Assembly: GCA_963576785.1 (NCBI GenBank)
Contig: OY756140.1
Span: forward strand, 868,001 to 932,000
DNA length: 64,000 bases
DNA from: Chlorophyllum brunneum
Lineage: Eukaryota; Basidiomycota; Agaricomycetes; Agaricales; Agaricaceae
Direction of reading: 5' to 3'
Made by a program: the position numbers and the translations under genes. Under the pieces are notes generated by a model that had not been told where the DNA came from, searched no databases, and saw only the letters and a list, made by a program, of their open reading frames with translations. How positions within the stretch are numbered: the first letter of the stretch is position 1; every line of letters begins with the position of its first letter. Below are positions 1 through 64,000 of the stretch, in pieces.

Positions 1-327
1 TTTCTGCGATGGTATTGGGCGGATCATGATCGGTGGAGCCTTGAGATGACCAAACCGCAGATCTAAAAAGGATGGTTACATATGGATTGATCGTGTTCGC
101 GCATCCTTGGGGACATTCTACGACCATCGGCCTTGGCTGTCAAGCACCGAGCATTGGACACGGAATAGCATGGAATAGGCCCAGCGTCGCATATCGGAAA
201 GTGAGAAATAGATTAAAGGAAAAGGAAGATGCAAACGTAAGATTCCAACGAATCGATGAAGGAAACCAAATGAAAAAGTCATCTACCGCTACTTCTGATT
301 TTGCAATAGAACGACACCATCTTCAAC
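1..327. other. Flank downstream of SLA2; no gene seen
   Basis: This is the 3' side of the minus-strand SLA2 gene. A 113-codon plus-strand reading frame (72-413) runs into the SLA2 coding end, has no recognisable motif and is low in plausibility. I see no RNA gene or repeat here. It probably holds the SLA2 3' UTR and the edge of the next gene to the left. Confidence 0.4.
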
Positions 328-3300
328 TCATTCCGTTTCCTCAGTATGATAGCCGGCACGGCGCATGGCGCCAAGTCGGTGTCTTGCGGCACCCAGTTCC
401 TTCTCCAGCTTGAGAATCTCTACCTGTTGCTCCATCTCCCTCTTCTTAAACTCGAGCACAGCCATGTTCTTATAATCTACGTCTTCACTATCAACTTCCC
501 GTGCGGAGACGGCCTTGACTTGACGAACGAGTGCTTTGCAAGCTTCTGTGACCGCCTTGGCCGCAGCCTCAAGCCGCTCTTGTGTCTTGGACATGAGGTT
601 TGCTTTGACGCGAGATGCGGCGACGAGTTGTGCTGTAGCCGCTGCAACTTCGTTTGAGGCAACAATAAGTTGTTCCAGTGAATGAGTGCCCGAAAGAACA
701 CCATCAGCGCTCTCAATCAAAAGGTTGGTCGCAAATGCGACAGATTTGGCGGCCGAAATAAGACCCTCCGTCCAGCGGTTGTTGCGTTTATAGAACTGTT
801 GGACGGTACTCGAGCCTTTGCCCTGCGCAACAATCTCTTGCTGAGATTCTGTGGCAGCTTTGATTAAGCGAGCGATGGCGTTCGTGATTGCCATGGCCGA
901 AGCGAGAATGGAATCGTGGACCTGGAGATCGACAGCGCTGAAACGTGACGAATCGCGTGGTCGGTTCATGAGTTGCTGTAATCGTTCTGTAGCCACTTCG
1001 ATCGCCTTTGCGGCACCCAACATCTCTTGTTCGACGATGTCGCCAATGTTACCATTGGCACGAGCCAAAGTACCACCCTTCTTCGCCATCAAGGAATCAA
1101 CAACTTCGGAAAGCTTGGTAAGGGCTGCTCGAGCCTGGCTGTTATTACGAGTAGGAACTTCCTTGCGCTGGTTGGGTTGTAGGAGGTCAAGTCTGTAAGA
1201 CTGCAAGTTGTCGAAGAACCTCAGGCCGGTGTCACCGGCGGCCTTGGCAATATTGATGATCTTGTCAACGGCATCGTCGTCGCTGGCCAGACGAGTGATA
1301 CCCTTCGTATTCGTCAAGACATCGGAGAGGGACTGGGCAAATTCGTTTGCAGATTTAATCACTTCAACGTGATCGCCGCCGACTTCGCCGGCAAGATAAA
1401 GATTGTAGATGGTCGCGAACTCGGTAGCATTGTTGACTGCCTTCTCAATCATAGAAAGAGTATACTCTGGGGTCGAATTGAGATTACCGGCTTGAGAGGG
1501 CGACTCAAGCTCATAAATTGCGTCATCCACCTTTTGGACGCAAGCATGCAATATTGAGTCTATAGTACAGAATAAACCTTAGAAGGCAGATGACGAGGAA
1601 CTTAAGCATACCAATAATCTGGTTCAGCTTCTTGCGATTGTCCAAGATCAAAGTATCGATTTGAGCATTCGTCGTTTCATCAACCAAACCTTGGTTCTAA
1701 TCACAAAGAACAGGAACAATTAGGATATGTGGCACACAAAATCAGACTTTACGCACCGCTTGAGCATCTGAAAGTTGTTGAATGGTAGAATCCATTCCTT
1801 CCTGCAAGATCTGGATCTCTGCATCCTTCTCCTCGCGTAGACGCTCCAGGTTGCCCTGGGCGTTGTCCAGATTGCCGAGCAACTCATCAATATGATTTTG
1901 CTTTGACTAGAGCACGTCGCCGGAGATCAGCACATGGCTCTCTGGGAACACAGAATGATGGAACATACCCTGAGAGAATCCTCGAGCTCTGACAACTGCC
2001 TATTATATTTTGACATGACACCCGACACTTCTTGATTTTTGGAGCGGGACGAGTCTTCGGCCCGCTCATTCGCAAAGTTCAATTCTCGGCGGAGGCGGTC
2101 CATTTCCTCTTTGTGTGATGATTTCTGGCGGTCTACTTCAAACCTCGCACGGTCACGCTCGCGTAGCATATCGGCTAATTCGAGATTCTTAGCCTTAAGA
2201 TCACGCTCCATTCTTTCTACACGATCGTTGGCCTCTTGAGCCGAGCTGGCTTTAAGTTGTAGCTGTTTGAATTTCGAAAGCATGTCGAGGTGTTCGGTAC
2301 GAAGCTGACTGTAGAGCTTGGCGAGAGCCTCGTACTTGTTGCGCCACAGCGTCACTTGATCTTGCAGTTGTTTAATGAGATCGTCCTTGGATATGAGCTG
2401 CGAGTTGACATTGGCAGACACTGAACCAAGCTCTGCTTCCAAGGCTTTCACCCGCTGTGAAAATCTTCAGATTTGTGGCTTAGTATCATTATGATAACTT
2501 ACGCGGTCATACTGCTCCAAGAAGATCTGGTCTCGCTCATACTGACCCCGCATAGCAAGAATCTCTTGTTGCAACTGCATAACTTCTTGGTTGGCTGCGA
2601 ACTGCTGTTGATGCATCTGAGCCGCCAAGAGCTGTTCTTGAGCAAGACGTTGAGCCTCTTCCTGCTCATGCTGTCTTCGTTCAAACTCGCGTTGTTGTGC
2701 TAACTCTGCTTCTTGCCTAGAATGCTCCTCAGCTTCACGAACGGCTTGGAGTGCGGCTTGTTGATCCTCATATTGTTTAAGGATGCGTGCTTGTTCGTCA
2801 ATCTCTGCTGCAGTCGGTGTTGGTGTAGTGGACTTGGCGGGGGTCTTGGGTTGTTGCGGACGCGCGGGTAGGTCAGGCGCGTCTCCACTGTCCATAAGAT
2901 TAGGGGGTTCCTGAACCATTTCGATGACATGAGTCATTATTAGGTATATAAATAAAATTCGTACGTGTCCAAGTTTTGGAACGTTAATGAGGCCAGTGAG
3001 ATACTTGAGATTTGAACACTCGTAATAAAATTTTCGGAGACTGTAGTGTTGACCGGCATAACGTTCTTTGAGAGGCTCCAGGGCATCGGTATCGTTGGTT
3101 CCTTGGCAGTGACGTCAGACAGATAATAGGTCTACGAGGCGGATGCATACTTCGATACATGGCGCGCATCATACTAGTGATGAACCTGTAGATGCCCCAA
3201 CTCTCTTTGACCAGAGGCACGAGGGAGGAGATGCGGCATTCATTGTTAGCAGAATATCGGAAATGCGAGAACACCATCTTCTGGAAAGACTCAATCTGGT

Positions 3301-4114
3301 CTTGCAGGTTCATGAGATCAGAAATAGTCTCGTATCTAGCATGTTTGGGTCAGACTCAATTGCCTGGGACTTGAAGGGCGAACCCACCCCTCGTTGGGAT
3401 CATCTATACCCTTCAGCGTCACATATTCGTCGTAGTCAAAGAGGCCATTGAATTCAGGGCGCAGGCGGTGGAACCTCAGTTTCTGCAGAAGGAATTGTAC
3501 ATAAGTCCGAATGAGAGGGCCATAACCTGTAAGGCATGAGGACAGGGGTTAATTTGACAATTATGAGGTGCATACCTCGTGCGCCGTCATTCCCCACTGT
3601 CCTCGCACAGGTTTCAAGCCATGCTGTTTGTCCATGCGCTTCTTTAATCGTCTGTCACGGCCGGTGAAGGGAAGGATGATGAGGATCGATCGATTATACT
3701 TACAATTGGATGACCCTCCTGTAGGACTTTGTGCACCGTGATGAGGGCCTTGAAGGTTTGGACTTCGTCAGCGAGTATGGGCTGAACACGTAGGCCACTC
3801 CAGAAAGAAATCGATGAATGGTAGTCCCATGTGTACACAATACATTCTAGCTGACAGTAAGTGCACAGAGCGAGGAGGATGAGTTGGCCGACAAACTTCG
3901 AACGTGCTTCTGCTTTGGAGCAGTCTCGTCTGTGCTGGTGGCCTTTTTAATATTGACAACCAGCTCCTGTTCTGCTTTATCCTTGTCTACAGGTCGTGTA
4001 GGATAGTGTATCTCATCTTCAACGTCAAAACCGCCATGACGCCCTCGACTGCCGCCGAACCTGGATGAACGATCAGGGTGATATGGTTTCGGAAATTGTA
4101 AAGGACACTCACAT
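328..4114 (-). CDS. sla2: SLA2/END4 (HIP1R-type) endocytic actin-membrane adaptor
   Basis: Sla2 links clathrin-coated endocytic sites to actin: an N-terminal ANTH domain binds PI(4,5)P2, a coiled coil dimerises, and a C-terminal talin-like I/LWEQ (THATCH) domain binds F-actin. The ANTH domain spans roughly 4060-3000 over several exons, with family motifs KHVR, YTWD, ILADEVQTFKAL and HKVLQEGHP, then YGPLIRTYVQFLLQKL. A Pro-rich linker (DAPDLPARPQQP) leads into a long coiled coil at about 2800-1950 rich in Gln/Glu/Arg. The I/LWEQ domain is one long exon, 328-1551, ending RRAGYHTEETE. About ten exons are needed. The start codon appears split by an intron: AT at 4114-4113, G at 4060, with an in-frame TAG just upstream. 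It is divergent from SHY1. Family assignment is very secure; internal exon edges are approximate. Confidence 0.95.
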
Positions 4115-4293
4115 TTCCTAGTACGATGGAGATTCTCTCCAGTGACACGTAGTCGTGGTTGTGTATCAAGATGAGGAAGAACGATAAGGTGTGTATGGCC
4201 TCAGTTGTACTCCGGCCAGGGTTCCGCAGTCGTGCGAAAACCGGTCGGTGGCACGGCACCTTCCTGAAAAGGCAGGGCTATTCTCTAGCTTTC
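4115..4293. promoter_or_regulatory. Shared SLA2/SHY1 intergenic promoter region
   Basis: About 180 bp separate the two divergent start codons (SLA2 at 4114 minus, SHY1 at 4294 plus). Both core promoters and both 5' UTRs must lie here or overlap the neighbouring gene. I see no strong TATA box. The bidirectional role is inferred from geometry only. Confidence 0.4.
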
Positions 4294-5328
4294 ATGTTCT
4301 CGTTCAGGCAGTTCACTCAGCTTAGTCTGTCCCGGCACAGGTTCTGGTGTTTTCAACAGACGAAGCGCACGCTGTGGTGGCGGCAGAAGTCTGAAGTCCC
4401 AGCGATCTATAAGCCAAGGAAGGAGTCATGGATCACTCCGACCATGGTCGTAGTCGGAATCATTCCATTCTTCACGTTCGCACTTGGAACGTGGCAAATG
4501 AAACGGCTCAAGTGGAAAATAAATCTTATTGACGAGCTTGAGGAAAAGTTACAATTGCAACCCTTGACGCTGCCTAGCAAGATCAAGTACGTCTTGAATC
4601 TTCTTGGAATTTCGTACCTAATGGAAATAGTCTTTCAGTCATTCCCGAATTTGCTTACAGAAAAGTTGGGCTGAGGGGAAGATGGGACCACGGACGTACC
4701 ATGATCTTTGCGCCACGGGTTCGTGAAGGTGTCCACGGCGTCAATATCGTTATGCCCTTGGTTCGAGAGAATGGCTCAACCGTTTTAGTTGACCGAGGGT
4801 TTGTCTCAAAAGAACAGCTCGACTCCGGTGTTTTTCTCAAAGACGACGGCGAAGTCGAAATTGTTGGCATGCTCAGAACATCTCAGAAACGCAACAGCTT
4901 CACCCCAGATAATGAACCCGAGAATGACAAATGGTATTGGACAGACGTCGAGGCCATGGCAGAGTTTGCAGGCGGGGAGAATACTGGTGTCCAGCCAGTA
5001 TTCGTTGAGCAGATCTTCGGTGCGTACGCTCTTTTGATTGAAGAGCTGAATATTTTGTATCTAAAACGTCTCTCTGTTAGACGGACATGCCGGAGAGGCA
5101 AATTTACGGGTTGAGAAGGGCATTCCCGTTGGTCGTCCTCCAACCGTCGACTTAAGGAACTCTCACCTGTCATATGTCATTACCTGGTATGCTCAGTACA
5201 TGCTGGTAATCATACGTCTCAACATTGTTTTCAGGTATGCACTTTCGGGATTGACTGCATTCATGTTTGCGCGCTTGTTAGTCAATAAGGGACGGAACGC
5301 GGGGAAACGGATGCCTAGATATAGATAG
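4294..5328 (+). CDS. shy1: SHY1/SURF1 cytochrome c oxidase assembly protein
   Basis: Shy1/Surf1 sits in the mitochondrial inner membrane and helps heme insertion and Cox1 maturation during complex IV assembly. From the ATG at 4294 the N-terminus is Arg/Ser/Gln-rich with few acidic residues, as in a mitochondrial presequence. It is followed by a first membrane segment (MVVVGIIPFFTFALGTWQ) with the SURF1 signature GTWQ-x-RLKWK. Later exons hold LRGRWDHGRTM, then ILE-rich strands with VDRGFVSK, WYWTD and a QPVFVEQ motif. The last exon gives HLSYVITWYALSG then a second membrane segment and a basic tail (GKRMPRYR, stop 5326-5328). Four or so introns of about 50 nt join the frames. Two membrane helices flanking a soluble domain is the family layout. 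Assignment is secure. Confidence 0.93.
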
Positions 5329-5436
5329 CATAGTACAATCACGTGGATTCCATACCAAGTACCCACTCTTGAAGCTTTGAAGCTTGAACCTCGACCACCA
5401 CTTGGCTGCCCCGACACTTCACAGGAGCTTTGCAAA

Positions 5437-8400
5437 ATGGAGCCTTCCGGCTCTCGGAGTTCCGATGATGTATTTAGCACTCCTCCAGAACAGGCACACC
5501 CACCCCGGTCCAGAATTTACTTTCCTGAAAACGCTAACCCAACTCGCCGAAGACCTTATTCCGCTGAAGGTCCCCCGACGCACGTGCAAATGAGCCCCCC
5601 AGTTCGGCGGGGCTCTCCGCTGAATCCTCAAAGACCTCCTGGACAGGACCGACGCCGTCTCAACCCGAATGACGAGTCAAATCCCGCCTCTGAGCCATTG
5701 TTCCGGGCACGGCGTTCCCCTCTGCTTGTTCCGATGGACGATGGTTTACCGCAAAACATTCGAGGTGTACCAGAGTTGGACGTTGGGGTCAACGATACGA
5801 ACATATTTTCGGATGAATATGACCTCTGTGAGTAGGCTCTGAAAGGTAAAATGCTGTGCTGACTCGCGTGTTAGCCCACGAAGGCAAGCCCTCAATCCAC
5901 GAAAAAAGCTCCACTTATTTATGGCCTACCAGATCCCCGTATTCTTCAGGATGTACAGCGTGCTCTCAAAGTGAAGGCGAAACGAGAAGCCAAGATGAAG
6001 GCAGCTCAATCCAGCTCCGACCACCACGCATCACCCCCAACATTCATTTCTCCATCTTCCGAGCGAGCGAGGCCACCATCCAAACAACCTTATTCTCCTC
6101 TTGCATCACCTACACCTCTATCCACCTTCTCTTCACCGTTGAGGAAAATCAGCACAAGCACTGGGTCAGACATCGATTTCAGTCCGTCAACTAGACGTTC
6201 TCAGATTCAGACGTCCCAACACCCTGTGCCATCTTCTTTGGACAATGGTCTGACACTTGATTGGGGTTCTTCTGCGCTAATTGAGGAAAAGGCAGATAAG
6301 AGATGGTCACTTTCTGTTCGCCGGAAGGACAAACCGCCTCCGCTAGAGTTGATGCAAGACCAACAGGAGAAGAATCACCGAGGTTCGTTTGATTATTTTT
6401 CTCAAACACAGCATTCTGACATCCAGACAGAGAGGCTGAGTAAAATTCGGGCCTCTGCCTCCTCCCAAACGCTACGGAAAGCGGAAATGACATCCAATCA
6501 GCTGCAACGACGCTACTGTCTCATACAACAATTGCTTGAACAGAACTCCGATTTTAACTTCGCTATAATTTCCCGGTGGTATGGATCTCAAGATAAAACG
6601 ACGCAACAAGCATTCGAACAAGCTGAACCGCACACTTGGCTCAAACACCTTCCGCGGAAGACGCAAAGACTCTCGCGATGGCAAGTCTCGGCTCGGATAA
6701 TGGAGGAGTTCATTGCTGCTCAGGGGGCGCCGCGACAGCAGCAGACTCGTCATATGGAACCTATTCCAGAGGGTCACTCCCTGCAGGGACTCTCGCGCCC
6801 CGTGACGCGCGAACTTTCTCTAGAACGTGTACGCGTATCGATCGATGGGAGGTTGCAGTCGCCGCGAGGTTCGTTCGGCGTCGAATCGAGACGGAGTCTG
6901 GAGTCTGCTCCCAGTACCAATGCCAGCGGTTCTTCCAACCCCCTCGTATCGCCCCTCCCTTCTATCAAACAGCACAGCCGACCGAGAACTAGAACTTCAT
7001 CGTATCTGGAAACCACAGGGAGTGGCACAGAAGATCCATCACGGACGCCCGCGAGGACAGATACGAATCCAGACGACCTTTTCTACAATAAAATGCCTCT
7101 CTCTCCCGGGTCCGAAGGGGAAGCTATCATTAATCTAGGGGAGAATCTACCCAAGCTCGTTCTACCAGTATCCGAAGGCGAAGACGCCAACGAGCCTGGT
7201 AGCAAACCCTCGCCTTCGCCTGGAGCAAGGTCACAGTCAAACGGTGATCTGTCGGGTGTGAACCGCAGATTTATGTCGCCGCCTTTGTTCCGACATCCAC
7301 CATCGCCGCCAACACTCCAAGAGGATCCTCGGAAAGAGATTGAGAACGAAGAGGTGTTGCGAAAAGAGTATGAACGGAAAGAAGTGTACGTGTGCCTCCT
7401 TCTCTAGCTGATATTCTGTTGATGGGGTCACTTGCAGCCTACTCGAGGACACTATGGCACACAATCAACGCATACGACAACTTCTGAACCGTATATCCAC
7501 CAGCGTAAAGGAATATGACGTTGTTCAACGTACCGCTACAAATGTTCTTGGAAAGAATCATCAACTTTTACCAAAGGAACTTGTAGAATCTTTCGGACAC
7601 GATCCAGCAGCCGTTACAGGCCCAACAAGACGTTTGAAAGGTTGGAGAGCCGTCGAAGATATTCACCAGCGACTGGTTCGACAACGACAGGTCTTCGCCG
7701 CATTCATCGCCTTGGAGTCCCATCGTACAAGCGATTATGGGAGTATCCTGGACGATAAAGTTTCCTCTCTTATACGAAGTCTCTCGATCCTACAAAAGCA
7801 GAAAGAGGAGCTTGCGGATAAGGCGAAGGAAGTCGAAGATGCGCTTCAAGACACACAGAAAGCGTACAGGAGCGCAAAGATGGATTATGATAAGACGGTG
7901 CCATTGACCTCTGCACTTTATCCTGAGGTAAGAATATGATCTGTTTCAGCCGACGACTTTCTCAGCTCATTGTGACTTATAGCTCTCACATGCCGTCGCC
8001 CTAGAGGAGAGCTATAAAGACCAGTACCAGCAAATCTGGGAATTCGGAATGGATGCCTTAACCCTCCTCTTGGACACTGTGACGCCCTTCTGGCGTAACT
8101 ATGGCAAAACCATAGGGGAGGACATTCGGGACTTCCTCATCGTCCCCCTGTACCGGAACGAATTCACAGGTGAAGCCAAACGATACCCCATCAGAGCTCT
8201 GCCGAAAAGATCGTTACGACACTGGCTTGGATTAACACTTTTCTTCTTCGCTTCAATACTGTTGACCTTGTTCCAAGCTCGTGTGGCACTTTCGTCAACG
8301 ATACACTCGAGGTTGAGGTGGATCCCAATCGAGGGAATGCGATATACGGCGTTGCCTTTTTTCTGGATGGGAATTTTGATGCAATGGTGCGCGGTGTTTA

Positions 8401-8477
8401 TGGAGTGTGGGATTGTGTTCACGGGCATGGGTGTTATTGTGTGGTGGATGGGGTGGTCCGTGAATTTGTTAACTTGA
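5437..8477 (+). CDS. Unassigned large protein: disordered N-terminus, coiled coil, C-terminal membrane helices
   Basis: I do not recognise the family. The start is the ATG at 5437; exon 1 ends near 5827 and splices to about 5909 (…YDLS then PLIYGLPDPRIL). Residues up to about 600 are Ser/Pro/Arg-rich and look disordered, with a basic segment (ALKVKAKREAKMKAA) after the first junction. After a splice at about 7386/7438 comes a helical region including an evident coiled coil (SLSILQKQKEELADKAKEVEDAL). The final exon after about 7982 encodes a conserved-looking segment (DALTLLLDTVTPFWRNYGKTIGEDI) and then two or three hydrophobic stretches (LGLTLFFFASILLTLF; FFWMGILMQWCAVF; IVFTGMGVIVWWMGW). This suggests a membrane-anchored scaffold, perhaps at the nuclear envelope, ER or septum, but that is a guess. 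The gene is convergent with the next gene on the minus strand. Confidence 0.75.
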
Positions 8478-8793
8478 CAATGATTATTTGATTTGATTTT
8501 CTCCGGGCCCTGCGGAGTGGCCCGTCACTTCATTTCTTGCCGCCTCTGATAAATTTATTCCCTGGAATTCAATCAATTTCGCGGCACTCACTTAACTTAT
8601 CGCTATTGTATATCTATATCTGAAACTTGTATTAAGTATCGATGAATGTAATATACACGCGTGTCGAGTCGGACAGAAGGTGTGACAGGGAGGACGTCTG
8701 AATGAAATGGACGGAGCCATACAGAGACCAAGTACAAGGGTGAATAACGGAAGTGAAAACGAAAGAGTCTATGTACAGGAATACGCCTACACA
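8478..8793. other. Convergent intergenic gap; 3' UTRs only
   Basis: The stop codons of two convergent genes face each other across about 315 bp. The sequence is moderately AT-rich and contains no recognisable coding motif, RNA gene or repeat. It presumably holds both 3' UTRs and polyadenylation signals. Confidence 0.45.
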
Positions 8794-10705
8794 CTATTGG
8801 TCTGGTGATACAGGTGTTTGGGTTGTGGGTTGCGACTGAGGAGTAGATGGAGTAGTTGACGGAGATATCACCCCAGTAATCGCCGATACTGACTGTGTCG
8901 GTTGGGTAGCTGTAGCGGAAGTTATTACCGTAGAAGCAATAGGTGGGGTATAAGGCGTGAAGCTGTAGGACGATTGTGAGCCTCTAGGAGGCAGCTGGGG
9001 TATAGCAACGTTAGCTTTTCCAGCATCAACACATTCTCTGCAATAGCCTGCTAAAAACATCAGCGGCCGTGCCAAGAGTTTAAAATGGAATCCAGTGCAA
9101 CTCACGTCCGCCCATCATAAGCGGTACATCCGTCTTAAGACAGACTAGACATCGTATTGGTACAGGCGCAGCCTTCGCTGTAGACTGGTATCGCCGGCGT
9201 TTTGGTTCCTTGGGCTCCTGTGGTGGCTTCACTTGTTTAGTTGCAGAAGCAGCAGCAGCAGTGTTGCTTGATTTTTCGACGCTTGGGTCCGGTGCAGCTG
9301 CTAATTCTTGTAGTGTTGATTTCCGCTTTTGAGGTTTGCGTCGGGGCCGGGGAGGATTGGAAGGGCCTTGTTTGAGAGGTTTCATGGTATAGTTGGGTGC
9401 CTGGGCCTGTGACAGGTTAAATATGGTCGACTTCGTTATTTGACTAACTTACAGCTTGCAATTGAGTTAGCAAGGCCCCCTGGGAGATACGATGAGGAAG
9501 GTAGACCTTCTGCCGTTTTGGCTAGAAAGATTCAAGATGCATAGCGGTAAGACATGAAAATCACAGCTACTCACTATCTTGGCTAGTGCTGCTGCGTTTT
9601 CCCTATTCTTATCATCTCCTCCAATCCAATTGAGAATGAGATCATAAACCGCGTTTGGTGTTTGACGTAGGGTAAGCTTGGCAGACCGCGGAGGTACTGA
9701 GTCCGATGTCTTCTCCGACGCACTGGGTTCTTCGGCGTTTGTGGTTTTGGACTGAATTTGTGGCAGAGGAAGGCGAAGGGTAAGGGAGACCTCAGGTAAA
9801 CTCGAGGCATCTTTGGTCACCAAACGTGAACATGATGCAAGGGTTCCTCTGGGTATCAACCACCGCTCATTCGGCATTTCGTTGAATTCTATAACCAAGT
9901 CCCACTCTCTGATAGGTGGCAGTCGAACTTGTTGCTGCCGTTCAGTCGACAAGGTGAGGGAGGTCGGCACTCCGGAGACCCTGACACCTGGGAGATGTGG
10001 GAGGGCGAAAGCAAAATTTCGAATTTGTTCTTGAGTGGCGTTGGGATCCACCGCGAGACGAAATTTGGTAGCGAAAATGGGATTGACAGACGCCTCATGG
10101 TGTATTCGTGCAACAAGGTCTGCTGATATTGTATACTCCATTCCCCCTCCTAGGGCAAGCTTGAGTTGAGAAAGGTCCTGGTCGTCCGAAGATGCAGAAG
10201 CCGGCTTGGTGGTGGGTGCCGCAGATGGCTGGGACCCATTGGCATAGTTGGATGAATAGGCCGTTGCTGGTAATGAGGGAGGTGCCTGGGACATTGGAAC
10301 AGCGGACGAGGGTTGCATATAGTGGACCTCGTAGAACACCGTGTCCCGGAATTGGTGTGGGCCGATGGCGAGGTTGCATTTGCCTCTTGACATGATGGTA
10401 TGGGGCGGTGGAGGGTCGGGTGCCTTTGCACCACGGGCTTTGCTAGTGAATTTAGGGAATGTATGTAGCAGCCATTTTTCTCTAGCTGCGAAATAGTGAG
10501 CAGACTCGCACCCCGACAGGGTAGACCACGCACACTGACGCAGCGAATGGGCGATGACACAGCTGCAGCGGAGATAAGTGATTGAAGCAGGCAAGACGCT
10601 GAAGAGAGGCTACCTGTCAGGCACAGACCTGAGGCCGATGTCGGCGTCAGCAGTGTCAAGCTCCCAGTCGCATTTCTTGCCATAGGGGAAGTCGACTTGA
10701 GCCAT
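8794..10705 (-). CDS. Unassigned basic protein with a C-terminal Cys4 zinc motif
   Basis: I do not recognise the family. The start at 10705 opens MAQVDFPYGKKCDWELD and joins, after an intron ending near 10567, to a long exon (CVIAHSLRQCAWSTLSGCES…). A central region (about 10180-9600) reads as a folded domain: a segment ADLVARIHHEASVNPIF, then Pro-rich strands with EWDLVIEFNEMPNERWLIP. After two more introns comes a Lys/Arg/Pro-rich stretch (PPRPRRKPQKRKS) that looks like a nuclear localisation signal. A Cys4 motif follows, C-x2-C-x14-C-x2-C (CLVCLKTDVP…GYCREC), made across a splice at about 9108/9052. The tail is Ser/Thr/Pro-rich and ends at 8794. A nuclear, possibly chromatin- or transcription-related role is inferred from the basic tract and zinc motif only. 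It is divergent from BDP1. Confidence 0.75.
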
Positions 10706-10879
10706 GGCCTGCAGAACAGTCGCGGTATCCTTTTCTGGAAACCGTCGGTGCCACGTGATCCGTCCCTTGATCGACTCATCCAATCAGGCCGCTTGCTTTA
10801 AACATCATCCATGCACTCTCCCCATCTTATCTACCAATGTTTTTCATTCCGCAAACTATCTGATACACGACACTGAAAG

Positions 10880-12778
10880 ATGAGCAGTCGAGTTCGTGAG
10901 TCTTTACGTCTTCCCCCAAACGCGACTTTCGTTCATCCATGCTCCAGAAAAAGGGGCCACTGTTTTCAGGCCCGTAGTCAAAGCGCGATCGCGTGCACCG
11001 ACGACGGCCCCCGGACAGTCTTCGTCAACACCCTCTGACCCTTCAGTAATTCCTGAAACCACCCCAGCGCCTGGTCCTGTGTCTCTCCCCATACCCTCGA
11101 CAGCCGTCCCAGGTCGTGAACCACTGAAACAGGTCCCGCCCTCATACCCCGAGCCCGCTCCAATCCTATCGCAACCACCACCACAGAATGTGGTCCGGCG
11201 ATCACCAGTACTTCCACGGGGAACAAGCATCCCTCCCGCTGTCCTTTCCTCTCATTCTTCCCCCGTCCTCATCAACGCCTCCAATTTTCCGCCCATGCTC
11301 GTCAGCGTCGGACGAGCCACGGTGGACCCAGCCAATGTCTTTAACATGTCTGCTTCTCAGTCAGATGGGCCTCCTATGACTATCCCTCATCCGTACCAAA
11401 TTTCAACATCCCGACTACCCCTGGTGCACCCAGGACCAAGCCAACAAAGTACGGTCGTCTTCACTCCCTCAGGATCTGCTCCAACAGAGGTTACCAATAC
11501 ACTAGTTCCAGCTTCTTCATTTGAAATTATGCATCACGCCTCTGTGTCCGGTCCCTCATCTCATAAACAGCCCCACGGTGTCACAGAGGACAGATGGAGA
11601 CGGAAACGAAGGCTTTCCGATAATGGTAGTGAATTTGAGACGGAGGATGACCCGTCCCCGAGGAAACCTAAATCTCCAAGCGCCACCCCTCGTCAACGGC
11701 GATCTCGTGGACCTTCTCTTCCACCGTACGATCCCCATGCCGATCCTGGTGAAGACATCGATCCCACTGTCATTACAATGGCAACTTTGTGTAGTGACAC
11801 TGGCCAAGGTCGTGTCAGTAGCAAGGCCGCGGAGATCCTAAGTAACCACGCCGCGTGGAAAGCCAGAAATAAGGAAAGACGAGCTCGGATGAGGGTTATG
11901 ATGGAAGCTAAAAAGTATGGTCGAGTGGTTGACGAAGAACTCGAACAGATGAATCCACCATCAAATCCGCCTGCTGAAGGGGAAGACAGGAGCGCTAATG
12001 ACACTGGTTTCTCGGCAGGTGCAAGAACTTCCGGCACAGACGAAGAAACCGGAATTGATTATTCCCAACAAATGGAAACCAGCCGATACAATGTCCAAGT
12101 TCGGATAGGTCCCAATGGCGAGACCATTATCGATGAGGAGTCTCTCGTTGTTGACCGCTCTGAGAACGAAGACACATCTAATTATACGCACGTCGTTGAA
12201 TCCGATCATACGAAATTTGTCAATTCTGGGACATATGGAAAGCGCTACCGCGGTTCGCGATGGAGTGCCGAGGAGACTGAATTATTCTACCATGTGAGCA
12301 AGCTTGGGCGTGTGTTGGAATTTGCTTATCAGCTTCGCAGGCTCTTTCACAATATGGGGAAAACTATGAACTTATTGCCTATGTATTGCCTGGTCGGGAT
12401 CGTAAGTCATGTAAAAACAAATTCAAAGCAGAAGACAAGAAGAACCACGCTCGCATAAATTATTGCCTCAATAACAGGATACCAGTTGGTAAGTCTCAAC
12501 ACCCCTTTCCACAATCAACGACTAGAATGATCAAAAAATCGTGGGTAGATATGAAAACACTAGAACGTATGACGGGAAAGGATTTCTCTGGTCCTGTTCC
12601 AGAGATTCGTGCCCCGCCGCGTCCTCCAGCTACCGAACCTCAACAGGAAAATATCGAGGACACCGGCGCTAGAATAGTAACCAACGCTAAACCAGCCAAA
12701 AAGCGGAGTCAATCCGGAATAGCTGGGCTAGAAGAAGGTGTGGTCATCATTGGCGATGTAGACGCTGTTCTATCTTGA
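10880..12778 (+). CDS. bdp1: BDP1 (TFIIIB B'' subunit), SANT-domain Pol III initiation factor
   Basis: Bdp1 joins TBP and Brf1 to form TFIIIB and recruits RNA polymerase III to tRNA and 5S genes. Exon 1 is only 16 nt (10880-10895, MSSRV); a 52-nt intron ends at 10947. Splicing yields the family N-terminus MSSRVQKGATVFRPVVKAR. A long Pro/Ser-rich region follows. The SANT domain is built over an intron at about 12295-12342: RWSAEETELFYH joins ALSQYGENYELIA, then LPGRDRKSCKNKFKAEDKK. Immediately after it, ARINYCLNNRIP is the classic Bdp1 extension. A final exon ends …GDVDAVLS at 12778. The unspliced reading frame across the SANT intron is misleading because it breaks the domain. It is divergent from the zinc-motif gene, with 174 bp between starts. 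Confidence 0.93.
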
Positions 12779-12991
12779 TGCTTGAATATCTGCTATGATT
12801 ATGCTTTCCTTACCGAATACACCCATCCATTTGAACTGAATCGAATGCTTTTACTTTCCGAACTGGTGTTTGATCATAGGCGGGACAGCCATCTTTAGCA
12901 GCTGACAGAGCACCACATACGTCATTGACCCTCCGACCGCGATATCACTCAGGAGGACGAAGCTTTCCGCTGTGGTTGAAAATACACTTCG

Positions 12992-14183
12992 ATGTCCTCC
13001 AAGATCGTTGTGTGTGGTGCAGGCTTCCTCGGTAAGTTCCTTGCTTGTATTTCATTCACAGTGCAACTAAATGGGAGCCTAGGTTCCAACATTGCCCGCC
13101 AGATCGCCCGCGCACCAACGTTCGATAACATCACACGTCGTGTCCAACTTTCATCCCGCAACCCTCACCCGCTCTATGCCAAGCTTGAAGGAGGGGTTCC
13201 AAGTCATCGCCTTCTTCCACCCATTTCCCTAGACATAACTAAACCTCACACCCTCACCCTCGCCTTCGAGGGTGCCAAGGTTGTAGTATCACTCGTCGGG
13301 TTAATGCACGGTACACCGGAACAGTTTGACGATGTTCAATGGCATGGGGCGGAAAATATCGCTCGGGCTGCAAAACAGGTTGGGGCAAAGCTCATACACT
13401 TTAGTGCAATAGGGGCCGACCCCAAGAGCCATATACCCTATGTCAGGACCAAGGGATTAGCGGAGATGTCGATCTCGGAGATATGTCCGGACGCAACAAT
13501 TATTAGGCCCAGCTTGGTGTTTGGCCCAGAAGATGATTTTTTCAATGTCAATCCCTATATAGTTTCAGCCACTGAGCACTGACTAATAGTTCTGTTCGAC
13601 AGAGGTTTGCAAAGCTAGCGAGGTTTTTACCGTTCTTGCCTGTCTATGGTGGGGGTATAGCACGGTTTCAGCCTGTGTACGTAGGCGATCTGGCACGGGC
13701 GGTCGAAGTTCTCTCGAGATTGGATTTAACCATTGAAAAACAAGTTGCTGGAAAGATTACCGAAGCAGGCGGCCCAGATAGTAAGTACCGATGACTCACC
13801 TTGCGTATCATTCCTGATGGATATCTAGTCTTCACATTCAAACAGCTTATGGAACTCGTGCTCGATTACACACACCACCGCCGACCTATCATTTCATTCC
13901 CTTATGGGTTTGGATTAATGCAAGGTGCCATTCTTGAGAAGCTTCCCCTTAATCTATTTACTATGACTCGAGCTCAGGTGAGAGAATAACGTTCGGTTTT
14001 GACGATTTGCTGTTCATAATGAACCCTGACCGATCTCACAAGGTTGAACAACTCCGAATGGATAACGTCGTTACTGAAGAGGATGGCCCTGACCGGTTCT
14101 CGTTCAAGAACCTGATAGTAGAGGGGTATGACCATTCGCCTTTAAGCTCTCTCCTAGAAATTCTACCTCAATATCTACACTAA
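12992..14183 (+). CDS. COQ11/NDUFA9-like atypical short-chain dehydrogenase (mitochondrial)
   Basis: This is an NAD(P)-binding Rossmann protein of the atypical SDR group that includes yeast Coq11 (coenzyme Q synthome) and complex I NDUFA9. Exon 1 carries the nucleotide-binding loop (KIVVCGAGFLG), interrupted by an intron at about 13032-13082 and resuming SNIARQIA. Further family features: VVVSLVGLMHG, WHGAENIARAAK, IHFSAIGADP, a Y-x3-K-like YVRTKGLAE, IIRPSLVFGPEDDFFN and FQPVYVGDLARA. Exons near 13594, 13829 and 14041 complete it, with stop at 14181-14183 after SSLLEILPQYLH, a C-terminus resembling that of Coq11. Length (roughly 310 residues) fits Coq11-type proteins better than an extended NDUFA9, but I cannot separate the two by eye. 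Confidence 0.82.
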
Positions 14184-14401
14184 GCCTATGTTAAACCTGG
14201 TGAATTACACAGCTATGTGTCCCCTTCCGGTCATCACGGCACTCGGAAGAGGTACCGAGTTCTTTTAGACGCTTATGTAACGCAAGGGTTGCTCTATATT
14301 TATGAGGGACCTGATTTCCGCAAACGCTCCATGTGATCCCCACGCCTATACATGTAGCTCCTCCAAAGCTTTAAAGCTCAGTGATTCTTTGACGACTTTC
14401 A

Positions 14402-16410
14402 GTGATGACCATGACATGCGAAGATCGAGAGCAGAAAGAAGAAGTAGGAACTGCCCAGCCTAAAACATCAACACCCACTGACGAGGGCTCGCGATCCTCG
14501 CACGAAAACCAAGCAGGCGAAAAAGGCGAACCGTCTCAAGTAAATGATGATAAGCACATCTTTACAAAGAAAGAGAAGTGGGCGATTGTTGGAATGATTG
14601 CATTCGCTGCTCTTTTCAGGTGAGCTCTGTCCACTTGCGTATCCAGTGGCCTCACCGCTAACAGAACCTCGTGTCTCGCAGTCCATTAACATCTAATATA
14701 TATTTTCCGGCAATACCGACGTTGACAGTCGTATTTAACAAATCAACAGAACTCATCAATTTGACGGTAAGAACCCGAGCCTACCGTTTCGTGTACTTGT
14801 GGAACCATTTGCTATTCAGGTAACAATGTACATAATACTTCAAGGCCTTGGTGTGTAGCTATACGATCACATAGTTCGGAAACTAACCCCCGATTTAGCG
14901 CCTATGGTATGGGGAACGCTCTCGGACAACGTTGGTAGGCGGCCCATCACAGCCGCTTGCCTCCTCGTACTTTCGTTATCATGCGTTGGATTGGCACTGG
15001 TCCCGACTTCAGCTTATTGGCTCCTCATGGTATTACGGTGTTTACAGTCCACCGGGTCCGCGAGTACTATCGCCATTGGCGCTGGCGTCATATCTGATAT
15101 CTCCACGCCTGAAGAACGCGGAGGATTTTTCGGGTTTTTTATCCTCGGACCAATGGTTGGACCTGCCATTGGTCCCGTAATTGGTGGTGCATTGGCGCAG
15201 GGCCTGGGTTGGAGGTTCGTTTAGTATTTTTCCTGGAACACTTTGCCCACGCAGCTCCCTAGGTCAATATTCTGGTTTTTGTGTATCGCCGCAACGTTAT
15301 GTCTTGTCATAATCATAATGTGGGTCTTACTGATCATCCTCTTACACCTATCGTCAATAAATTTGTCCAGCATCATGCCGGAAACGCTTACCGTCGTCCG
15401 ACACAAAAAAAACAAGCTCTCGAGAATTTTTTACACGCCAGTTTTACCAGTTGTCGGACGGAAGAAAAAAGGTGCTGTTACTAGTCAATCACAAGACCTT
15501 CCCCGGAAAAAGTCATTCCAGAATCCACTCAAGCTCTTCACAAGGCTAGACATTGTGCTCTTACTCATCGTTAATGCTCTTATATGTTCCGTTTTCTACG
15601 GCGTTGTCGCATCCATATCCACGCTGTTCGATAGAACGTATGACTTCCTGGATGTGACAGAGATTGGATTGTGTTTTCTGGCTCTTGGGGGCGGAATGGG
15701 TATCGGTAGCTCCGTTAATGGGAAGTTACTGGATAAGTGGTTTGAAGCAGAGAAGAGGCGGTTTGCTGAAAGGTTGTCAACAGACACTGAGCAGCCAGTT
15801 GATATGAGGGATATTACCAAGAACCCTGATTTTCCTTTGGAGCGAGTGAGTCCATCAAATCTCAGTGCCTCTATCAATGCTGATGACAACTGGATATCCA
15901 GGCCCGCCTTGGCTTCATCCCCACTCTCATTATCCTCCTTGCTGGCTGCACCGCAGGTTACGGGTGGGCACTTCAGAAGCGTGCGAACATCGCTGGACCC
16001 CTCATCCTCCAGATCATCAGTGAGTACGGTCATGGTACACCAGGAATGAGAATAGGTATAAACAGATTTCCAGTTGGATATTTGTGCATGGCCATTATGA
16101 ATGGCTCATCTACAATCATGATTGACCTCGCTCCTGGTCAGGGTTCTGCAGTCACAGCCTGTGTCAGTCCCTCGCCGCGTTTCATCAAAGACCTACTCAC
16201 ATACACACACAGAATAATCTCGTCCGATGCCTCCTGAGTGCTGTCGTCGTATCAGTCATTGAACCGATTTTCGACGCTATTGGCGTTGGTTGGACATACG
16301 TCTTGTTGACCGGGATGACCTTGTTATCCTTGCCTGTGATATTTTTAGAACTGAAATTAGGCCCCAAAATTAGGAAGAAACGTCTAGATGTCGCGGCGGA
16401 AACGAATTAG
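14402..16410 (+). CDS. Major facilitator superfamily transporter, DHA1-type
   Basis: A plasma-membrane proton antiporter of the 12-helix drug:H+ antiporter-1 type. After an acidic, Lys-rich cytosolic N-terminus (FTKKEKWAIVG), TM1 is IVGMIAFAALF joined to SPLTSNIYFPAIPTL. The MFS loop 2-3 signature follows: MVWGTLSDNVGRRP. TM4-TM5 contain the antiporter motif region (LGPMVGPAIGPVIGGALAQ). A long, Lys-rich central loop lies between the two halves. The second half is split by a short intron ending at about 15902; splicing gives ARLGFIPTLIILLAGC and then GYLCMAIMNGSS. The final exon ends in a basic tail, VAAETN, at 16410. Substrate is unknown. At least eight exons. An alternative start four codons on (MTMTCED) cannot be excluded. 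Confidence 0.87.
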
Positions 16411-16903
16411 AATGGCAGGGAGGGATGCACAAATGACATCTCATGATTATCATGAACATTTTTCTGCACTTTGGGAGATGGTTATCGTTACAGCTTGTCT
16501 ACTGTAGCATCTTCGTGTATCATAATTTCATATCGGACTCAAAAACTGTCTGAGCCCGGCTTCACTGCCCTTGACATTAACTTTGTTACTATTGGGTTAA
16601 TGCTCAGTACCTAGTGCCCAACGCCCAGCGCTAACCTTGTGGGCTCCACTCTCATTTCCGTTGGTAGGTTTGCTCTCTTTTTGCCCTGATATTCCGAGGT
16701 CTAACTGCCCAGACACGCCGTTTGTCCATAAACGCACCGGAACTAAAGTCTCCTTAACGATATTATTCATTGACAATCTGACCTGTCTACGAACATCCTC
16801 CACCCCTTTGGAAATTGATCGGTCCCGTGGGCAAAGAGACAGGATGCAGCACTTGAAGCACCCGAGAATACCTTTGTAACTTGAATCTTCTTCGACTATT
16901 ATC
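16411..16903. other. Convergent intergenic region, nothing recognised
   Basis: About 490 bp between the MFS stop and the OYE stop, which are convergent. Short overlapping frames exist on both strands around 16600-16950 but carry no motif and no splice support. Likely 3' UTRs plus spacer. Confidence 0.4.
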
Positions 16904-18542
16904 CTACCGACCGGGTGCTGGTCTCGGCGTAAACTCTGACCATGCTCGTTCATATTGATTTGCAGGCTTGATATTGGCTCCGAGCTTTTGAGCAGCGTGC
17001 AACGGCCAGTGGGGATTCCTCAGAAGCGCCCTCGCTAACAGTATAGTATCGGCCTTTCCCTCCTTTAAATACGATTCGGCTTGCTCAGGATCTGTGATGA
17101 GTCCGACGGTTCCGATGAGGAGATGTGGCAATACTCTCTTTAGCTCGGCGGCAAAAGGAACCTGAAGAAACATTTCAATGGGTGCGCGTTTCGAAGGTCA
17201 AGGGTACCCACCTGGTATCCAGGCTCAGCCGCAATTGCTTGTGCAGCCCAATTGCCGCCTGAGCTACAGTCGATCAGGTCAACACCTAGATCCTGTAGCC
17301 GAGCTGCGAGGAGTTTACTCTGTCCGATACCCCATTGTAACCATTCACCGTCTATGTTCTGCTCCGGTCCTTCGGCCCAATCGGTGGCACTGATGCGGAC
17401 AAACAGGGGCTTCGTAGGCCAAGCCTCTCGCAGCCTCTGAATTAGTGTGCTGATAAATCGAAGGCGGTTCTCTAGAGGTTGACCTCCATACATGTCGCTG
17501 CGGGTATTGGAGAGGGGCGAAACGAACGAGTGGAGGAGATAGCCATGTGCGGCGTGAACCTCGATGAAGTCGACTTATCGGAACACCTGAGAGAAGTTGG
17601 CCGGAAAAAAAAAGAATACTCACACCCTGCCTTCTCTGCGCGCTTTGCAGACTCTACGAAAGAGCTTATGACTTTGTTCATGTCGTTCTCGGTCATCTCC
17701 TTTGGATCCGGAAAGCTTCCGTCTTTGAATGACAAGTCGCTAGGCCCGTAGACTTGTACAAAACATGGGTCAGCAAGGCAACCAGGGTATGGTATGGAGT
17801 GGAGCACAAGAGTACCTTCGGCAGGCCAACCATTTTCTTCTTCGGTAGCAACGAAGGGAGCGCCTTTTCCAGCGCGTCTTTGGATCCAAGGGGCATGGGT
17901 GGACGCTTTCCGACCCGCGTGGGCCAGTTGTATACCGATTTTCGTGCCTTGCGCGTGGACAAAAGAAACGATCCGCTTGAGAGGTTCAATCTGTGTGTCG
18001 GTCCATAGTCCCTATTGTTCAAAATCAGAAAGTGCGCACTGAAGCAAAGACGTTACAAACCGCATCTTCAGGTGCAATTCTTCCTTCTGGAACGACAGAA
18101 GTGGCTTCTACGATGATTGCGCCCACACCCCTTGTAGCAAATCCCTAGACAACGGTACTCTCAATATCGACAGTATCTATAGGACTATGCCCGCCTTACT
18201 CCAAGGTGGACAAGATGCCAATCGGTTGCGTGACCATTGTCGGAACTATATTGACACATGGGAGACTATAAATCACTCACTCAACGTCGATGAACCCTTT
18301 CGAAGAATGGTAGTACCCACCGCCCAAATTCTGTTTTTAAAAGTAGTTCCTCTGATTGTCAGAGGTTTGAAAAGCATGGGTACCTCTGCATCCTGACAAC
18401 CGTAGGTCTTGTAGTCAGTCGAGTGGCATACAGTGGGAGGATGACGACATACAGAATGCCACGGGGTACCAATACCAGGTTCATTCAAAGGATAAAACTC
18501 CTTCGCGCCTGGTACGGCCTTGTTAACCAGATCGGGCTGCAT
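16904..18542 (-). CDS. NADPH:flavin oxidoreductase, YqjM-type old yellow enzyme
   Basis: An FMN-dependent ene-reductase with a TIM barrel, reducing activated C=C bonds with NADPH. The start at 18542 (MQPDLVNKAVPGAKEF) leads to a junction at about 18456/18400 (HS to DAEVPMLFKPLTI). Splicing at about 18325 gives NRIWASPMCQYSSDNG, which carries the redox-tuning Cys typical of the YqjM/class II branch, then DWHLVHLGG. Further exons give VGAIIVEATSV, GIQLAHAGRKAS, the substrate-anion-binding pair in EVHAAHGYLLHSF, SPLSNTRSDMYGG, and phosphate-loop residues near GTVGLITDP and LLARALLRNPHWP. The stop is at 16904-16906. About seven exons. It is divergent from the neighbouring fructosamine-3-kinase-like gene (233 bp apart). 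Substrate is unknown. Confidence 0.9.
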
Positions 18543-18775
18543 CGCTCAGCTTCAAAGACCTAGCAACCCATAGTGAACTGAGCAACTTGGCTTTATATGC
18601 GCGAAGGGACTCTGGAGTTTGTCAGCATGGGACGGAAAATCGCCATTTGGTTGGGAATTCACTTGATGCACCCGGACCGGTTAGAAGAGATCACTGACGT
18701 CAGTGTCACGGTCAAGATAACTATGCAACTGCCCGGGAACAGCCCTCACAGTTCCCTCATTCCTCCCATGGTCAA

Positions 18776-19946
18776 ATGGCGAGGTCACTGCCTGAATTCT
18801 TTCTCAGGGAATTGAAAGGTATCAATCCGAATGCCGATTTTAGTGGCAGTCCCCCGAAAATACTGTCTTCCACTGGCCAAAATTATTTCGTTAAATCGGG
18901 TTCGACTTCGGAAACCGAGCAATTCGTGGGGGAGGCGCAATCGCTCGAGGCCATAAACACCGCGGCGCCTGGACTTGCACCGAAAGTCCTTACTTATGGC
19001 AACGATGAAAATGGAAAGCCTTTCTTCATCTCGGAATACAAGAACATGACAGGATTGTCTTCGGGAGTCGCTGATATTCTAGCAACGAGATTGGCGACAG
19101 AGTTACATCAATACAAGAGCCAGAGGGGCTTCGGATTTGAGGTTCCCACCTTTTGTGGGCCAACACGGCAAACGAATGGGTGGTATGAAACCTGGGAACG
19201 GTGTTACGATAGATTGATTGAGAATTTGTTGGATGGTCTATCCAAGCGACGTTACGATCACTTAGTGGACATAGGCGAAAAGGTTCGAAAAGAGTGCGTC
19301 TCATTTCTTGCGACGGATGATACCAGAGCTGACTCGGACGGGTGGGACATGTATTAGGGTGATCCCCAAGTTACTTGGTATGGTTACAGTCCAGGTCGTT
19401 GAGTATCAATCTCACCGTCCTTTCAGGTCACCTCAATGTCCAACCCGTGTTGTTGCATGGGGACCTTTGGGTCTGCACATGGCTTTCCTTTTGGATTTGA
19501 CACAGGCTGATGATCTTCGTTCAGAGTGGGAATGTGGGCGTTGACTCCTCGACAGGTCAACCCATCATATTCGATCCATCGTCGTACTATGGTCACAACG
19601 AAGCGGAGTAAGCCTATTTTCCGTAACGGTAGGGAGGTCAGCTAACTTGCCTCGTCAAGTCTTGCCATCGCTCGTATGTTTGGGGGGTTTCCGCGGTCTT
19701 TCTATGAGACATACCACAAATATCACCCGAAGACAGAACCTGTATCTCAGTATCATCTGAGGGCAGAACTATATGAGTTGTATCATTACCTCAACCACAC
19801 ACTCTTATTTGGAGTAAGTTGTTCAATCGGTTTAGATAAAAGCTTGGGTTGATGACGTGTTTTAGGGAGGATACACAAAGGGTGCGGAGAAAATCATGAA
19901 CAATTTACTTTCAATGCCATATGAGTTCGGTAACAAATTTCAATGA
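18776..19946 (+). CDS. Fructosamine-3-kinase-like protein-repair kinase
   Basis: FN3K-family kinases phosphorylate ketosamines or ribulosamines on glycated proteins, so the adduct falls off. The start at 18776 (MARSLPEFFLREL) precedes an N-lobe with GQNYFVKSGS (ATP-site Lys) and EFVGEAQSLEAI. The hinge and C-lobe hold FISEYKNM, ELHQYKSQRGFGF and NGWYETWERCYDRLIENL. Catalytic-loop exons need splicing at about 19502-19525: VLLHGDLW joins SGNVGVD, giving the invariant HGDLWSGN. The metal-binding IIFDPSSYYGHNEAD follows, then LAIARMFGGFP. The last exon ends EFGNKFQ at 19946. The size (roughly 320 residues) matches the family. Five exons or so; no broken motif was seen. Confidence 0.88.
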
Positions 19947-20205
19947 GGTACACGGATGGGCGGTAGCGAAGGCAGTATTTGTCCTTGTGGACGTGTCGGA
20001 TGACTTTACGTTCAATAACAACAAATAAAGCTTGGTCACTCACCTTCGTCTTTGACGGTGACCGTGTCTGGAGACCGTCTGAACAATCCGCCATTCCTAG
20101 TTGCCAGTCCCGTCCAGCATAGCGTTAACCTTATCAAACATTCACGAGAATTTGGACGGCTTTAAAAACCCGGTATCCGCTCATTAGATTTTGAAACTCA
20201 CCTTG

Positions 20206-23200
20206 ATGGAAATGAGCCAAGGTATGGTATATGTGCTGAGTTTGCCTCATTTTTACTTAAAATCTGTCGAGATTACAATGCAACGCAAGAGACTTACGAT
20301 TATGAGGACCCGAACTATGGTGGAGAAGAGGAGGATGGCTATGAGGAGATCACGCAGGAGGATTGCTGGACGGTCATTTCGAGTTTTTTTGAGCAGAAGG
20401 GACTTGTGCGTCAACAGCTCGACTCGTTCGATGAGTTTGTCCAGAATACCATGCAAGAGCTAGTGGACGAGAATTCAGATCTCATTCTGGACCAAGCAGA
20501 CCAGCACACCGGGCATGAAACAGACATGACCCGTCGTTATGAGATCAAGTTTGGCCAAATCTACCTTTCTCGACCCACTGTCACGGAGGCAGACGGTTCC
20601 GTCGTACCTGTATTCCCTCAAGAAGCTCGACTGCGAAATCTCACTTACTCAGCGCCGTTATATATTGAAATGCGCAAACGTGTTATGGTGGGGCGTGAGG
20701 ACCCTGACACACCTGGTGAGATCGCTTGGGAGGCAGAGAGGGAAGACCATCCAGATGATGCGACGAAAGTTTGGATCGGCAAGGTGAGCCGCGCATCCTC
20801 TACACAGCATGTACAAGAGATGATGTTTGTCCGTCAGGTGCCTATCATGCTCCGGTCAACTTTCTGTATTCTCCGGGGGCTCCAAGATCAGGACCTGTAC
20901 GACCTCAACGAATGCCCTTACGATTCTGGAGGGTACTTTATCATTAACGGATCCGAAAAAGTTTTGATTGCTCAAGAGCGCATGGCAACGAATCATGTCT
21001 ATGTTTTCGCCAAAGCCCAGCCCTCACCTATCAATTTTCTTGCTGAAATTCGCAGTGCAGTTGAGAAGGGGGGGAAGACGATCAGCCAGTTCCAAGTAAA
21101 GATGTTTCACAGGAATCAGGAGCGCACGGTGAGTTATCCGTGGCTGGATATTGTAATCTCTATTGATGGGGGTTTCTAGATGGGCAATGTCATGAAAGCT
21201 ACGATACCTTACATCAAAGTTGACATTCCCATCTGGGTTGTCTTCCGAGGTCTCGGTGTCATTTCTGATCGTGATATCCTTGAGCACATTTGTTACGACA
21301 TGCAAGACGCGCAGATGTTGGAGATGCTCAAACCCTGTATAGATGATGGTTTCGTAATCCAGGACCGGGAAGTTGCCCTCGACTTCATTGGTAACCGTGG
21401 TACAACAACTGGTCTGTCCCGTGAGCGCCGTATCCGTTATGCTCAAGAAATTTTGCAAAAGGAGATGTTACCACATGTTTCCATGGCAGAGGGTTCAGAG
21501 TCAAAAAAGGCTTACTTCTTTGGTTATATGATCCACCGATTGCTCCTCGCTGCCTTGGAACGACGAGAGCTGGACGATCGCGATCACTTTGGGAAGAAGC
21601 GCCTTGATTTAGCCGGTCCCCTCCTTGCTAATCTCTTTCGGATGCTCTTCCGGAAGTTGACCAAGGATGTATATCGGTACCTTCAGAAGGTGCTGTTCTT
21701 TGGTTCACTGTTACGCAATAAGAACTAATTCCAGATTTTCAGTGTGTCGAGACTCACAAGGAGTTTAACCTTGCCCTTGCCGTCAAACACCAGACTATTA
21801 CCAATGGCCTCAAGTATTCTTTGGCCACTGGAAATTGGGGAGATCAAAAAAAGTCGATGTCGTCCAAGGCAGGCGTCTCCCAAGTCCTTAACCGGTACAC
21901 ATATGCATCCACTCTCTCCCATTTGCGTCGCTGTAACACTCCTCTTGGCCGAGAAGGCAAAATTGCCAAGCCCCGTCAACTTCACAATACCCACTGGGGC
22001 ATGGTGTGCCCTGCGGAGACACCAGAAGGTCAAGCCTGTGGACTTGTCAAGAACCTCGCACTTATGTCCTGTATTTCCGTCGGTTCGTACTCTGCTCCTG
22101 TCATTGAGTTTTTGGAGGAGTGGGGTCTCGAGTCTTTGGAAGAAAACGCACACTCCACGTCGCCCTGTACGAAGGTTTTTGTCAATGGTGTCTGGATGGG
22201 TGTACATCGTGACCCAGCCAACCTGGTCAAAACCATCAAGAAACTGAGGCGGAAGGACGATATCAGTCCTGAAGTCTCAGTCGTACGTGATATTCGGGAG
22301 AAAGAACTCAGGATTTACACCGATGCAGGCCGTGTGTGTCGACCGCTCTTCATCGTGGAGAATCAGCAATTGCTTCTAGGCAAGAGACATATTCGATGGT
22401 TGAACAAGGGCTACGACGACGAGGGTAACGAGCACAAGTGGGAGCAGTTAATTAAGGGTGGTGTCATCGAGTTGCTGGATGCCGAAGAAGAAGAGACTGT
22501 CATGATTTCAATGACTCCGGAAGATTTGGAAAATTCCCGTCTCCAAGCTGCTGGTGTTGACCCTCATGCGAATGATGGTGATTTCGATCCTGCAGCACGT
22601 CTCAAAGCCGGCACACATGCCCATACCTGGACGCACTGTGAAATCCACCCGAGTATGATCCTCGGTATTTGCGCCAGTATCATCCCTTTCCCTGATCACA
22701 ACCAAGTGAGTTCTTGTTCGCTTCTAGATGGTGAAGATGAAACCTTACTCTGATCTAGTCTCCTCGCAACACATACCAGTCTGCCATGGGTAAACAAGCC
22801 ATGGGCATTTACCTGACCAACTTCTTGATCCGCATGGATACCATGGCTAACATTCTCTATTATCCCCAAAAGCCTCTTGCTACCACCCGCTCCATGGAAT
22901 ATCTCAAGTTCCGTGAGCTACCCGCCGGTCAGAATGCCATTGTCGCTATCTTGTGCTACAGCGGGTACAACCAGGAGGATTCCGTCATCATGAACCAGAG
23001 TTCCATCGATCGTGGTCTCTTCCGCAGTATCTACTATCGAAGTTACATGGACCTGGAGAAGAAGAGCGGTATCCAACAATTGGAAGAGTTTGAGAAGCCG
23101 ACACGGGAAACTACGCTTCGTATGAAGCATGGCACCTACGACAAACTGGAGGATGATGGTTTGATCGCACCCGGCACTGGTGTTCGTGGAGAGGATATTA

Positions 23201-24314
23201 TCATCGGCAAGACTGCTCCTATCCCTCCAGACAGCGAGGAGCTCGGTCAACGGACGCGTACACATACAAGACGTGACGTCTCGACTCCTCTCAAGAGTAC
23301 GGAGAGCGGTATCGTCGATCAAGTCCTGATCACCACCAACTCTGAAGGTCAGAAATTTGTGAAAGTCCGCGTTCGCTCTACCCGTATACCCCAAATCGGC
23401 GACAAGTTCGCATCTCGTCACGGCCAGAAAGGTACAATAGGCATTACATATCGTCAAGAGGACATGCCCTTCACTGCGGAGGGTATTGTGCCCGACCTGG
23501 TCATCAATCCTCACGCTATCCCATCTCGTATGACCATTGGTCACTTGGTTGAGTGTTTACTCTCCAAGGTAGCTACGCTCATTGGAAATGAGGGCGATGC
23601 CACACCCTTCACGGATCTAACCGTTGAATCCGTTTCAACATTTCTACGGCAAAAGGGCTACCAGTCTCGTGGTCTCGAGGTTATGTATCATGGCCACACT
23701 GGTCGTAAGCTCCAAGCACAGATATACCTCGGGCCCACGTACTACCAGCGTCTCAAACACATGGTAGATGATAAAATACATTCTCGTGCAAGAGGTCCTG
23801 TGCAGATTCTTACGAGGCAGCCTGTAGAAGGTCGCAGTCGTGATGGTGGTTTGCGTTTCGGAGAAATGGAACGTGACTGTATGATCTCACATGGAATTGC
23901 TGGGTTCTTGAAGGAGCGTCTGTTCGAAGCTAGTGATGCTTACCGGCTCCATGTTTGTGATATGTGGGTACACACATATTTGCAACTTTGCCACTGATGA
24001 CTCAAGCATCTATTTTAGCTGTGGTCTCACTGCCATTGCCAATCTTAAGAAGCAGACTTTCGAGGTGATGCAAACCATTTTTTCAGATGTTCTACTCCCT
24101 GACATACTCCTCCTCAGTGTCGTGCATGCAAAAATAAGACAGCGTGTTCGCAATTATATATTCCCTATGCTGCGAAGCTGCTCTTCCAGGTACGTACATA
24201 CATACCGCCCTTTTTGGCTTTGGCTATGCACCTGACCAATTTGAATAGGAGTTGCAGAGCATGAACATTGCAGCTCGTCTGTATACTGTGTCATCTGGGC
24301 GTATTCGTGATTGA
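20206..24314 (+). CDS. rpb2: RPB2, second-largest subunit of RNA polymerase II
   Basis: Rpb2 forms half of the Pol II active-site cleft. A tiny first exon (MEMSQ, from 20206) is followed by a roughly 50-nt intron ending at about 20270; it opens into the acidic N-terminus [18 protein letters not shown] and then [17 protein letters not shown]. Protrusion, lobe and fork regions follow ([44 protein letters not shown]). The fork/hybrid region holds [10 protein letters not shown] and [16 protein letters not shown], then [16 protein letters not shown]. The hybrid-binding core has [14 protein letters not shown], the wall has [13 protein letters not shown], and the anchor/clamp zinc site is formed from HVCD, CGL and CRACKNK. 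The C-terminus is [13 protein letters not shown], ending at 24314. About seven introns. All the diagnostic motifs are intact, so this is a functional housekeeping gene. Confidence 0.97.
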
Positions 24315-24454
24315 TTTCTGACACATGTTATTAGAGTAGAACTGTACTTATTAATACACACCACTGAAAATGCGATTTCGTGATAGCGAAAAAAAAGAAT
24401 CAACAGTCCAAACTTCCGGCTTCAGTTCACGATGAAGGGGAAGATATATACCGA

Positions 24455-26804
24455 TCAGTCGGCCCCGCTGCGACCGTTATCCATGAGACCTTCCCTTTCC
24501 CCAGGATGGTGCGTGTTTTCTCCTGACAGCCGCCCTGGACGACGCTTCTTAGTGGGATCTTCATCGTCGTCATCTTCGTCTCCGATTTCGAAAACAACTT
24601 GATCTTCTGTCAGTGCTTGAGGATGACCGTTACGGGTACCGACGAGAGTAGCATCATCATCATCATCATCCCTCAGTCGCTGACGGTGATGGAGGGCCTC
24701 AAGATCATAGTCCTCGGCGTCGTTTTCGTCTTGGGCAATTTCATCGGACATGGCCAAACGCCTGTTGTTTTCTGATGGACGCCAGAGGAATGCGATGGCT
24801 CCAAAAGCGGCGAGGTAGAGTAGGGCAAGCCAACCATCAAGGAGCCACCAACGAACTTTCCACTGTTTGGCTTCAAAATCTGTACAAGAAATGATGGTCA
24901 TTTTGTGGGGTTTGGACGTGTGATATTACTATACCTTCAGCTAAGCGACCAGAGAATGCGAAGGAAGAGACGACAAAGAAGGCAAAGATTGTGCAAACGA
25001 CGAAGATGAGGATGTAGTGTAGGCGCTGGAACATCTTGAGCTTGTAGCGTTGTTTGCGCTCACGAAGATAGACAACGGTAGCTAGGTCCTAATCAGTACA
25101 TTTGAGAGATAACGTTAGTACCTAACGCACCATTCAAGGAATACATGATCCATAGAAGGAAGCCGCTAAGTGTGAACGCCAAGGGTACGACGAACATGAG
25201 AAGGACCAGAGCGGATGTTGATTCAAGAGACAGTTCGACGATACCAACAGAGTATAGAACTGGCGCGACGTCAACACATAAACAGTTAAATAGCAAGCAC
25301 ACTCACTGCCAAAAAGGAAATGAGCACCAGCCAAAATCTGGCATTTCAGCATTGTCCTGCCCAAAGATTCTTTCACAACGCTTAGGCCCATCGCAACGAC
25401 GAGTAACATAAAAAATGACATGGAAGCCTTTCCAGCGTCTAGAATTGAAACTGTTGTATGACATTTAGCAATCTCTTCGAGGATACCTCCCCCTGTCTAC
25501 TCACCAACAATAAGGAAGACAGTTGAAGCTGTGCCCTTGCCATGAGCGTTGAGATAGCGGTAGTAGGCTAGTAAGACGATTAGCGAGAAGTGTATAGATA
25601 ATTACAACGACACATACCCCAGTTGCCCACCATCTCGATTACAAGAAGACCAACTAGGCCTGAAAGGTAATTCTAGGCTGTGTAAGATTGGGTAGAATTT
25701 TGGTGGCTGAATTGACCTCACTTGTAGCGGCAATAAATCCTGCGAGTGCTTCCAGCATAGCCAGCCCCATGCCAACCCAAAGAGAGCATAGATCACTGAC
25801 ATAGCAAAATAGAACTTCACGCAAACATTAGGACACGTATCTCATACCGTATGAAGATAGGGATACACACGTTGACTTTGGGATAATCTATCGCTTCCAA
25901 CTGACCATCGAACGTGTTTTTGAAGAAGATATTGCCTTCGTACAGTGGGTGATATTGAACATCTGTCGCTGCACGGCGAGTTGCCGAGCTAGATGACACG
26001 GGTAGTATGGCTGGTGGACTTGAGCTTCGAGACGCGACAGAGGAGGTGATACACGTACCAACACAGTAATACCCCGTCTTCCTGACAAGGTAGTGGATGG
26101 GACCATCATACGAAAGAATTCCACCTGGACTCGGATTGGGGTTTTCCCTGGTGATGTATGTATCTCGCCGCCAGGGTTCGACCCCCGGTGCGCGGTTGTG
26201 CCGTTCGTGGTGGACAGGTCCAAGACTGAGGTCCTTGGAATTTATAGACGCTGTGTTCCTGTCTGACGACAGAAGGACGCGGGCAGACCAGAAACTCGTA
26301 TCGTTAATTGTTTTGCCTTGTGGAAGGTCGAGAATGAAATGCCCGAGTTGTTCCCGCGTGCAGTCCCCCCGGGCGAAAGCGTCGGACGTGCAGACATACG
26401 TTTTCTGTAACAACGTTCAGAGTTGGTTCAATGATCGGGGAAACATGCAGGCCTACTGGTACAAGGTCATCTTCGTCTGCTGAGTCGGCCTTCCCCAAGA
26501 ATGGTGCATCCGCCCACTCGTAGATAACCATGGCTACTTGTCCTTGTGAGCCCTTATCAAATGTAACTGGGGTCCAAGGTCAGAATGATCCAGAGTGAGA
26601 GGGGTGTGTTGCACACCATTGATATATGTGCTTTGTCCTGCCCACATGCCGCTGCATGTTTGCCTGGAATAATCTGACAAGTATATTGGGTGATGGTGTA
26701 CATTTATGAAAATGGTGCACGGAACCTGAGCCTGATATTGGGATCTGGAAAGCAAGAGCAGGGGAAATTAAGGAGAGTAGGGAAATAAATATTAAGGGTA
26801 GCAT
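24455..26804 (-). CDS. PTM1-like lung-7TM (GPR107/TMEM87-type) membrane protein
   Basis: A Golgi/plasma-membrane protein of the lung seven-transmembrane family, with a luminal N-terminal domain and seven helices. The signal peptide starts at 26804 (MLPLIFISLLSLISPALAF); upstream ATGs at 26825 and 26840 are alternatives. Two splices restore the luminal domain: GSD joins YSRQTCSGMWAGQSTYIN, which joins VTFDKGSQGQVAMVIYEW. Later come KTYVCTSDAF, TREQLGHFILDLP and FDGQLEAIDYPKVN. The 7TM segment lies between about 25860 and 24930 in several short exons. The last helix is in WLLDGWLALLYLAAFGAIAFLWRP, followed by an acidic cytosolic tail with an Asp run encoded by a CAT-type triplet repeat. The stop is at 24455. 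It is divergent from SNX4 with only 114 bp between starts. Confidence 0.88.
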
Positions 26805-26918
26805 GGCCGCAGGGTGCGGGGACATGACAAGTGGAAGCAACGTTGCGTGTTTGGCGTTGTTGAGTCCGAAGCCTGCTGATGTCCAACTGCGCAGCCTTGC
26901 CCCATTACGTCGTCAACC
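26805..26918. promoter_or_regulatory. 114-bp bidirectional gap between PTM1-like and SNX4 genes
   Basis: Two divergent ATGs lie only 114 bp apart. No TATA-like element is evident. Co-regulation of two membrane-trafficking genes is a possible reading but is inferred from distance alone. Confidence 0.35.
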
Positions 26919-28735
26919 ATGCTGGGCGACGACGAGGACGTCTTCGACAGCGTCACCTGGGAGTCTCCTTCTGCACCAGCCTACGACGATCACTCTGCTG
27001 TCCCTTCAGGGCCGGGGTTCAGACAAAGCACAGCAGACTCTACCGATCCGCACGAGCCAAAATGGGAGGGTTACTTAGTGACCTCAGTCAAGGATCCAGT
27101 CAAGGAACTGGCTGAGACTAAGGACGCGTATGTTTCGTATCTGGTATTTGCAAGGGTGTGTTCATTTGTCAGGAGCACCGCGGATCCACCCTAATTTACT
27201 CCTCTCAAAGACCAATCTGCCTATTTTCTCCACCTCCAATCCATCGTCACGGCGGAGGTTCCAGGACTTTGTCTTTCTCCGTGACCACCTAGTTCGAGAT
27301 TTCCCTGCATGCGTCGTGCCAGCACTTCCAGACAAACACAGGCTAGGTGCGGCTCGTGGACTTGAGTATGTGGTGGTTCATTGAAACCTGACCCCCAGAA
27401 TATATTACCGGTGATCGCTTCAGCCCTGAATTCATGGAACGCCGAAGACTCGAGTACGACTCCCTCAAATCTCATTATACATATGGCGTGACTGATTTCT
27501 TATGAAGCCTTCATCGGTTCCTGCAGAGGGTATCGCGACATCCTACACTCCAACGCAGCACACTCGTGCGGGCATTCTTCGAATCAACTGAATGGGTTAG
27601 TGATCTCCTAGGCCAGTCGAGTTCTATCTAACTATTACCTACTAGCATGTATACATGCACCAACACGTTGCGCACCCCCCAGGGCCCGAACCATCCCCAG
27701 GCATCATCGACAACATCTCAGACACCCTGCTCAATGCTTTCTCCCGCGTCAAGAAACCCGATGAACGTTTCCTAGACATGCGCGAAGGGGTTGACAAATT
27801 CGAGGAGGGCCTGAACCACACGGACAGGCTGTATTCGCGGATCAGGAACAGAACAAGCGGTAAGTTTATGTGGCGGTCCAAACTCTTCAGTCGAGAATCT
27901 GAGGCTAAATGAGATGGAAACCCTGAATCCGGCGAAGATCTCACTGCAGATTACCATGATTTGGCTGTTGCTGTTCAGGGTTTAGGATTCCTGGAATCAG
28001 GAATAACTGATCCTTTGAATCACTTTTCCAACACCCTTCTTGAGTTTTCGGCCTTGCTGCGCCACACGGTGTGTTGTCAATGAACAATATATTCTTCTCA
28101 CTAATCAATAGATAGACACACACAACAACAGATCCTTTGCTCAGCCACCTACATTCATTGTTGACATACTCCCATGCCAACCGCGCCGTACTCAAACTAC
28201 GTGATCAGAAGCAGCTAGACTTCGAAGAGCTATCAGAGTATCTGTCTGGGGTAACCGCTGAACGTGACCGGCTTGCTGCAGTCATCAGTGGACACGCAGG
28301 TAGTACTGGCCTCGGCCTCGGAGCGTATATCAAGGATCGTGTGGATGCACTGCGCGGCGCCGATGATGATAGAAGTCGAGTAGAAAAAATGCGCAAACTG
28401 GACTCCAAAATTAAAGAGGTAGGTTCTTACTAACCCTTACTTCTTCCTATTTATCAACTTTTCGCGAAAGCTGCAAGATGCTGTAACAACAGCTCACGAA
28501 ACCTCCGACGCCTTCAGTGACGAGACACTCCGAGAACAGGTCATCTTTCAGCACGCTAAGGAGACAGAGATGAAAGAGATGCTTGGGAATTTTGCTGATG
28601 GTCAGATCGAGTTCTATAAAGCAGTGAGTCTGACCTTTCTTGCTAGCCTTGTACGTAATCTCACTGGAGTTCTAGGCGATGGAAGAGTGGGATCGCATCA
28701 TACCCATAATACAGCGCATTCGTGTGGACATTTAG
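26919..28735 (+). CDS. snx4: Sorting nexin SNX4/ATG24 (PX-BAR)
   Basis: Snx4/Atg24 recycles cargo from endosomes and supports selective autophagy. It has a PX domain that binds PI3P and a C-terminal BAR domain. The start at 26919 opens MLGDDEDVFDSVTWESP. The PX region follows (GYLVTSVKDPVKELAETKDAYVSYLV), with the PI3P-contact segment SSRRRFQDFVFLRDHL, a Pro-rich loop with PALPDKHRLEYI and RFSPEFMERRRLE, then FLQRVSRHPTLQRS. The BAR domain starts around 27740 (DERFLDMREGVDKFEEGL) and runs through helices LAVAVQGLGFLESG, LLTYSHANRAVLKLRDQKQ and LREQVIFQHAKETEMKEML. Its last helix is EEWDRIIPIIQRIRVDI, ending at 28735. About nine exons. Assignment is secure; exon edges are approximate. Confidence 0.9.
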
Positions 28736-28830
28736 TTTATTGAAGTAGCGCTCCCTACCTTGTATATTAGTTCCACGGTTATAACGGCGTTAATCAACGA
28801 CCACGACTATTTATTGAGTCGATAGATCCC

Positions 28831-29881
28831 TCATTCGTTGCAATTTCTCTCCAGACTCTTGGACCGCAACGGACAACTGGGACACAGATTTAGCTGAATG
28901 GCCTTGCCATCCCTTAGATGAAAGGATACATACATTGATTATCCCGGTGTTGACCACTCGCAACATGTGCAATTCCGCTTCGTCAGAAGCGCCCGATGTC
29001 GTATTTTGCACCTCTGCGGGAACCCAAGGCGGTGGGTCCTGAATACACACGAGAGTTGACCTGTCTCATCCTTGCTGGTGTAGTAGCACCGTGGTAGCCT
29101 ACCTTGGTATGGGTAACTGTAGGGACGGTGTTATCCCTTAATTCAATGATGACAGCAAAAGATATGTCGTCTGAGAGACCCCTAGTAAATTTTACTACAC
29201 GCAACTGGTGTTTGAATGCATACCTCCGAGCTCCAGTTGGCCAAGAACCGACTCGATCATGTTAATCTTGATGAGGAACGAGCGAAAATATTGCACAAGA
29301 CTGCCGGGCGTCATGGCGTTATCGACACTAAAGTGCTGTAAGCGGAAGCTTGGTTATCAAATAAGGCTAAGAAACCTTGCATCCTTATTGAAAGACTCGA
29401 CCTGGATCATATGTTCGACAGAGAAGATGAACCGTTCCAGTGCCACTTGATTCCGGTCCTTAATGGCCACAATAACCTTCTCGACATTGCCCTGGATCGC
29501 AGTAATGTTGGCGAGGTAGGTGCAGTGTGCTTGAACTCACCAGCTCAAGTTCGTCGCGGACAGCTTTAATTGCACCAGAGATATACTCATTCAACGCAGG
29601 GTGGCGAGACTGGTACACTGGTGTTTCATATTTCTTCCGCCGGACGAAGATATCAGGAGGATAGACTTGACGGACGAAGAGGATCGTATGGATTGCCACC
29701 TCTACTGTATGTGCGGGGACGCAAGGGAGAGCCATGGGCTACAGTTTTGGATACAGGTAGTGAAACATACTGAATTCTGCGATCCCTCGGACGGTTTCTG
29801 TTTCATGGAATTAATGGTCTGAGGAATCGTTTGTGATATAAACAACCTACCGTTGAAAGTGAGTGTTCTGTTCTCGCTCAT
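28831..29881 (-). CDS. rev7: REV7/MAD2B-like HORMA protein (Pol zeta accessory)
   Basis: Rev7 (MAD2L2) is the HORMA-domain adaptor of translesion polymerase zeta. The first exon, from 29881, is MSENRTLTFN. Splicing gives ETVRGIAEF joined to IEVAIHTILFVRQVYPP, then IFVRRKKYETPV and SRHPALNEYISGAIKAV, which are strong HORMA/REV7 matches. Exon 3 reads NVEKVIVAIKDRNQVALERFIF, the equivalent of the hVILDKEHRPVERFVF strand. The C-terminal region has the safety-belt strand VVNTGIIN. The last junction is ambiguous. Removing a 40-nt GT..AG intron gives GIINLNLCPS and a stop near 28831, which fits the family strand; reading through gives a stop at 28811. It is divergent from the beta-lactamase-like gene. 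Confidence 0.87.
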
Positions 29882-30063
29882 AACACTCCTTCTGGAGGAC
29901 GAGTTGGCTGGGGTCAGTGTATAAACAATGACTCTGCGGTTATGCCATCAAGATTCCATCAGGTCTATTCCTGGTCTGGGAGATATCACTCTTCTGCATC
30001 TCCACAAGTCATGGACATATAACTCAGGCCCAGCATACAGCCCCAACCAGAGGACGAGCACTC

Positions 30064-32128
30064 ATGACCCACTTCGCTACAAGCAAAACCAGCTTCTGGA
30101 TACTTTCGTTGGCAGGACTCTGGGTTATCAGCCTGCACTACTACAGTGCCTCACTGCTTCGCTCTCACCCTATTCATCTTCCACATCTCAAAGCGGTGAA
30201 GTCTGGATGCCCTTTCCCCCTCCCCAATCACCTACTCAAAGAATGGCCTCTGCGACCAAGCGAAGGGCCCCTCGGGAAGAGCTCCAAGAAGCTTCACACG
30301 TTCCTCTCAGAGCGTACTGCGCACTCCGATATCGATAGTCTTTCAATCGCTGTTGTGGCCCCTTCCGGACCGGTATTTGAACGCAGTTATGGTGTCCTCA
30401 AAGCCAATGAGACGTCCTCCCAGAGGCCTTTATCAAGGAATTCGATTTACCGAATCGCGAGCATTACAAAGATGTTCACTATTTTGGAGACTCTGATCCT
30501 ACGTGAACGGGCAGCCCTGAACCTGTGAGTATTTTTGATTCTGTCTTACAGCCATAATGACATCAATTGTCAAGGGATGATCCAGTGGAAAAGTTTTTGC
30601 CTGAGATCAAATACCCAGTGTACGGATGGTCTGAGTATCTGGGACACGGAAGCCACGATGCGCAGAATGCCAGGCCCCGTGTCACCTTGAGACAACTCGC
30701 AAGCCATATGTCCGGTAAGTGAATGTATTTCTTTTGCTCGTTGATACATGCATCATCAACAACGTAACTCTCCAGGCATAGGAAGAGACTACCCACCTTT
30801 CAATGTCGGGGAATGGCCGCAGAACTCGCCAATTCCATCCCTCCAGCGAATGCGAACTCAGGCAGATTTTCCATTTCCAGAACGAAGTTTCGATCAATTG
30901 GTCCAGGCCGTGAACAAGTACCCACTCGTAAATCTACCATATGACTACCCTATATACTCGAATTCGGGGATCGACCTACTTGGACTTTCCAACGTCGCCG
31001 CAAGCAAGCGCGCCCGATTTCAGTCCGAAACCGAGCCCCAGTCACATGAAGATCTAGTCAAGCGCGATATCTTCCAGCCCCTTGGTCTCAATGGCAGTTT
31101 CTACCGTGTGCCATATGGCACTCCACTCGTTGACGACTTGGCTGTTCCGAGTGACAACCACAAATGGGCTGTTAGTCTTCCGATACAGCTTTCCGAGTCC
31201 TGGCTGACACGAGTTCAGGATTTTGACTTTGATGAAGCAGATACACCCGCGGGTGGTCAATATAGTTCCCTTGCTGACCTCGAGGTTGTCATGCGATCAT
31301 TTCTGGACCCAACTGCAAACAAGGGGGTCATATCTGAATACGTCGTCAGGGAATGGTTACATCCACTTTTCACGTGGAAAGATGGTTTCCAGGAAGTCGG
31401 TGGACCTTGGGAGATTACGACGATCGACGAAAATGTGCGCTTGTACATGAAAGGTCCGCTCCTACCGAGGCCGTGTTTTTTTCTTTGCTTGCTGATGGGG
31501 GGGTCACAGGAGGAAATTTGCCTGGTTATCATTCAGAATTTGTTCTCGTCCCCGAATTCCAGTATGGCATCATCGTTCTGTTGACGGGGAGTTACTCGAA
31601 CACAGCAGCGATCGCACACAAAGCCGCGTCATTATTCCAGCCTGCTATCCGGACGCTGCTCGAGCAACGAGTGAATAAAACTTTTGTTGGCCGTTGGGCC
31701 AGCACCTCAGTCGAAGTTGGCAAAGGGGAGACTACTTCAGCAGAAGTCAAACTTATCAGCGGAGGACTGTACTTGACGGAACTGATTGTTCGCGGATATG
31801 ATGTCTTGAGGATTGTTGAAGATTTGGATATTGGCCTTCACAAACCATACCCCGTAGCTCTGTGGAACACCGGGAGACCAAGGGAATTCAGGTTCGGTTT
31901 AAACAGCTTTCCCGGGCCGAACCTTTCACTGACGACTGCTTTGATGCACTAAAAAGACTGGCTTTTGGTAGAAAATCCCTGAACGATGATCCAACTGCTG
32001 GATGTTTACCTTACTGGGTCTCCATTGATACTGAACTATTCAGTCGCGGTGTGCCCATCGACCTTATATACTGGGAAGGCGATGAGCTGGTGTATCCGTC
32101 TGGGGGTGCACGGTTGGGGCGTGCATAG
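30064..32128 (+). CDS. Membrane-anchored serine beta-lactamase-like hydrolase
   Basis: A member of the beta-lactamase/transpeptidase-like (class C, LACTB-type) serine hydrolases that fungi use on esters, amides or peptides; substrate is not predictable. From 30064 a short cytosolic stub precedes one hydrophobic helix (WILSLAGLWVISLHYY). The active-site SxxK motif is SITK in IYRIASITKMFTI, and the YxN motif is YSN in YPIYSNSGIDLLG. Introns near 30524, 30714 and 31453 join the frames. A splice at about 31894/31953 (FRFG to LAFGRKS) restores the C-terminal domain CLPYWVSIDTE…PIDLIYWEGDE. The stop is at 32128. Without that last intron the protein would end at a premature stop with a poor C-terminus. 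Confidence 0.85.
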
Positions 32129-32443
32129 TTTCTTTCCGCCCCCCTCCAAACCTCTGAATGACATTTCGATAGTTCGTTTAACTTTTCTCTCGCTGCGTGA
32201 GCTCCCTACTGCGGTTTCATGTATTCTAGGGCCTTGAAGGCCAGTGATATCTCCAAAATACATCCTGCGCTGATATCGAGTGAGGGAGAAGTTTCAATGT
32301 GGTGTTTATCCCCAATAATCTATTGCACAATTGTGCTAATACGATAAAATACATAGCTCTAAGGTAGACAACAACAAGAAACACCCAATCAGAGAATTGA
32401 AAAATACGAATGATGATGAATGCGAAAATATTTGTCCCAAGCT
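32129..32443. other. Convergent intergenic gap; nothing recognised
   Basis: About 315 bp between two convergent stop codons. The tail of the region is AT-rich and could hold both polyadenylation signals. No motif or RNA gene seen. Confidence 0.4.
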
Positions 32444-34841
32444 CTATAGTTCTATCCGTTGAGTGGTTGAACGTGCATCGAAGGGTATGCGCGAATGTAG
32501 AAGACGGCTCATATACTCGGGCAGAACCTGGATTTGAGAACTTTAAATAAAGAATATCAATCATTCAAGAGAAGGGAACACACCAATCGTACTTGATCAT
32601 CTCGTCTGCACTCACAATTGCACCAGAAATGAAGGACCTGGCCTCTACCCACACCCAAACTTTCAATAGCGCACCCAAGTTACCTTTGGGCATGTCTTTC
32701 ATAACCCCACTTTCCCTATTCGCCATCTGGGCACCCAACTGCCTCAAAATTGGCAACGCACTCGCGAACAAATCCATCCCGGGGTCCAATTGCCTTCCGA
32801 TTCCTTCCAATAATAAAATCGAAATCACGGTGTTGATAAAGTCACCTTCGAGCTTCACGTGGTGTTCTCTAACGTTCTTAAGGACTTCAGTAAGTAGATC
32901 AGAGATCTTGATTTGTCCTAGAGAGAAAGTCTTGCGTTTGACGCTGAGGACTAGGTGTTGCATTTTGAGTGCGAAAGTTTCGGTGTCGATTGCGAGCTCG
33001 GGTGAGCGTGAGCGTTCGACCATGAGGTGGCCAGTTCTGTAGCCATCAAATTCGGCTACCGCACGGAAAAGGTCAAGGAAATTGCGTCGATTTGTTGCGT
33101 CAAGGGTCGTCACCAGTCCTGCATCAATGAAGACGATTTCTGGTATGTAGCCTGCCAAGTGGAGGTGTTCGAGTTCTGCGTGCCATTCAGCTGGTTTGTC
33201 TCTAAGTTTGTGGAGGGAGGAGACGATCTTGTCTGAGTCTGAGTAGTCGGCCGGAGGATTGAGTGTTGAAAAGAGTGTGTCCTCGGAGGTAGGGTTTTTG
33301 TGGAAGATGTGGTTATACAGGTTCCCCAACAGCATACGGGTGTTCAGCGGTTTGCAGAATTTGACCATTATGTTGCCTGGGTGTAGATCAGAGTGGACGA
33401 AATTGTCTAGCAGGAGCATGTTCTATGTAATATATTGGGTCACCGCCAGCCAGCATCAAATTGAAAAACATACCAGGAACGCATCCAGACCAACAGTGGC
33501 AACTTGTTCATCGTATGGTCCACCTCCGTTCCGTAAGAAAGCTTCCATTGGGAGCGCGTTCTCGAACTCCTCAATGAGAACATCCTTCGTCGACCAAACC
33601 TTCAACGGCCTTGGGAACGTCACAGGAACCTTCCTGGGCGCAAAGTTATTCTCAAAAGCAATCAAATTCTCAACTTCATTTCGCAAATCCAATTGTTGGT
33701 TCATCATAGAACCGAAAACCTCCACTTCCTCTGGTAGAGAAATCCACTTCATCCCTGGAAGTAATGAAATGACATGAGCGAAAAAGTGCATGATCGAGAG
33801 ATCGCGAGAGATGGTTTTTGATACGCGGGGGTGAAGAATTTTTATGGCGACGGAAGCTGTCGGGACGGAGGGAGGAGGGTCCTTGAGGATGACAGGTGCG
33901 AGGGCACCGCCTGGAGTTTTCCGCTTGCGCCGGGGGCCGAGATATGAAGGTGGAATGAGGTCCTTTTTGAGTGTTGCTCGGTAGACCTGTATAAATGTCA
34001 GAAGTCGAAAAGTCACTTTCAGGACCAAGTGCGCACTTGAGCGATAGCACCAGTACCGATCGGAACTTGATCGAATTCCTCGAAGACGTCTCCGAAGGGT
34101 CTTTCGAAAACCCGCTCAATAACTCGCTTTGTATGCTCCAAAGAATGAGGTTTGCCCTGAGAGTGTAGAGAGCCTAGTTTGTCGCAGAGCAAAACAGGGA
34201 ATAGATCCTTTCTAGATGCGGCCCATTGTGCCAACTAGACTGACTGTCAAGTCCAAGCGATGTAAAACTAGCAAGTAGCAAACCTTGATAAAAGTTGGAC
34301 CTGCGGCCTCCATTTGGCGGACGAGAAGACCGTACCACCAGACAGCACCCCATCTGTCACCCCTCAAATGCTTTTCCGGTTTGCCTATGGCGAGCATAGG
34401 GGTTGTGACGATGATTGGCACAAAGAGAACGAAAAGGTAGATAAAACGCTTTGCCGTCAATATGGGCTCCCAAACATGCTCCCGGAGTAGCTGAGCAAGA
34501 CGGGTGAGTATTGATTTATCTGATTCTGAAGGAGAGAATATCGTTGGATTGAGTGGTGGCTGCGTCGGGGACGGACACGGGATAAGGGTGGGGGAAGAGA
34601 ATAGGGAGGGGAGGAGAGATTTGGGCCTGGGAAGAAGATAGAGGGTGAGGCCGGCTGTTACTGGAAGAATCCAGAGGGCGGATCGTCGGGAAATGAAAAA
34701 TCCTGTGGGAGGGGCGCGGGTGAAGAAGGACTGACGGGCCCAGGTCGAAGCATGCCGTGGAGGCATCGGTGGCCGGACGGTGGGCAGGCGGAGACGTATT
34801 CTGCACCCGAGCATAGTCTGCACAAGCCTGGCTGCATTCAC
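32444..34841 (-). CDS. UbiB/ABC1-family atypical kinase, yeast Ypl109c (Cqd1)/ADCK2-like
   Basis: A mitochondrial UbiB-family atypical kinase; yeast Cqd1 influences coenzyme Q distribution and lipid homeostasis. The N-terminus from 34841 is Arg-rich with few acids (presequence-like), then one hydrophobic segment (ALWILPVTAGLTLYLLP) and another (YLFVLFVPIIVTTPML). UbiB hallmarks follow in order. The family motif is GPTFIK joined to LAQWAASRKDLFP, i.e. K-x-A-Q instead of the usual K-x-G-Q. The nucleotide loop is PIGTGAIAQVYRA, the Lys is in SVAIKILHPRV, the catalytic loop is FVHSDLHPGNIM and the metal site is VFIDAGLVTTL. Splicing out a final intron near 32571-32528 replaces the read-through end with SQIQVLPEYMSRLLHS and a stop at 32444. 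In mushrooms, YPL109C-type genes are reported near MAT-A (recalled, not checked). Confidence 0.9.
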
Positions 34842-35335
34842 GTCAAGGGCACAGCGAGAGTGCTGCAGAGGTGGTCAAACCGAAAACTCACGCCCATGAC
34901 GTCACCCCGCACAGCCACTACACCGATAGACGAGCAGGTTCTGGTTACCGTTGTCCTTGAGTTACCACAACGCTGCGGAGATAGCGAAAGCAGTGTCCTC
35001 ATGAGAGCAGGCACATTGTATTAGATCGTGCCCCATCCCAGGCAGGGCACAGCGTGTGATGAACGTGTCTTCCACAGGAAGAGCAAGTGGAGTACGACAG
35101 ACACCAGAAAAGCGGACGAGGGCAGTCACAGATTGCATTTGATGATAGCCAAAGCTAATTTTTGTGGAAGCGAATACATTATCTTGCGAGGTAGAGCGGT
35201 GTTGATGTGTGTTGGTACCCTGAACTGTTTGTAATCCCAGCCGTCTCTGAAACTTTCCTTGGACTGTCCCTGGCACTCATCTTCTTCTTCGTGTCTGCGT
35301 CCCCGCCATCGCGGTTTCTTCGCCTACACGGCTTA
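34842..35335. other. Divergent intergenic region (kinase/glycogenin)
   Basis: About 495 bp between divergent starts, one of the larger upstream regions in the window. It probably carries both promoters and 5' UTRs. Small reading frames across it lack motifs. No RNA gene recognised. Confidence 0.4.
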
Positions 35336-38300
35336 ATGGCTGGCCCGTATGCCTTTGTCACCCTCGTTTCTTCAGATGCATACCTTCCAGGCGCTTTAGC
35401 CCAAGCAGCTGCTTTGCGGGACGCCCATCCACTTCCCCCCCTCTTCCCAGAGGTCACCTTCCAGACCATCTGCCTTGTGACGCCAGAAACCATTGATGTC
35501 GCAACAATCAAGCTCCTCCGGCGGGCCTTCGATTCCGTCATCGGCGTCGAAGTCCTTGAGGCAGAGAGCAGTAGCAACTTGCAGCTTTTGGGTGAGTAGC
35601 TCTCTCTCGTCGTTGTTGCTCTCCATGTGCCTTAGCGTTCCAATCATGATAAACCATTCATCGCACTTGATAAGCTCGTACGAACGCGAAGCCCCCTGGC
35701 ATATATTATCTCTGTATATTCCCAACGTTTCTCTCCTTCTTTCTGACGCGAGCTACCAGGTCGTCCTGACCTCACCACGGTCCTTACCAAATTGCACGTT
35801 TTTCGTTTGACTCAATACTCTAAAATCATCTTCCTCGATGCCGACGTACTCCCAATCCGCCCTCTTTCACACTTGTTCAATATTCCACATGAATTCGCGG
35901 CCGCTCCAGATGTAGGCTGGCCTGATATCTTCAATTCTGGCGTTCTCGTTCTCTCTCCGGGCGAAGACAAGTTCAACCACTTGAATGATCTTCTTCAATC
36001 CAAAGGTTCTTGGGATGGTGGCGACCAGGGTCTTCTTAATGAATGGCGTGCTGGCAACTGGCATAGGCTAAGTTTCACCTACAATACTACCCCAACAGCC
36101 GCATACACGTGTGTCGCCTTCTATCATCCGTTCGTCCTTGTACTCATCTATCGCTAAGGTATGCGCCAGCCTACGAACGCTACGGTTCTCAGATTAATGC
36201 TATTCACTTCATCGGCCCGAACAAACCCTGGAATTCCATCCCTTTCCGTTCCCCCTTTCTCGCAGAGAAAAGGGCCACGTCAGAATCCCAGTCAACCCAA
36301 CAGGCATATGACTATGAGTCCCTTGTGGACCGCTGGTTCGCGGTTTACGACAAGCATTATCGTTCGCAGCCCATCATGCCCCCCTCATTCGAAGTGAAGC
36401 GCTACTCATCCGCCTGGGCCTCATCTAATCCAACCAACCTCGCTGAGATTGATCCAGGGAGACCTTTTGACTTGGAAGATCTTCGAAGGATAGCTACCGA
36501 GGGTATGACAGCTGCAGGCTTTGTGTCTTCACCGTATACTCGGCGGGACGGAGAAGGAGAATATCGTACCCTACCCCTTGAGGGACGATTTGATCTAATG
36601 CGACCAAAGAAGCCGCCAGCTGAGAGTGAAGAGGATTTATCATCGACACAAGTGTCTGTTCTTTCCCCTGAACCTACACTCGAGAAAGACTTTATGGACA
36701 CAGACAAAGATCTGCCTATGACCCCCATGGCTCGGTATCTGGGCCTTCCAGATGATCTCCCACGTTGGCATACCCTACCAACCCCAGGCCCAGAGGAAAT
36801 CCCCCCGAGTCCTAGACTTCTGTTGAGATCTCTTCCTGGCACGCCCACGCCTGCGCCGGACTACTATGCTTCCTCCGCAGGACAAACCAGTGATTCAGAT
36901 AGCTGGCAGACTGCTAAAACCCCTACCAGCCAGGCCAGTCAAGCTCTTTCTCATCTTTTTACGCAGACGCCTCCGCCCCACCGACCCACACCCCACAAAG
37001 AGTCCGTTGGCCGATCCCCCAGTCCACAGCAGCACCATCATCATAGTAACCACAGCTATCACCATGGTCATCACAATCATCATCACGAGAATGAGCATTC
37101 ACACCAGCAAGGCGGTCAGCAACACCCTGGCTCCCCAAGATCCCAAAATCAACAAGGCGGCCCTCCACGTCCTGCTTCTCCTCCCCTTATATCCTGGAAT
37201 CCTGCTGTTGAACCCCCTCCGAGTGATCCCCCACCCCCATCCGCGTTTCCGGCTGACACCTACTTTACGAATGTTTGGGATTCTGCACATAGTCCAGGCT
37301 TTTGGCATGCACCAAAAGGCTCCTCGGGCCATCCTTCAGAATTTTTCCAGGCCCCACCGCCTCCGCGGATACCCGAAGCTCTACGTATACAAGGGCATTA
37401 CCGTAACGTTATTGGAGAGACCGCCATGGATCCTATCCCTCTTCCCGATCCCAGTAAAGTAAAGACAGTCTTTCCCTGGGAAGGTGAACCACGCCGAATG
37501 CCTGGACGCGTTTTCCCTTATTCAGACGCACCGTCACCAACGCGATTCACCAGTCCGGGGGCCCGAATCTCATCGGCAGCACCAAAGACACCAGAAAACA
37601 AACCTTTGAAACAATCTTCTCTATCACCTCTTCCTCGACTCCCCAGTACCTTGAGCTACTCCAATGCCTGGGACATTGACCCAAGCATTCAGAACTATGC
37701 GTCGCGACTTGTGCGAACTTCTCCCCCGGTTTCTGCTCTTGCCTCTGCCTTTGACAATAATTCCTGGAATGGTAATGGTCGAGGCATGGGCTGGGATGAG
37801 AAGGTGGAAGCCAGCAGTCGAGATGGGGACGATGAAGACAACGGAGAAGAGGATCCCGATGCCGACGAGGTCGACAGCGATTATGATAAAAAATCCCGGC
37901 AGCGGTCTCGCAAGGCGTCCATAGCTGAAGATACTCGCCAAGTCCAGAAATTAGTTCAGAAACTGTATCACTCTCAAGGAGTCCAGACTGTCTCAAGAGA
38001 AAAACGAAGCCAGAGCATCCAGGTATCGATTCTCGCGGAAACACCAACCTCGGGTCGAAACCACCGGCCAGGCAAGCGTTCCGTGGCTACCAGCAGCAGT
38101 ACGAGCTCTTTTACTGGTCAAGAGGGTATTCGGACACCAGACCTGTCAGCCAAACCTGGAGTTTCTCCCCCCTCCACCTCCCTCCGAACCCGCTCTACGA
38201 GCAATGGACATCCCTCACTAGGAGAGTCTGTACTTCGCCCCCGCCGCGACTTTATCACGTCGCCTTCATCAGTTCCTCCGCGGCCTCCCACGAAATCCCT

Positions 38301-38688
38301 TGTTTCTCGTTCACCGGTACCTCCCAAAATTCCAATACCTCCTGGGGCAGCAACATCCCAGAGAGTCACGACCCCTCCATACGCTCCACTCCCAAAAGTC
38401 TCTACACCGCCAACTCGTCCTGTTATCCAGACCAACCACCATGCCCCTCACCCAGCTAGGGCACCATCAGTCAGCCAACGCCAAATATCTAATGATTCCT
38501 CAATTGGTTCGCCCCCGTCATCGACAGGACCGGTATCACCCGATGACCAGCCATTCTCTCCTTCTCCGGTTAGGAAGGGTACAAGAGTTTGGGACCCGGC
38601 CCGGGGCATTGAAGTTTTCAAGCGCGGCTCAGAAGAAGTGCTGGCTCGATTCCTTAAGATGGGCTCCTGGGACGAGAACAACCGCTGA
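35336..38688 (+). CDS. Glycogenin (GT8) with long disordered C-terminus
   Basis: Glycogenin self-glucosylates and primes glycogen synthesis. The GT8 catalytic domain spans exons 1-2: MAGPYAFVTLVSSDAYLPGA, then after an intron (about 35592-35760) RPDLTTVLTKLHVFRL, SKIIFLDADVLPIRPL with the Mn-binding DxD (DAD), DIFNSGVLVLSP and WDGGDQGLLNEW. A third exon resumes YAPAYERYG and gives AIHFIGPNKPWN. From about residue 300 onward the protein is several hundred residues of Pro/Ser-rich, disordered sequence with a His-rich run near 37030-37100. The conserved C-terminal patch is RVWDPARGIEVFKRGSEE…FLKMGSWDE, likely the glycogen-synthase-binding module. The gene, called GLGEN in comparative work, is a known neighbour of MAT-A loci in several Agaricomycetes. 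It lies about 2.8 kb from the HD2 gene end. Confidence 0.92.
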
Positions 38689-39086
38689 ATTTGAGTGTCG
38701 CTACCAGCTCCCGACCCCATGATTTTTTCGCGCGTTCTGTAAATAAGCTCTAAAACGTCGCTTTTATTTCCCCGTGGTTTGTTACTTTTCTTTGCAAAAA
38801 GCTGTTCCTATCGCACTGTACGCTGTGTCTTCCTTGTTTGAATCATCATCTAGTTCTGCAACTATTCGTTCCCATTATTTGCGGTCACTTGCACGTATAC
38901 ATTACCCCCCATTGATCATCACCTCTTTCTATGTTCCAGTTGCCTATCATGTACCCCTGCGATGAATTAGACCCTATTTCACACCGGAGAGCCACGTTGA
39001 AGCACCAACGATGATATCAATGACTCCAAGACATGGCCGTAGCTATATAACTGTGGAGCTTCTCAATCACTCCCACTCAACACATT
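38689..39086. other. Intergenic gap after glycogenin; nothing recognised
   Basis: About 400 bp. Contains the glycogenin 3' flank and the promoter of the next plus-strand gene; a TATA-like string (tatataact) lies near 39044, about 40 bp upstream of the next ATG. No RNA gene or repeat seen. Confidence 0.35.
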
Positions 39087-39960
39087 ATGGCCTCCATTCC
39101 TAACATTTTTGAAGATCCCCGCGGTGCAGAGTCAGGATTTCCTTTGCCACCACCGTTAACCGTGCTCACCATATACCCCCCAGGCACGAGACAACTGCCA
39201 GCGAAGCACGAGCGGACGCTCCCAATGCCCGGGTTGCGCAACAAGTGGAAGCTGCCGCCAATATCGAGCATCAGGCTGCCGAACAAGCGGCTTCTGTAGC
39301 GAAGGTGCGGTCAGCATTACTCCCTGAACACTTTGTTCAACATCATGAATAGACGCTTGGCCCGAAATATACCGGAGAAGCTACTTCTGTTGACAAATTG
39401 AGAAACCAGCCGACGAAACCCTTGGACCAAGCTGTGGAGGAGGGAAAACGAGACGTAGCTGATTTACAGACTGCAGGAGCTGAGCGTCTCGAGCAAGTCA
39501 AAGAAATGGCTGTGAAAACGGCCTCCACTGCTCAGGTTCGTTCTCATCTTGGGTCGTGATATGAACAGAATCAGACGGAAATTTACAACAGGAGTACATA
39601 TCTTCTGCAGCAGGCCAATACAGGGGTGATAAACCAAGTGAGGCTAGTACGTATGTGCCTCCGGTCCAGGGCATCCCTACAGCTGCCATGGACACAGCTA
39701 TGGGCACTCTAGCATCCGCGAAGGCTACCGCACAAAATACAATGGAAGCGGTCACGGCCACCACGCAGAATGTCCTGGGTACAGCAGGATTGCAGGGTGC
39801 GCATGTAAAGGATACCCCCGCGTCTTCGACGGGTATTCCTGCGACGACCGCACCCCTAGAGTTGGGAGCTAAGAAGGTTGATACGCCATATCCAAAAACT
39901 GGGGCGAATCGCGAAGCGAAGGATATTGCGCAGGAGTCGAGGAAGTCTACTATTAATTAG
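39087..39960 (+). CDS. Small Ala/Lys/Thr-rich LEA-like hypothetical protein
   Basis: I do not recognise a named family. After a short first exon (MASIPNIFEDPR) and an intron ending near 39209, the protein is amphipathic and Ala/Gln/Glu/Lys-rich: ADAPNARVAQQVEAAANI, EHQAAEQAASVAK, then KLRNQPTKPLDQAVEEG and AGAERLEQVKEMAVKTAS. The last exon from about 39595 has AMDTAMGTLASAKATAQN and ends ESRKSTIN at 39960. Such repetitive helix-forming, hydrophilic composition resembles LEA or perilipin-like stress proteins, but this is composition only. The exact first splice is uncertain; the ATG at 39087 has a TATA-like string upstream. Followed closely by another small stress-type gene. Confidence 0.6.
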
Positions 39961-40145
39961 GTATTGCACATTTGCCTTGTATTCTTGTGTTTCTGGCCTT
40001 TTATTCAGCTTGTGCTCAAATGAAAGCGAGAGCGAAAGCTCTGACATCATACTTACCCACTCGGCTAAATATAGCAGCGTTAATTGTCCCTCAGTGTTGT
40101 TCGGCTGCCCCTATCGGTTCATCTGTCACAGTCAACTGCTACGCG

Positions 40146-41103
40146 ATGGTAAGGGATTGGGAACTACTCGACACTGTTGATCTCACTAGAACGCACAGGA
40201 TACCTTTGTCAACCTTGCTAAACAAGGCCTCGACGCCTACAATAAGTCTCAACGTACGATCACATCATCCGATTCATTGATCTCCCGAGATAACATTGAA
40301 TACATCTTCGCCAAACGTATCTCCAATAGCCGACGTGAACAAGACTGGGGGACAAGAATACAATTCACCTCACCACTCAGGCCACAGTGGCCCTGATCGC
40401 CCCCAATGTAAGTTGTGATGGTCAATAGGCGAGAGCAATCATTGCTAACAGATTGATCGCGGGTCCTGCACATATGAAGTTGATCATGATGAGGTTGTCA
40501 GGACTGCCGAGAAGTCTGGATCTGGAGATTCGTCTCTCTTTTCTACCGCCCTCGGTTACCTGACCGAGAACAAGGTCTGTCCTAGCTTATCACCTCTTTC
40601 TCCAGGAACAGTCTAATATGATATTCTGCAGAAAGCCCACGAAGAGCCTCTTAATGATGAAGAAGTCACACGTGCTCATGACAAGATCTACAACCTGAAC
40701 GACGTTAACGGCTTGACTTCCAAGCTGCTTGGCAGTGCTGCTGCTCTGGAGGTTTGCACCTCCTCGCGCTCAGAAACTTCGGCACTTCATTTCTTTCTAT
40801 TAGATCCTCAAGAAGTCTACTGGTGGGGGTGGTTCTTCGAGCAGTTACGGTGGGGCAAACAGCCACACTCAACTCATCAGCTTGGCGATGGCCGAAGCGA
40901 CCAAACTGTTTGACAGGACAGAAGGGAAGGCATCTGGTAACAAGCAGGATGCTGTCAACGGTGCTGCTTTGACAGTTATGAAACTTCTTGTCCAGTCCAA
41001 ATTCAGTGGTGCAGGGGCAATTGGAGGCAAGGATTCAGGAGGCCTGAGCGGTCTGTTGAGAATGGTGAGTTTTCTTGCTCTCTTTCTTAAGTTTCTGATG
41101 TGA
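40146..41103 (+). CDS. DUF7721-type hypothetical protein
   Basis: A fungal protein family of unknown function, often annotated only by a DUF; my family naming is from memory. The start codon (40146) is alone in exon 1 and splices to DTFVNLAKQGLDAYNK. Recognisable parts: EVDHDEVVRTAEKSGSG, SSLFSTALGYLTENK, EEPLNDEEVTRAHDKIY, LTSKLLGSAAALE, then across an intron SSYGGANSHTQLISLAMAEA, TKLFDRTEGKASGNKQDAV and NGAALTVMKLLVQSKF. The Gly/Ser linker and repeated helix pattern are typical. It stops at 41103 whether or not a final 27-nt in-frame GT..AG segment is removed. It lies immediately beside the mating-type genes, with no evidence of a mating role. Confidence 0.7.
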
Positions 41104-41447
41104 ACCCACCGGGGCGTGAGGCTTCTCAATTACCCAAATAAAGCAGGTGGAGAATTCAAAAATTGGGGATCTCCGGGGTTACCACTGATATGACGGGGTT
41201 GGTAAATACAAGTAATTCAACAACACTTCTTTGATGACTCTGAGAGGACATGTGCTCGCCTTACGAAGTTGTTGCGATTTGGAAAATACTATTAGACAAC
41301 ATGGAGATACATTATTGGGATAAAGTACATTGCTATAATCCTACAAATATTGTAGCCCTGGCATGTTGGTCGCCATGAAGGGCACAATTGGATCGTATGA
41401 TAAAAAAAAGGAAAACATGTATATGGGCGCGTGGATGGGGCGGGAAA
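41104..41447. other. Convergent gap between DUF7721-type gene and HD2; nothing recognised
   Basis: About 345 bp, AT-richer than the genes on either side, with a short poly-A run (tgataaaaaaaaggaaaac) near 41400. Presumably both 3' UTRs. Confidence 0.35.
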
Positions 41448-42943
41448 TCAAAGGGTATCGAGGCACTGAAAGCCGAACGCGACAGCTGAACCTCCATATG
41501 CCTCAAAGGCAGTAATGTTAGGGCATATTAAATCCACTTTGGGGGATCGATGGCAGGGTGAACGGGCAAGTTTTCGGGTCTCCAACGTAGGTGAATTAAT
41601 GGGAGTGGCGAGTGTATTCGAGGATGAGCAGCTAGAAATTGAACTGAATGAAGTACAACGGGAGCGTGGTGGTGACGGTTGTGAGGACTTAAGGCGTTTA
41701 GTTGGGCGACAGGGTGGTTCGGGGATTGAAGACCGAATTGAGCTCTGCCCTACCTGTTGATTCCGTACCGAGGCAGGATGTCTGCCTCGGTAGAGGTAAA
41801 CGTAAGTCGGGGAGCGCCATGGTATTGCGGGTTCCTCAGATTCTAGAGAATCACGATGCCGTTTATGACCGTTGCCTCGGTGTAAATGCAGGCGACTAGC
41901 GAATTCGTTTGGAAGGTCGTGATCCGCCGAGTTTTCAGGAAGGCGTTTGCGCTTGGGGCGATCAGGTGGAGGTGATCGCATCCACTGGACTGAAGGGAGC
42001 TGACATTGACCCAATTCCTTCCCTGGGAAGGGGTCGTAGGCACAAGTAGGAGGGTATGGTGCAGGAAACGCATGCCGCGGCGCCGGGAGGTTGAGAGGAT
42101 TGGGCTTTGTTGGTGGGAGGGATGGTAATATTGAGCACCATGAGGCGACCGGAACTTGCAGGGACGGTTCCAAGGGCGTTTCCACAACTGGCCGTTTTTC
42201 GGCTGAATATTTGGCGACGTCGCTTAGCAGATCTGCTAGTGGAAATGGCTCAGATAGTCTGTTTAGGGACTGATCGTGTTTTCGTCTATTGCGGTGGTTT
42301 TGAAACTACAGTGGGGATGAGTGAGAATCAAACTTCTAACCAACCACGCGTACCCAAACTTCAATCTGACGAGGTGCCATACCTGTGCAAACTGCGAGCA
42401 TAGATCGGTCGGAAGCAGATGGGTACGCATTGCGCTTGAAATAAGTCTCTAAGAGTGGGACAGATTCCTAGCAATGGTTTGAGCGTTACGAATTACAACG
42501 GCCGTGATAAAGCTTACTGATTTGAAGGAGGTGCGGGATGTCCTTTCACCATTTAGGCGGCTTTGAGAGTGCCTTGCACAGGCATAACTCGCGGTCTGAT
42601 CCCTCCAAGCTTCCAGTTGCTTTTGAAAAGCAGTGGAAAAGATGCGAGCTACTTTGTCATTGGGCATTCCGGGCATATTTGCGAGTCTGGACAGATGACG
42701 TAGAGAGCATTTGCGACGAAGGTCGGCTTTATCGCAATAAATACGATACAAGGCCTGAGCTAAATCCAGGGGGATACCAGCCTCCAAAAGTTGAGGTTGT
42801 ATATCGGGTACCATTGGTAACTTGAGTATGAGCGAAGAGTTGTCAGTGGTAGGAGGAGGGTCAGCGACACACGAAAAGCCCATTTTCTTGCGGAAGGAGT
42901 CAGTATTATGGAGGATTCGCCGCAGGAGTTGAGTCTTATGCAT
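41448..42943 (-). CDS. HD2 homeodomain mating-type transcription factor (MAT-A)
   Basis: HD2 proteins carry the DNA-binding homeodomain of the HD1/HD2 heterodimer that drives post-mating development. The N-terminal dimerisation/specificity region opens MHKTQLLRRILHNTD (start 42943; a Met 20 codons on is possible) and includes LLEAGIPLDLAQALYRIY. A phase-0 intron after TSFKS (ending about 42473) joins ESVPLLETYFKRNAYPSASD. A second intron is inside helix 3: IEVW joins FQNHRNRRKHD. The result, WFQNHRNRR, is a canonical HD2 recognition helix with Asn51 and Arg53 intact and His at position 52. The C-terminus is Pro/Ser-rich with basic clusters (RPKRKRLP, RPTKRLKS) likely serving as nuclear signals, ending at 41448. 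It is divergent from HD1. Confidence 0.92.
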
Positions 42944-43131
42944 AGTCGGGGGATGAGAATGCGCTGTAGGACCGTTGAGTCTGATACCAGGTATTTACAT
43001 ATATTTGTTCAACAAGCATCAACAACCCTTTCGTACTCCGCATTGTCTTCTCATCATTGTTTGTTCCATGCCCAGAGCCGTCATATGTCTGCTTCTCACC
43101 TCGTTTTACCATTTTTTTCCACTCATTCCTA
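42944..43131. promoter_or_regulatory. Bidirectional promoter between HD2 and HD1
   Basis: Less than 200 bp separate the two mating-type start codons. In known MAT-A loci this interval carries both promoters and can contain the site bound and repressed by the HD1/HD2 dimer. I did not find a clear half-site by eye. Confidence 0.45.
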
Positions 43132-45259
43132 CATGGCGCGCACACTGATCCAAAGATTTGGTGAAGCGGAATCTGCCTTTTTCAAGGCACTAAACTCTGG
43201 AGGGGAAGCGCTGGGCGCCTTCGAAGAGCAATACTGCTTGCTTCGAGAGGATCTCGAACTTGCTTGTAGAGATGGTACTATCGATCCGGACACCGCACAA
43301 CGTGCCTTTGCTGTCTCTTCAAGGATCGCTGATATCGCTGAAAGCTTTCAGCAATTTGACTCTATGTGCAACGAGCTAACCTCTCGCTTTATGGATGATC
43401 TTGACGACATTCTCAAACACCGTGGCAGTCCAGTCCCCAGCATTTCACTCGGACCCTCGTCCACTCGGCGCGACACATCTCTTGCTGCTCAATGGCTGAC
43501 TCAGAATTACCACAATCCCTACCCATCAAGCGCTGTTCGCGACCGAATTTCGCGAAAAGCCAATTGGAATCGCAGGGATGTAGATGGCTGGTTCACTGAG
43601 GCCAGGAAAAGGATAGGATGGAATGAAATTCGAAGGAAATATTGCAACAATAAACGTGCCGAAGTCGTTGAGAAAGCTACTGTTTTCTTTAGGGGCTCCA
43701 GCACACTGTCGGATCCCCTACTAGAATCGGCCCTCGCGCAGATGTCTATGCGTATCCAAGAACTTTTCGTTGATCCCTTCAAGCCGAGCAAGTTGGCCTT
43801 AGCCCTGGATACGGTATATGACGAGCGTGTCGTGACGGGAAGTCGACGGGACACAAGCCATCGTGTGTCAACCCCCCTCATCAACTTTGGTTACCCACTA
43901 ATTGACTACTCACAACGACAGCGACTCCGTACTCTCGTTCAGTGACTCCCTTATATTGGGAATCTCCTATGATTGGTCATCCATCACCAATCTCGCGTTC
44001 TGTCTCTCCAGTCCGTCGTAAACAGAAGCGCCAGAGGTCCGATACGGACACTGAACACGAATGTCACGTGAAACGAGCAAAGTTCGCCTTTTCCAATCTG
44101 CCTACTTACTTTCACTAATTTGCTTTCAGGCACCTAAACAAAGCGGCTGAAAACCTCCAAACTCAGCTCCCGTCGCCCCCATCATCTCAAACAGATCTGT
44201 CCGAGCCAAATACGGCCCTTACTGCAGAGCTACCAGAATCAATTATTAGACCCGGACGTTCTCTATCACCAGCGCTGTTGCCCGACCCCAAGAGAAGACG
44301 GTTATCGCACTCTGAAATCCATGACCGCCCGAGGTATCCACCAAATGGTCCCCGAGCCACTCGCTTGCAGACTGTATCTGCTCCTATCGCTTCCCAAACC
44401 CCATCGAAATCCGGTGATTCCTCTCAGTTGGTTTCGAAAAGACCAGCACCGAGAGTGTCTAATGCCTCCGAGCTAGAGCCTCATTCCGTTGTCCTACCCT
44501 CTGTGGCCCAGAGTAGCTGGGAAATACCATTATCGCATCCAACCTCTGTGACAGACATTGCCAGTGTTCCCGTACTCTTAGAGCATGGTTTACTATCTGA
44601 TGGCGAGATCCCACAATTCTCATTTGAATTTCCGGACCCCGTTACCTGTGACCTGCCTGCTCTTGTGCAGGATGTCGATTTGGCGCTGTCTAATACAACG
44701 GATTATTCAGGCATGCAAAGGTTTTATGAAAGTGGTGTGTAACAGTTACGAGCGTTTTTTTCTCCGAGCCTGACTGCTTTGCTGCACCAGTTTTACTAGG
44801 AAGCATTTCGCACTCAGTACCCTTGGCTGAGAACGTTAACGTACCCTCACTATCCAGCTCATTCGGCGATTCTTTAAGCAGCGAGCAATTGCTGTCATTC
44901 CTTTCTTTTCCATTCGATCAGAACCCAGCCACAACTTCACCGGTTCAAATCAATGCGCTCCCAAACGTCACCGAGGTCGATATCGACTACAGCCCCTTCT
45001 TCGGTTTCGACGGAGCCGCACCTCATGTTGACGACGGATTCTTCACGAATATTTTTGAAAACGTCAATGAGCCCATAGTCCCTTCACCAGCGGATATTGA
45101 GAGGGCCAAACAAATGGTGCAGCTTGAGGCATTGAAAAAACACCAGAGTCATCTCCAGGAGCGCATACAATCCCTGTACGTTCGTTTAGCTTTGTTTCTT
45201 GCATTACTCTGAAAGTGTGATTTAGCCAAAGTCAGATCGCTCACCGACCTTTGACATAA
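43132..45259 (+). CDS. HD1 homeodomain mating-type transcription factor (MAT-A)
   Basis: HD1 proteins supply dimerisation, nuclear localisation and activation functions to the HD1/HD2 complex. From the ATG at 43132 (43087 is an alternative), the allele-specific N-terminus is MARTLIQRFGEAESAFFKAL. The homeodomain spans about 43480-43660: SLAAQWLTQNYHNPYPSSAV, RKANWNRRDVDGWF and WFTEARKRIGW, with Glu at position 51 instead of the usual Asn. A 59-nt intron (gtgtgt…acag, ending at 43911) removes an apparent stop and yields TPYSRSVTPLYWES, then a basic stretch SPVRRKQKRQRS. Further exons are Pro/Ser-rich, including DPKRRRL and acidic patches (EVDIDYSPFFGFDG). A last 50-nt intron gives a stop at 45259; reading through it would stop at 45212. 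No damage to the gene was seen. Confidence 0.9.
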
Positions 45260-45902
45260 ATATACATACCCCCCCAGGCCTTATGATGCTTGTTCGCTTT
45301 CTTGCTGCCGCTCTTGCTTCGCGTATATCATCCATAGTATCCTATTGTTATTTACATTTATCTGCTGTTAGATTACACTGACCCTAAGCTGTGTACTATT
45401 GTGTTAGATGTGCTAGTACGTAATTAGACAATATCCATTCCGATTGAGTCTATTTCCGCGATAAGGACCTTGCTACTCACCAGATTCGTAGTAATGTACT
45501 TTCCATGTTAGATGTAAACCCCATCTTGTGGACATTTCCGGTACCTGAGTCTGGATCCTATAAAGTAGAATTCGTACGCAGAGGGGGTCATTACATGATG
45601 AGGACCGTGATAAAGCGTGACAACCTACACAAATTGGAACTCCTCCTTTTGGGGTTTTTTTAGAGGGAAAAATAAACAGAAGAACCCTGTCAGTTGAGAC
45701 TCCGGATATTTCCTCTGTCCCCGATTTTCTAAATATATTCCAGGATAGCGTAGTTCAGGTTTTAGCATGTGTTTGACCTATATCACATACTGAGTCAAAC
45801 CTTGTGGCCACATGGTTTTTGGGTCATTCCGGGGTCAATCTTAGTGGAACTTAGTTGTAATTGATGTTCTGACATATATTTCGGACACTCTAGATGTTAT
45901 TG
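45260..45902. other. HD1 3' flank; transition to transposon island
   Basis: About 640 bp. The first part is probably HD1 3' UTR. From roughly 45540 the sequence becomes AT-richer. No coding motif or RNA gene recognised. Confidence 0.4.
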
Positions 45903-45966
45903 TTTTATTTATTTATTTTTAAATCAACAATTTATATAGCAGTGCTTGAATGTAGCCTGTGTGTGT
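45903..45966 (-). mobile_element. Very short 5'-truncated LINE tail
   Basis: A degenerate poly-T run (tttatttatttattttt) is followed from 45919 by about 47 bp matching the sequence that follows the poly-T of the LINE at 48291 (both begin ttaaatcaacaatttatata). The differences I can count are transitions. This is the 3' extremity of the same LINE family in the same orientation. I could not find a target duplication. Confidence 0.6.
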
Positions 45967-46332
45967 TACAGCTCATATGCCTGTTTTAGGATGTAATTCT
46001 ACCTTAGCTCAATTTTTTAACTTGTATGGAGGATCACTTACTAATTGTGCTTATCTTTGTTCTAGACCTATCAATCAACCTTTCCTATATTTGTTTCTGT
46101 CCATTTTTGTCCATCTTGTTTCCTTTTACATTCTGATTCCTTTCTACCTCTATTACTCCATACTTCAGTATTACCTGTTCTACCTATCATGTCATGTTCC
46201 TGTTACTGATGTTATATAATGTTTCTCTTATCTTTTCCTGTCTAGTTACTCCATCATATTGTTAGTTGACCTTCTGATACTTTTCTACTACTAGTATATA
46301 CAGTAAATAGTCTTTTGTACACTTGTACTTGG
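45967..46332 (+). repeat. Probable left part of a gypsy LTR/leader split by the copia insertion
   Basis: AT- and pyrimidine-rich, non-coding sequence with no host motif. It is interrupted at 46332 by the copia element and resumes at 55335, just before the gypsy gag-like region. It therefore plausibly belongs to the gypsy 5' LTR or leader. No second LTR copy is present to prove it, and the left boundary is a guess. A 86-codon frame here has no motif. Confidence 0.35.
46328..46332. repeat. Copia target-site duplication, left copy (CTTGG)
   Basis: Five bases directly before the left LTR, identical to the five directly after the right LTR. This fixes the element ends and shows the insertion is not rearranged. 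Confidence 0.9.
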
Positions 46333-46891
46333 TGTTGAAGTTTCGGACATATTCTAGAAATAGACTATGAAGTCATTATGATAATAATAGACTGATCCAT
46401 TGCTTTCTAGTAACTTCATTCCATAGTAAACTTCCTATGAGTTGCTCTGCATATGATGAGAGTCATAAGTACTTGATAGATTATTCTACATAGTACCAAT
46501 GACTAGATACTACGTTCTGCAATACTCCGCAGGCACTATGCCACAGTTAAAGGGAGTCCATGCAATGCTAGTATTTTATGTAGTATGACTTGCCTATATT
46601 ACAATATGTATACAAACCCCATGTAGCAGACCTAGTTCTGCATCTTGTTCAATCGAACAACTTCTTCATCATTGCCTATCTCTTTGAGTACAACACCTCC
46701 ATTGATTTAATCGACTTTGACCTCTACTCCTCTGACATTAACCGCTTCATCAATAATATCTGTCTATCCAAATTACCTTTCTACAGGTATCAGATAGAAG
46801 CTTATTATCTCGGTGAGTAGACCCTACGTTCTCTCCCACTGCGTTTACTGCTGCCCCTAGCAAACAACTTATTATGGTCATTTCCTCAACA
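46333..46891 (+). repeat. Copia left (5') LTR
   Basis: Begins TGTTGAAG, ends TCAACA. A TATA-like string (atatgtatacaaac) sits where the right LTR has a long atatatatata, so promoter strength may differ. A 76-codon open frame in the LTR has a counterpart in the right LTR and is not a gene. Confidence 0.93.
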
Positions 46892-46906
46892 GGTTATGGG
46901 CCCCGG
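46892..46906 (+). other. Putative primer-binding site, half-tRNA-iMet type
   Basis: Immediately after the left LTR comes GGTTATGGGCCCCGG. The complement of the initiator tRNA-Met anticodon-loop region reads close to GGTTATGAGCCC. Drosophila copia is known to prime from an internally cleaved half of initiator tRNA-Met at this region. The match has changes consistent with decay, so this is an inference. Confidence 0.55.
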
Positions 46907-47051
46907 TAGCCTTACTGATGGTTAAACCATTATCATCCCCTCTAAACCAAGATAGGATGATAGGCCTTTACCTGACAGAGTTATCCTTGTATTTGATCAT
47001 TGCTGATACGAGAATTTTCTTCTAGAAAGAAATACACTCGACAAAGATATT

Positions 47052-48259
47052 ATGTCTACCAATAATATCATCGCTGGTTTACCTAAGCTCAATGGGCCTA
47101 AGAACTATGTGTTCTGGTCTAGAAGGCTTCAGGATGCCCTAACCCTCATTTCTGTCACTGGTTCTGACCAGTCCGGATGGACTGTGACAAACCAGGATCT
47201 CTCTCCTGCAAATCCTGCCGCTTTAATGGAGGAAGATAGAAGGAGAGAACAATTGAGAGGTCAGGCATTGGCTGTCATTAATGGTACCTTACCTGATTCC
47301 CTATTACTCCATGGGCATGACGCTCCTGGATTCTTCTGGGATGACTTGAAAACCCGCTTTGGGACACCTCCTGCTGCAGTGTATTCAATTCTCCAAAGAA
47401 TGCTGTGAAAGTGCATTTCAGGGAATCAAGATCCAGCAATGGATCTAGCTGAATTGAGAACAATGGCTTCTCAATTAGAAACAGCTAAAGTAAGATTGCC
47501 AGAAGTTCTTGGCACGATGATCGCTTTAAACGCATTACTACCTGATTGGAATGCCGTGACACAAACAATATTAGCGAATAATCATGATGTTGTAGATATG
47601 ACCTGGGAGGTAGTTCAGTAGGCTATAAATGCTGAATGGTCAAGACATGAAGGATCCAGACCCTCCATGTCTAACCAACAAGCTTCATTTGCCACCATCG
47701 CTAACTACCAAGCTCGCCCTCAGGGCAACTTGCCCAGGACTTGCCCAGGACCACCCTGGAACCACTTCCACCCTGGAGGCGATACCAGGGCCCAGCCTGT
47801 GAGAGGTCCTCGCCACCCTGCCAATCCGAGTGGGTAGCCCCCTCAGCCTTCTCCTCCTACTCCTACCTGGATTAACATCCAGAAGAAGAAGAAGAAGCCC
47901 AAGAAGCGCCAGGGTAAACCCCAAGCCCATATGGCAGAAGCCATGGCAGGCTTTGCCGCTGCCACCGAACCAGCGGTCCATCACTTCACAGGTCTGGGGA
48001 TGACCCCCTTCGACCTGATGAGGCGCATGGACGCACCTCGACCTATTCCCACTCCCGCTCCTCCAACCACTCGTGTACTAGTGAGTGAGAGACCAAAGCC
48101 TCTTACTTGGGTTAATCCCAAGAAGGTCCAGCAGGCATGAGAGAATACTTGTGCTGAGCTCGAGAAAAAGGTATGTGCTGAAGCACGAAACTTATGTTTT
48201 ACTGCCCTTCTCGAGAACTCACTGCGGATTCAACAGGTGACCACCTGGCGCAACTGCAT
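47052..48259 (+). pseudogene. Copia gag, broken by stops
   Basis: Begins MSTNNIIAGLPKLNGPKNY and contains the copia gag motif YVFWSRRLQDAL and DDLKTRFGTPP. In-frame stops follow at about 47406 and 47619 and another near 47836, with the frame resuming each time (MDLAELRTMASQLETAKV; TWINIQKKKKK). A basic RNA-binding-like tract follows. It is cut by the LINE insertion at 48272. It resembles UBN2/copia gag; no CCHC knuckle was seen. Confidence 0.82.
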
Positions 48260-48271
48260 CACTGGTCCTTT
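48259..48271. repeat. LINE target-site duplication, left copy
   Basis: Thirteen bases, TCACTGGTCCTTT, found again at 49910-49922. The last T residues merge with the poly-T tract, so the exact boundary is ambiguous by a few bases. Confidence 0.85.
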
Positions 48272-49909
48272 TTTTTTTTTTTTTTTTTTTTTAAATCAAC
48301 AATTTATATAGCGGTGCTCGAACGCAGTCCGTGTGTACATACATACAAAGGCAGAATGTACAGAATGTTCGGAGAAGGGAAAGTAAACTATAAGTAGACT
48401 AGCCTCACGAGACTCGTTGACATCTAGCACGTATACTAGAGAGATGTTTGGTACCTACGATGTTCAGCAGGAAAAAGGGAAAGAAAGGAAATCGGAGAGA
48501 GAGAGAGTGAGAGAGAGAAATTGATAGAAAAGAAACTATCTATTCGCAATCACAAGGGGGAACATCAAATGGTACATAGCATGTGGGTGGATATTTACCC
48601 GGGCACCACAGGAGAGATGAAAGTTGAATGAAAACTATATAAAATAGTAGATGAGCGAGGAATGGGAAGATAGAAAAATGAATTAGAAATCCATAACCGG
48701 GAGAGCAAAAGGAAAAAGGGAAAAGAAAAGAAATCTACGCAGGCACAGACCCAAACCTCCTTTGGACTTGATGACGATGTAACAGTGGAATTGAGCCGGC
48801 ATGGATTCGAGGGTGGTCAGGTTCCGGGGGGAAGCTGAATGCGGAGGGGTTGCGATGCAGGAAATTAACAAATGTTTTTATCGTGTCGACGCCGAAGTGA
48901 TGATCGAAGTGGTTGCATCAATATAGGATGTGTGACCGCATTTGCACCATTTGACTGTTGTAGTGGTGGCACGAAAGTTCCTCATTAGGAAAGAATTGTA
49001 GTCGATATTCTCCAATCGGGGCGTGGCATAAGATGGCACGACAAGCTCTTGTGAAGAGCTGGGGCTGGTATCCGCATTCTCATATCCATGGACCAGACTT
49101 GATGTGCGACGGTAAGGCAGAGGCCCCATTCGCTTGCACCGGGAGGTGGAGGAAGGAGCTACTGCTGTAAGTCTTGAACCCGAACATGGCTTGCCATGTG
49201 TGAATGGTGCATTCGGCGGACTTCTTGCATAGGTAGTCGATCGAGTTTGGCACTCGGTAGTTTCGACCCCGGTTAGGCCAGGCGACCATTTGGATCCAGT
49301 CGTGAGTGGCTTTTTGTATCCCATATTTGCATTTCGATGGCGTGTGATAAAAAGAAAGGCAGTGTCGGTCTGACTTGCTGAACCAAGCCAAGAGCGCTTT
49401 CGATGTGAGGATGGACTGTCACTGGCAGAAGTGTAGCGAACAGTTAAGTAGAAGCCGGGAGGCCACAAGGGAGTCGGTAAACATGTGGATGTACTCAACC
49501 TGGTCGTATTCAGCAGTAGCGAGCACCTTGGTGATACCTAAATACTGCGCTACCAGTTCTGTGTCCATTGATGTGGTCCCTCCGAGCCTCTTCATAATAG
49601 AGCTCCCGCCGTCAAGATGCCGAATGGTGGCTGCCACCGTAAACTGGCTGGCAAGCGGATTGGGATTGGGGTGGACCGAGCCGTCCGTACCAATCGTGAT
49701 GGATTTTGCGTCCGTCATCGTGTTTGTCGTTACATTGTCCCAAAGTGTCTTCGAGAGGTGAGGATTGTCCCGGTTGAATTCTATAAAAGATACATTAGTA
49801 GAGAAACGGTCAAGTAACCTACGTCTGGGCCAGAGAGATTTAGAAACGGAATTGAAATGTTCTATATACCAAGTCTTGGGGGTGGGGTGCGAAAAGTCCA
49901 TCACACGCG
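48272..49909 (-). mobile_element. 5'-truncated LINE with RNase H domain
   Basis: A non-LTR retrotransposon copy inserted in reverse orientation: its poly-A tail appears as 24 T (48269-48292) on the plus strand. Reading the minus strand from about 49900 gives the end of ORF2 with an RNase H domain: GTDGSV (first Asp), DTELVAQYLGI (Glu) and FTDSLVAS (second Asp). One stop follows (NCSLHFCQ then stop), the frame continuing to CLSFYHTPSKCK, the equivalent of the WVPSHxG strand. The last kilobase is apparently untranslated and includes a GA-rich microsatellite (48491-48520). Endonuclease and RT are absent. The insertion interrupts copia between gag and protease. Confidence 0.88.
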
Positions 49910-49922
49910 TCACTGGTCCTTT
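49910..49922. repeat. LINE target-site duplication, right copy
   Basis: Thirteen bases identical to 48259-48271; copia sequence resumes directly after. A long duplication with a poly-A tail is the signature of target-primed reverse transcription. Confidence 0.85.
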
Positions 49923-52900
49923 GCCCATGCAAATGGCGAAGAAATGTGCTCTTGATCGTTATGATCGATGGATGCACGAGGTCTCTCATCCCTGCGCCCA
50001 ACAAGGACAATCGGTGACACCTCCCGGTGCACCTTCAGTTCCTTTTGGTCACCCCCCAGGTTGCACCTGTAAGGGACACATGAGGGTGAGTAAATGGTTC
50101 CTAAAGCATAGTAACCCCGATATTAACGCGACTTGCGTCCGATTCTCCTTCCTCTTACCCCTTGGTTCACCATATACCTTATTGGTTTCTCCCAAATTTG
50201 GGATGAAAATTAATTTGGCTATGCACCATGTGGTAAAGATCCCAAGCATGGACTCCATCGCCCGGGGTGACTCGCTTGAACCTGGAGAGGTTCAGCCATT
50301 CTACCTTCCTCCTCGAGAGGAAATAGTAGCTCTGGCTGTAAGGACCTATGAAGAGGAATTTCCTCCTCTTCCTAAGGCCTCCCCTCCAATGGAGCGCTTC
50401 CAGAGTAAGAAATACTCCCTTACTCAGAAGAACAAGACTGCTGACAGGCGACCTGCCACACTTACAGTGTTGGTAGATGAGGCCTTCAAACAGCTTGAGA
50501 GCAAGAAGGAGGTCGATGACCTCATGGCACTAGCTCAGGATGTCGCTTACAACATCCGCGACCCCAGGAATACTGCGAACATTGTAGGACCCTCTTCTGG
50601 GCCTCTCCCGAAGTCTCCAAATTCCGAACCATTTGCTTCGGCACCTCAATCTGAGGTGTCTCTCGGACTTTCATCAACCAACTATGAGAGCGACTACAAG
50701 AAGAAGGGAGGAGCTGGGTATATGATCAATTCAATCTCAGATACTCTTACTAACCCTGATACACAGTCCTGTCACCAATATGCCAACCGGCCGTCTTCAC
50801 AAGAAGAAGGGCAAGGGCAAGGGGAAGGGACGTCGGGGGCCGAGCATGTAATTATGCTATCGGGATCTTTAGGATCCTATAATAATGTTGTTATGAGCGA
50901 ATGGATAAATAAGAAGTGTTTTAACACTTCTCAACTTTTTTGTTACTCCACGCGCATGCCTAATCAGTTTTTAAGAGTACTGGATCAAATTAGATCTCGA
51001 TTGCTAAGCAATGATCAAATTATAACGCCACTAGAAGAATATAGTGACGTATGGTTATTAGACTCAGGGGTATCATGTCATTATACCCCTTATGCAGAAG
51101 ACTTCATCAACTTCAAAGAACTCGAAGTTTCAATCCCAATTAAAACTGTAGGAGCACAAGGCCCCTACCTTAATGCAGTTGGTCTTGGTGCAGTTATGCT
51201 TAAGCATAGAGTCTATAATGGGAAGACTGACAGCGTTCAACCCATGCAGATATTAATATATCCAGTCTTCCTTCTAAAAGGAACCTCTGAATGACTAATG
51301 TCAGTGGGACAGTTATGCCAGGATGGCAAAACTATTAGAACAGATGCCAACGAATCAGTAGTTGTTGATAGCAAAGGAAATGCTATTCTTTAAGCATATC
51401 CTTTAGCAAGTTGTAATACTACTTTATATTTTGTTAATACCAAAATTATACACTCGGAACAAGCAGCTATGACTGTGGATCCAATCGTTGGCTACAAAGT
51501 TGTACATGCAAGATTAGGACATCCCTCTAATTGTATCCTCAACCATTTTGAGAAAAATATGATTGGGTTTATTCTGGTGCAGATTTCCGAGCAAAAACCA
51601 ATCTGTGACAGTTGTGCCAAGGGAAAAATGCACCAGAAACCCTTTAGAGAGAACCCTATACACACAAAGTGTCCATTCGAAAGAATTTACTTGGATTTAG
51701 TTAAACTTCCAATTTTTTCTTACCATAAATGTAAATGAGTCATGACCATAATGGACGACTTTTCCTCTCATGGATGGATTTGCTTCCTCCATAAGAAATT
51801 AGAAGTAGTAGAAGAAATGAAAAATTTCATTGCCTTAATTCAGACTCAATATAAGACTAAATTAAAATATCTCTGCACTGATAGAGGAGGAGAGTATGCA
51901 ACTGACGAGTTGCAATCTCATTTGCGCTCATTAGGGATTATACATGAGACTAGTGCACTGCACATACACCAACAAAATGGTCGAGCGGAACGCTTGAATC
52001 GAACTCTAATGGATAAAGCAGAAGCCATGCAGCATCATGCTTGTATTCCTGATGGTTGGTGGGCATTTTCTATAGATCATGCAATACATATCTATAATAA
52101 AACACCGGTATCACAGCTCATGTGGAAAACACCTTATAAAGTGTTGAATCAGAAGATTCCAGATATCTCCAAGAAGAGAGTCTTTGGCTGTAGTGCTTAT
52201 GTCTTTCTTCCAAAAGAGATAAGAGACAATAAACTGACAGCGAAGTCAGAACTCATGATTTTCCTTGGTTGGACATCAGACAGGAAAAATTATCGTTTCA
52301 TGAGGCATCTAAATGGAAATGTAATCTATACATCTCCAACAGCTGTATTCAGCAAAGAACACTTCCCTAAATGTATTGGGAAGAAGCGAGAAGAACGGAT
52401 GAACCAACCATCATCTTCTACTTCTCAAAGTACACCTTCAGAAGTTATTGTCTTCCATGCTCCAGATCCATCTACTGGTTTACCTTTTGATAAACCACCA
52501 AGCCCTATTCCCCAAACTTCTCCCGAAAGTTCTCCAGAAGATAGGACTTATAGATCTGTTCATGGACGAATTCCAACTCCTTTCCCTGAACCTAAAAAGA
52601 ATAAAGGAAAGGGAAAAGCACCGAATATTGATACCAATGTTCAGGAGGAGTGGGATGGTATTATGCAAAACATTCTCTTTCCACCAAGAGAAGCACAAAT
52701 ACCAGAAGACGATGACAGTGATGGATTATCATATGCTGATCCACCCAATCACCCTGAAGGTCCGAACCATCCGCCTTCTCAAAGAGATGATCCAGATGTA
52801 CAACCATTCATACCTAATACCCCTGTTGAAGATGATCGGGATGCTGGTCCTTCTGTACCACGAGGTCACTTGGATCAAATACCGGTTCCTGAAATACCTC

Positions 52901-54723
52901 AGAGACCGCAAAGAACCAGAAAAGTACCTGAACGTCCAGGAAACTTCTATGGTTCTACAAAGCATCCGACCAAAATACTCCAGGACTATGAGATGTTCCA
53001 ACCTCCTAAGTCGAAGTTAACAAGTTCTACGAGTAGACTTGTTAGACAAATTCGATCAGAGGCTTCCAAACCTGGAATAATCGATAAATGTTCTCAGCAT
53101 GAAGCTTCTACATTAGAAGACTTATGCAGAGAAGGAGGAGTGGGGATGATCGATTATCTGTGTGCTCAAAAAGTCGAATCACCATTAGTTCCTATTTCTT
53201 TCAAGGATCTAAATCGACTGCCATCAGAAGAGAAATCTAAATGGTGGAAAGCATGCTTAGAAGAGTTAAATTCACTCAAAGCAAGACATGTTTATGATTT
53301 AGCTAAACTTCTGCCTGAAAGAAAAGCTGTCAAAAATAGATGGGTCTTTACACCCAAATCAGATGGTTGATACTGTGCTTGACTAGTAGCAAAAGGATTC
53401 TCTCAGATAGAGGGAATCAATTACAATGAACTATTTTCACCAGTAGTCCGTTATGAGACAGCACAACTCATATTTGCAGTCACTGCCCTCAACAATTGGG
53501 AGATGCTTAGTTTAGATGTTAAAACTGCTTATTTCTATGGAAAACTGGATGAAGAACTCTATATAGAACTTCCAGAAGGTTTCAATACAGGTCGTGGTAA
53601 TTTGGTTTGGAAATTAAACTGAGCCATTTATGGACTAAAGCAATGCGGACGACAATGGTGGAAGGAATTGACTAAGTCAATGACCAACCTAGGATTTGTC
53701 CGATCCAAACTAGATGCTGGAGTCTATTATTACTATGACCCTGAAACCAAAGAGCTTATTATAGCTCTGGTCTATGTAGATGACTCAATGTTTGTCAGAA
53801 TTAGAGGCTCTAGACTTCTACATGAGAAACGAGCACTCTTTATGAAGAAATGGGAATGCCGAGACCTTGGTCCAACCAAAGAGTTTCTTGGCATGAAAAT
53901 TTCGCGAAATCCTATAAACCAATCAATTACCCTAGACCAAATGGATTATCTAGGAAAAATCCTTGATCGATTTAAAGTAATTGGACAAGAAGAAATTCCA
54001 TTACCAAATGGATTTATCTTCGAATCCAATACAGGAAAAGTGACACCTGACTTCATAAAGAGGTATCAACAGTTAGTAGGATTAGTCATGTATCTGATGA
54101 TAGGCAGTCGGCCTGACATAGCTTTCGCTACTGTCAAATTATCACAACATATGACCAATCCCACTAAAGTGCATTATAATGCAGTCCTACATTTGCTAAA
54201 GTATCTTAATGCTACTCGCAAATATAGAATTACCTATAATGGAAGTTCTATGCAAGGCCTTAATGCCTTTTCCGACTCTGATTGGGCTGGTAATCCAATT
54301 AGTCATAAATCTGTAACTGGATATTTCTGTTTATTAGCCAGCGGAGCTATTGCTTGGTTAAGTAGGAAACAGAAAACTGTTGCATTATCTTCCACTAAAG
54401 CTGAGTATATGGCTTTGTCAGATTGCAGTTGACAACTTGTTTGGACTGTCAATTTGTTGGAAGATATTGGTATCCAATCGTTAGCCCCTTATCTCTTCGG
54501 TGATAATAAGGGTTCAATATTTTGGGCCAAAAATCCAGTAACAGAAAAACAATCAAAACATGTCGACGTCAAATACCATTACATTCGTGATTTGGTAGAA
54601 GACAGAAAAATTGAAATATTCTCTGTGAAAGGCACTGAAAATCCTGCCGATATTCTCACAAAGAATTTAGACAAAATTAAATTCAATCTATTCCAACCTC
54701 GTCTTGGCTTGACGTTTGAGTGA
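49923..54723 (+). pseudogene. Copia pol: protease, integrase, RT, RNase H, with in-frame stops
   Basis: Domains in order: protease WLLDSGVSCHYTP (about 51050); GAG-pre-integrase zinc region HARLGHPSNCILNHFE with CDSCAKGKMHQKPF (51500-51640); integrase core VMTIMDDFSSHGW, TDRGGEYATDEL and HQQNGRAERLNRTL (51740-52010); a Pro-rich linker; RT with LSLDVKTAYFYG (first Asp), YGLKQ and YVDDSM (53500-53790); RNase H FSDSDWAG, STKAEYMALS and LTKNLDK to 54723. Stops break the frame, including near 51292, 51391, 51736, 53368, 53380, 53620 and 54430. Several stand where a conserved Arg is expected (KLN-stop-AIYGLKQ, SDCS-stop-QLVW), suggesting CGA to TGA changes. The RT catalytic residues survive. Confidence 0.93.
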
Positions 54724-54745
54724 TTAAAACTCTACATCAATACAG

Positions 54746-54757
54746 AGCAAGGAGGAG
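54746..54757 (+). other. Copia polypurine tract
   Basis: AG-rich run (agcaaggaggag) ending exactly at the right LTR. This is the expected primer for plus-strand synthesis. Confidence 0.8.
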
Positions 54758-55329
54758 TGTTGAAGTTTCGGACATATTCTAGAAATAGACTATGAAGTCA
54801 TTATGATAATAATAGACTGATCCGTTACTTTCTAGTAACTTCATTCTGTAGTAAACTTCCTATGAGTTGCTCTGCATATGATGAGAGTCATAAGTACTTG
54901 ATAGATTATTCTACATAGTACCAATGACTAGATACTATGTTCCATAGTACTCTGCAGGCACTATGCCACAGTTAAAGGAAGTCATAAGGAACAATCCATG
55001 CAATGCTAGTATTTTATGTAGTATGACTCGCCTATGTTACAATATATATATAAACCCCATGTAGCAGACCTAGTTCTGCATCTTGTTCAATCGAACAATT
55101 TCTTCATCATTGCCTATCTCTTTGAGTACAATACCTCTATCGATTTAATCAACTTTGACCTCTACTCCTCTGACATTAACCACTTCATCAATAATATCTG
55201 TCTATCCGAATTACCTTTCTACAGGTATCAGATAGAAGCTTATTATCTCGGTGAGTAGACCCTACGTTCTCTCCCACTGCATTTACTGCTACCCCTAGCA
55301 AACAACTCGTTACAGTCATTTCCTCAACA
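54758..55329 (+). repeat. Copia right (3') LTR
   Basis: Aligns end to end with 46333-46891 apart from a 13-bp segment (ataaggaacaatc) present only here. Carries a long TATA run (tatatatataaa at about 55043-55053). Confidence 0.93.
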
Positions 55330-55334
55330 CTTGG
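55330..55334. repeat. Copia target-site duplication, right copy (CTTGG)
   Basis: Five bases identical to those at 46328-46332, immediately after the right LTR. Confidence 0.9.
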
Positions 55335-55618
55335 TAGTCTGATTATCAACTTAGTCTCTGGCTATCTTGTTCTACCACTCCCTACTATACAAGCAAATCC
55401 TTCTGCTCATCCACTACTTACATCCAACTTCTGTCCTAGTAACAAGAGATTATATAAGTAAAGACCACTATGGTACCTGGAGGGGTACAGCACACAAGTT
55501 GAAGCCAAGGTCCTCCATTCATCTGGTCTACCATTCTATAAGGACCATACTTCTGCCTTTAGTATTGTATTTAACAGTATAATCAGACTCAGACCTCTAG
55601 TATTGTCTTTTCCTTCTT
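55335..55618 (+). repeat. Probable right part of the gypsy LTR/leader
   Basis: Continues the sequence interrupted at 46332. Contains a TATA box (gattatataagtaaag, about 55449) and a possible LTR end ttaaca at about 55577. Assigned to gypsy because a gypsy gag-like frame starts right after. No second LTR copy in the window to confirm. Confidence 0.4.
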
Positions 55619-57136
55619 ATGACTACTTGTCTCACCTATTCTTCTATACCCACAGAACCTACTATGCCAAGTACTACTATACAACCTTCCACTATTACCC
55701 ATAACTGCATTCCTGTCCAACCACCTATCACTGTTGATGAACCAGCTGCAGAAGGTGGTGATAACAACTTGTCTGAAGATAGTGATAAACTACCTATGGA
55801 CTCCACTTGTGCTATGGCCCATACTTTATCTCATCTGGCCAAAACTTTGGATACCTAAGAATGCTCCAGTTCTTTAGCCCCTGACAATTATTGAAACATC
55901 AAGGCTTATGAACCAGATACTTTTGATGGCTTAGACTCTCTCAAACTAAAGGATTGGGTCTTCCAATATATTCTCTATTTTGCTGCCAATCCTTACCAGT
56001 TTGAAGCCAACAATTCCAAAGTTACTTTTGCTATTACCTACATGTCCAGTACTACTCTCTGCCTTTTCCAAACCTACTTTGGTAGCAAGGACATTACTTT
56101 TAGTGATAATTCTTTGCTTAACAACTGAAACTCTTTTGTTGAAGAGCTTACTTCTTGCTTTGGGTCTACTGACCCAGCTGGAAAAGCTCACAATAACTTG
56201 GAACACCTTGTCATAAAGTACAACCAACACATCATGACTTATGAACTTGAATTCAACCATCTTGCAGCTATAGCAAACTGGGACTATACTTATCTCTGCC
56301 ACTATTTCTATGAAGGCTTACCTTCTTGAATCAAGGATGTTATAACCATGATAATTGAGGATAGACCCAAGGATTTGAAGTTGATGAAGAAATTGGCCAA
56401 TAGGATTGACCAACATTACTGGGAGCATTAGTGAGAGAAATCCCACTTGGAGAGCTCCTCATAGCCAAAGAAATATATTGCCTCACCTTTCCCTTCAACA
56501 CCTCACAATTCCAACAGTGGCAAAACTACCCCTTTGAATAAACCTTCTCCTAAACCCTCTGGTAACCATTCAGCCTCATCCAGCAGATCCTCTAGTTTTA
56601 GAATCCCTAAATCTCTCTTGTCCAAACAGCTTGCTATAGATGGCAAACTCATGCCTTAGGAATGATAGCATCACTTTGACCAAGGCTTATGCATCTATTG
56701 TACTGGTGATCACAAACTAGCCAACTGGTTGAAGAAAGTTGCTACTACAAATAAGACTGGAACCTCATATATACCATCAACTCCTAGACCAAAAGAATGT
56801 CATGTTATGGCCCCTAGGGACCCTGTTTCTTCAGCCTCTGCTATAGAGTCAAAAAAAATAGAAAGTGGTCCTCAGGATTCTGCACAGGCTAAGAACTGCA
56901 TTGAACTCATCTATACTATAGAAAATTGTCAACTCAATATATTTGCTTTTTTAGACTCCAATGCTTTTCATACCTCAGTTTCCTTGCTGCTCTTCTCATT
57001 GCCCAGCTTAGACATCTCAATAGACAGCTTTTTTCTAGCTCTATTAGATAGTGGCTCAACTCATTGTTTTATTAACTCATCTCTCATCTATTTCCATTCT
57101 ATCCCAATAACTTTTATCTCTCCTATTGAACTTTGA
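55619..57136 (+). pseudogene. Gypsy gag and protease, broken
   Basis: Opens MTTCLTYSSIPTEP; after stops the retroviral-type gag motif appears (YEPDTFDGLDSLKLKDWV, then FAANPYQFE and TYFGSKDITF). A zinc-knuckle remnant CIYCTGDHKLANW lies near 56695. The protease active site is ALLDSGSTHCFINSSL near 57045. At least six in-frame stops. Non-functional. Confidence 0.8.
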
Positions 57137-57539
57137 CTGTTGACAGTACTTCAAATACATACATAACCAAATCTATAACCCTACCTCTGTCCTTTACTAC
57201 TAGTAAATCTATAACTTTTGACTTCTACATTAGTCAGCTAGATCCTTCTTGCTCTGTGGTTCTTGGATATAACTGGCTTACCTACTACAATCTGTTGATT
57301 GACTAGGTTTTGGGCAGTATTACTTTCCATCCACAATATCTCAACTCTCCAGCTTCTGTCCCTTCCACAAGTGTTACTATATTAGCCTTGAACATAGTTC
57401 AGTCCCTTAGTCATCATTATCCATCTCTCACATTAGCCTGATTAGTGTGGCCATATTTGTATAAACTGCCCACCAGCCTAGTTTATTTATATTCACTATC
57501 AATACCAAGTCTAACCCTTTGAAGGTTGTATCTACATAG

Positions 57540-58480
57540 TTATCCAACCTTATTGACTTGTCAAACATTCTCTCTCAATACCATGAGTTTGCAGATGTCT
57601 TTAGCAAGTCTCAAGCAGATATACTACTACCACATCATCCATTTAACTTGAGAATTAACCTAGAGGATGGTATGGTACTGCCTATTGGTGTTATCTATTC
57701 CCTCTCTCAGGTTGAACTACAAGCTTTTCAAGAATTCATTGACAAGAATCTATCCAATAGCTTTATTTGTCCATCTACCTCTCTGCATAGTACTCCAGTC
57801 CTTTTTGTCAAGAAAAAGGATGGTTCTCTATGTTTCTGTGTAGACTTTTGTGACCTTAACAAGATCTTCAAGAAGAATTGCTATCCTTTATCTCTTATTT
57901 CTGATTTGCTCAATACTCTTTACAAAGCTCATATCTATACCAAGATTGACCTACAATATACCTACCATCTTGTCCACATTGCTGAAGATGATGAATGGAA
58001 GACAGCTTTTTGGATGTACTATAGTTTGTTTGAATGGATGGTTATGCCATTTGGACTGACAAATGTACCTGCTACTTTCCAATGTTTCATAAATAACATC
58101 TTCAAAGATATGCTTGACATATGTGTTGTTATTTACTTGGACAATATTCTAATCTACCTGGATGATAACTCTAAACATGAGGAGTATGTCCAAGAAGTCC
58201 TCTGCAAGCTTTACAAACACAGTCTGTATGCTCAGGCTGATAAGTGTAAATTCCACTTGGATTTGGTTGAGTATCTGGAGTATATTCTTTTACCTGACAG
58301 TCTTATAATGTCCAGAGAAAAGGTCAAAATAATTCAAGATTGGCCTGAACCAAAGAAGATAAAGGATATTCAGTCCTTCTTGGATTTTGCTAATTTCTAT
58401 TGATATTTCATTCATGGCTACTCTGATATTGTTGTTCCTCTCACCCACCTTACTCATAAGGGTATGTATAGTTTGGAATT
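57540..58480 (+). pseudogene. Gypsy reverse transcriptase, catalytic Asp changed
   Basis: A long open stretch with gypsy RT blocks: EFADVFSKSQADILLPHHP, STPVLFVKKKDGSLCFCVD, YTKIDLQYTYHLVHI (first catalytic Asp present) and MPFGLTNVPATFQ. In the YxDD box the sequence is YLDNILIY, so the second Asp is Asn (GAT to AAT). The VDFRDLN block reads VDFCDLN. The frame stops after IQSFLDFANFY at about 58403. Inactive. Confidence 0.88.
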
Positions 58481-58499
58481 TTGATGATGGCTACCATAA

Positions 58500-59640
58500 A
58501 ACTAATACCATCTAAGATAACACTGACATCACCTTACTACCTAACCATCTATTCAACAACATAATTACCAAGATCAGACAAATCTGGGAAGTTTCAGAAG
58601 AGGAAGAACTGAAACACTGACTCTGAAAAAAAAACAAAAAGTGGTTGAAAGAAAAGGAAAAATGACTAGAGGAGATATGGGAAAACAATAGATTACTAAT
58701 GTTTGAAGAAAAAATATATGTACCCCCTAATAGCAAGTTATGACAAGAAATACTCCAATAGCATCATGACAAAACTGATGTAGGACACCTAGAACAATAC
58801 CAGATAATTGAACTTCTTAAACAGACTTACTGGTGGCCCCAAATGTGCAATGATGTTAAACAATATATCAAGGGATGTAACACATGCCAATGAAACAAAA
58901 TACTCTGAACAAGACCCACAACATATCTCCACTTACTACTAATACTAGTAGAACCTTGGGAAGAAATCTCAATTGACATGATAGGACTATTACCAGAGTT
59001 AGAAGGATATGACACAATACTTGTCATAGTTAATTGTTTTAGCAAGACAATCAGACTGTATATAGTCAACACTACCTTGTTATCTGAGAAGTTAGGAGAT
59101 ATATATCAAAATGATATATGGAGAATGCATGGAATACCCCACAGAATCATCAGTAACAAAGGCCCTCAATTTGTATCAAAATTCATGGCAGAACTATGCC
59201 AAGCAACAGGTACCCAACAAAACTTATCTATAGCATATTACTCACAAACAAATGGTCAAATGGAGTGTGTCAACCAGGAGGTTAAAGCATATCTCAGGAA
59301 TGTAATAAACCATGCATAGGATAACTGGAAAAAATGGCTAACTACAGCAGAATTCCAATACAATGACAAAATCCACACTGCTACCAGATACTTGCCATTT
59401 CAAATAGTTTATGGATAATACCCTTGAAAAGGAAATATAACAAACACAACCAAGGTACTTGTGATCATGGAACAAATACAAGAGTTACAAGACATGTAAC
59501 AAAAAGTGATCAAAATGCTACAATATAGTTAGACTCAAATGGAGAAATGTAACAGCACCAAACCAGAACATGAGTATATCATCCCTTCTTTGACTCATAC
59601 TACTACCATCGATTTACAAAAGTCAATTATATGGTGCTAG
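58500..59640 (+). pseudogene. Gypsy integrase remnant
   Basis: Integrase N-terminal zinc region with LLKQTYWWPQMCNDVKQYI and GCNTCQ; core EISIDMIGLLPELEGYD (first Asp), then IISNKGPQFVSKFMAEL where the second catalytic Asp of the usual SDRG is Asn. The NGQMECVNQEV motif retains the Glu. Stops are frequent and the chromodomain/3' LTR are not seen. Everything after about 59430 is uninterpretable. Confidence 0.82.
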
Positions 59641-59664
59641 TCTATAGTACAGAGGATATACACT

Positions 59665-61872
59665 ATGCCTGCACTACGTTCTGATCTCTCCCTGAGAGAG
59701 CCTATGCCCGATGGTGATAGGGACATCTTTGAGAACATAACATGTGTTCCGGTTCCCTCTATCTTTGCAGCCCCTCCGGCTCTGCCCCCTCCTGGTATCC
59801 TGTTCCCTAGGATGCCTTCTATGTCTAGGCCTGTGGTCCCTACCAATCAGGTCTACAGTAACACCATTCTCCTGTCAGTCCTCAGAAGACCGACAACCCC
59901 CCTGCAGTCCTCGGTCCCCTTCAATAGTAATGTGGAGAAGACCATCCACAGATCATTTAAACGAGTAAGGCTGGAAGGCAATCATTATTACTCGAGTAAG
60001 AACAACAATAAGGATTGGGCCAACCAAGTCAAAGAAGAGTTAGAGTCTAAGGTCAAAGTTGAGGAAGAAGACACTACAAAACATGAAGGTGGTCCAGAGG
60101 AGTTTTGTGACGATGCTGTTAGGGAAGTTGGAAGGCTTTCCAAGTGGGTAAAAGCCTGTAGCATGTACAATATGAGTGGTGACAAGGGGCTTACATTTGG
60201 GTGGGCCTTTACTGAATTGATGGGGACCTTAATAAAAGTGGGATGGCTCAAGGTTGCTGTTGATGAACAGAAGAATGACCTCCATGGTTGGATGGGGATC
60301 AATTTTGGTAAGATTACTGTCTATGCTGAGGAAACACCTTAACCAGACACTTTCCCCCTATGACGTGTGGCCTTCAAAGGCTCCACCCAAAGACTTGACG
60401 ATGTCCGCATAGACATCATTGAGTATATTGTCACTCTGGAGATCACTGGTGTTAGCAAAGTCACTAATTTGGGTATCTCCGATGATGACGTGCACAACAA
60501 AGTCACTCATTTGGGTATCTCCAATGATGATGTGCAGATGATCACTGAGGCGGAATTCAGGGCCGTCACACACAAGAAGAAGCATAAGGGCTGGAAGCCC
60601 ACTATTGCTACTGCTAAACCTGCTGTTGCCAAGAAACCGGCTGCCATGGATCAAAAGACCAAACCCGCACAGGCAACTGTGCCTGGCAAGGCCACCACAT
60701 CTCCACCTTCCCCCCTGAAGGAAGGCACCAAACCTTTCTATGCAGTGGCTGTGGCTAAAAGTGACAAATGCCCCACCCTCTCTTCCACTGGGCATGACCC
60801 TCTCAAACTCCTGGAGTTTGCAAGCAAATTCCCAGAATTGATGCATGAGAAGGTAGTAGCAATATACGACACTGCTTTCTCCACTCCCTCCCCCACAAAC
60901 AAGAAGCCAGCTAAGAAAGCTGGTGTAACTTGCTCCACACTAAATGGTCTCTCGCACAAGCAAGTCATCATTCCCCTCCTCACCGGGCCCAACATCACCA
61001 ACTTCGGGGCCATCATAGACTCTCTCAATGCTTGCCTCATAGCTGAGAAATCCAAGACTAGGGTCATCACCACCTTGTAGAGTAAGCTGGGCCTTATGGT
61101 CCACACCTCAGAGGTGTTGACCCCTACTGAGCTAGACGTCATCAAGGTATGACTCAAAGAGAAATTTGGAGGGATCACTATGGGCGAAGCATCCCTCCCC
61201 AAATCTAAATTGTTCATGAAAGTCACAGATGTCAGTTACATTATGCCACGAGGGCAGGTCCTCTCTGAAGCAGATGTGGTCTCCAGTATCCGAAATTCCA
61301 TTCATTTGGATGCCATTCAATTTGCGATGCAACCAAGAGTACGACGCAACTCCAAACACTCTGACACCTGTACGGTATGGTTCAAAATCTGGGACTCCAA
61401 AGCAGGGTCCAATATCGTGAAGATTGAGGACAAATTCCTCAACATTTACAGGGGACTCTTCTGTATCAGGAGAGCCAACGCTAACCCGGGAGTTCCATTC
61501 TGCACCAAGTGCTGCAGATGGGGCCACCCTCTTATCTGATACTGTGTGAGGCTGTTTACCTGCACTCACTGTAAGGGTCTCCACTCTACTGCCAACCATC
61601 GTGCCTTTGCCTACTACTGCAAAGGTAACAACAAAGCGGACCCGCCCATCACAGCCACCCCTGCCAGAGAGCCATGCCCCCACAAGACTATGTGCTCTAA
61701 CTGCAGCAAGAACCACCTTGTCACTGACTGCAAATGCCAATTTTGGAAGCACCAATTTGACCATGACTGGCATGCCAATAAAGTGCTCAAACTAAGAGCA
61801 AACAAAGGAGTCCCACTGTCCCCCTCCTCATCATCCCTGGCTAGTCAAAGCCAGACTAACCCCCCTCAATGA
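59665..61872 (+). pseudogene. LINE ORF1 (Gag-like, CCHC knuckles), five stops
   Basis: One reading frame runs from 59665 to 61872 but is interrupted by stops at about 60340, 60358, 61078, 61144 and 61537. It begins MPALRSDLSLREPMPDGD. A Lys/Ala/Pro-rich linker (60590-60730) precedes a region with LIYTIE-like strands. Zinc-knuckle-like groups are CTKCCRWGHP, CTHCKGLHSTANH and CSNCSKNHLVTDC near the C-terminus. At 61537 the stop (HPLI-stop-YC) lies inside the first knuckle, where an Arg or similar residue would be normal. It overlaps the ORF2 start by 4 bases. Non-functional as it stands. Confidence 0.85.
60457..60540 (+). repeat. Two 42-bp tandem copies inside LINE ORF1
   Basis: Two adjacent 42-bp units, each starting aaagtcact, encode KVTNLGISDDDVHN and KVTHLGISNDDVQM. 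The second differs from the first at only a few positions. The in-frame 14-residue duplication would not have broken ORF1. Confidence 0.8.
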
Positions 61873-64000
61873 ATAACACACCTGACAATCAAGACAGGCC
61901 TTCTCCCCACTCATTTTTGAGTGAGCTAAAGATCTGCTCTCACAATGTTGGAAGATTGTATGGAGTGATGGAGACAGTCCTTATGCGTAGAGGTGACATC
62001 AACCTCCTCCTCATACAAGAACCCCCGTGGAGATACCTCCACAACATTTCTTTACCCGTCTCTAATGATGGATCTCCCCTCATAGGAGGCCCAATCCACC
62101 TGGACTGGATGCTCCTCTCGTACCCAATTGTTGCCAAAGAAGTCCTCCAAGTTGGATGCTGGTGCTATCCTCAATGGACGATGGATATCGATCATTGTAC
62201 CACTCCCCAAGTCCTTGTCTTTGCTCACAAGAGACTCAAACACCTCTGTTCCTCTGTCAGAAGAGATGTCATAGATCATTGAGACCTCCTGTGCATATCC
62301 CTCTTTGCAGGAGGAGAAGAACTACTGTTGCTGAATATATACAATGACAGTCACAACACTGCACTCCACTTCCTTGAGGAGTGCCTCTTTGATCTCCCGC
62401 TCTTTCTCTTATTGGGTGGGGACATCAATATCCGATCTGAGTTATGGGACCCTTCAACAGACCAACATCTGGTGAGTGTGGACCATCTCCTCATGATCAC
62501 CAAAGCCCTCAATTTAGTGAAGTCAATTCCATCTGCAGCCAAACCAACATGCTACACTTCAGACCCCAACCTACCAGACACAGTCATCAACCTATTGTTT
62601 GTTTTGGGAATGTTACCATACATCCCCACCCATGCTATCCAGGAAGGCAATCGATACAACTCGAATCATGCCTCCCTTCTAATCAGGGTTCCTATTCCGC
62701 AGATGGATGTTGTCATCGAAAGATTGACAATTCCCAAAGAGTCAAAGGAGGAAACCAAATTCCTGACAGATATCACGGAGGGAATAAACAACAAGAACTG
62801 GCCAATGAATGATACAGACAAGCTGGAGAGAGCTGTTGCCAAATTGGGAGTTTTGTTTGACAGATCCTGGAATTGCAATGCGAAAAAGGCCAAAATTACC
62901 ACTAGGTCCAAGACCTGGTGGAACAAAGAATGCTCTGAGGCACTCGCAACACACTGTGCAGACTGTAGAACAAATGTAAATAGAACACCTTTTGCAAAAC
63001 CATGAGGAAAACAAAAAGGGCCTATTTCAACAAGAAGATCCAAGAAATCTTGGTCGATAATTGACACCCATGGGATCTGATGCCGTGGGTCAAAGGACAT
63101 ACTCTCCCGGCTACCAAAGCCATTCGCCACAATGGTCGACCTTGTCTCACTGTGGACAACCTATGGACGGCCCTTGATCAACATTATAACTCGGCCCAGG
63201 ACAGACCTGTCAACGCAGCTGTTCTGGAAGAACTACCTCCACCAATCAGTATGGAAAATAGGACTTGGGTTGATTTCTCTCTCCTGGAAATGAGGGAATC
63301 ACTCAAGGATACCTCGAATTCTTCCACCTCCAGCCCTGACCATATATCTTGGTCCCATCTCAAACAGATTGTCGCCATCAATACTTGCGCCGATCTCTTT
63401 CTCAAAATCAGCTGCACATGCCTGTCCCTCGGACACTGGCCCTCACACTTCAAAAAGTCAACATCAGTAATCATCCCCAAACCCAACAAACCTGACTACT
63501 CCACCCCAAAGGCTTTCAGACCCATCGTCCTTCTCAATACATTTGGCAAACTGGTGGAAAAAATGCTAGCCAAGCAACTCCAATTTGAGGCAGTGAAATT
63601 CAAGTTCTCCACCCTCACCAACTGGGAGCCATCCGACAATGATCCACTGAGGACGTGGGACTTTTCCTAACCCACATCATCTGCAGAGCTTGGACAAAGA
63701 AGAAGAAAACATTGGTGCTTGCATTCAATGTCGCCCAATTCTTCCCCTCCCTCAACCATGACCTCCTTACCGACATCCTTACTCAGCAAGGATTTCCTCC
63801 TCAAATTGCAGGGTTCTTCAACAATTATCTCAAAGAACGCCACACTACCTATCTGTGGAACAATGAAAGCTCCCCGGAATTCAACGCAGCAGTTGAAGTA
63901 GGTCAAGGCTCAGCCCTTAGCCCTATTCTATCCGCCCTCTACCTTGCCCCCCTCCTTCGAATCTTCAACGTCCATATGGAGGAACACCATGACAAATGGG
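61869..64000 (+). pseudogene. LINE ORF2: endonuclease and reverse transcriptase, frameshifted, truncated by window edge
   Basis: The exonuclease-endonuclease-phosphatase domain starts LKICSHNVGR and has NLLLIQEPPW, FLLLGGDINIRSELWD and STDQHLVSVDHLL; the late SDHxxL box reads NSNHASLL. A stop occurs at 62281. Around 62990-63010 the frame shifts. The RT follows: SPDHISWSHLK, STSVIIPKPNKPDYS and FRPIVLLNTFGKLVEKML. Near 63600 it shifts again, with a stop where RQRST would be expected (RQ-stop-STEDVG). RT block A reads LAFNVAQFFPSLNH, with Asn for the first catalytic Asp. The last residues include QGSALSPILSALYL (block B). Inactive. Confidence 0.88.

Follow-up and report, generated by a model that had tools for sequence, protein, structure and literature searches.

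A single HD1/HD2 homeodomain pair at a putative agaricomycete matA mating-type locus, parted from the probable MIP gene by a transposon island

Two divergent homeodomain genes with introns lie on opposite strands at 41448-45259 of the window, by which we mean the whole 64,000-bp stretch of DNA that was analysed (C2:868001-932000, in a 38.9-Mb genome of 14 contigs, written here as C1, C2 and so on). A preliminary description of this DNA had given 41448 and 45259 as the limits of the pair, and these are exact; it had also placed the two divergent genes less than 200 bp apart, and we count 189 bp between the start codons at 42943 (HD2) and 43133 (HD1). The genes and features on which the analysis rests are the following, in window coordinates unless a contig is named.

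20166..23997, forward strand: RPB2 (RNA polymerase II subunit 2; PF04563, PF00562, PF04560), a housekeeping gene
35774..38688, forward strand: glycogenin-like glycosyltransferase gene (GLGEN; PF01501, 38.8 bits at C2:903774-904100, which is window 35774-36100)
40453..41070, limits approximate, forward strand: probable beta-flanking gene (beta-fg; DUF7721, 79.3 bits) with several introns, its exon pieces joined by eye
41448..42943, reverse strand: HD2-class homeodomain gene, 465 aa (PF00046, homologs, splice model)
42944..43132, no strand: presumed shared HD2/HD1 promoter region, 189 bp
43133..45259, forward strand: HD1-class (TALE-like) homeodomain gene, 634 aa (PF05920, Mating_N, homologs P0001-P0005)
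45260..64000, no strand: left part of a transposon island that runs on to window-equivalent 78442 (RVT_2, SH3_retrovirus, RVT_1, repeats, CpG)
C2:946497-948025, outside the window, reverse strand: Peptidase_M3 gene, probable MIP (Peptidase_M3 matches; open frame from 946443)

The splice sites of both homeodomain genes are predicted from open frames and homologs, and all six introns run GT...AG and measure 48-65 bp. The three short introns that had been proposed are present, although their positions were off by 3-10 bp and three more in HD1 had been missed. HD2 consists of exons 42943-42518, 42467-42354 and 42305-41448, its stop codon ending at 41448, with introns at 42517-42468 and 42353-42306, the second of which parts the W from the F of WFQNHRNRR; the ATG at 42943 was preferred over that at 42883 because the homolog P0006 aligns from 42940. 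HD1 runs from its ATG at 43133 to a TAA at 45257-45259 through exons 43133-43862, 43922-44081, 44130-44734, 44800-45175 and 45226-45259, with introns at 43863-43921, 44082-44129, 44735-44799 and 45176-45225. The last of these was accepted because the spliced form alone gives a counterpart (LQSQI) of the LExQI found in all five homologs, and a 635-aa version whose C-terminus lacks this intron was dropped. Pfam and homolog scoring of HD1 used a 635-aa model, which differs from the 634-aa protein in its last residues only.

The homeodomains that had been read from the motifs WFQNHRNRR and WFTEARKRIGW were recovered, both over cut-off, when the spliced proteins were searched against Pfam profiles. 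HD2 matches Homeodomain PF00046 (60.1 bits, 1.8e-16, cut-off 22.9) at residues 134-189, which carry WFQNHRNRR, and HD1 matches Homeobox_KN PF05920 (43.6 bits, 2.6e-11, cut-off 24) at residues 121-160, with WFTEARKRIGW occupying residues 153-163. The N-terminus of HD1 also matches Mating_N, with 25.4 bits on the exon and 19.9 on the whole protein, the latter under the cut-off of 21.4; no other Mating_N match came up across the 38.9 Mb of the genome (E<=1), in a search that, like all our genome profile and homology searches, scored the best candidates. HD2 has 94 homologs at E<=1e-3 (6726 candidates scored), of which 92 contain WFQNHR, the exceptions being the top match, P0006, and P0094. Its nearest relative is a Tricholoma protein (33% identity), with an Agaricus bisporus HD2 ranking fourth, also at 33%, which leaves the family of the fungus undecided on the HD2 side, and its identity to homologs, taken as 20-residue means, is 0.55-0.62 in the homeodomain and 0.09-0.42 elsewhere. 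Five HD1 homologs were found at E<=1e-3 among the 7996 scored candidates that share most words with it. Macrolepiota fuliginosa contributes two of them (41% and 37%), Leucocoprinus leucothites one (39%) and Leucoagaricus one (32%), and there is one more (37%); these sources suggest that the fungus probably belongs to the Agaricaceae. A search with the RPB2 exon gave 7983 matches, and those with names among the best 120 come from a variety of mushrooms. WFTEARKRIGW is present in four of them, and P0005 is without that region in the alignment. All the named homologs of HD1 and HD2 are mushroom proteins, several of them annotated as mating-type, and they include a Leucoagaricus 'Mating-type protein beta1-1' as well as the A. 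bisporus HD2 just mentioned.

The N-termini had been described as leucine-rich. This fails for HD1, because leucine accounts for 10 of its first 105 residues (9.5%) against 57 of 634 overall (9.0%), and it applies slightly to HD2 (17/133, 12.8%, against 46/465, 9.9%), yet the models give long helices in both N-termini. The model of HD2 exon 1 (142 aa; alignment of 18 of the 94 homologs; mean pLDDT 80.7, pTM 0.58) has long helices at 59-88 and 95-135, and that of HD1 exon 1 (243 aa; alignment of four of the five homologs; mean pLDDT 73.2, pTM 0.40) has helices at 5-22, 24-46 and 52-98, followed by those of the homeodomain. When the HD1 model was submitted to Foldseek, the matches were the TALE homeodomains PKNOX1, MEIS1 and Exd (probability near 1, E>0.1) and yeast MATalpha2, with nothing at E<=0.001. 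Basic stretches, for example KRQR...KRAK, can be picked out by eye in HD1.

On the HD2 side, the DUF7721 gene is convergent to HD2, its 5' exons not being resolved, and holds the single DUF7721 match found in the genome (window 40632-40754). DUF7721 is, we take it, the domain borne by beta-fg proteins, and on this basis, together with its position, strand and several introns, the gene is probably beta-fg. Farther out lies the glycogenin domain, and the long frame downstream of it (36067-38688), for which a Pfam search gave no match, we infer to belong to the glycogenin gene. The left flank also holds genes for SURF1, a fructosamine kinase, an FMN oxidoreductase, a beta-lactamase-like protein, an ABC1 kinase and an I/LWEQ protein. 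On the HD1 side, about 33 kb beyond HD1 and on the opposite strand to it, is the Peptidase_M3 gene, which by its position and strand is probably MIP; of the six Peptidase_M3 matches in the genome, the other three are on C6. The order is thus DUF7721 - HD2 - HD1 - Peptidase_M3, with glycogenin nearby on the HD2 side. Published descriptions of agaricomycete matA give the order mip1, HD1/HD2, beta-fg (PMC3140503, PMC8305134) and list glycogenin as one of the neighbours that are conserved (PMC4938666, PMC8970355), and an account of A. bisporus ARP23, H97 and JB137-S8 has the locus bounded by MIP and beta-fg (PMC6778795).

When these observations are taken together, the identity of the region as an agaricomycete HD (matA) mating-type locus, with one HD1/HD2 pair, is close to certain. 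It is based on the divergent genes, the homeodomains, the Mating_N-family N-terminus of HD1, the modelled helical N-termini, the canonical flanks, the finding of no second copy and the location of the STE3 receptors elsewhere. The preliminary description had recognised the known architecture of the basidiomycete HD (A) mating-type locus, which is borne out by the profiles, the sole Mating_N match found, the named mating-type homologs and the published gene order. Counting against this identity are the distance of about 33 kb to MIP, a Mating_N score that is over the cut-off on the exon only, and the lack of a Foldseek match at E<=0.001. The locus is an ordinary, well-formed matA locus of known architecture; our additions are the models of the two genes, the identification of their neighbours, the failure of our searches to bring up a second pair, and the block of transposons separating HD1 from MIP.

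The pair is most likely how this mushroom tells a compatible mate from self. By analogy with the family, HD1 and HD2 from one haplotype would not pair together; when haploid mycelia with different alleles fuse, the HD1 of one would pair with the HD2 of the other via the N-terminal helices. HD1, with its basic stretches, would then carry the dimer into the nucleus, where the WFQNHR helix of HD2 would be expected to supply most of the DNA contact and so switch on the dikaryotic programme.

The receptor genes bear on the mating system as a whole. The 20 STE3 matches are all confined to C1 and C10 (on the latter near 1.45 and 1.56 Mb), and three pheromone precursor matches were found, at C10:1565335 (inside the STE3 cluster), on C5 and at C2:3244729, the last with an E of 0.00134 and about 2.3 Mb from the HD genes on the same contig. 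HD genes and STE3 receptors on different contigs fit a tetrapolar system, or a bipolar one in which the PR role has been lost as in A. bisporus, whose PR locus is described as having lost its mating-type role (PMC8305134). That example shows that such losses happen, and with a single genome at hand it lends something to the improbable reading that the pair descends from an HD locus but no longer sets mating type, as in a homothallic or asexual species. Against this reading there is no visible decay: after splicing, both genes keep an uninterrupted frame of 465 and 634 aa respectively, their recognition motifs are preserved, and CpG in the pair is near expectation (219 observed against 237 expected).

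It is very unlikely that the pair is one among several HD subloci, with the deciding one elsewhere, even though some agarics have widely separated HD subloci and A. bisporus keeps remnants of two pairs, as PMC3140503 and PMC8305134 respectively report. No second HD pair was found in the genome searches, in which the best candidates were scored (this is not proof of absence). The eight Homeodomain matches in the genome are HD2 itself, three that lie on C1 and C5, and four on C2 (at C2:612493 and in the C2:1.26-Mb region), and it was the four on C2 that were read. They were considered as possible further HD2 genes because two of them hold a stop codon, as a homeodomain intron would give, but their frames show the motifs WFQNKR, WFQNQR and WFRNLR, and by eye they look like ordinary homeobox genes and were put aside. 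A second Homeobox_KN match, on C6, has WMIN in place of the WF of HD1 and is without a Mating_N match, so that HD1 gives the one match to this family that the genome search brought up. Likewise, tblastn with 99 HD homologs (E<=1e-3) found nothing beyond the pair in C2:858001-952000, and the first 948 bp of HD1 have no match anywhere else in the genome. That the two are unrelated, non-mating homeobox genes, divergent by chance, has a practically negligible probability: homeobox genes are common transcription factors and seven further Homeodomain matches occur in this genome, but the homologs of the pair include named mating-type proteins and its flanks are those of matA.

Over its first 105 residues, HD1 shares 46% identity with P0002 from L. 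leucothites (47/103), 22% with P0001 from M. fuliginosa (21/94) and 25% with P0003, P0001 and P0003 being 54% identical to each other over this stretch; the C-terminal part of HD1 is closest to P0001 (42%). We compared quartets of HD1, P0001, P0002 and P0003, leaving out P0004, whose N-terminus is mostly missing, and P0005, which starts past the homeodomain. In the N-terminal quartet (92 columns) both alternative trees were rejected (AU <1e-5) and the inner branch measures 1.16, and the homeodomain quartet (78 columns) leans the same way, its alternatives not being rejected (AU 0.06). The C-terminal quartet (383 columns) did not resolve (AU 0.30-0.77, inner branch 0.095) and is therefore not in conflict with the N-terminal tree, whose long inner branch it simply does not share. 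Judged from these sequences, the four N-termini would fall into two old classes, a pattern that fits trans-species alleles under balancing selection, such as PMC8970355 reports for Trichaptum, and equally old paralogs of the kind seen in the a and b pairs of A. bisporus.

In the transposon island between HD1 and MIP (45260-78442) there are pieces of Copia-type elements (RVT_2, SH3_retrovirus) and of Gypsy-type elements (RT, RNase H, integrase, chromodomain). An RVT_1 frame occupies 57540-58403, and a LINE-like frame is also present, its endonuclease match scoring 25.5, under the cut-off of 27.4. No relics of HD genes were detected in it by tblastn with the 99 HD homologs (E<=1e-3), nor of HD genes or MIP by blastn and tblastn with the genes themselves (E<=1e-2). 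The island is poor in CpG, with 659 observed against 1475 expected and CpG-free runs of 4302 bp (55308-59610) and 3327 bp (74518-77845), and just beyond it (78443-84000) 323 are observed against 344.6 expected. Three related copies elsewhere in the genome, taken with 1.5-kb flanks from 39 further scored matches (463 candidates), contain 5-10 CpG against about 192-210 expected, and the loss is therefore not special to the mating locus. DNA_methylase matches occur on C2, C3 and C7. A speculative and on balance doubtful extension would be that the island marks an old recombination-suppressed stratum, in which the CpG of older elements has been fully erased and the specificity domain of HD1 has retained allelic classes that predate the genera under comparison.

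Among known systems, a literature search on the HD loci of Macrolepiota, Leucocoprinus and Leucoagaricus gave no mating-locus study among the 10 of 27 matches listed. The proteins themselves can be compared: the M. fuliginosa HD1 (P0001) is 41% identical over 98% of the length with an identical WFTEARKRIGW and a differing N-terminus (22%), and the L. leucothites HD1 (P0002) is 39% identical over 98% of the length, also with an identical WFTEARKRIGW and an N-terminus at 46%. A close parallel in layout is the MAT (HD) locus of A. bisporus H97 and var. burnettii JB137-S8 (PMC8305134), where the order is beta-fg - HD2 - HD1 - mip1, mip1 and HD1 are read from opposite strands, as the probable MIP and HD1 are here, and the HD N-termini are helical like those modelled here; the a pair of H97 has an HD1 of 627 aa and an HD2 of 464 aa (634 and 465 aa here). 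A. bisporus differs in that beta-fg occurs twice and two HD pairs are present in part, whereas one DUF7721 match and one pair were found here, and in H97 a gap of a few hundred bp separates HD1 (to 897100) from mip1 (from 897420), rather than about 33 kb. The same source describes a 35-kb transposon island in the MAT locus of var. burnettii, like the one here, but with a mip1 footprint on one side and the b pair on the other, whereas ours lies between HD1 and MIP. Transposon insertions at the MAT locus of H97 are noted in PMC10051438, and, according to PMC13108863, matA of the Pleurotus ostreatus gfalt haplotype A29 is likewise enlarged, to 73 kb, and has a five-gene insertion that includes one transposase, with HD1 and HD2 duplicated there and single here. 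Because the cases of var. burnettii, H97 and P. ostreatus have been published, the island described here has precedent, and a large block of mobile elements inside the matA interval, as also in var. burnettii and A29, is relevant to the way in which recombination comes to a halt around mating-type genes.

The transposon island between HD1 and the Peptidase_M3 gene (window-equivalent 45260-78442, the window's numbering being carried past its end) contains these elements and repeats:

46332-55329: Copia-type element, with RVT_2 and SH3_retrovirus matches between direct repeats
64271-65252 and 73039-74020 (C2:932271-933252 and 941039-942020 of the genome searched, G000): 982-bp inverted repeat
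65251-71693 (L025:1251-7693, in the stretch beyond the window end): Gypsy element, with an open pol frame and direct repeats

The Gypsy element, which lies next to the mating locus, inserted recently: its pol frame is open over 1015 aa, chromodomain included, and its 295-bp direct repeats are 99.0% identical. The direct repeats of the Copia-type element (46332-46891 versus 54757-55329) share 92.8% identity, and its rve match scores only below the cut-off. The arms of the inverted repeat, spaced ~8 kb apart, are 100% identical and bear the same 124-aa frame; the repeat could stem from a duplication of recent date, from gene conversion or from the assembly itself.

CpG is wholly absent across 4302 bp (window 55308-59610; 143 expected), a run of 35-40% GC in 1-kb bins that encloses the RVT_1 frame, and across a further 3327 bp (window-equivalent 74518-77845). 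It is also nearly absent from three related copies, on contigs C7, C10 and C11. These runs fit heavy CpG-directed mutation of transposons.

Elsewhere on the HD pair's contig, a pheromone-precursor match (C2:3244729-3244860; 25.6 bits, E 0.00134) lies ~2.3 Mb from the pair and distant from the receptor cluster of C10. Three homeodomain matches (WFQNKR, WFQNQR and WFRNLR) occupy ~1.1 kb of one strand at C2:1260699-1261781, perhaps as a single gene with three homeodomains.
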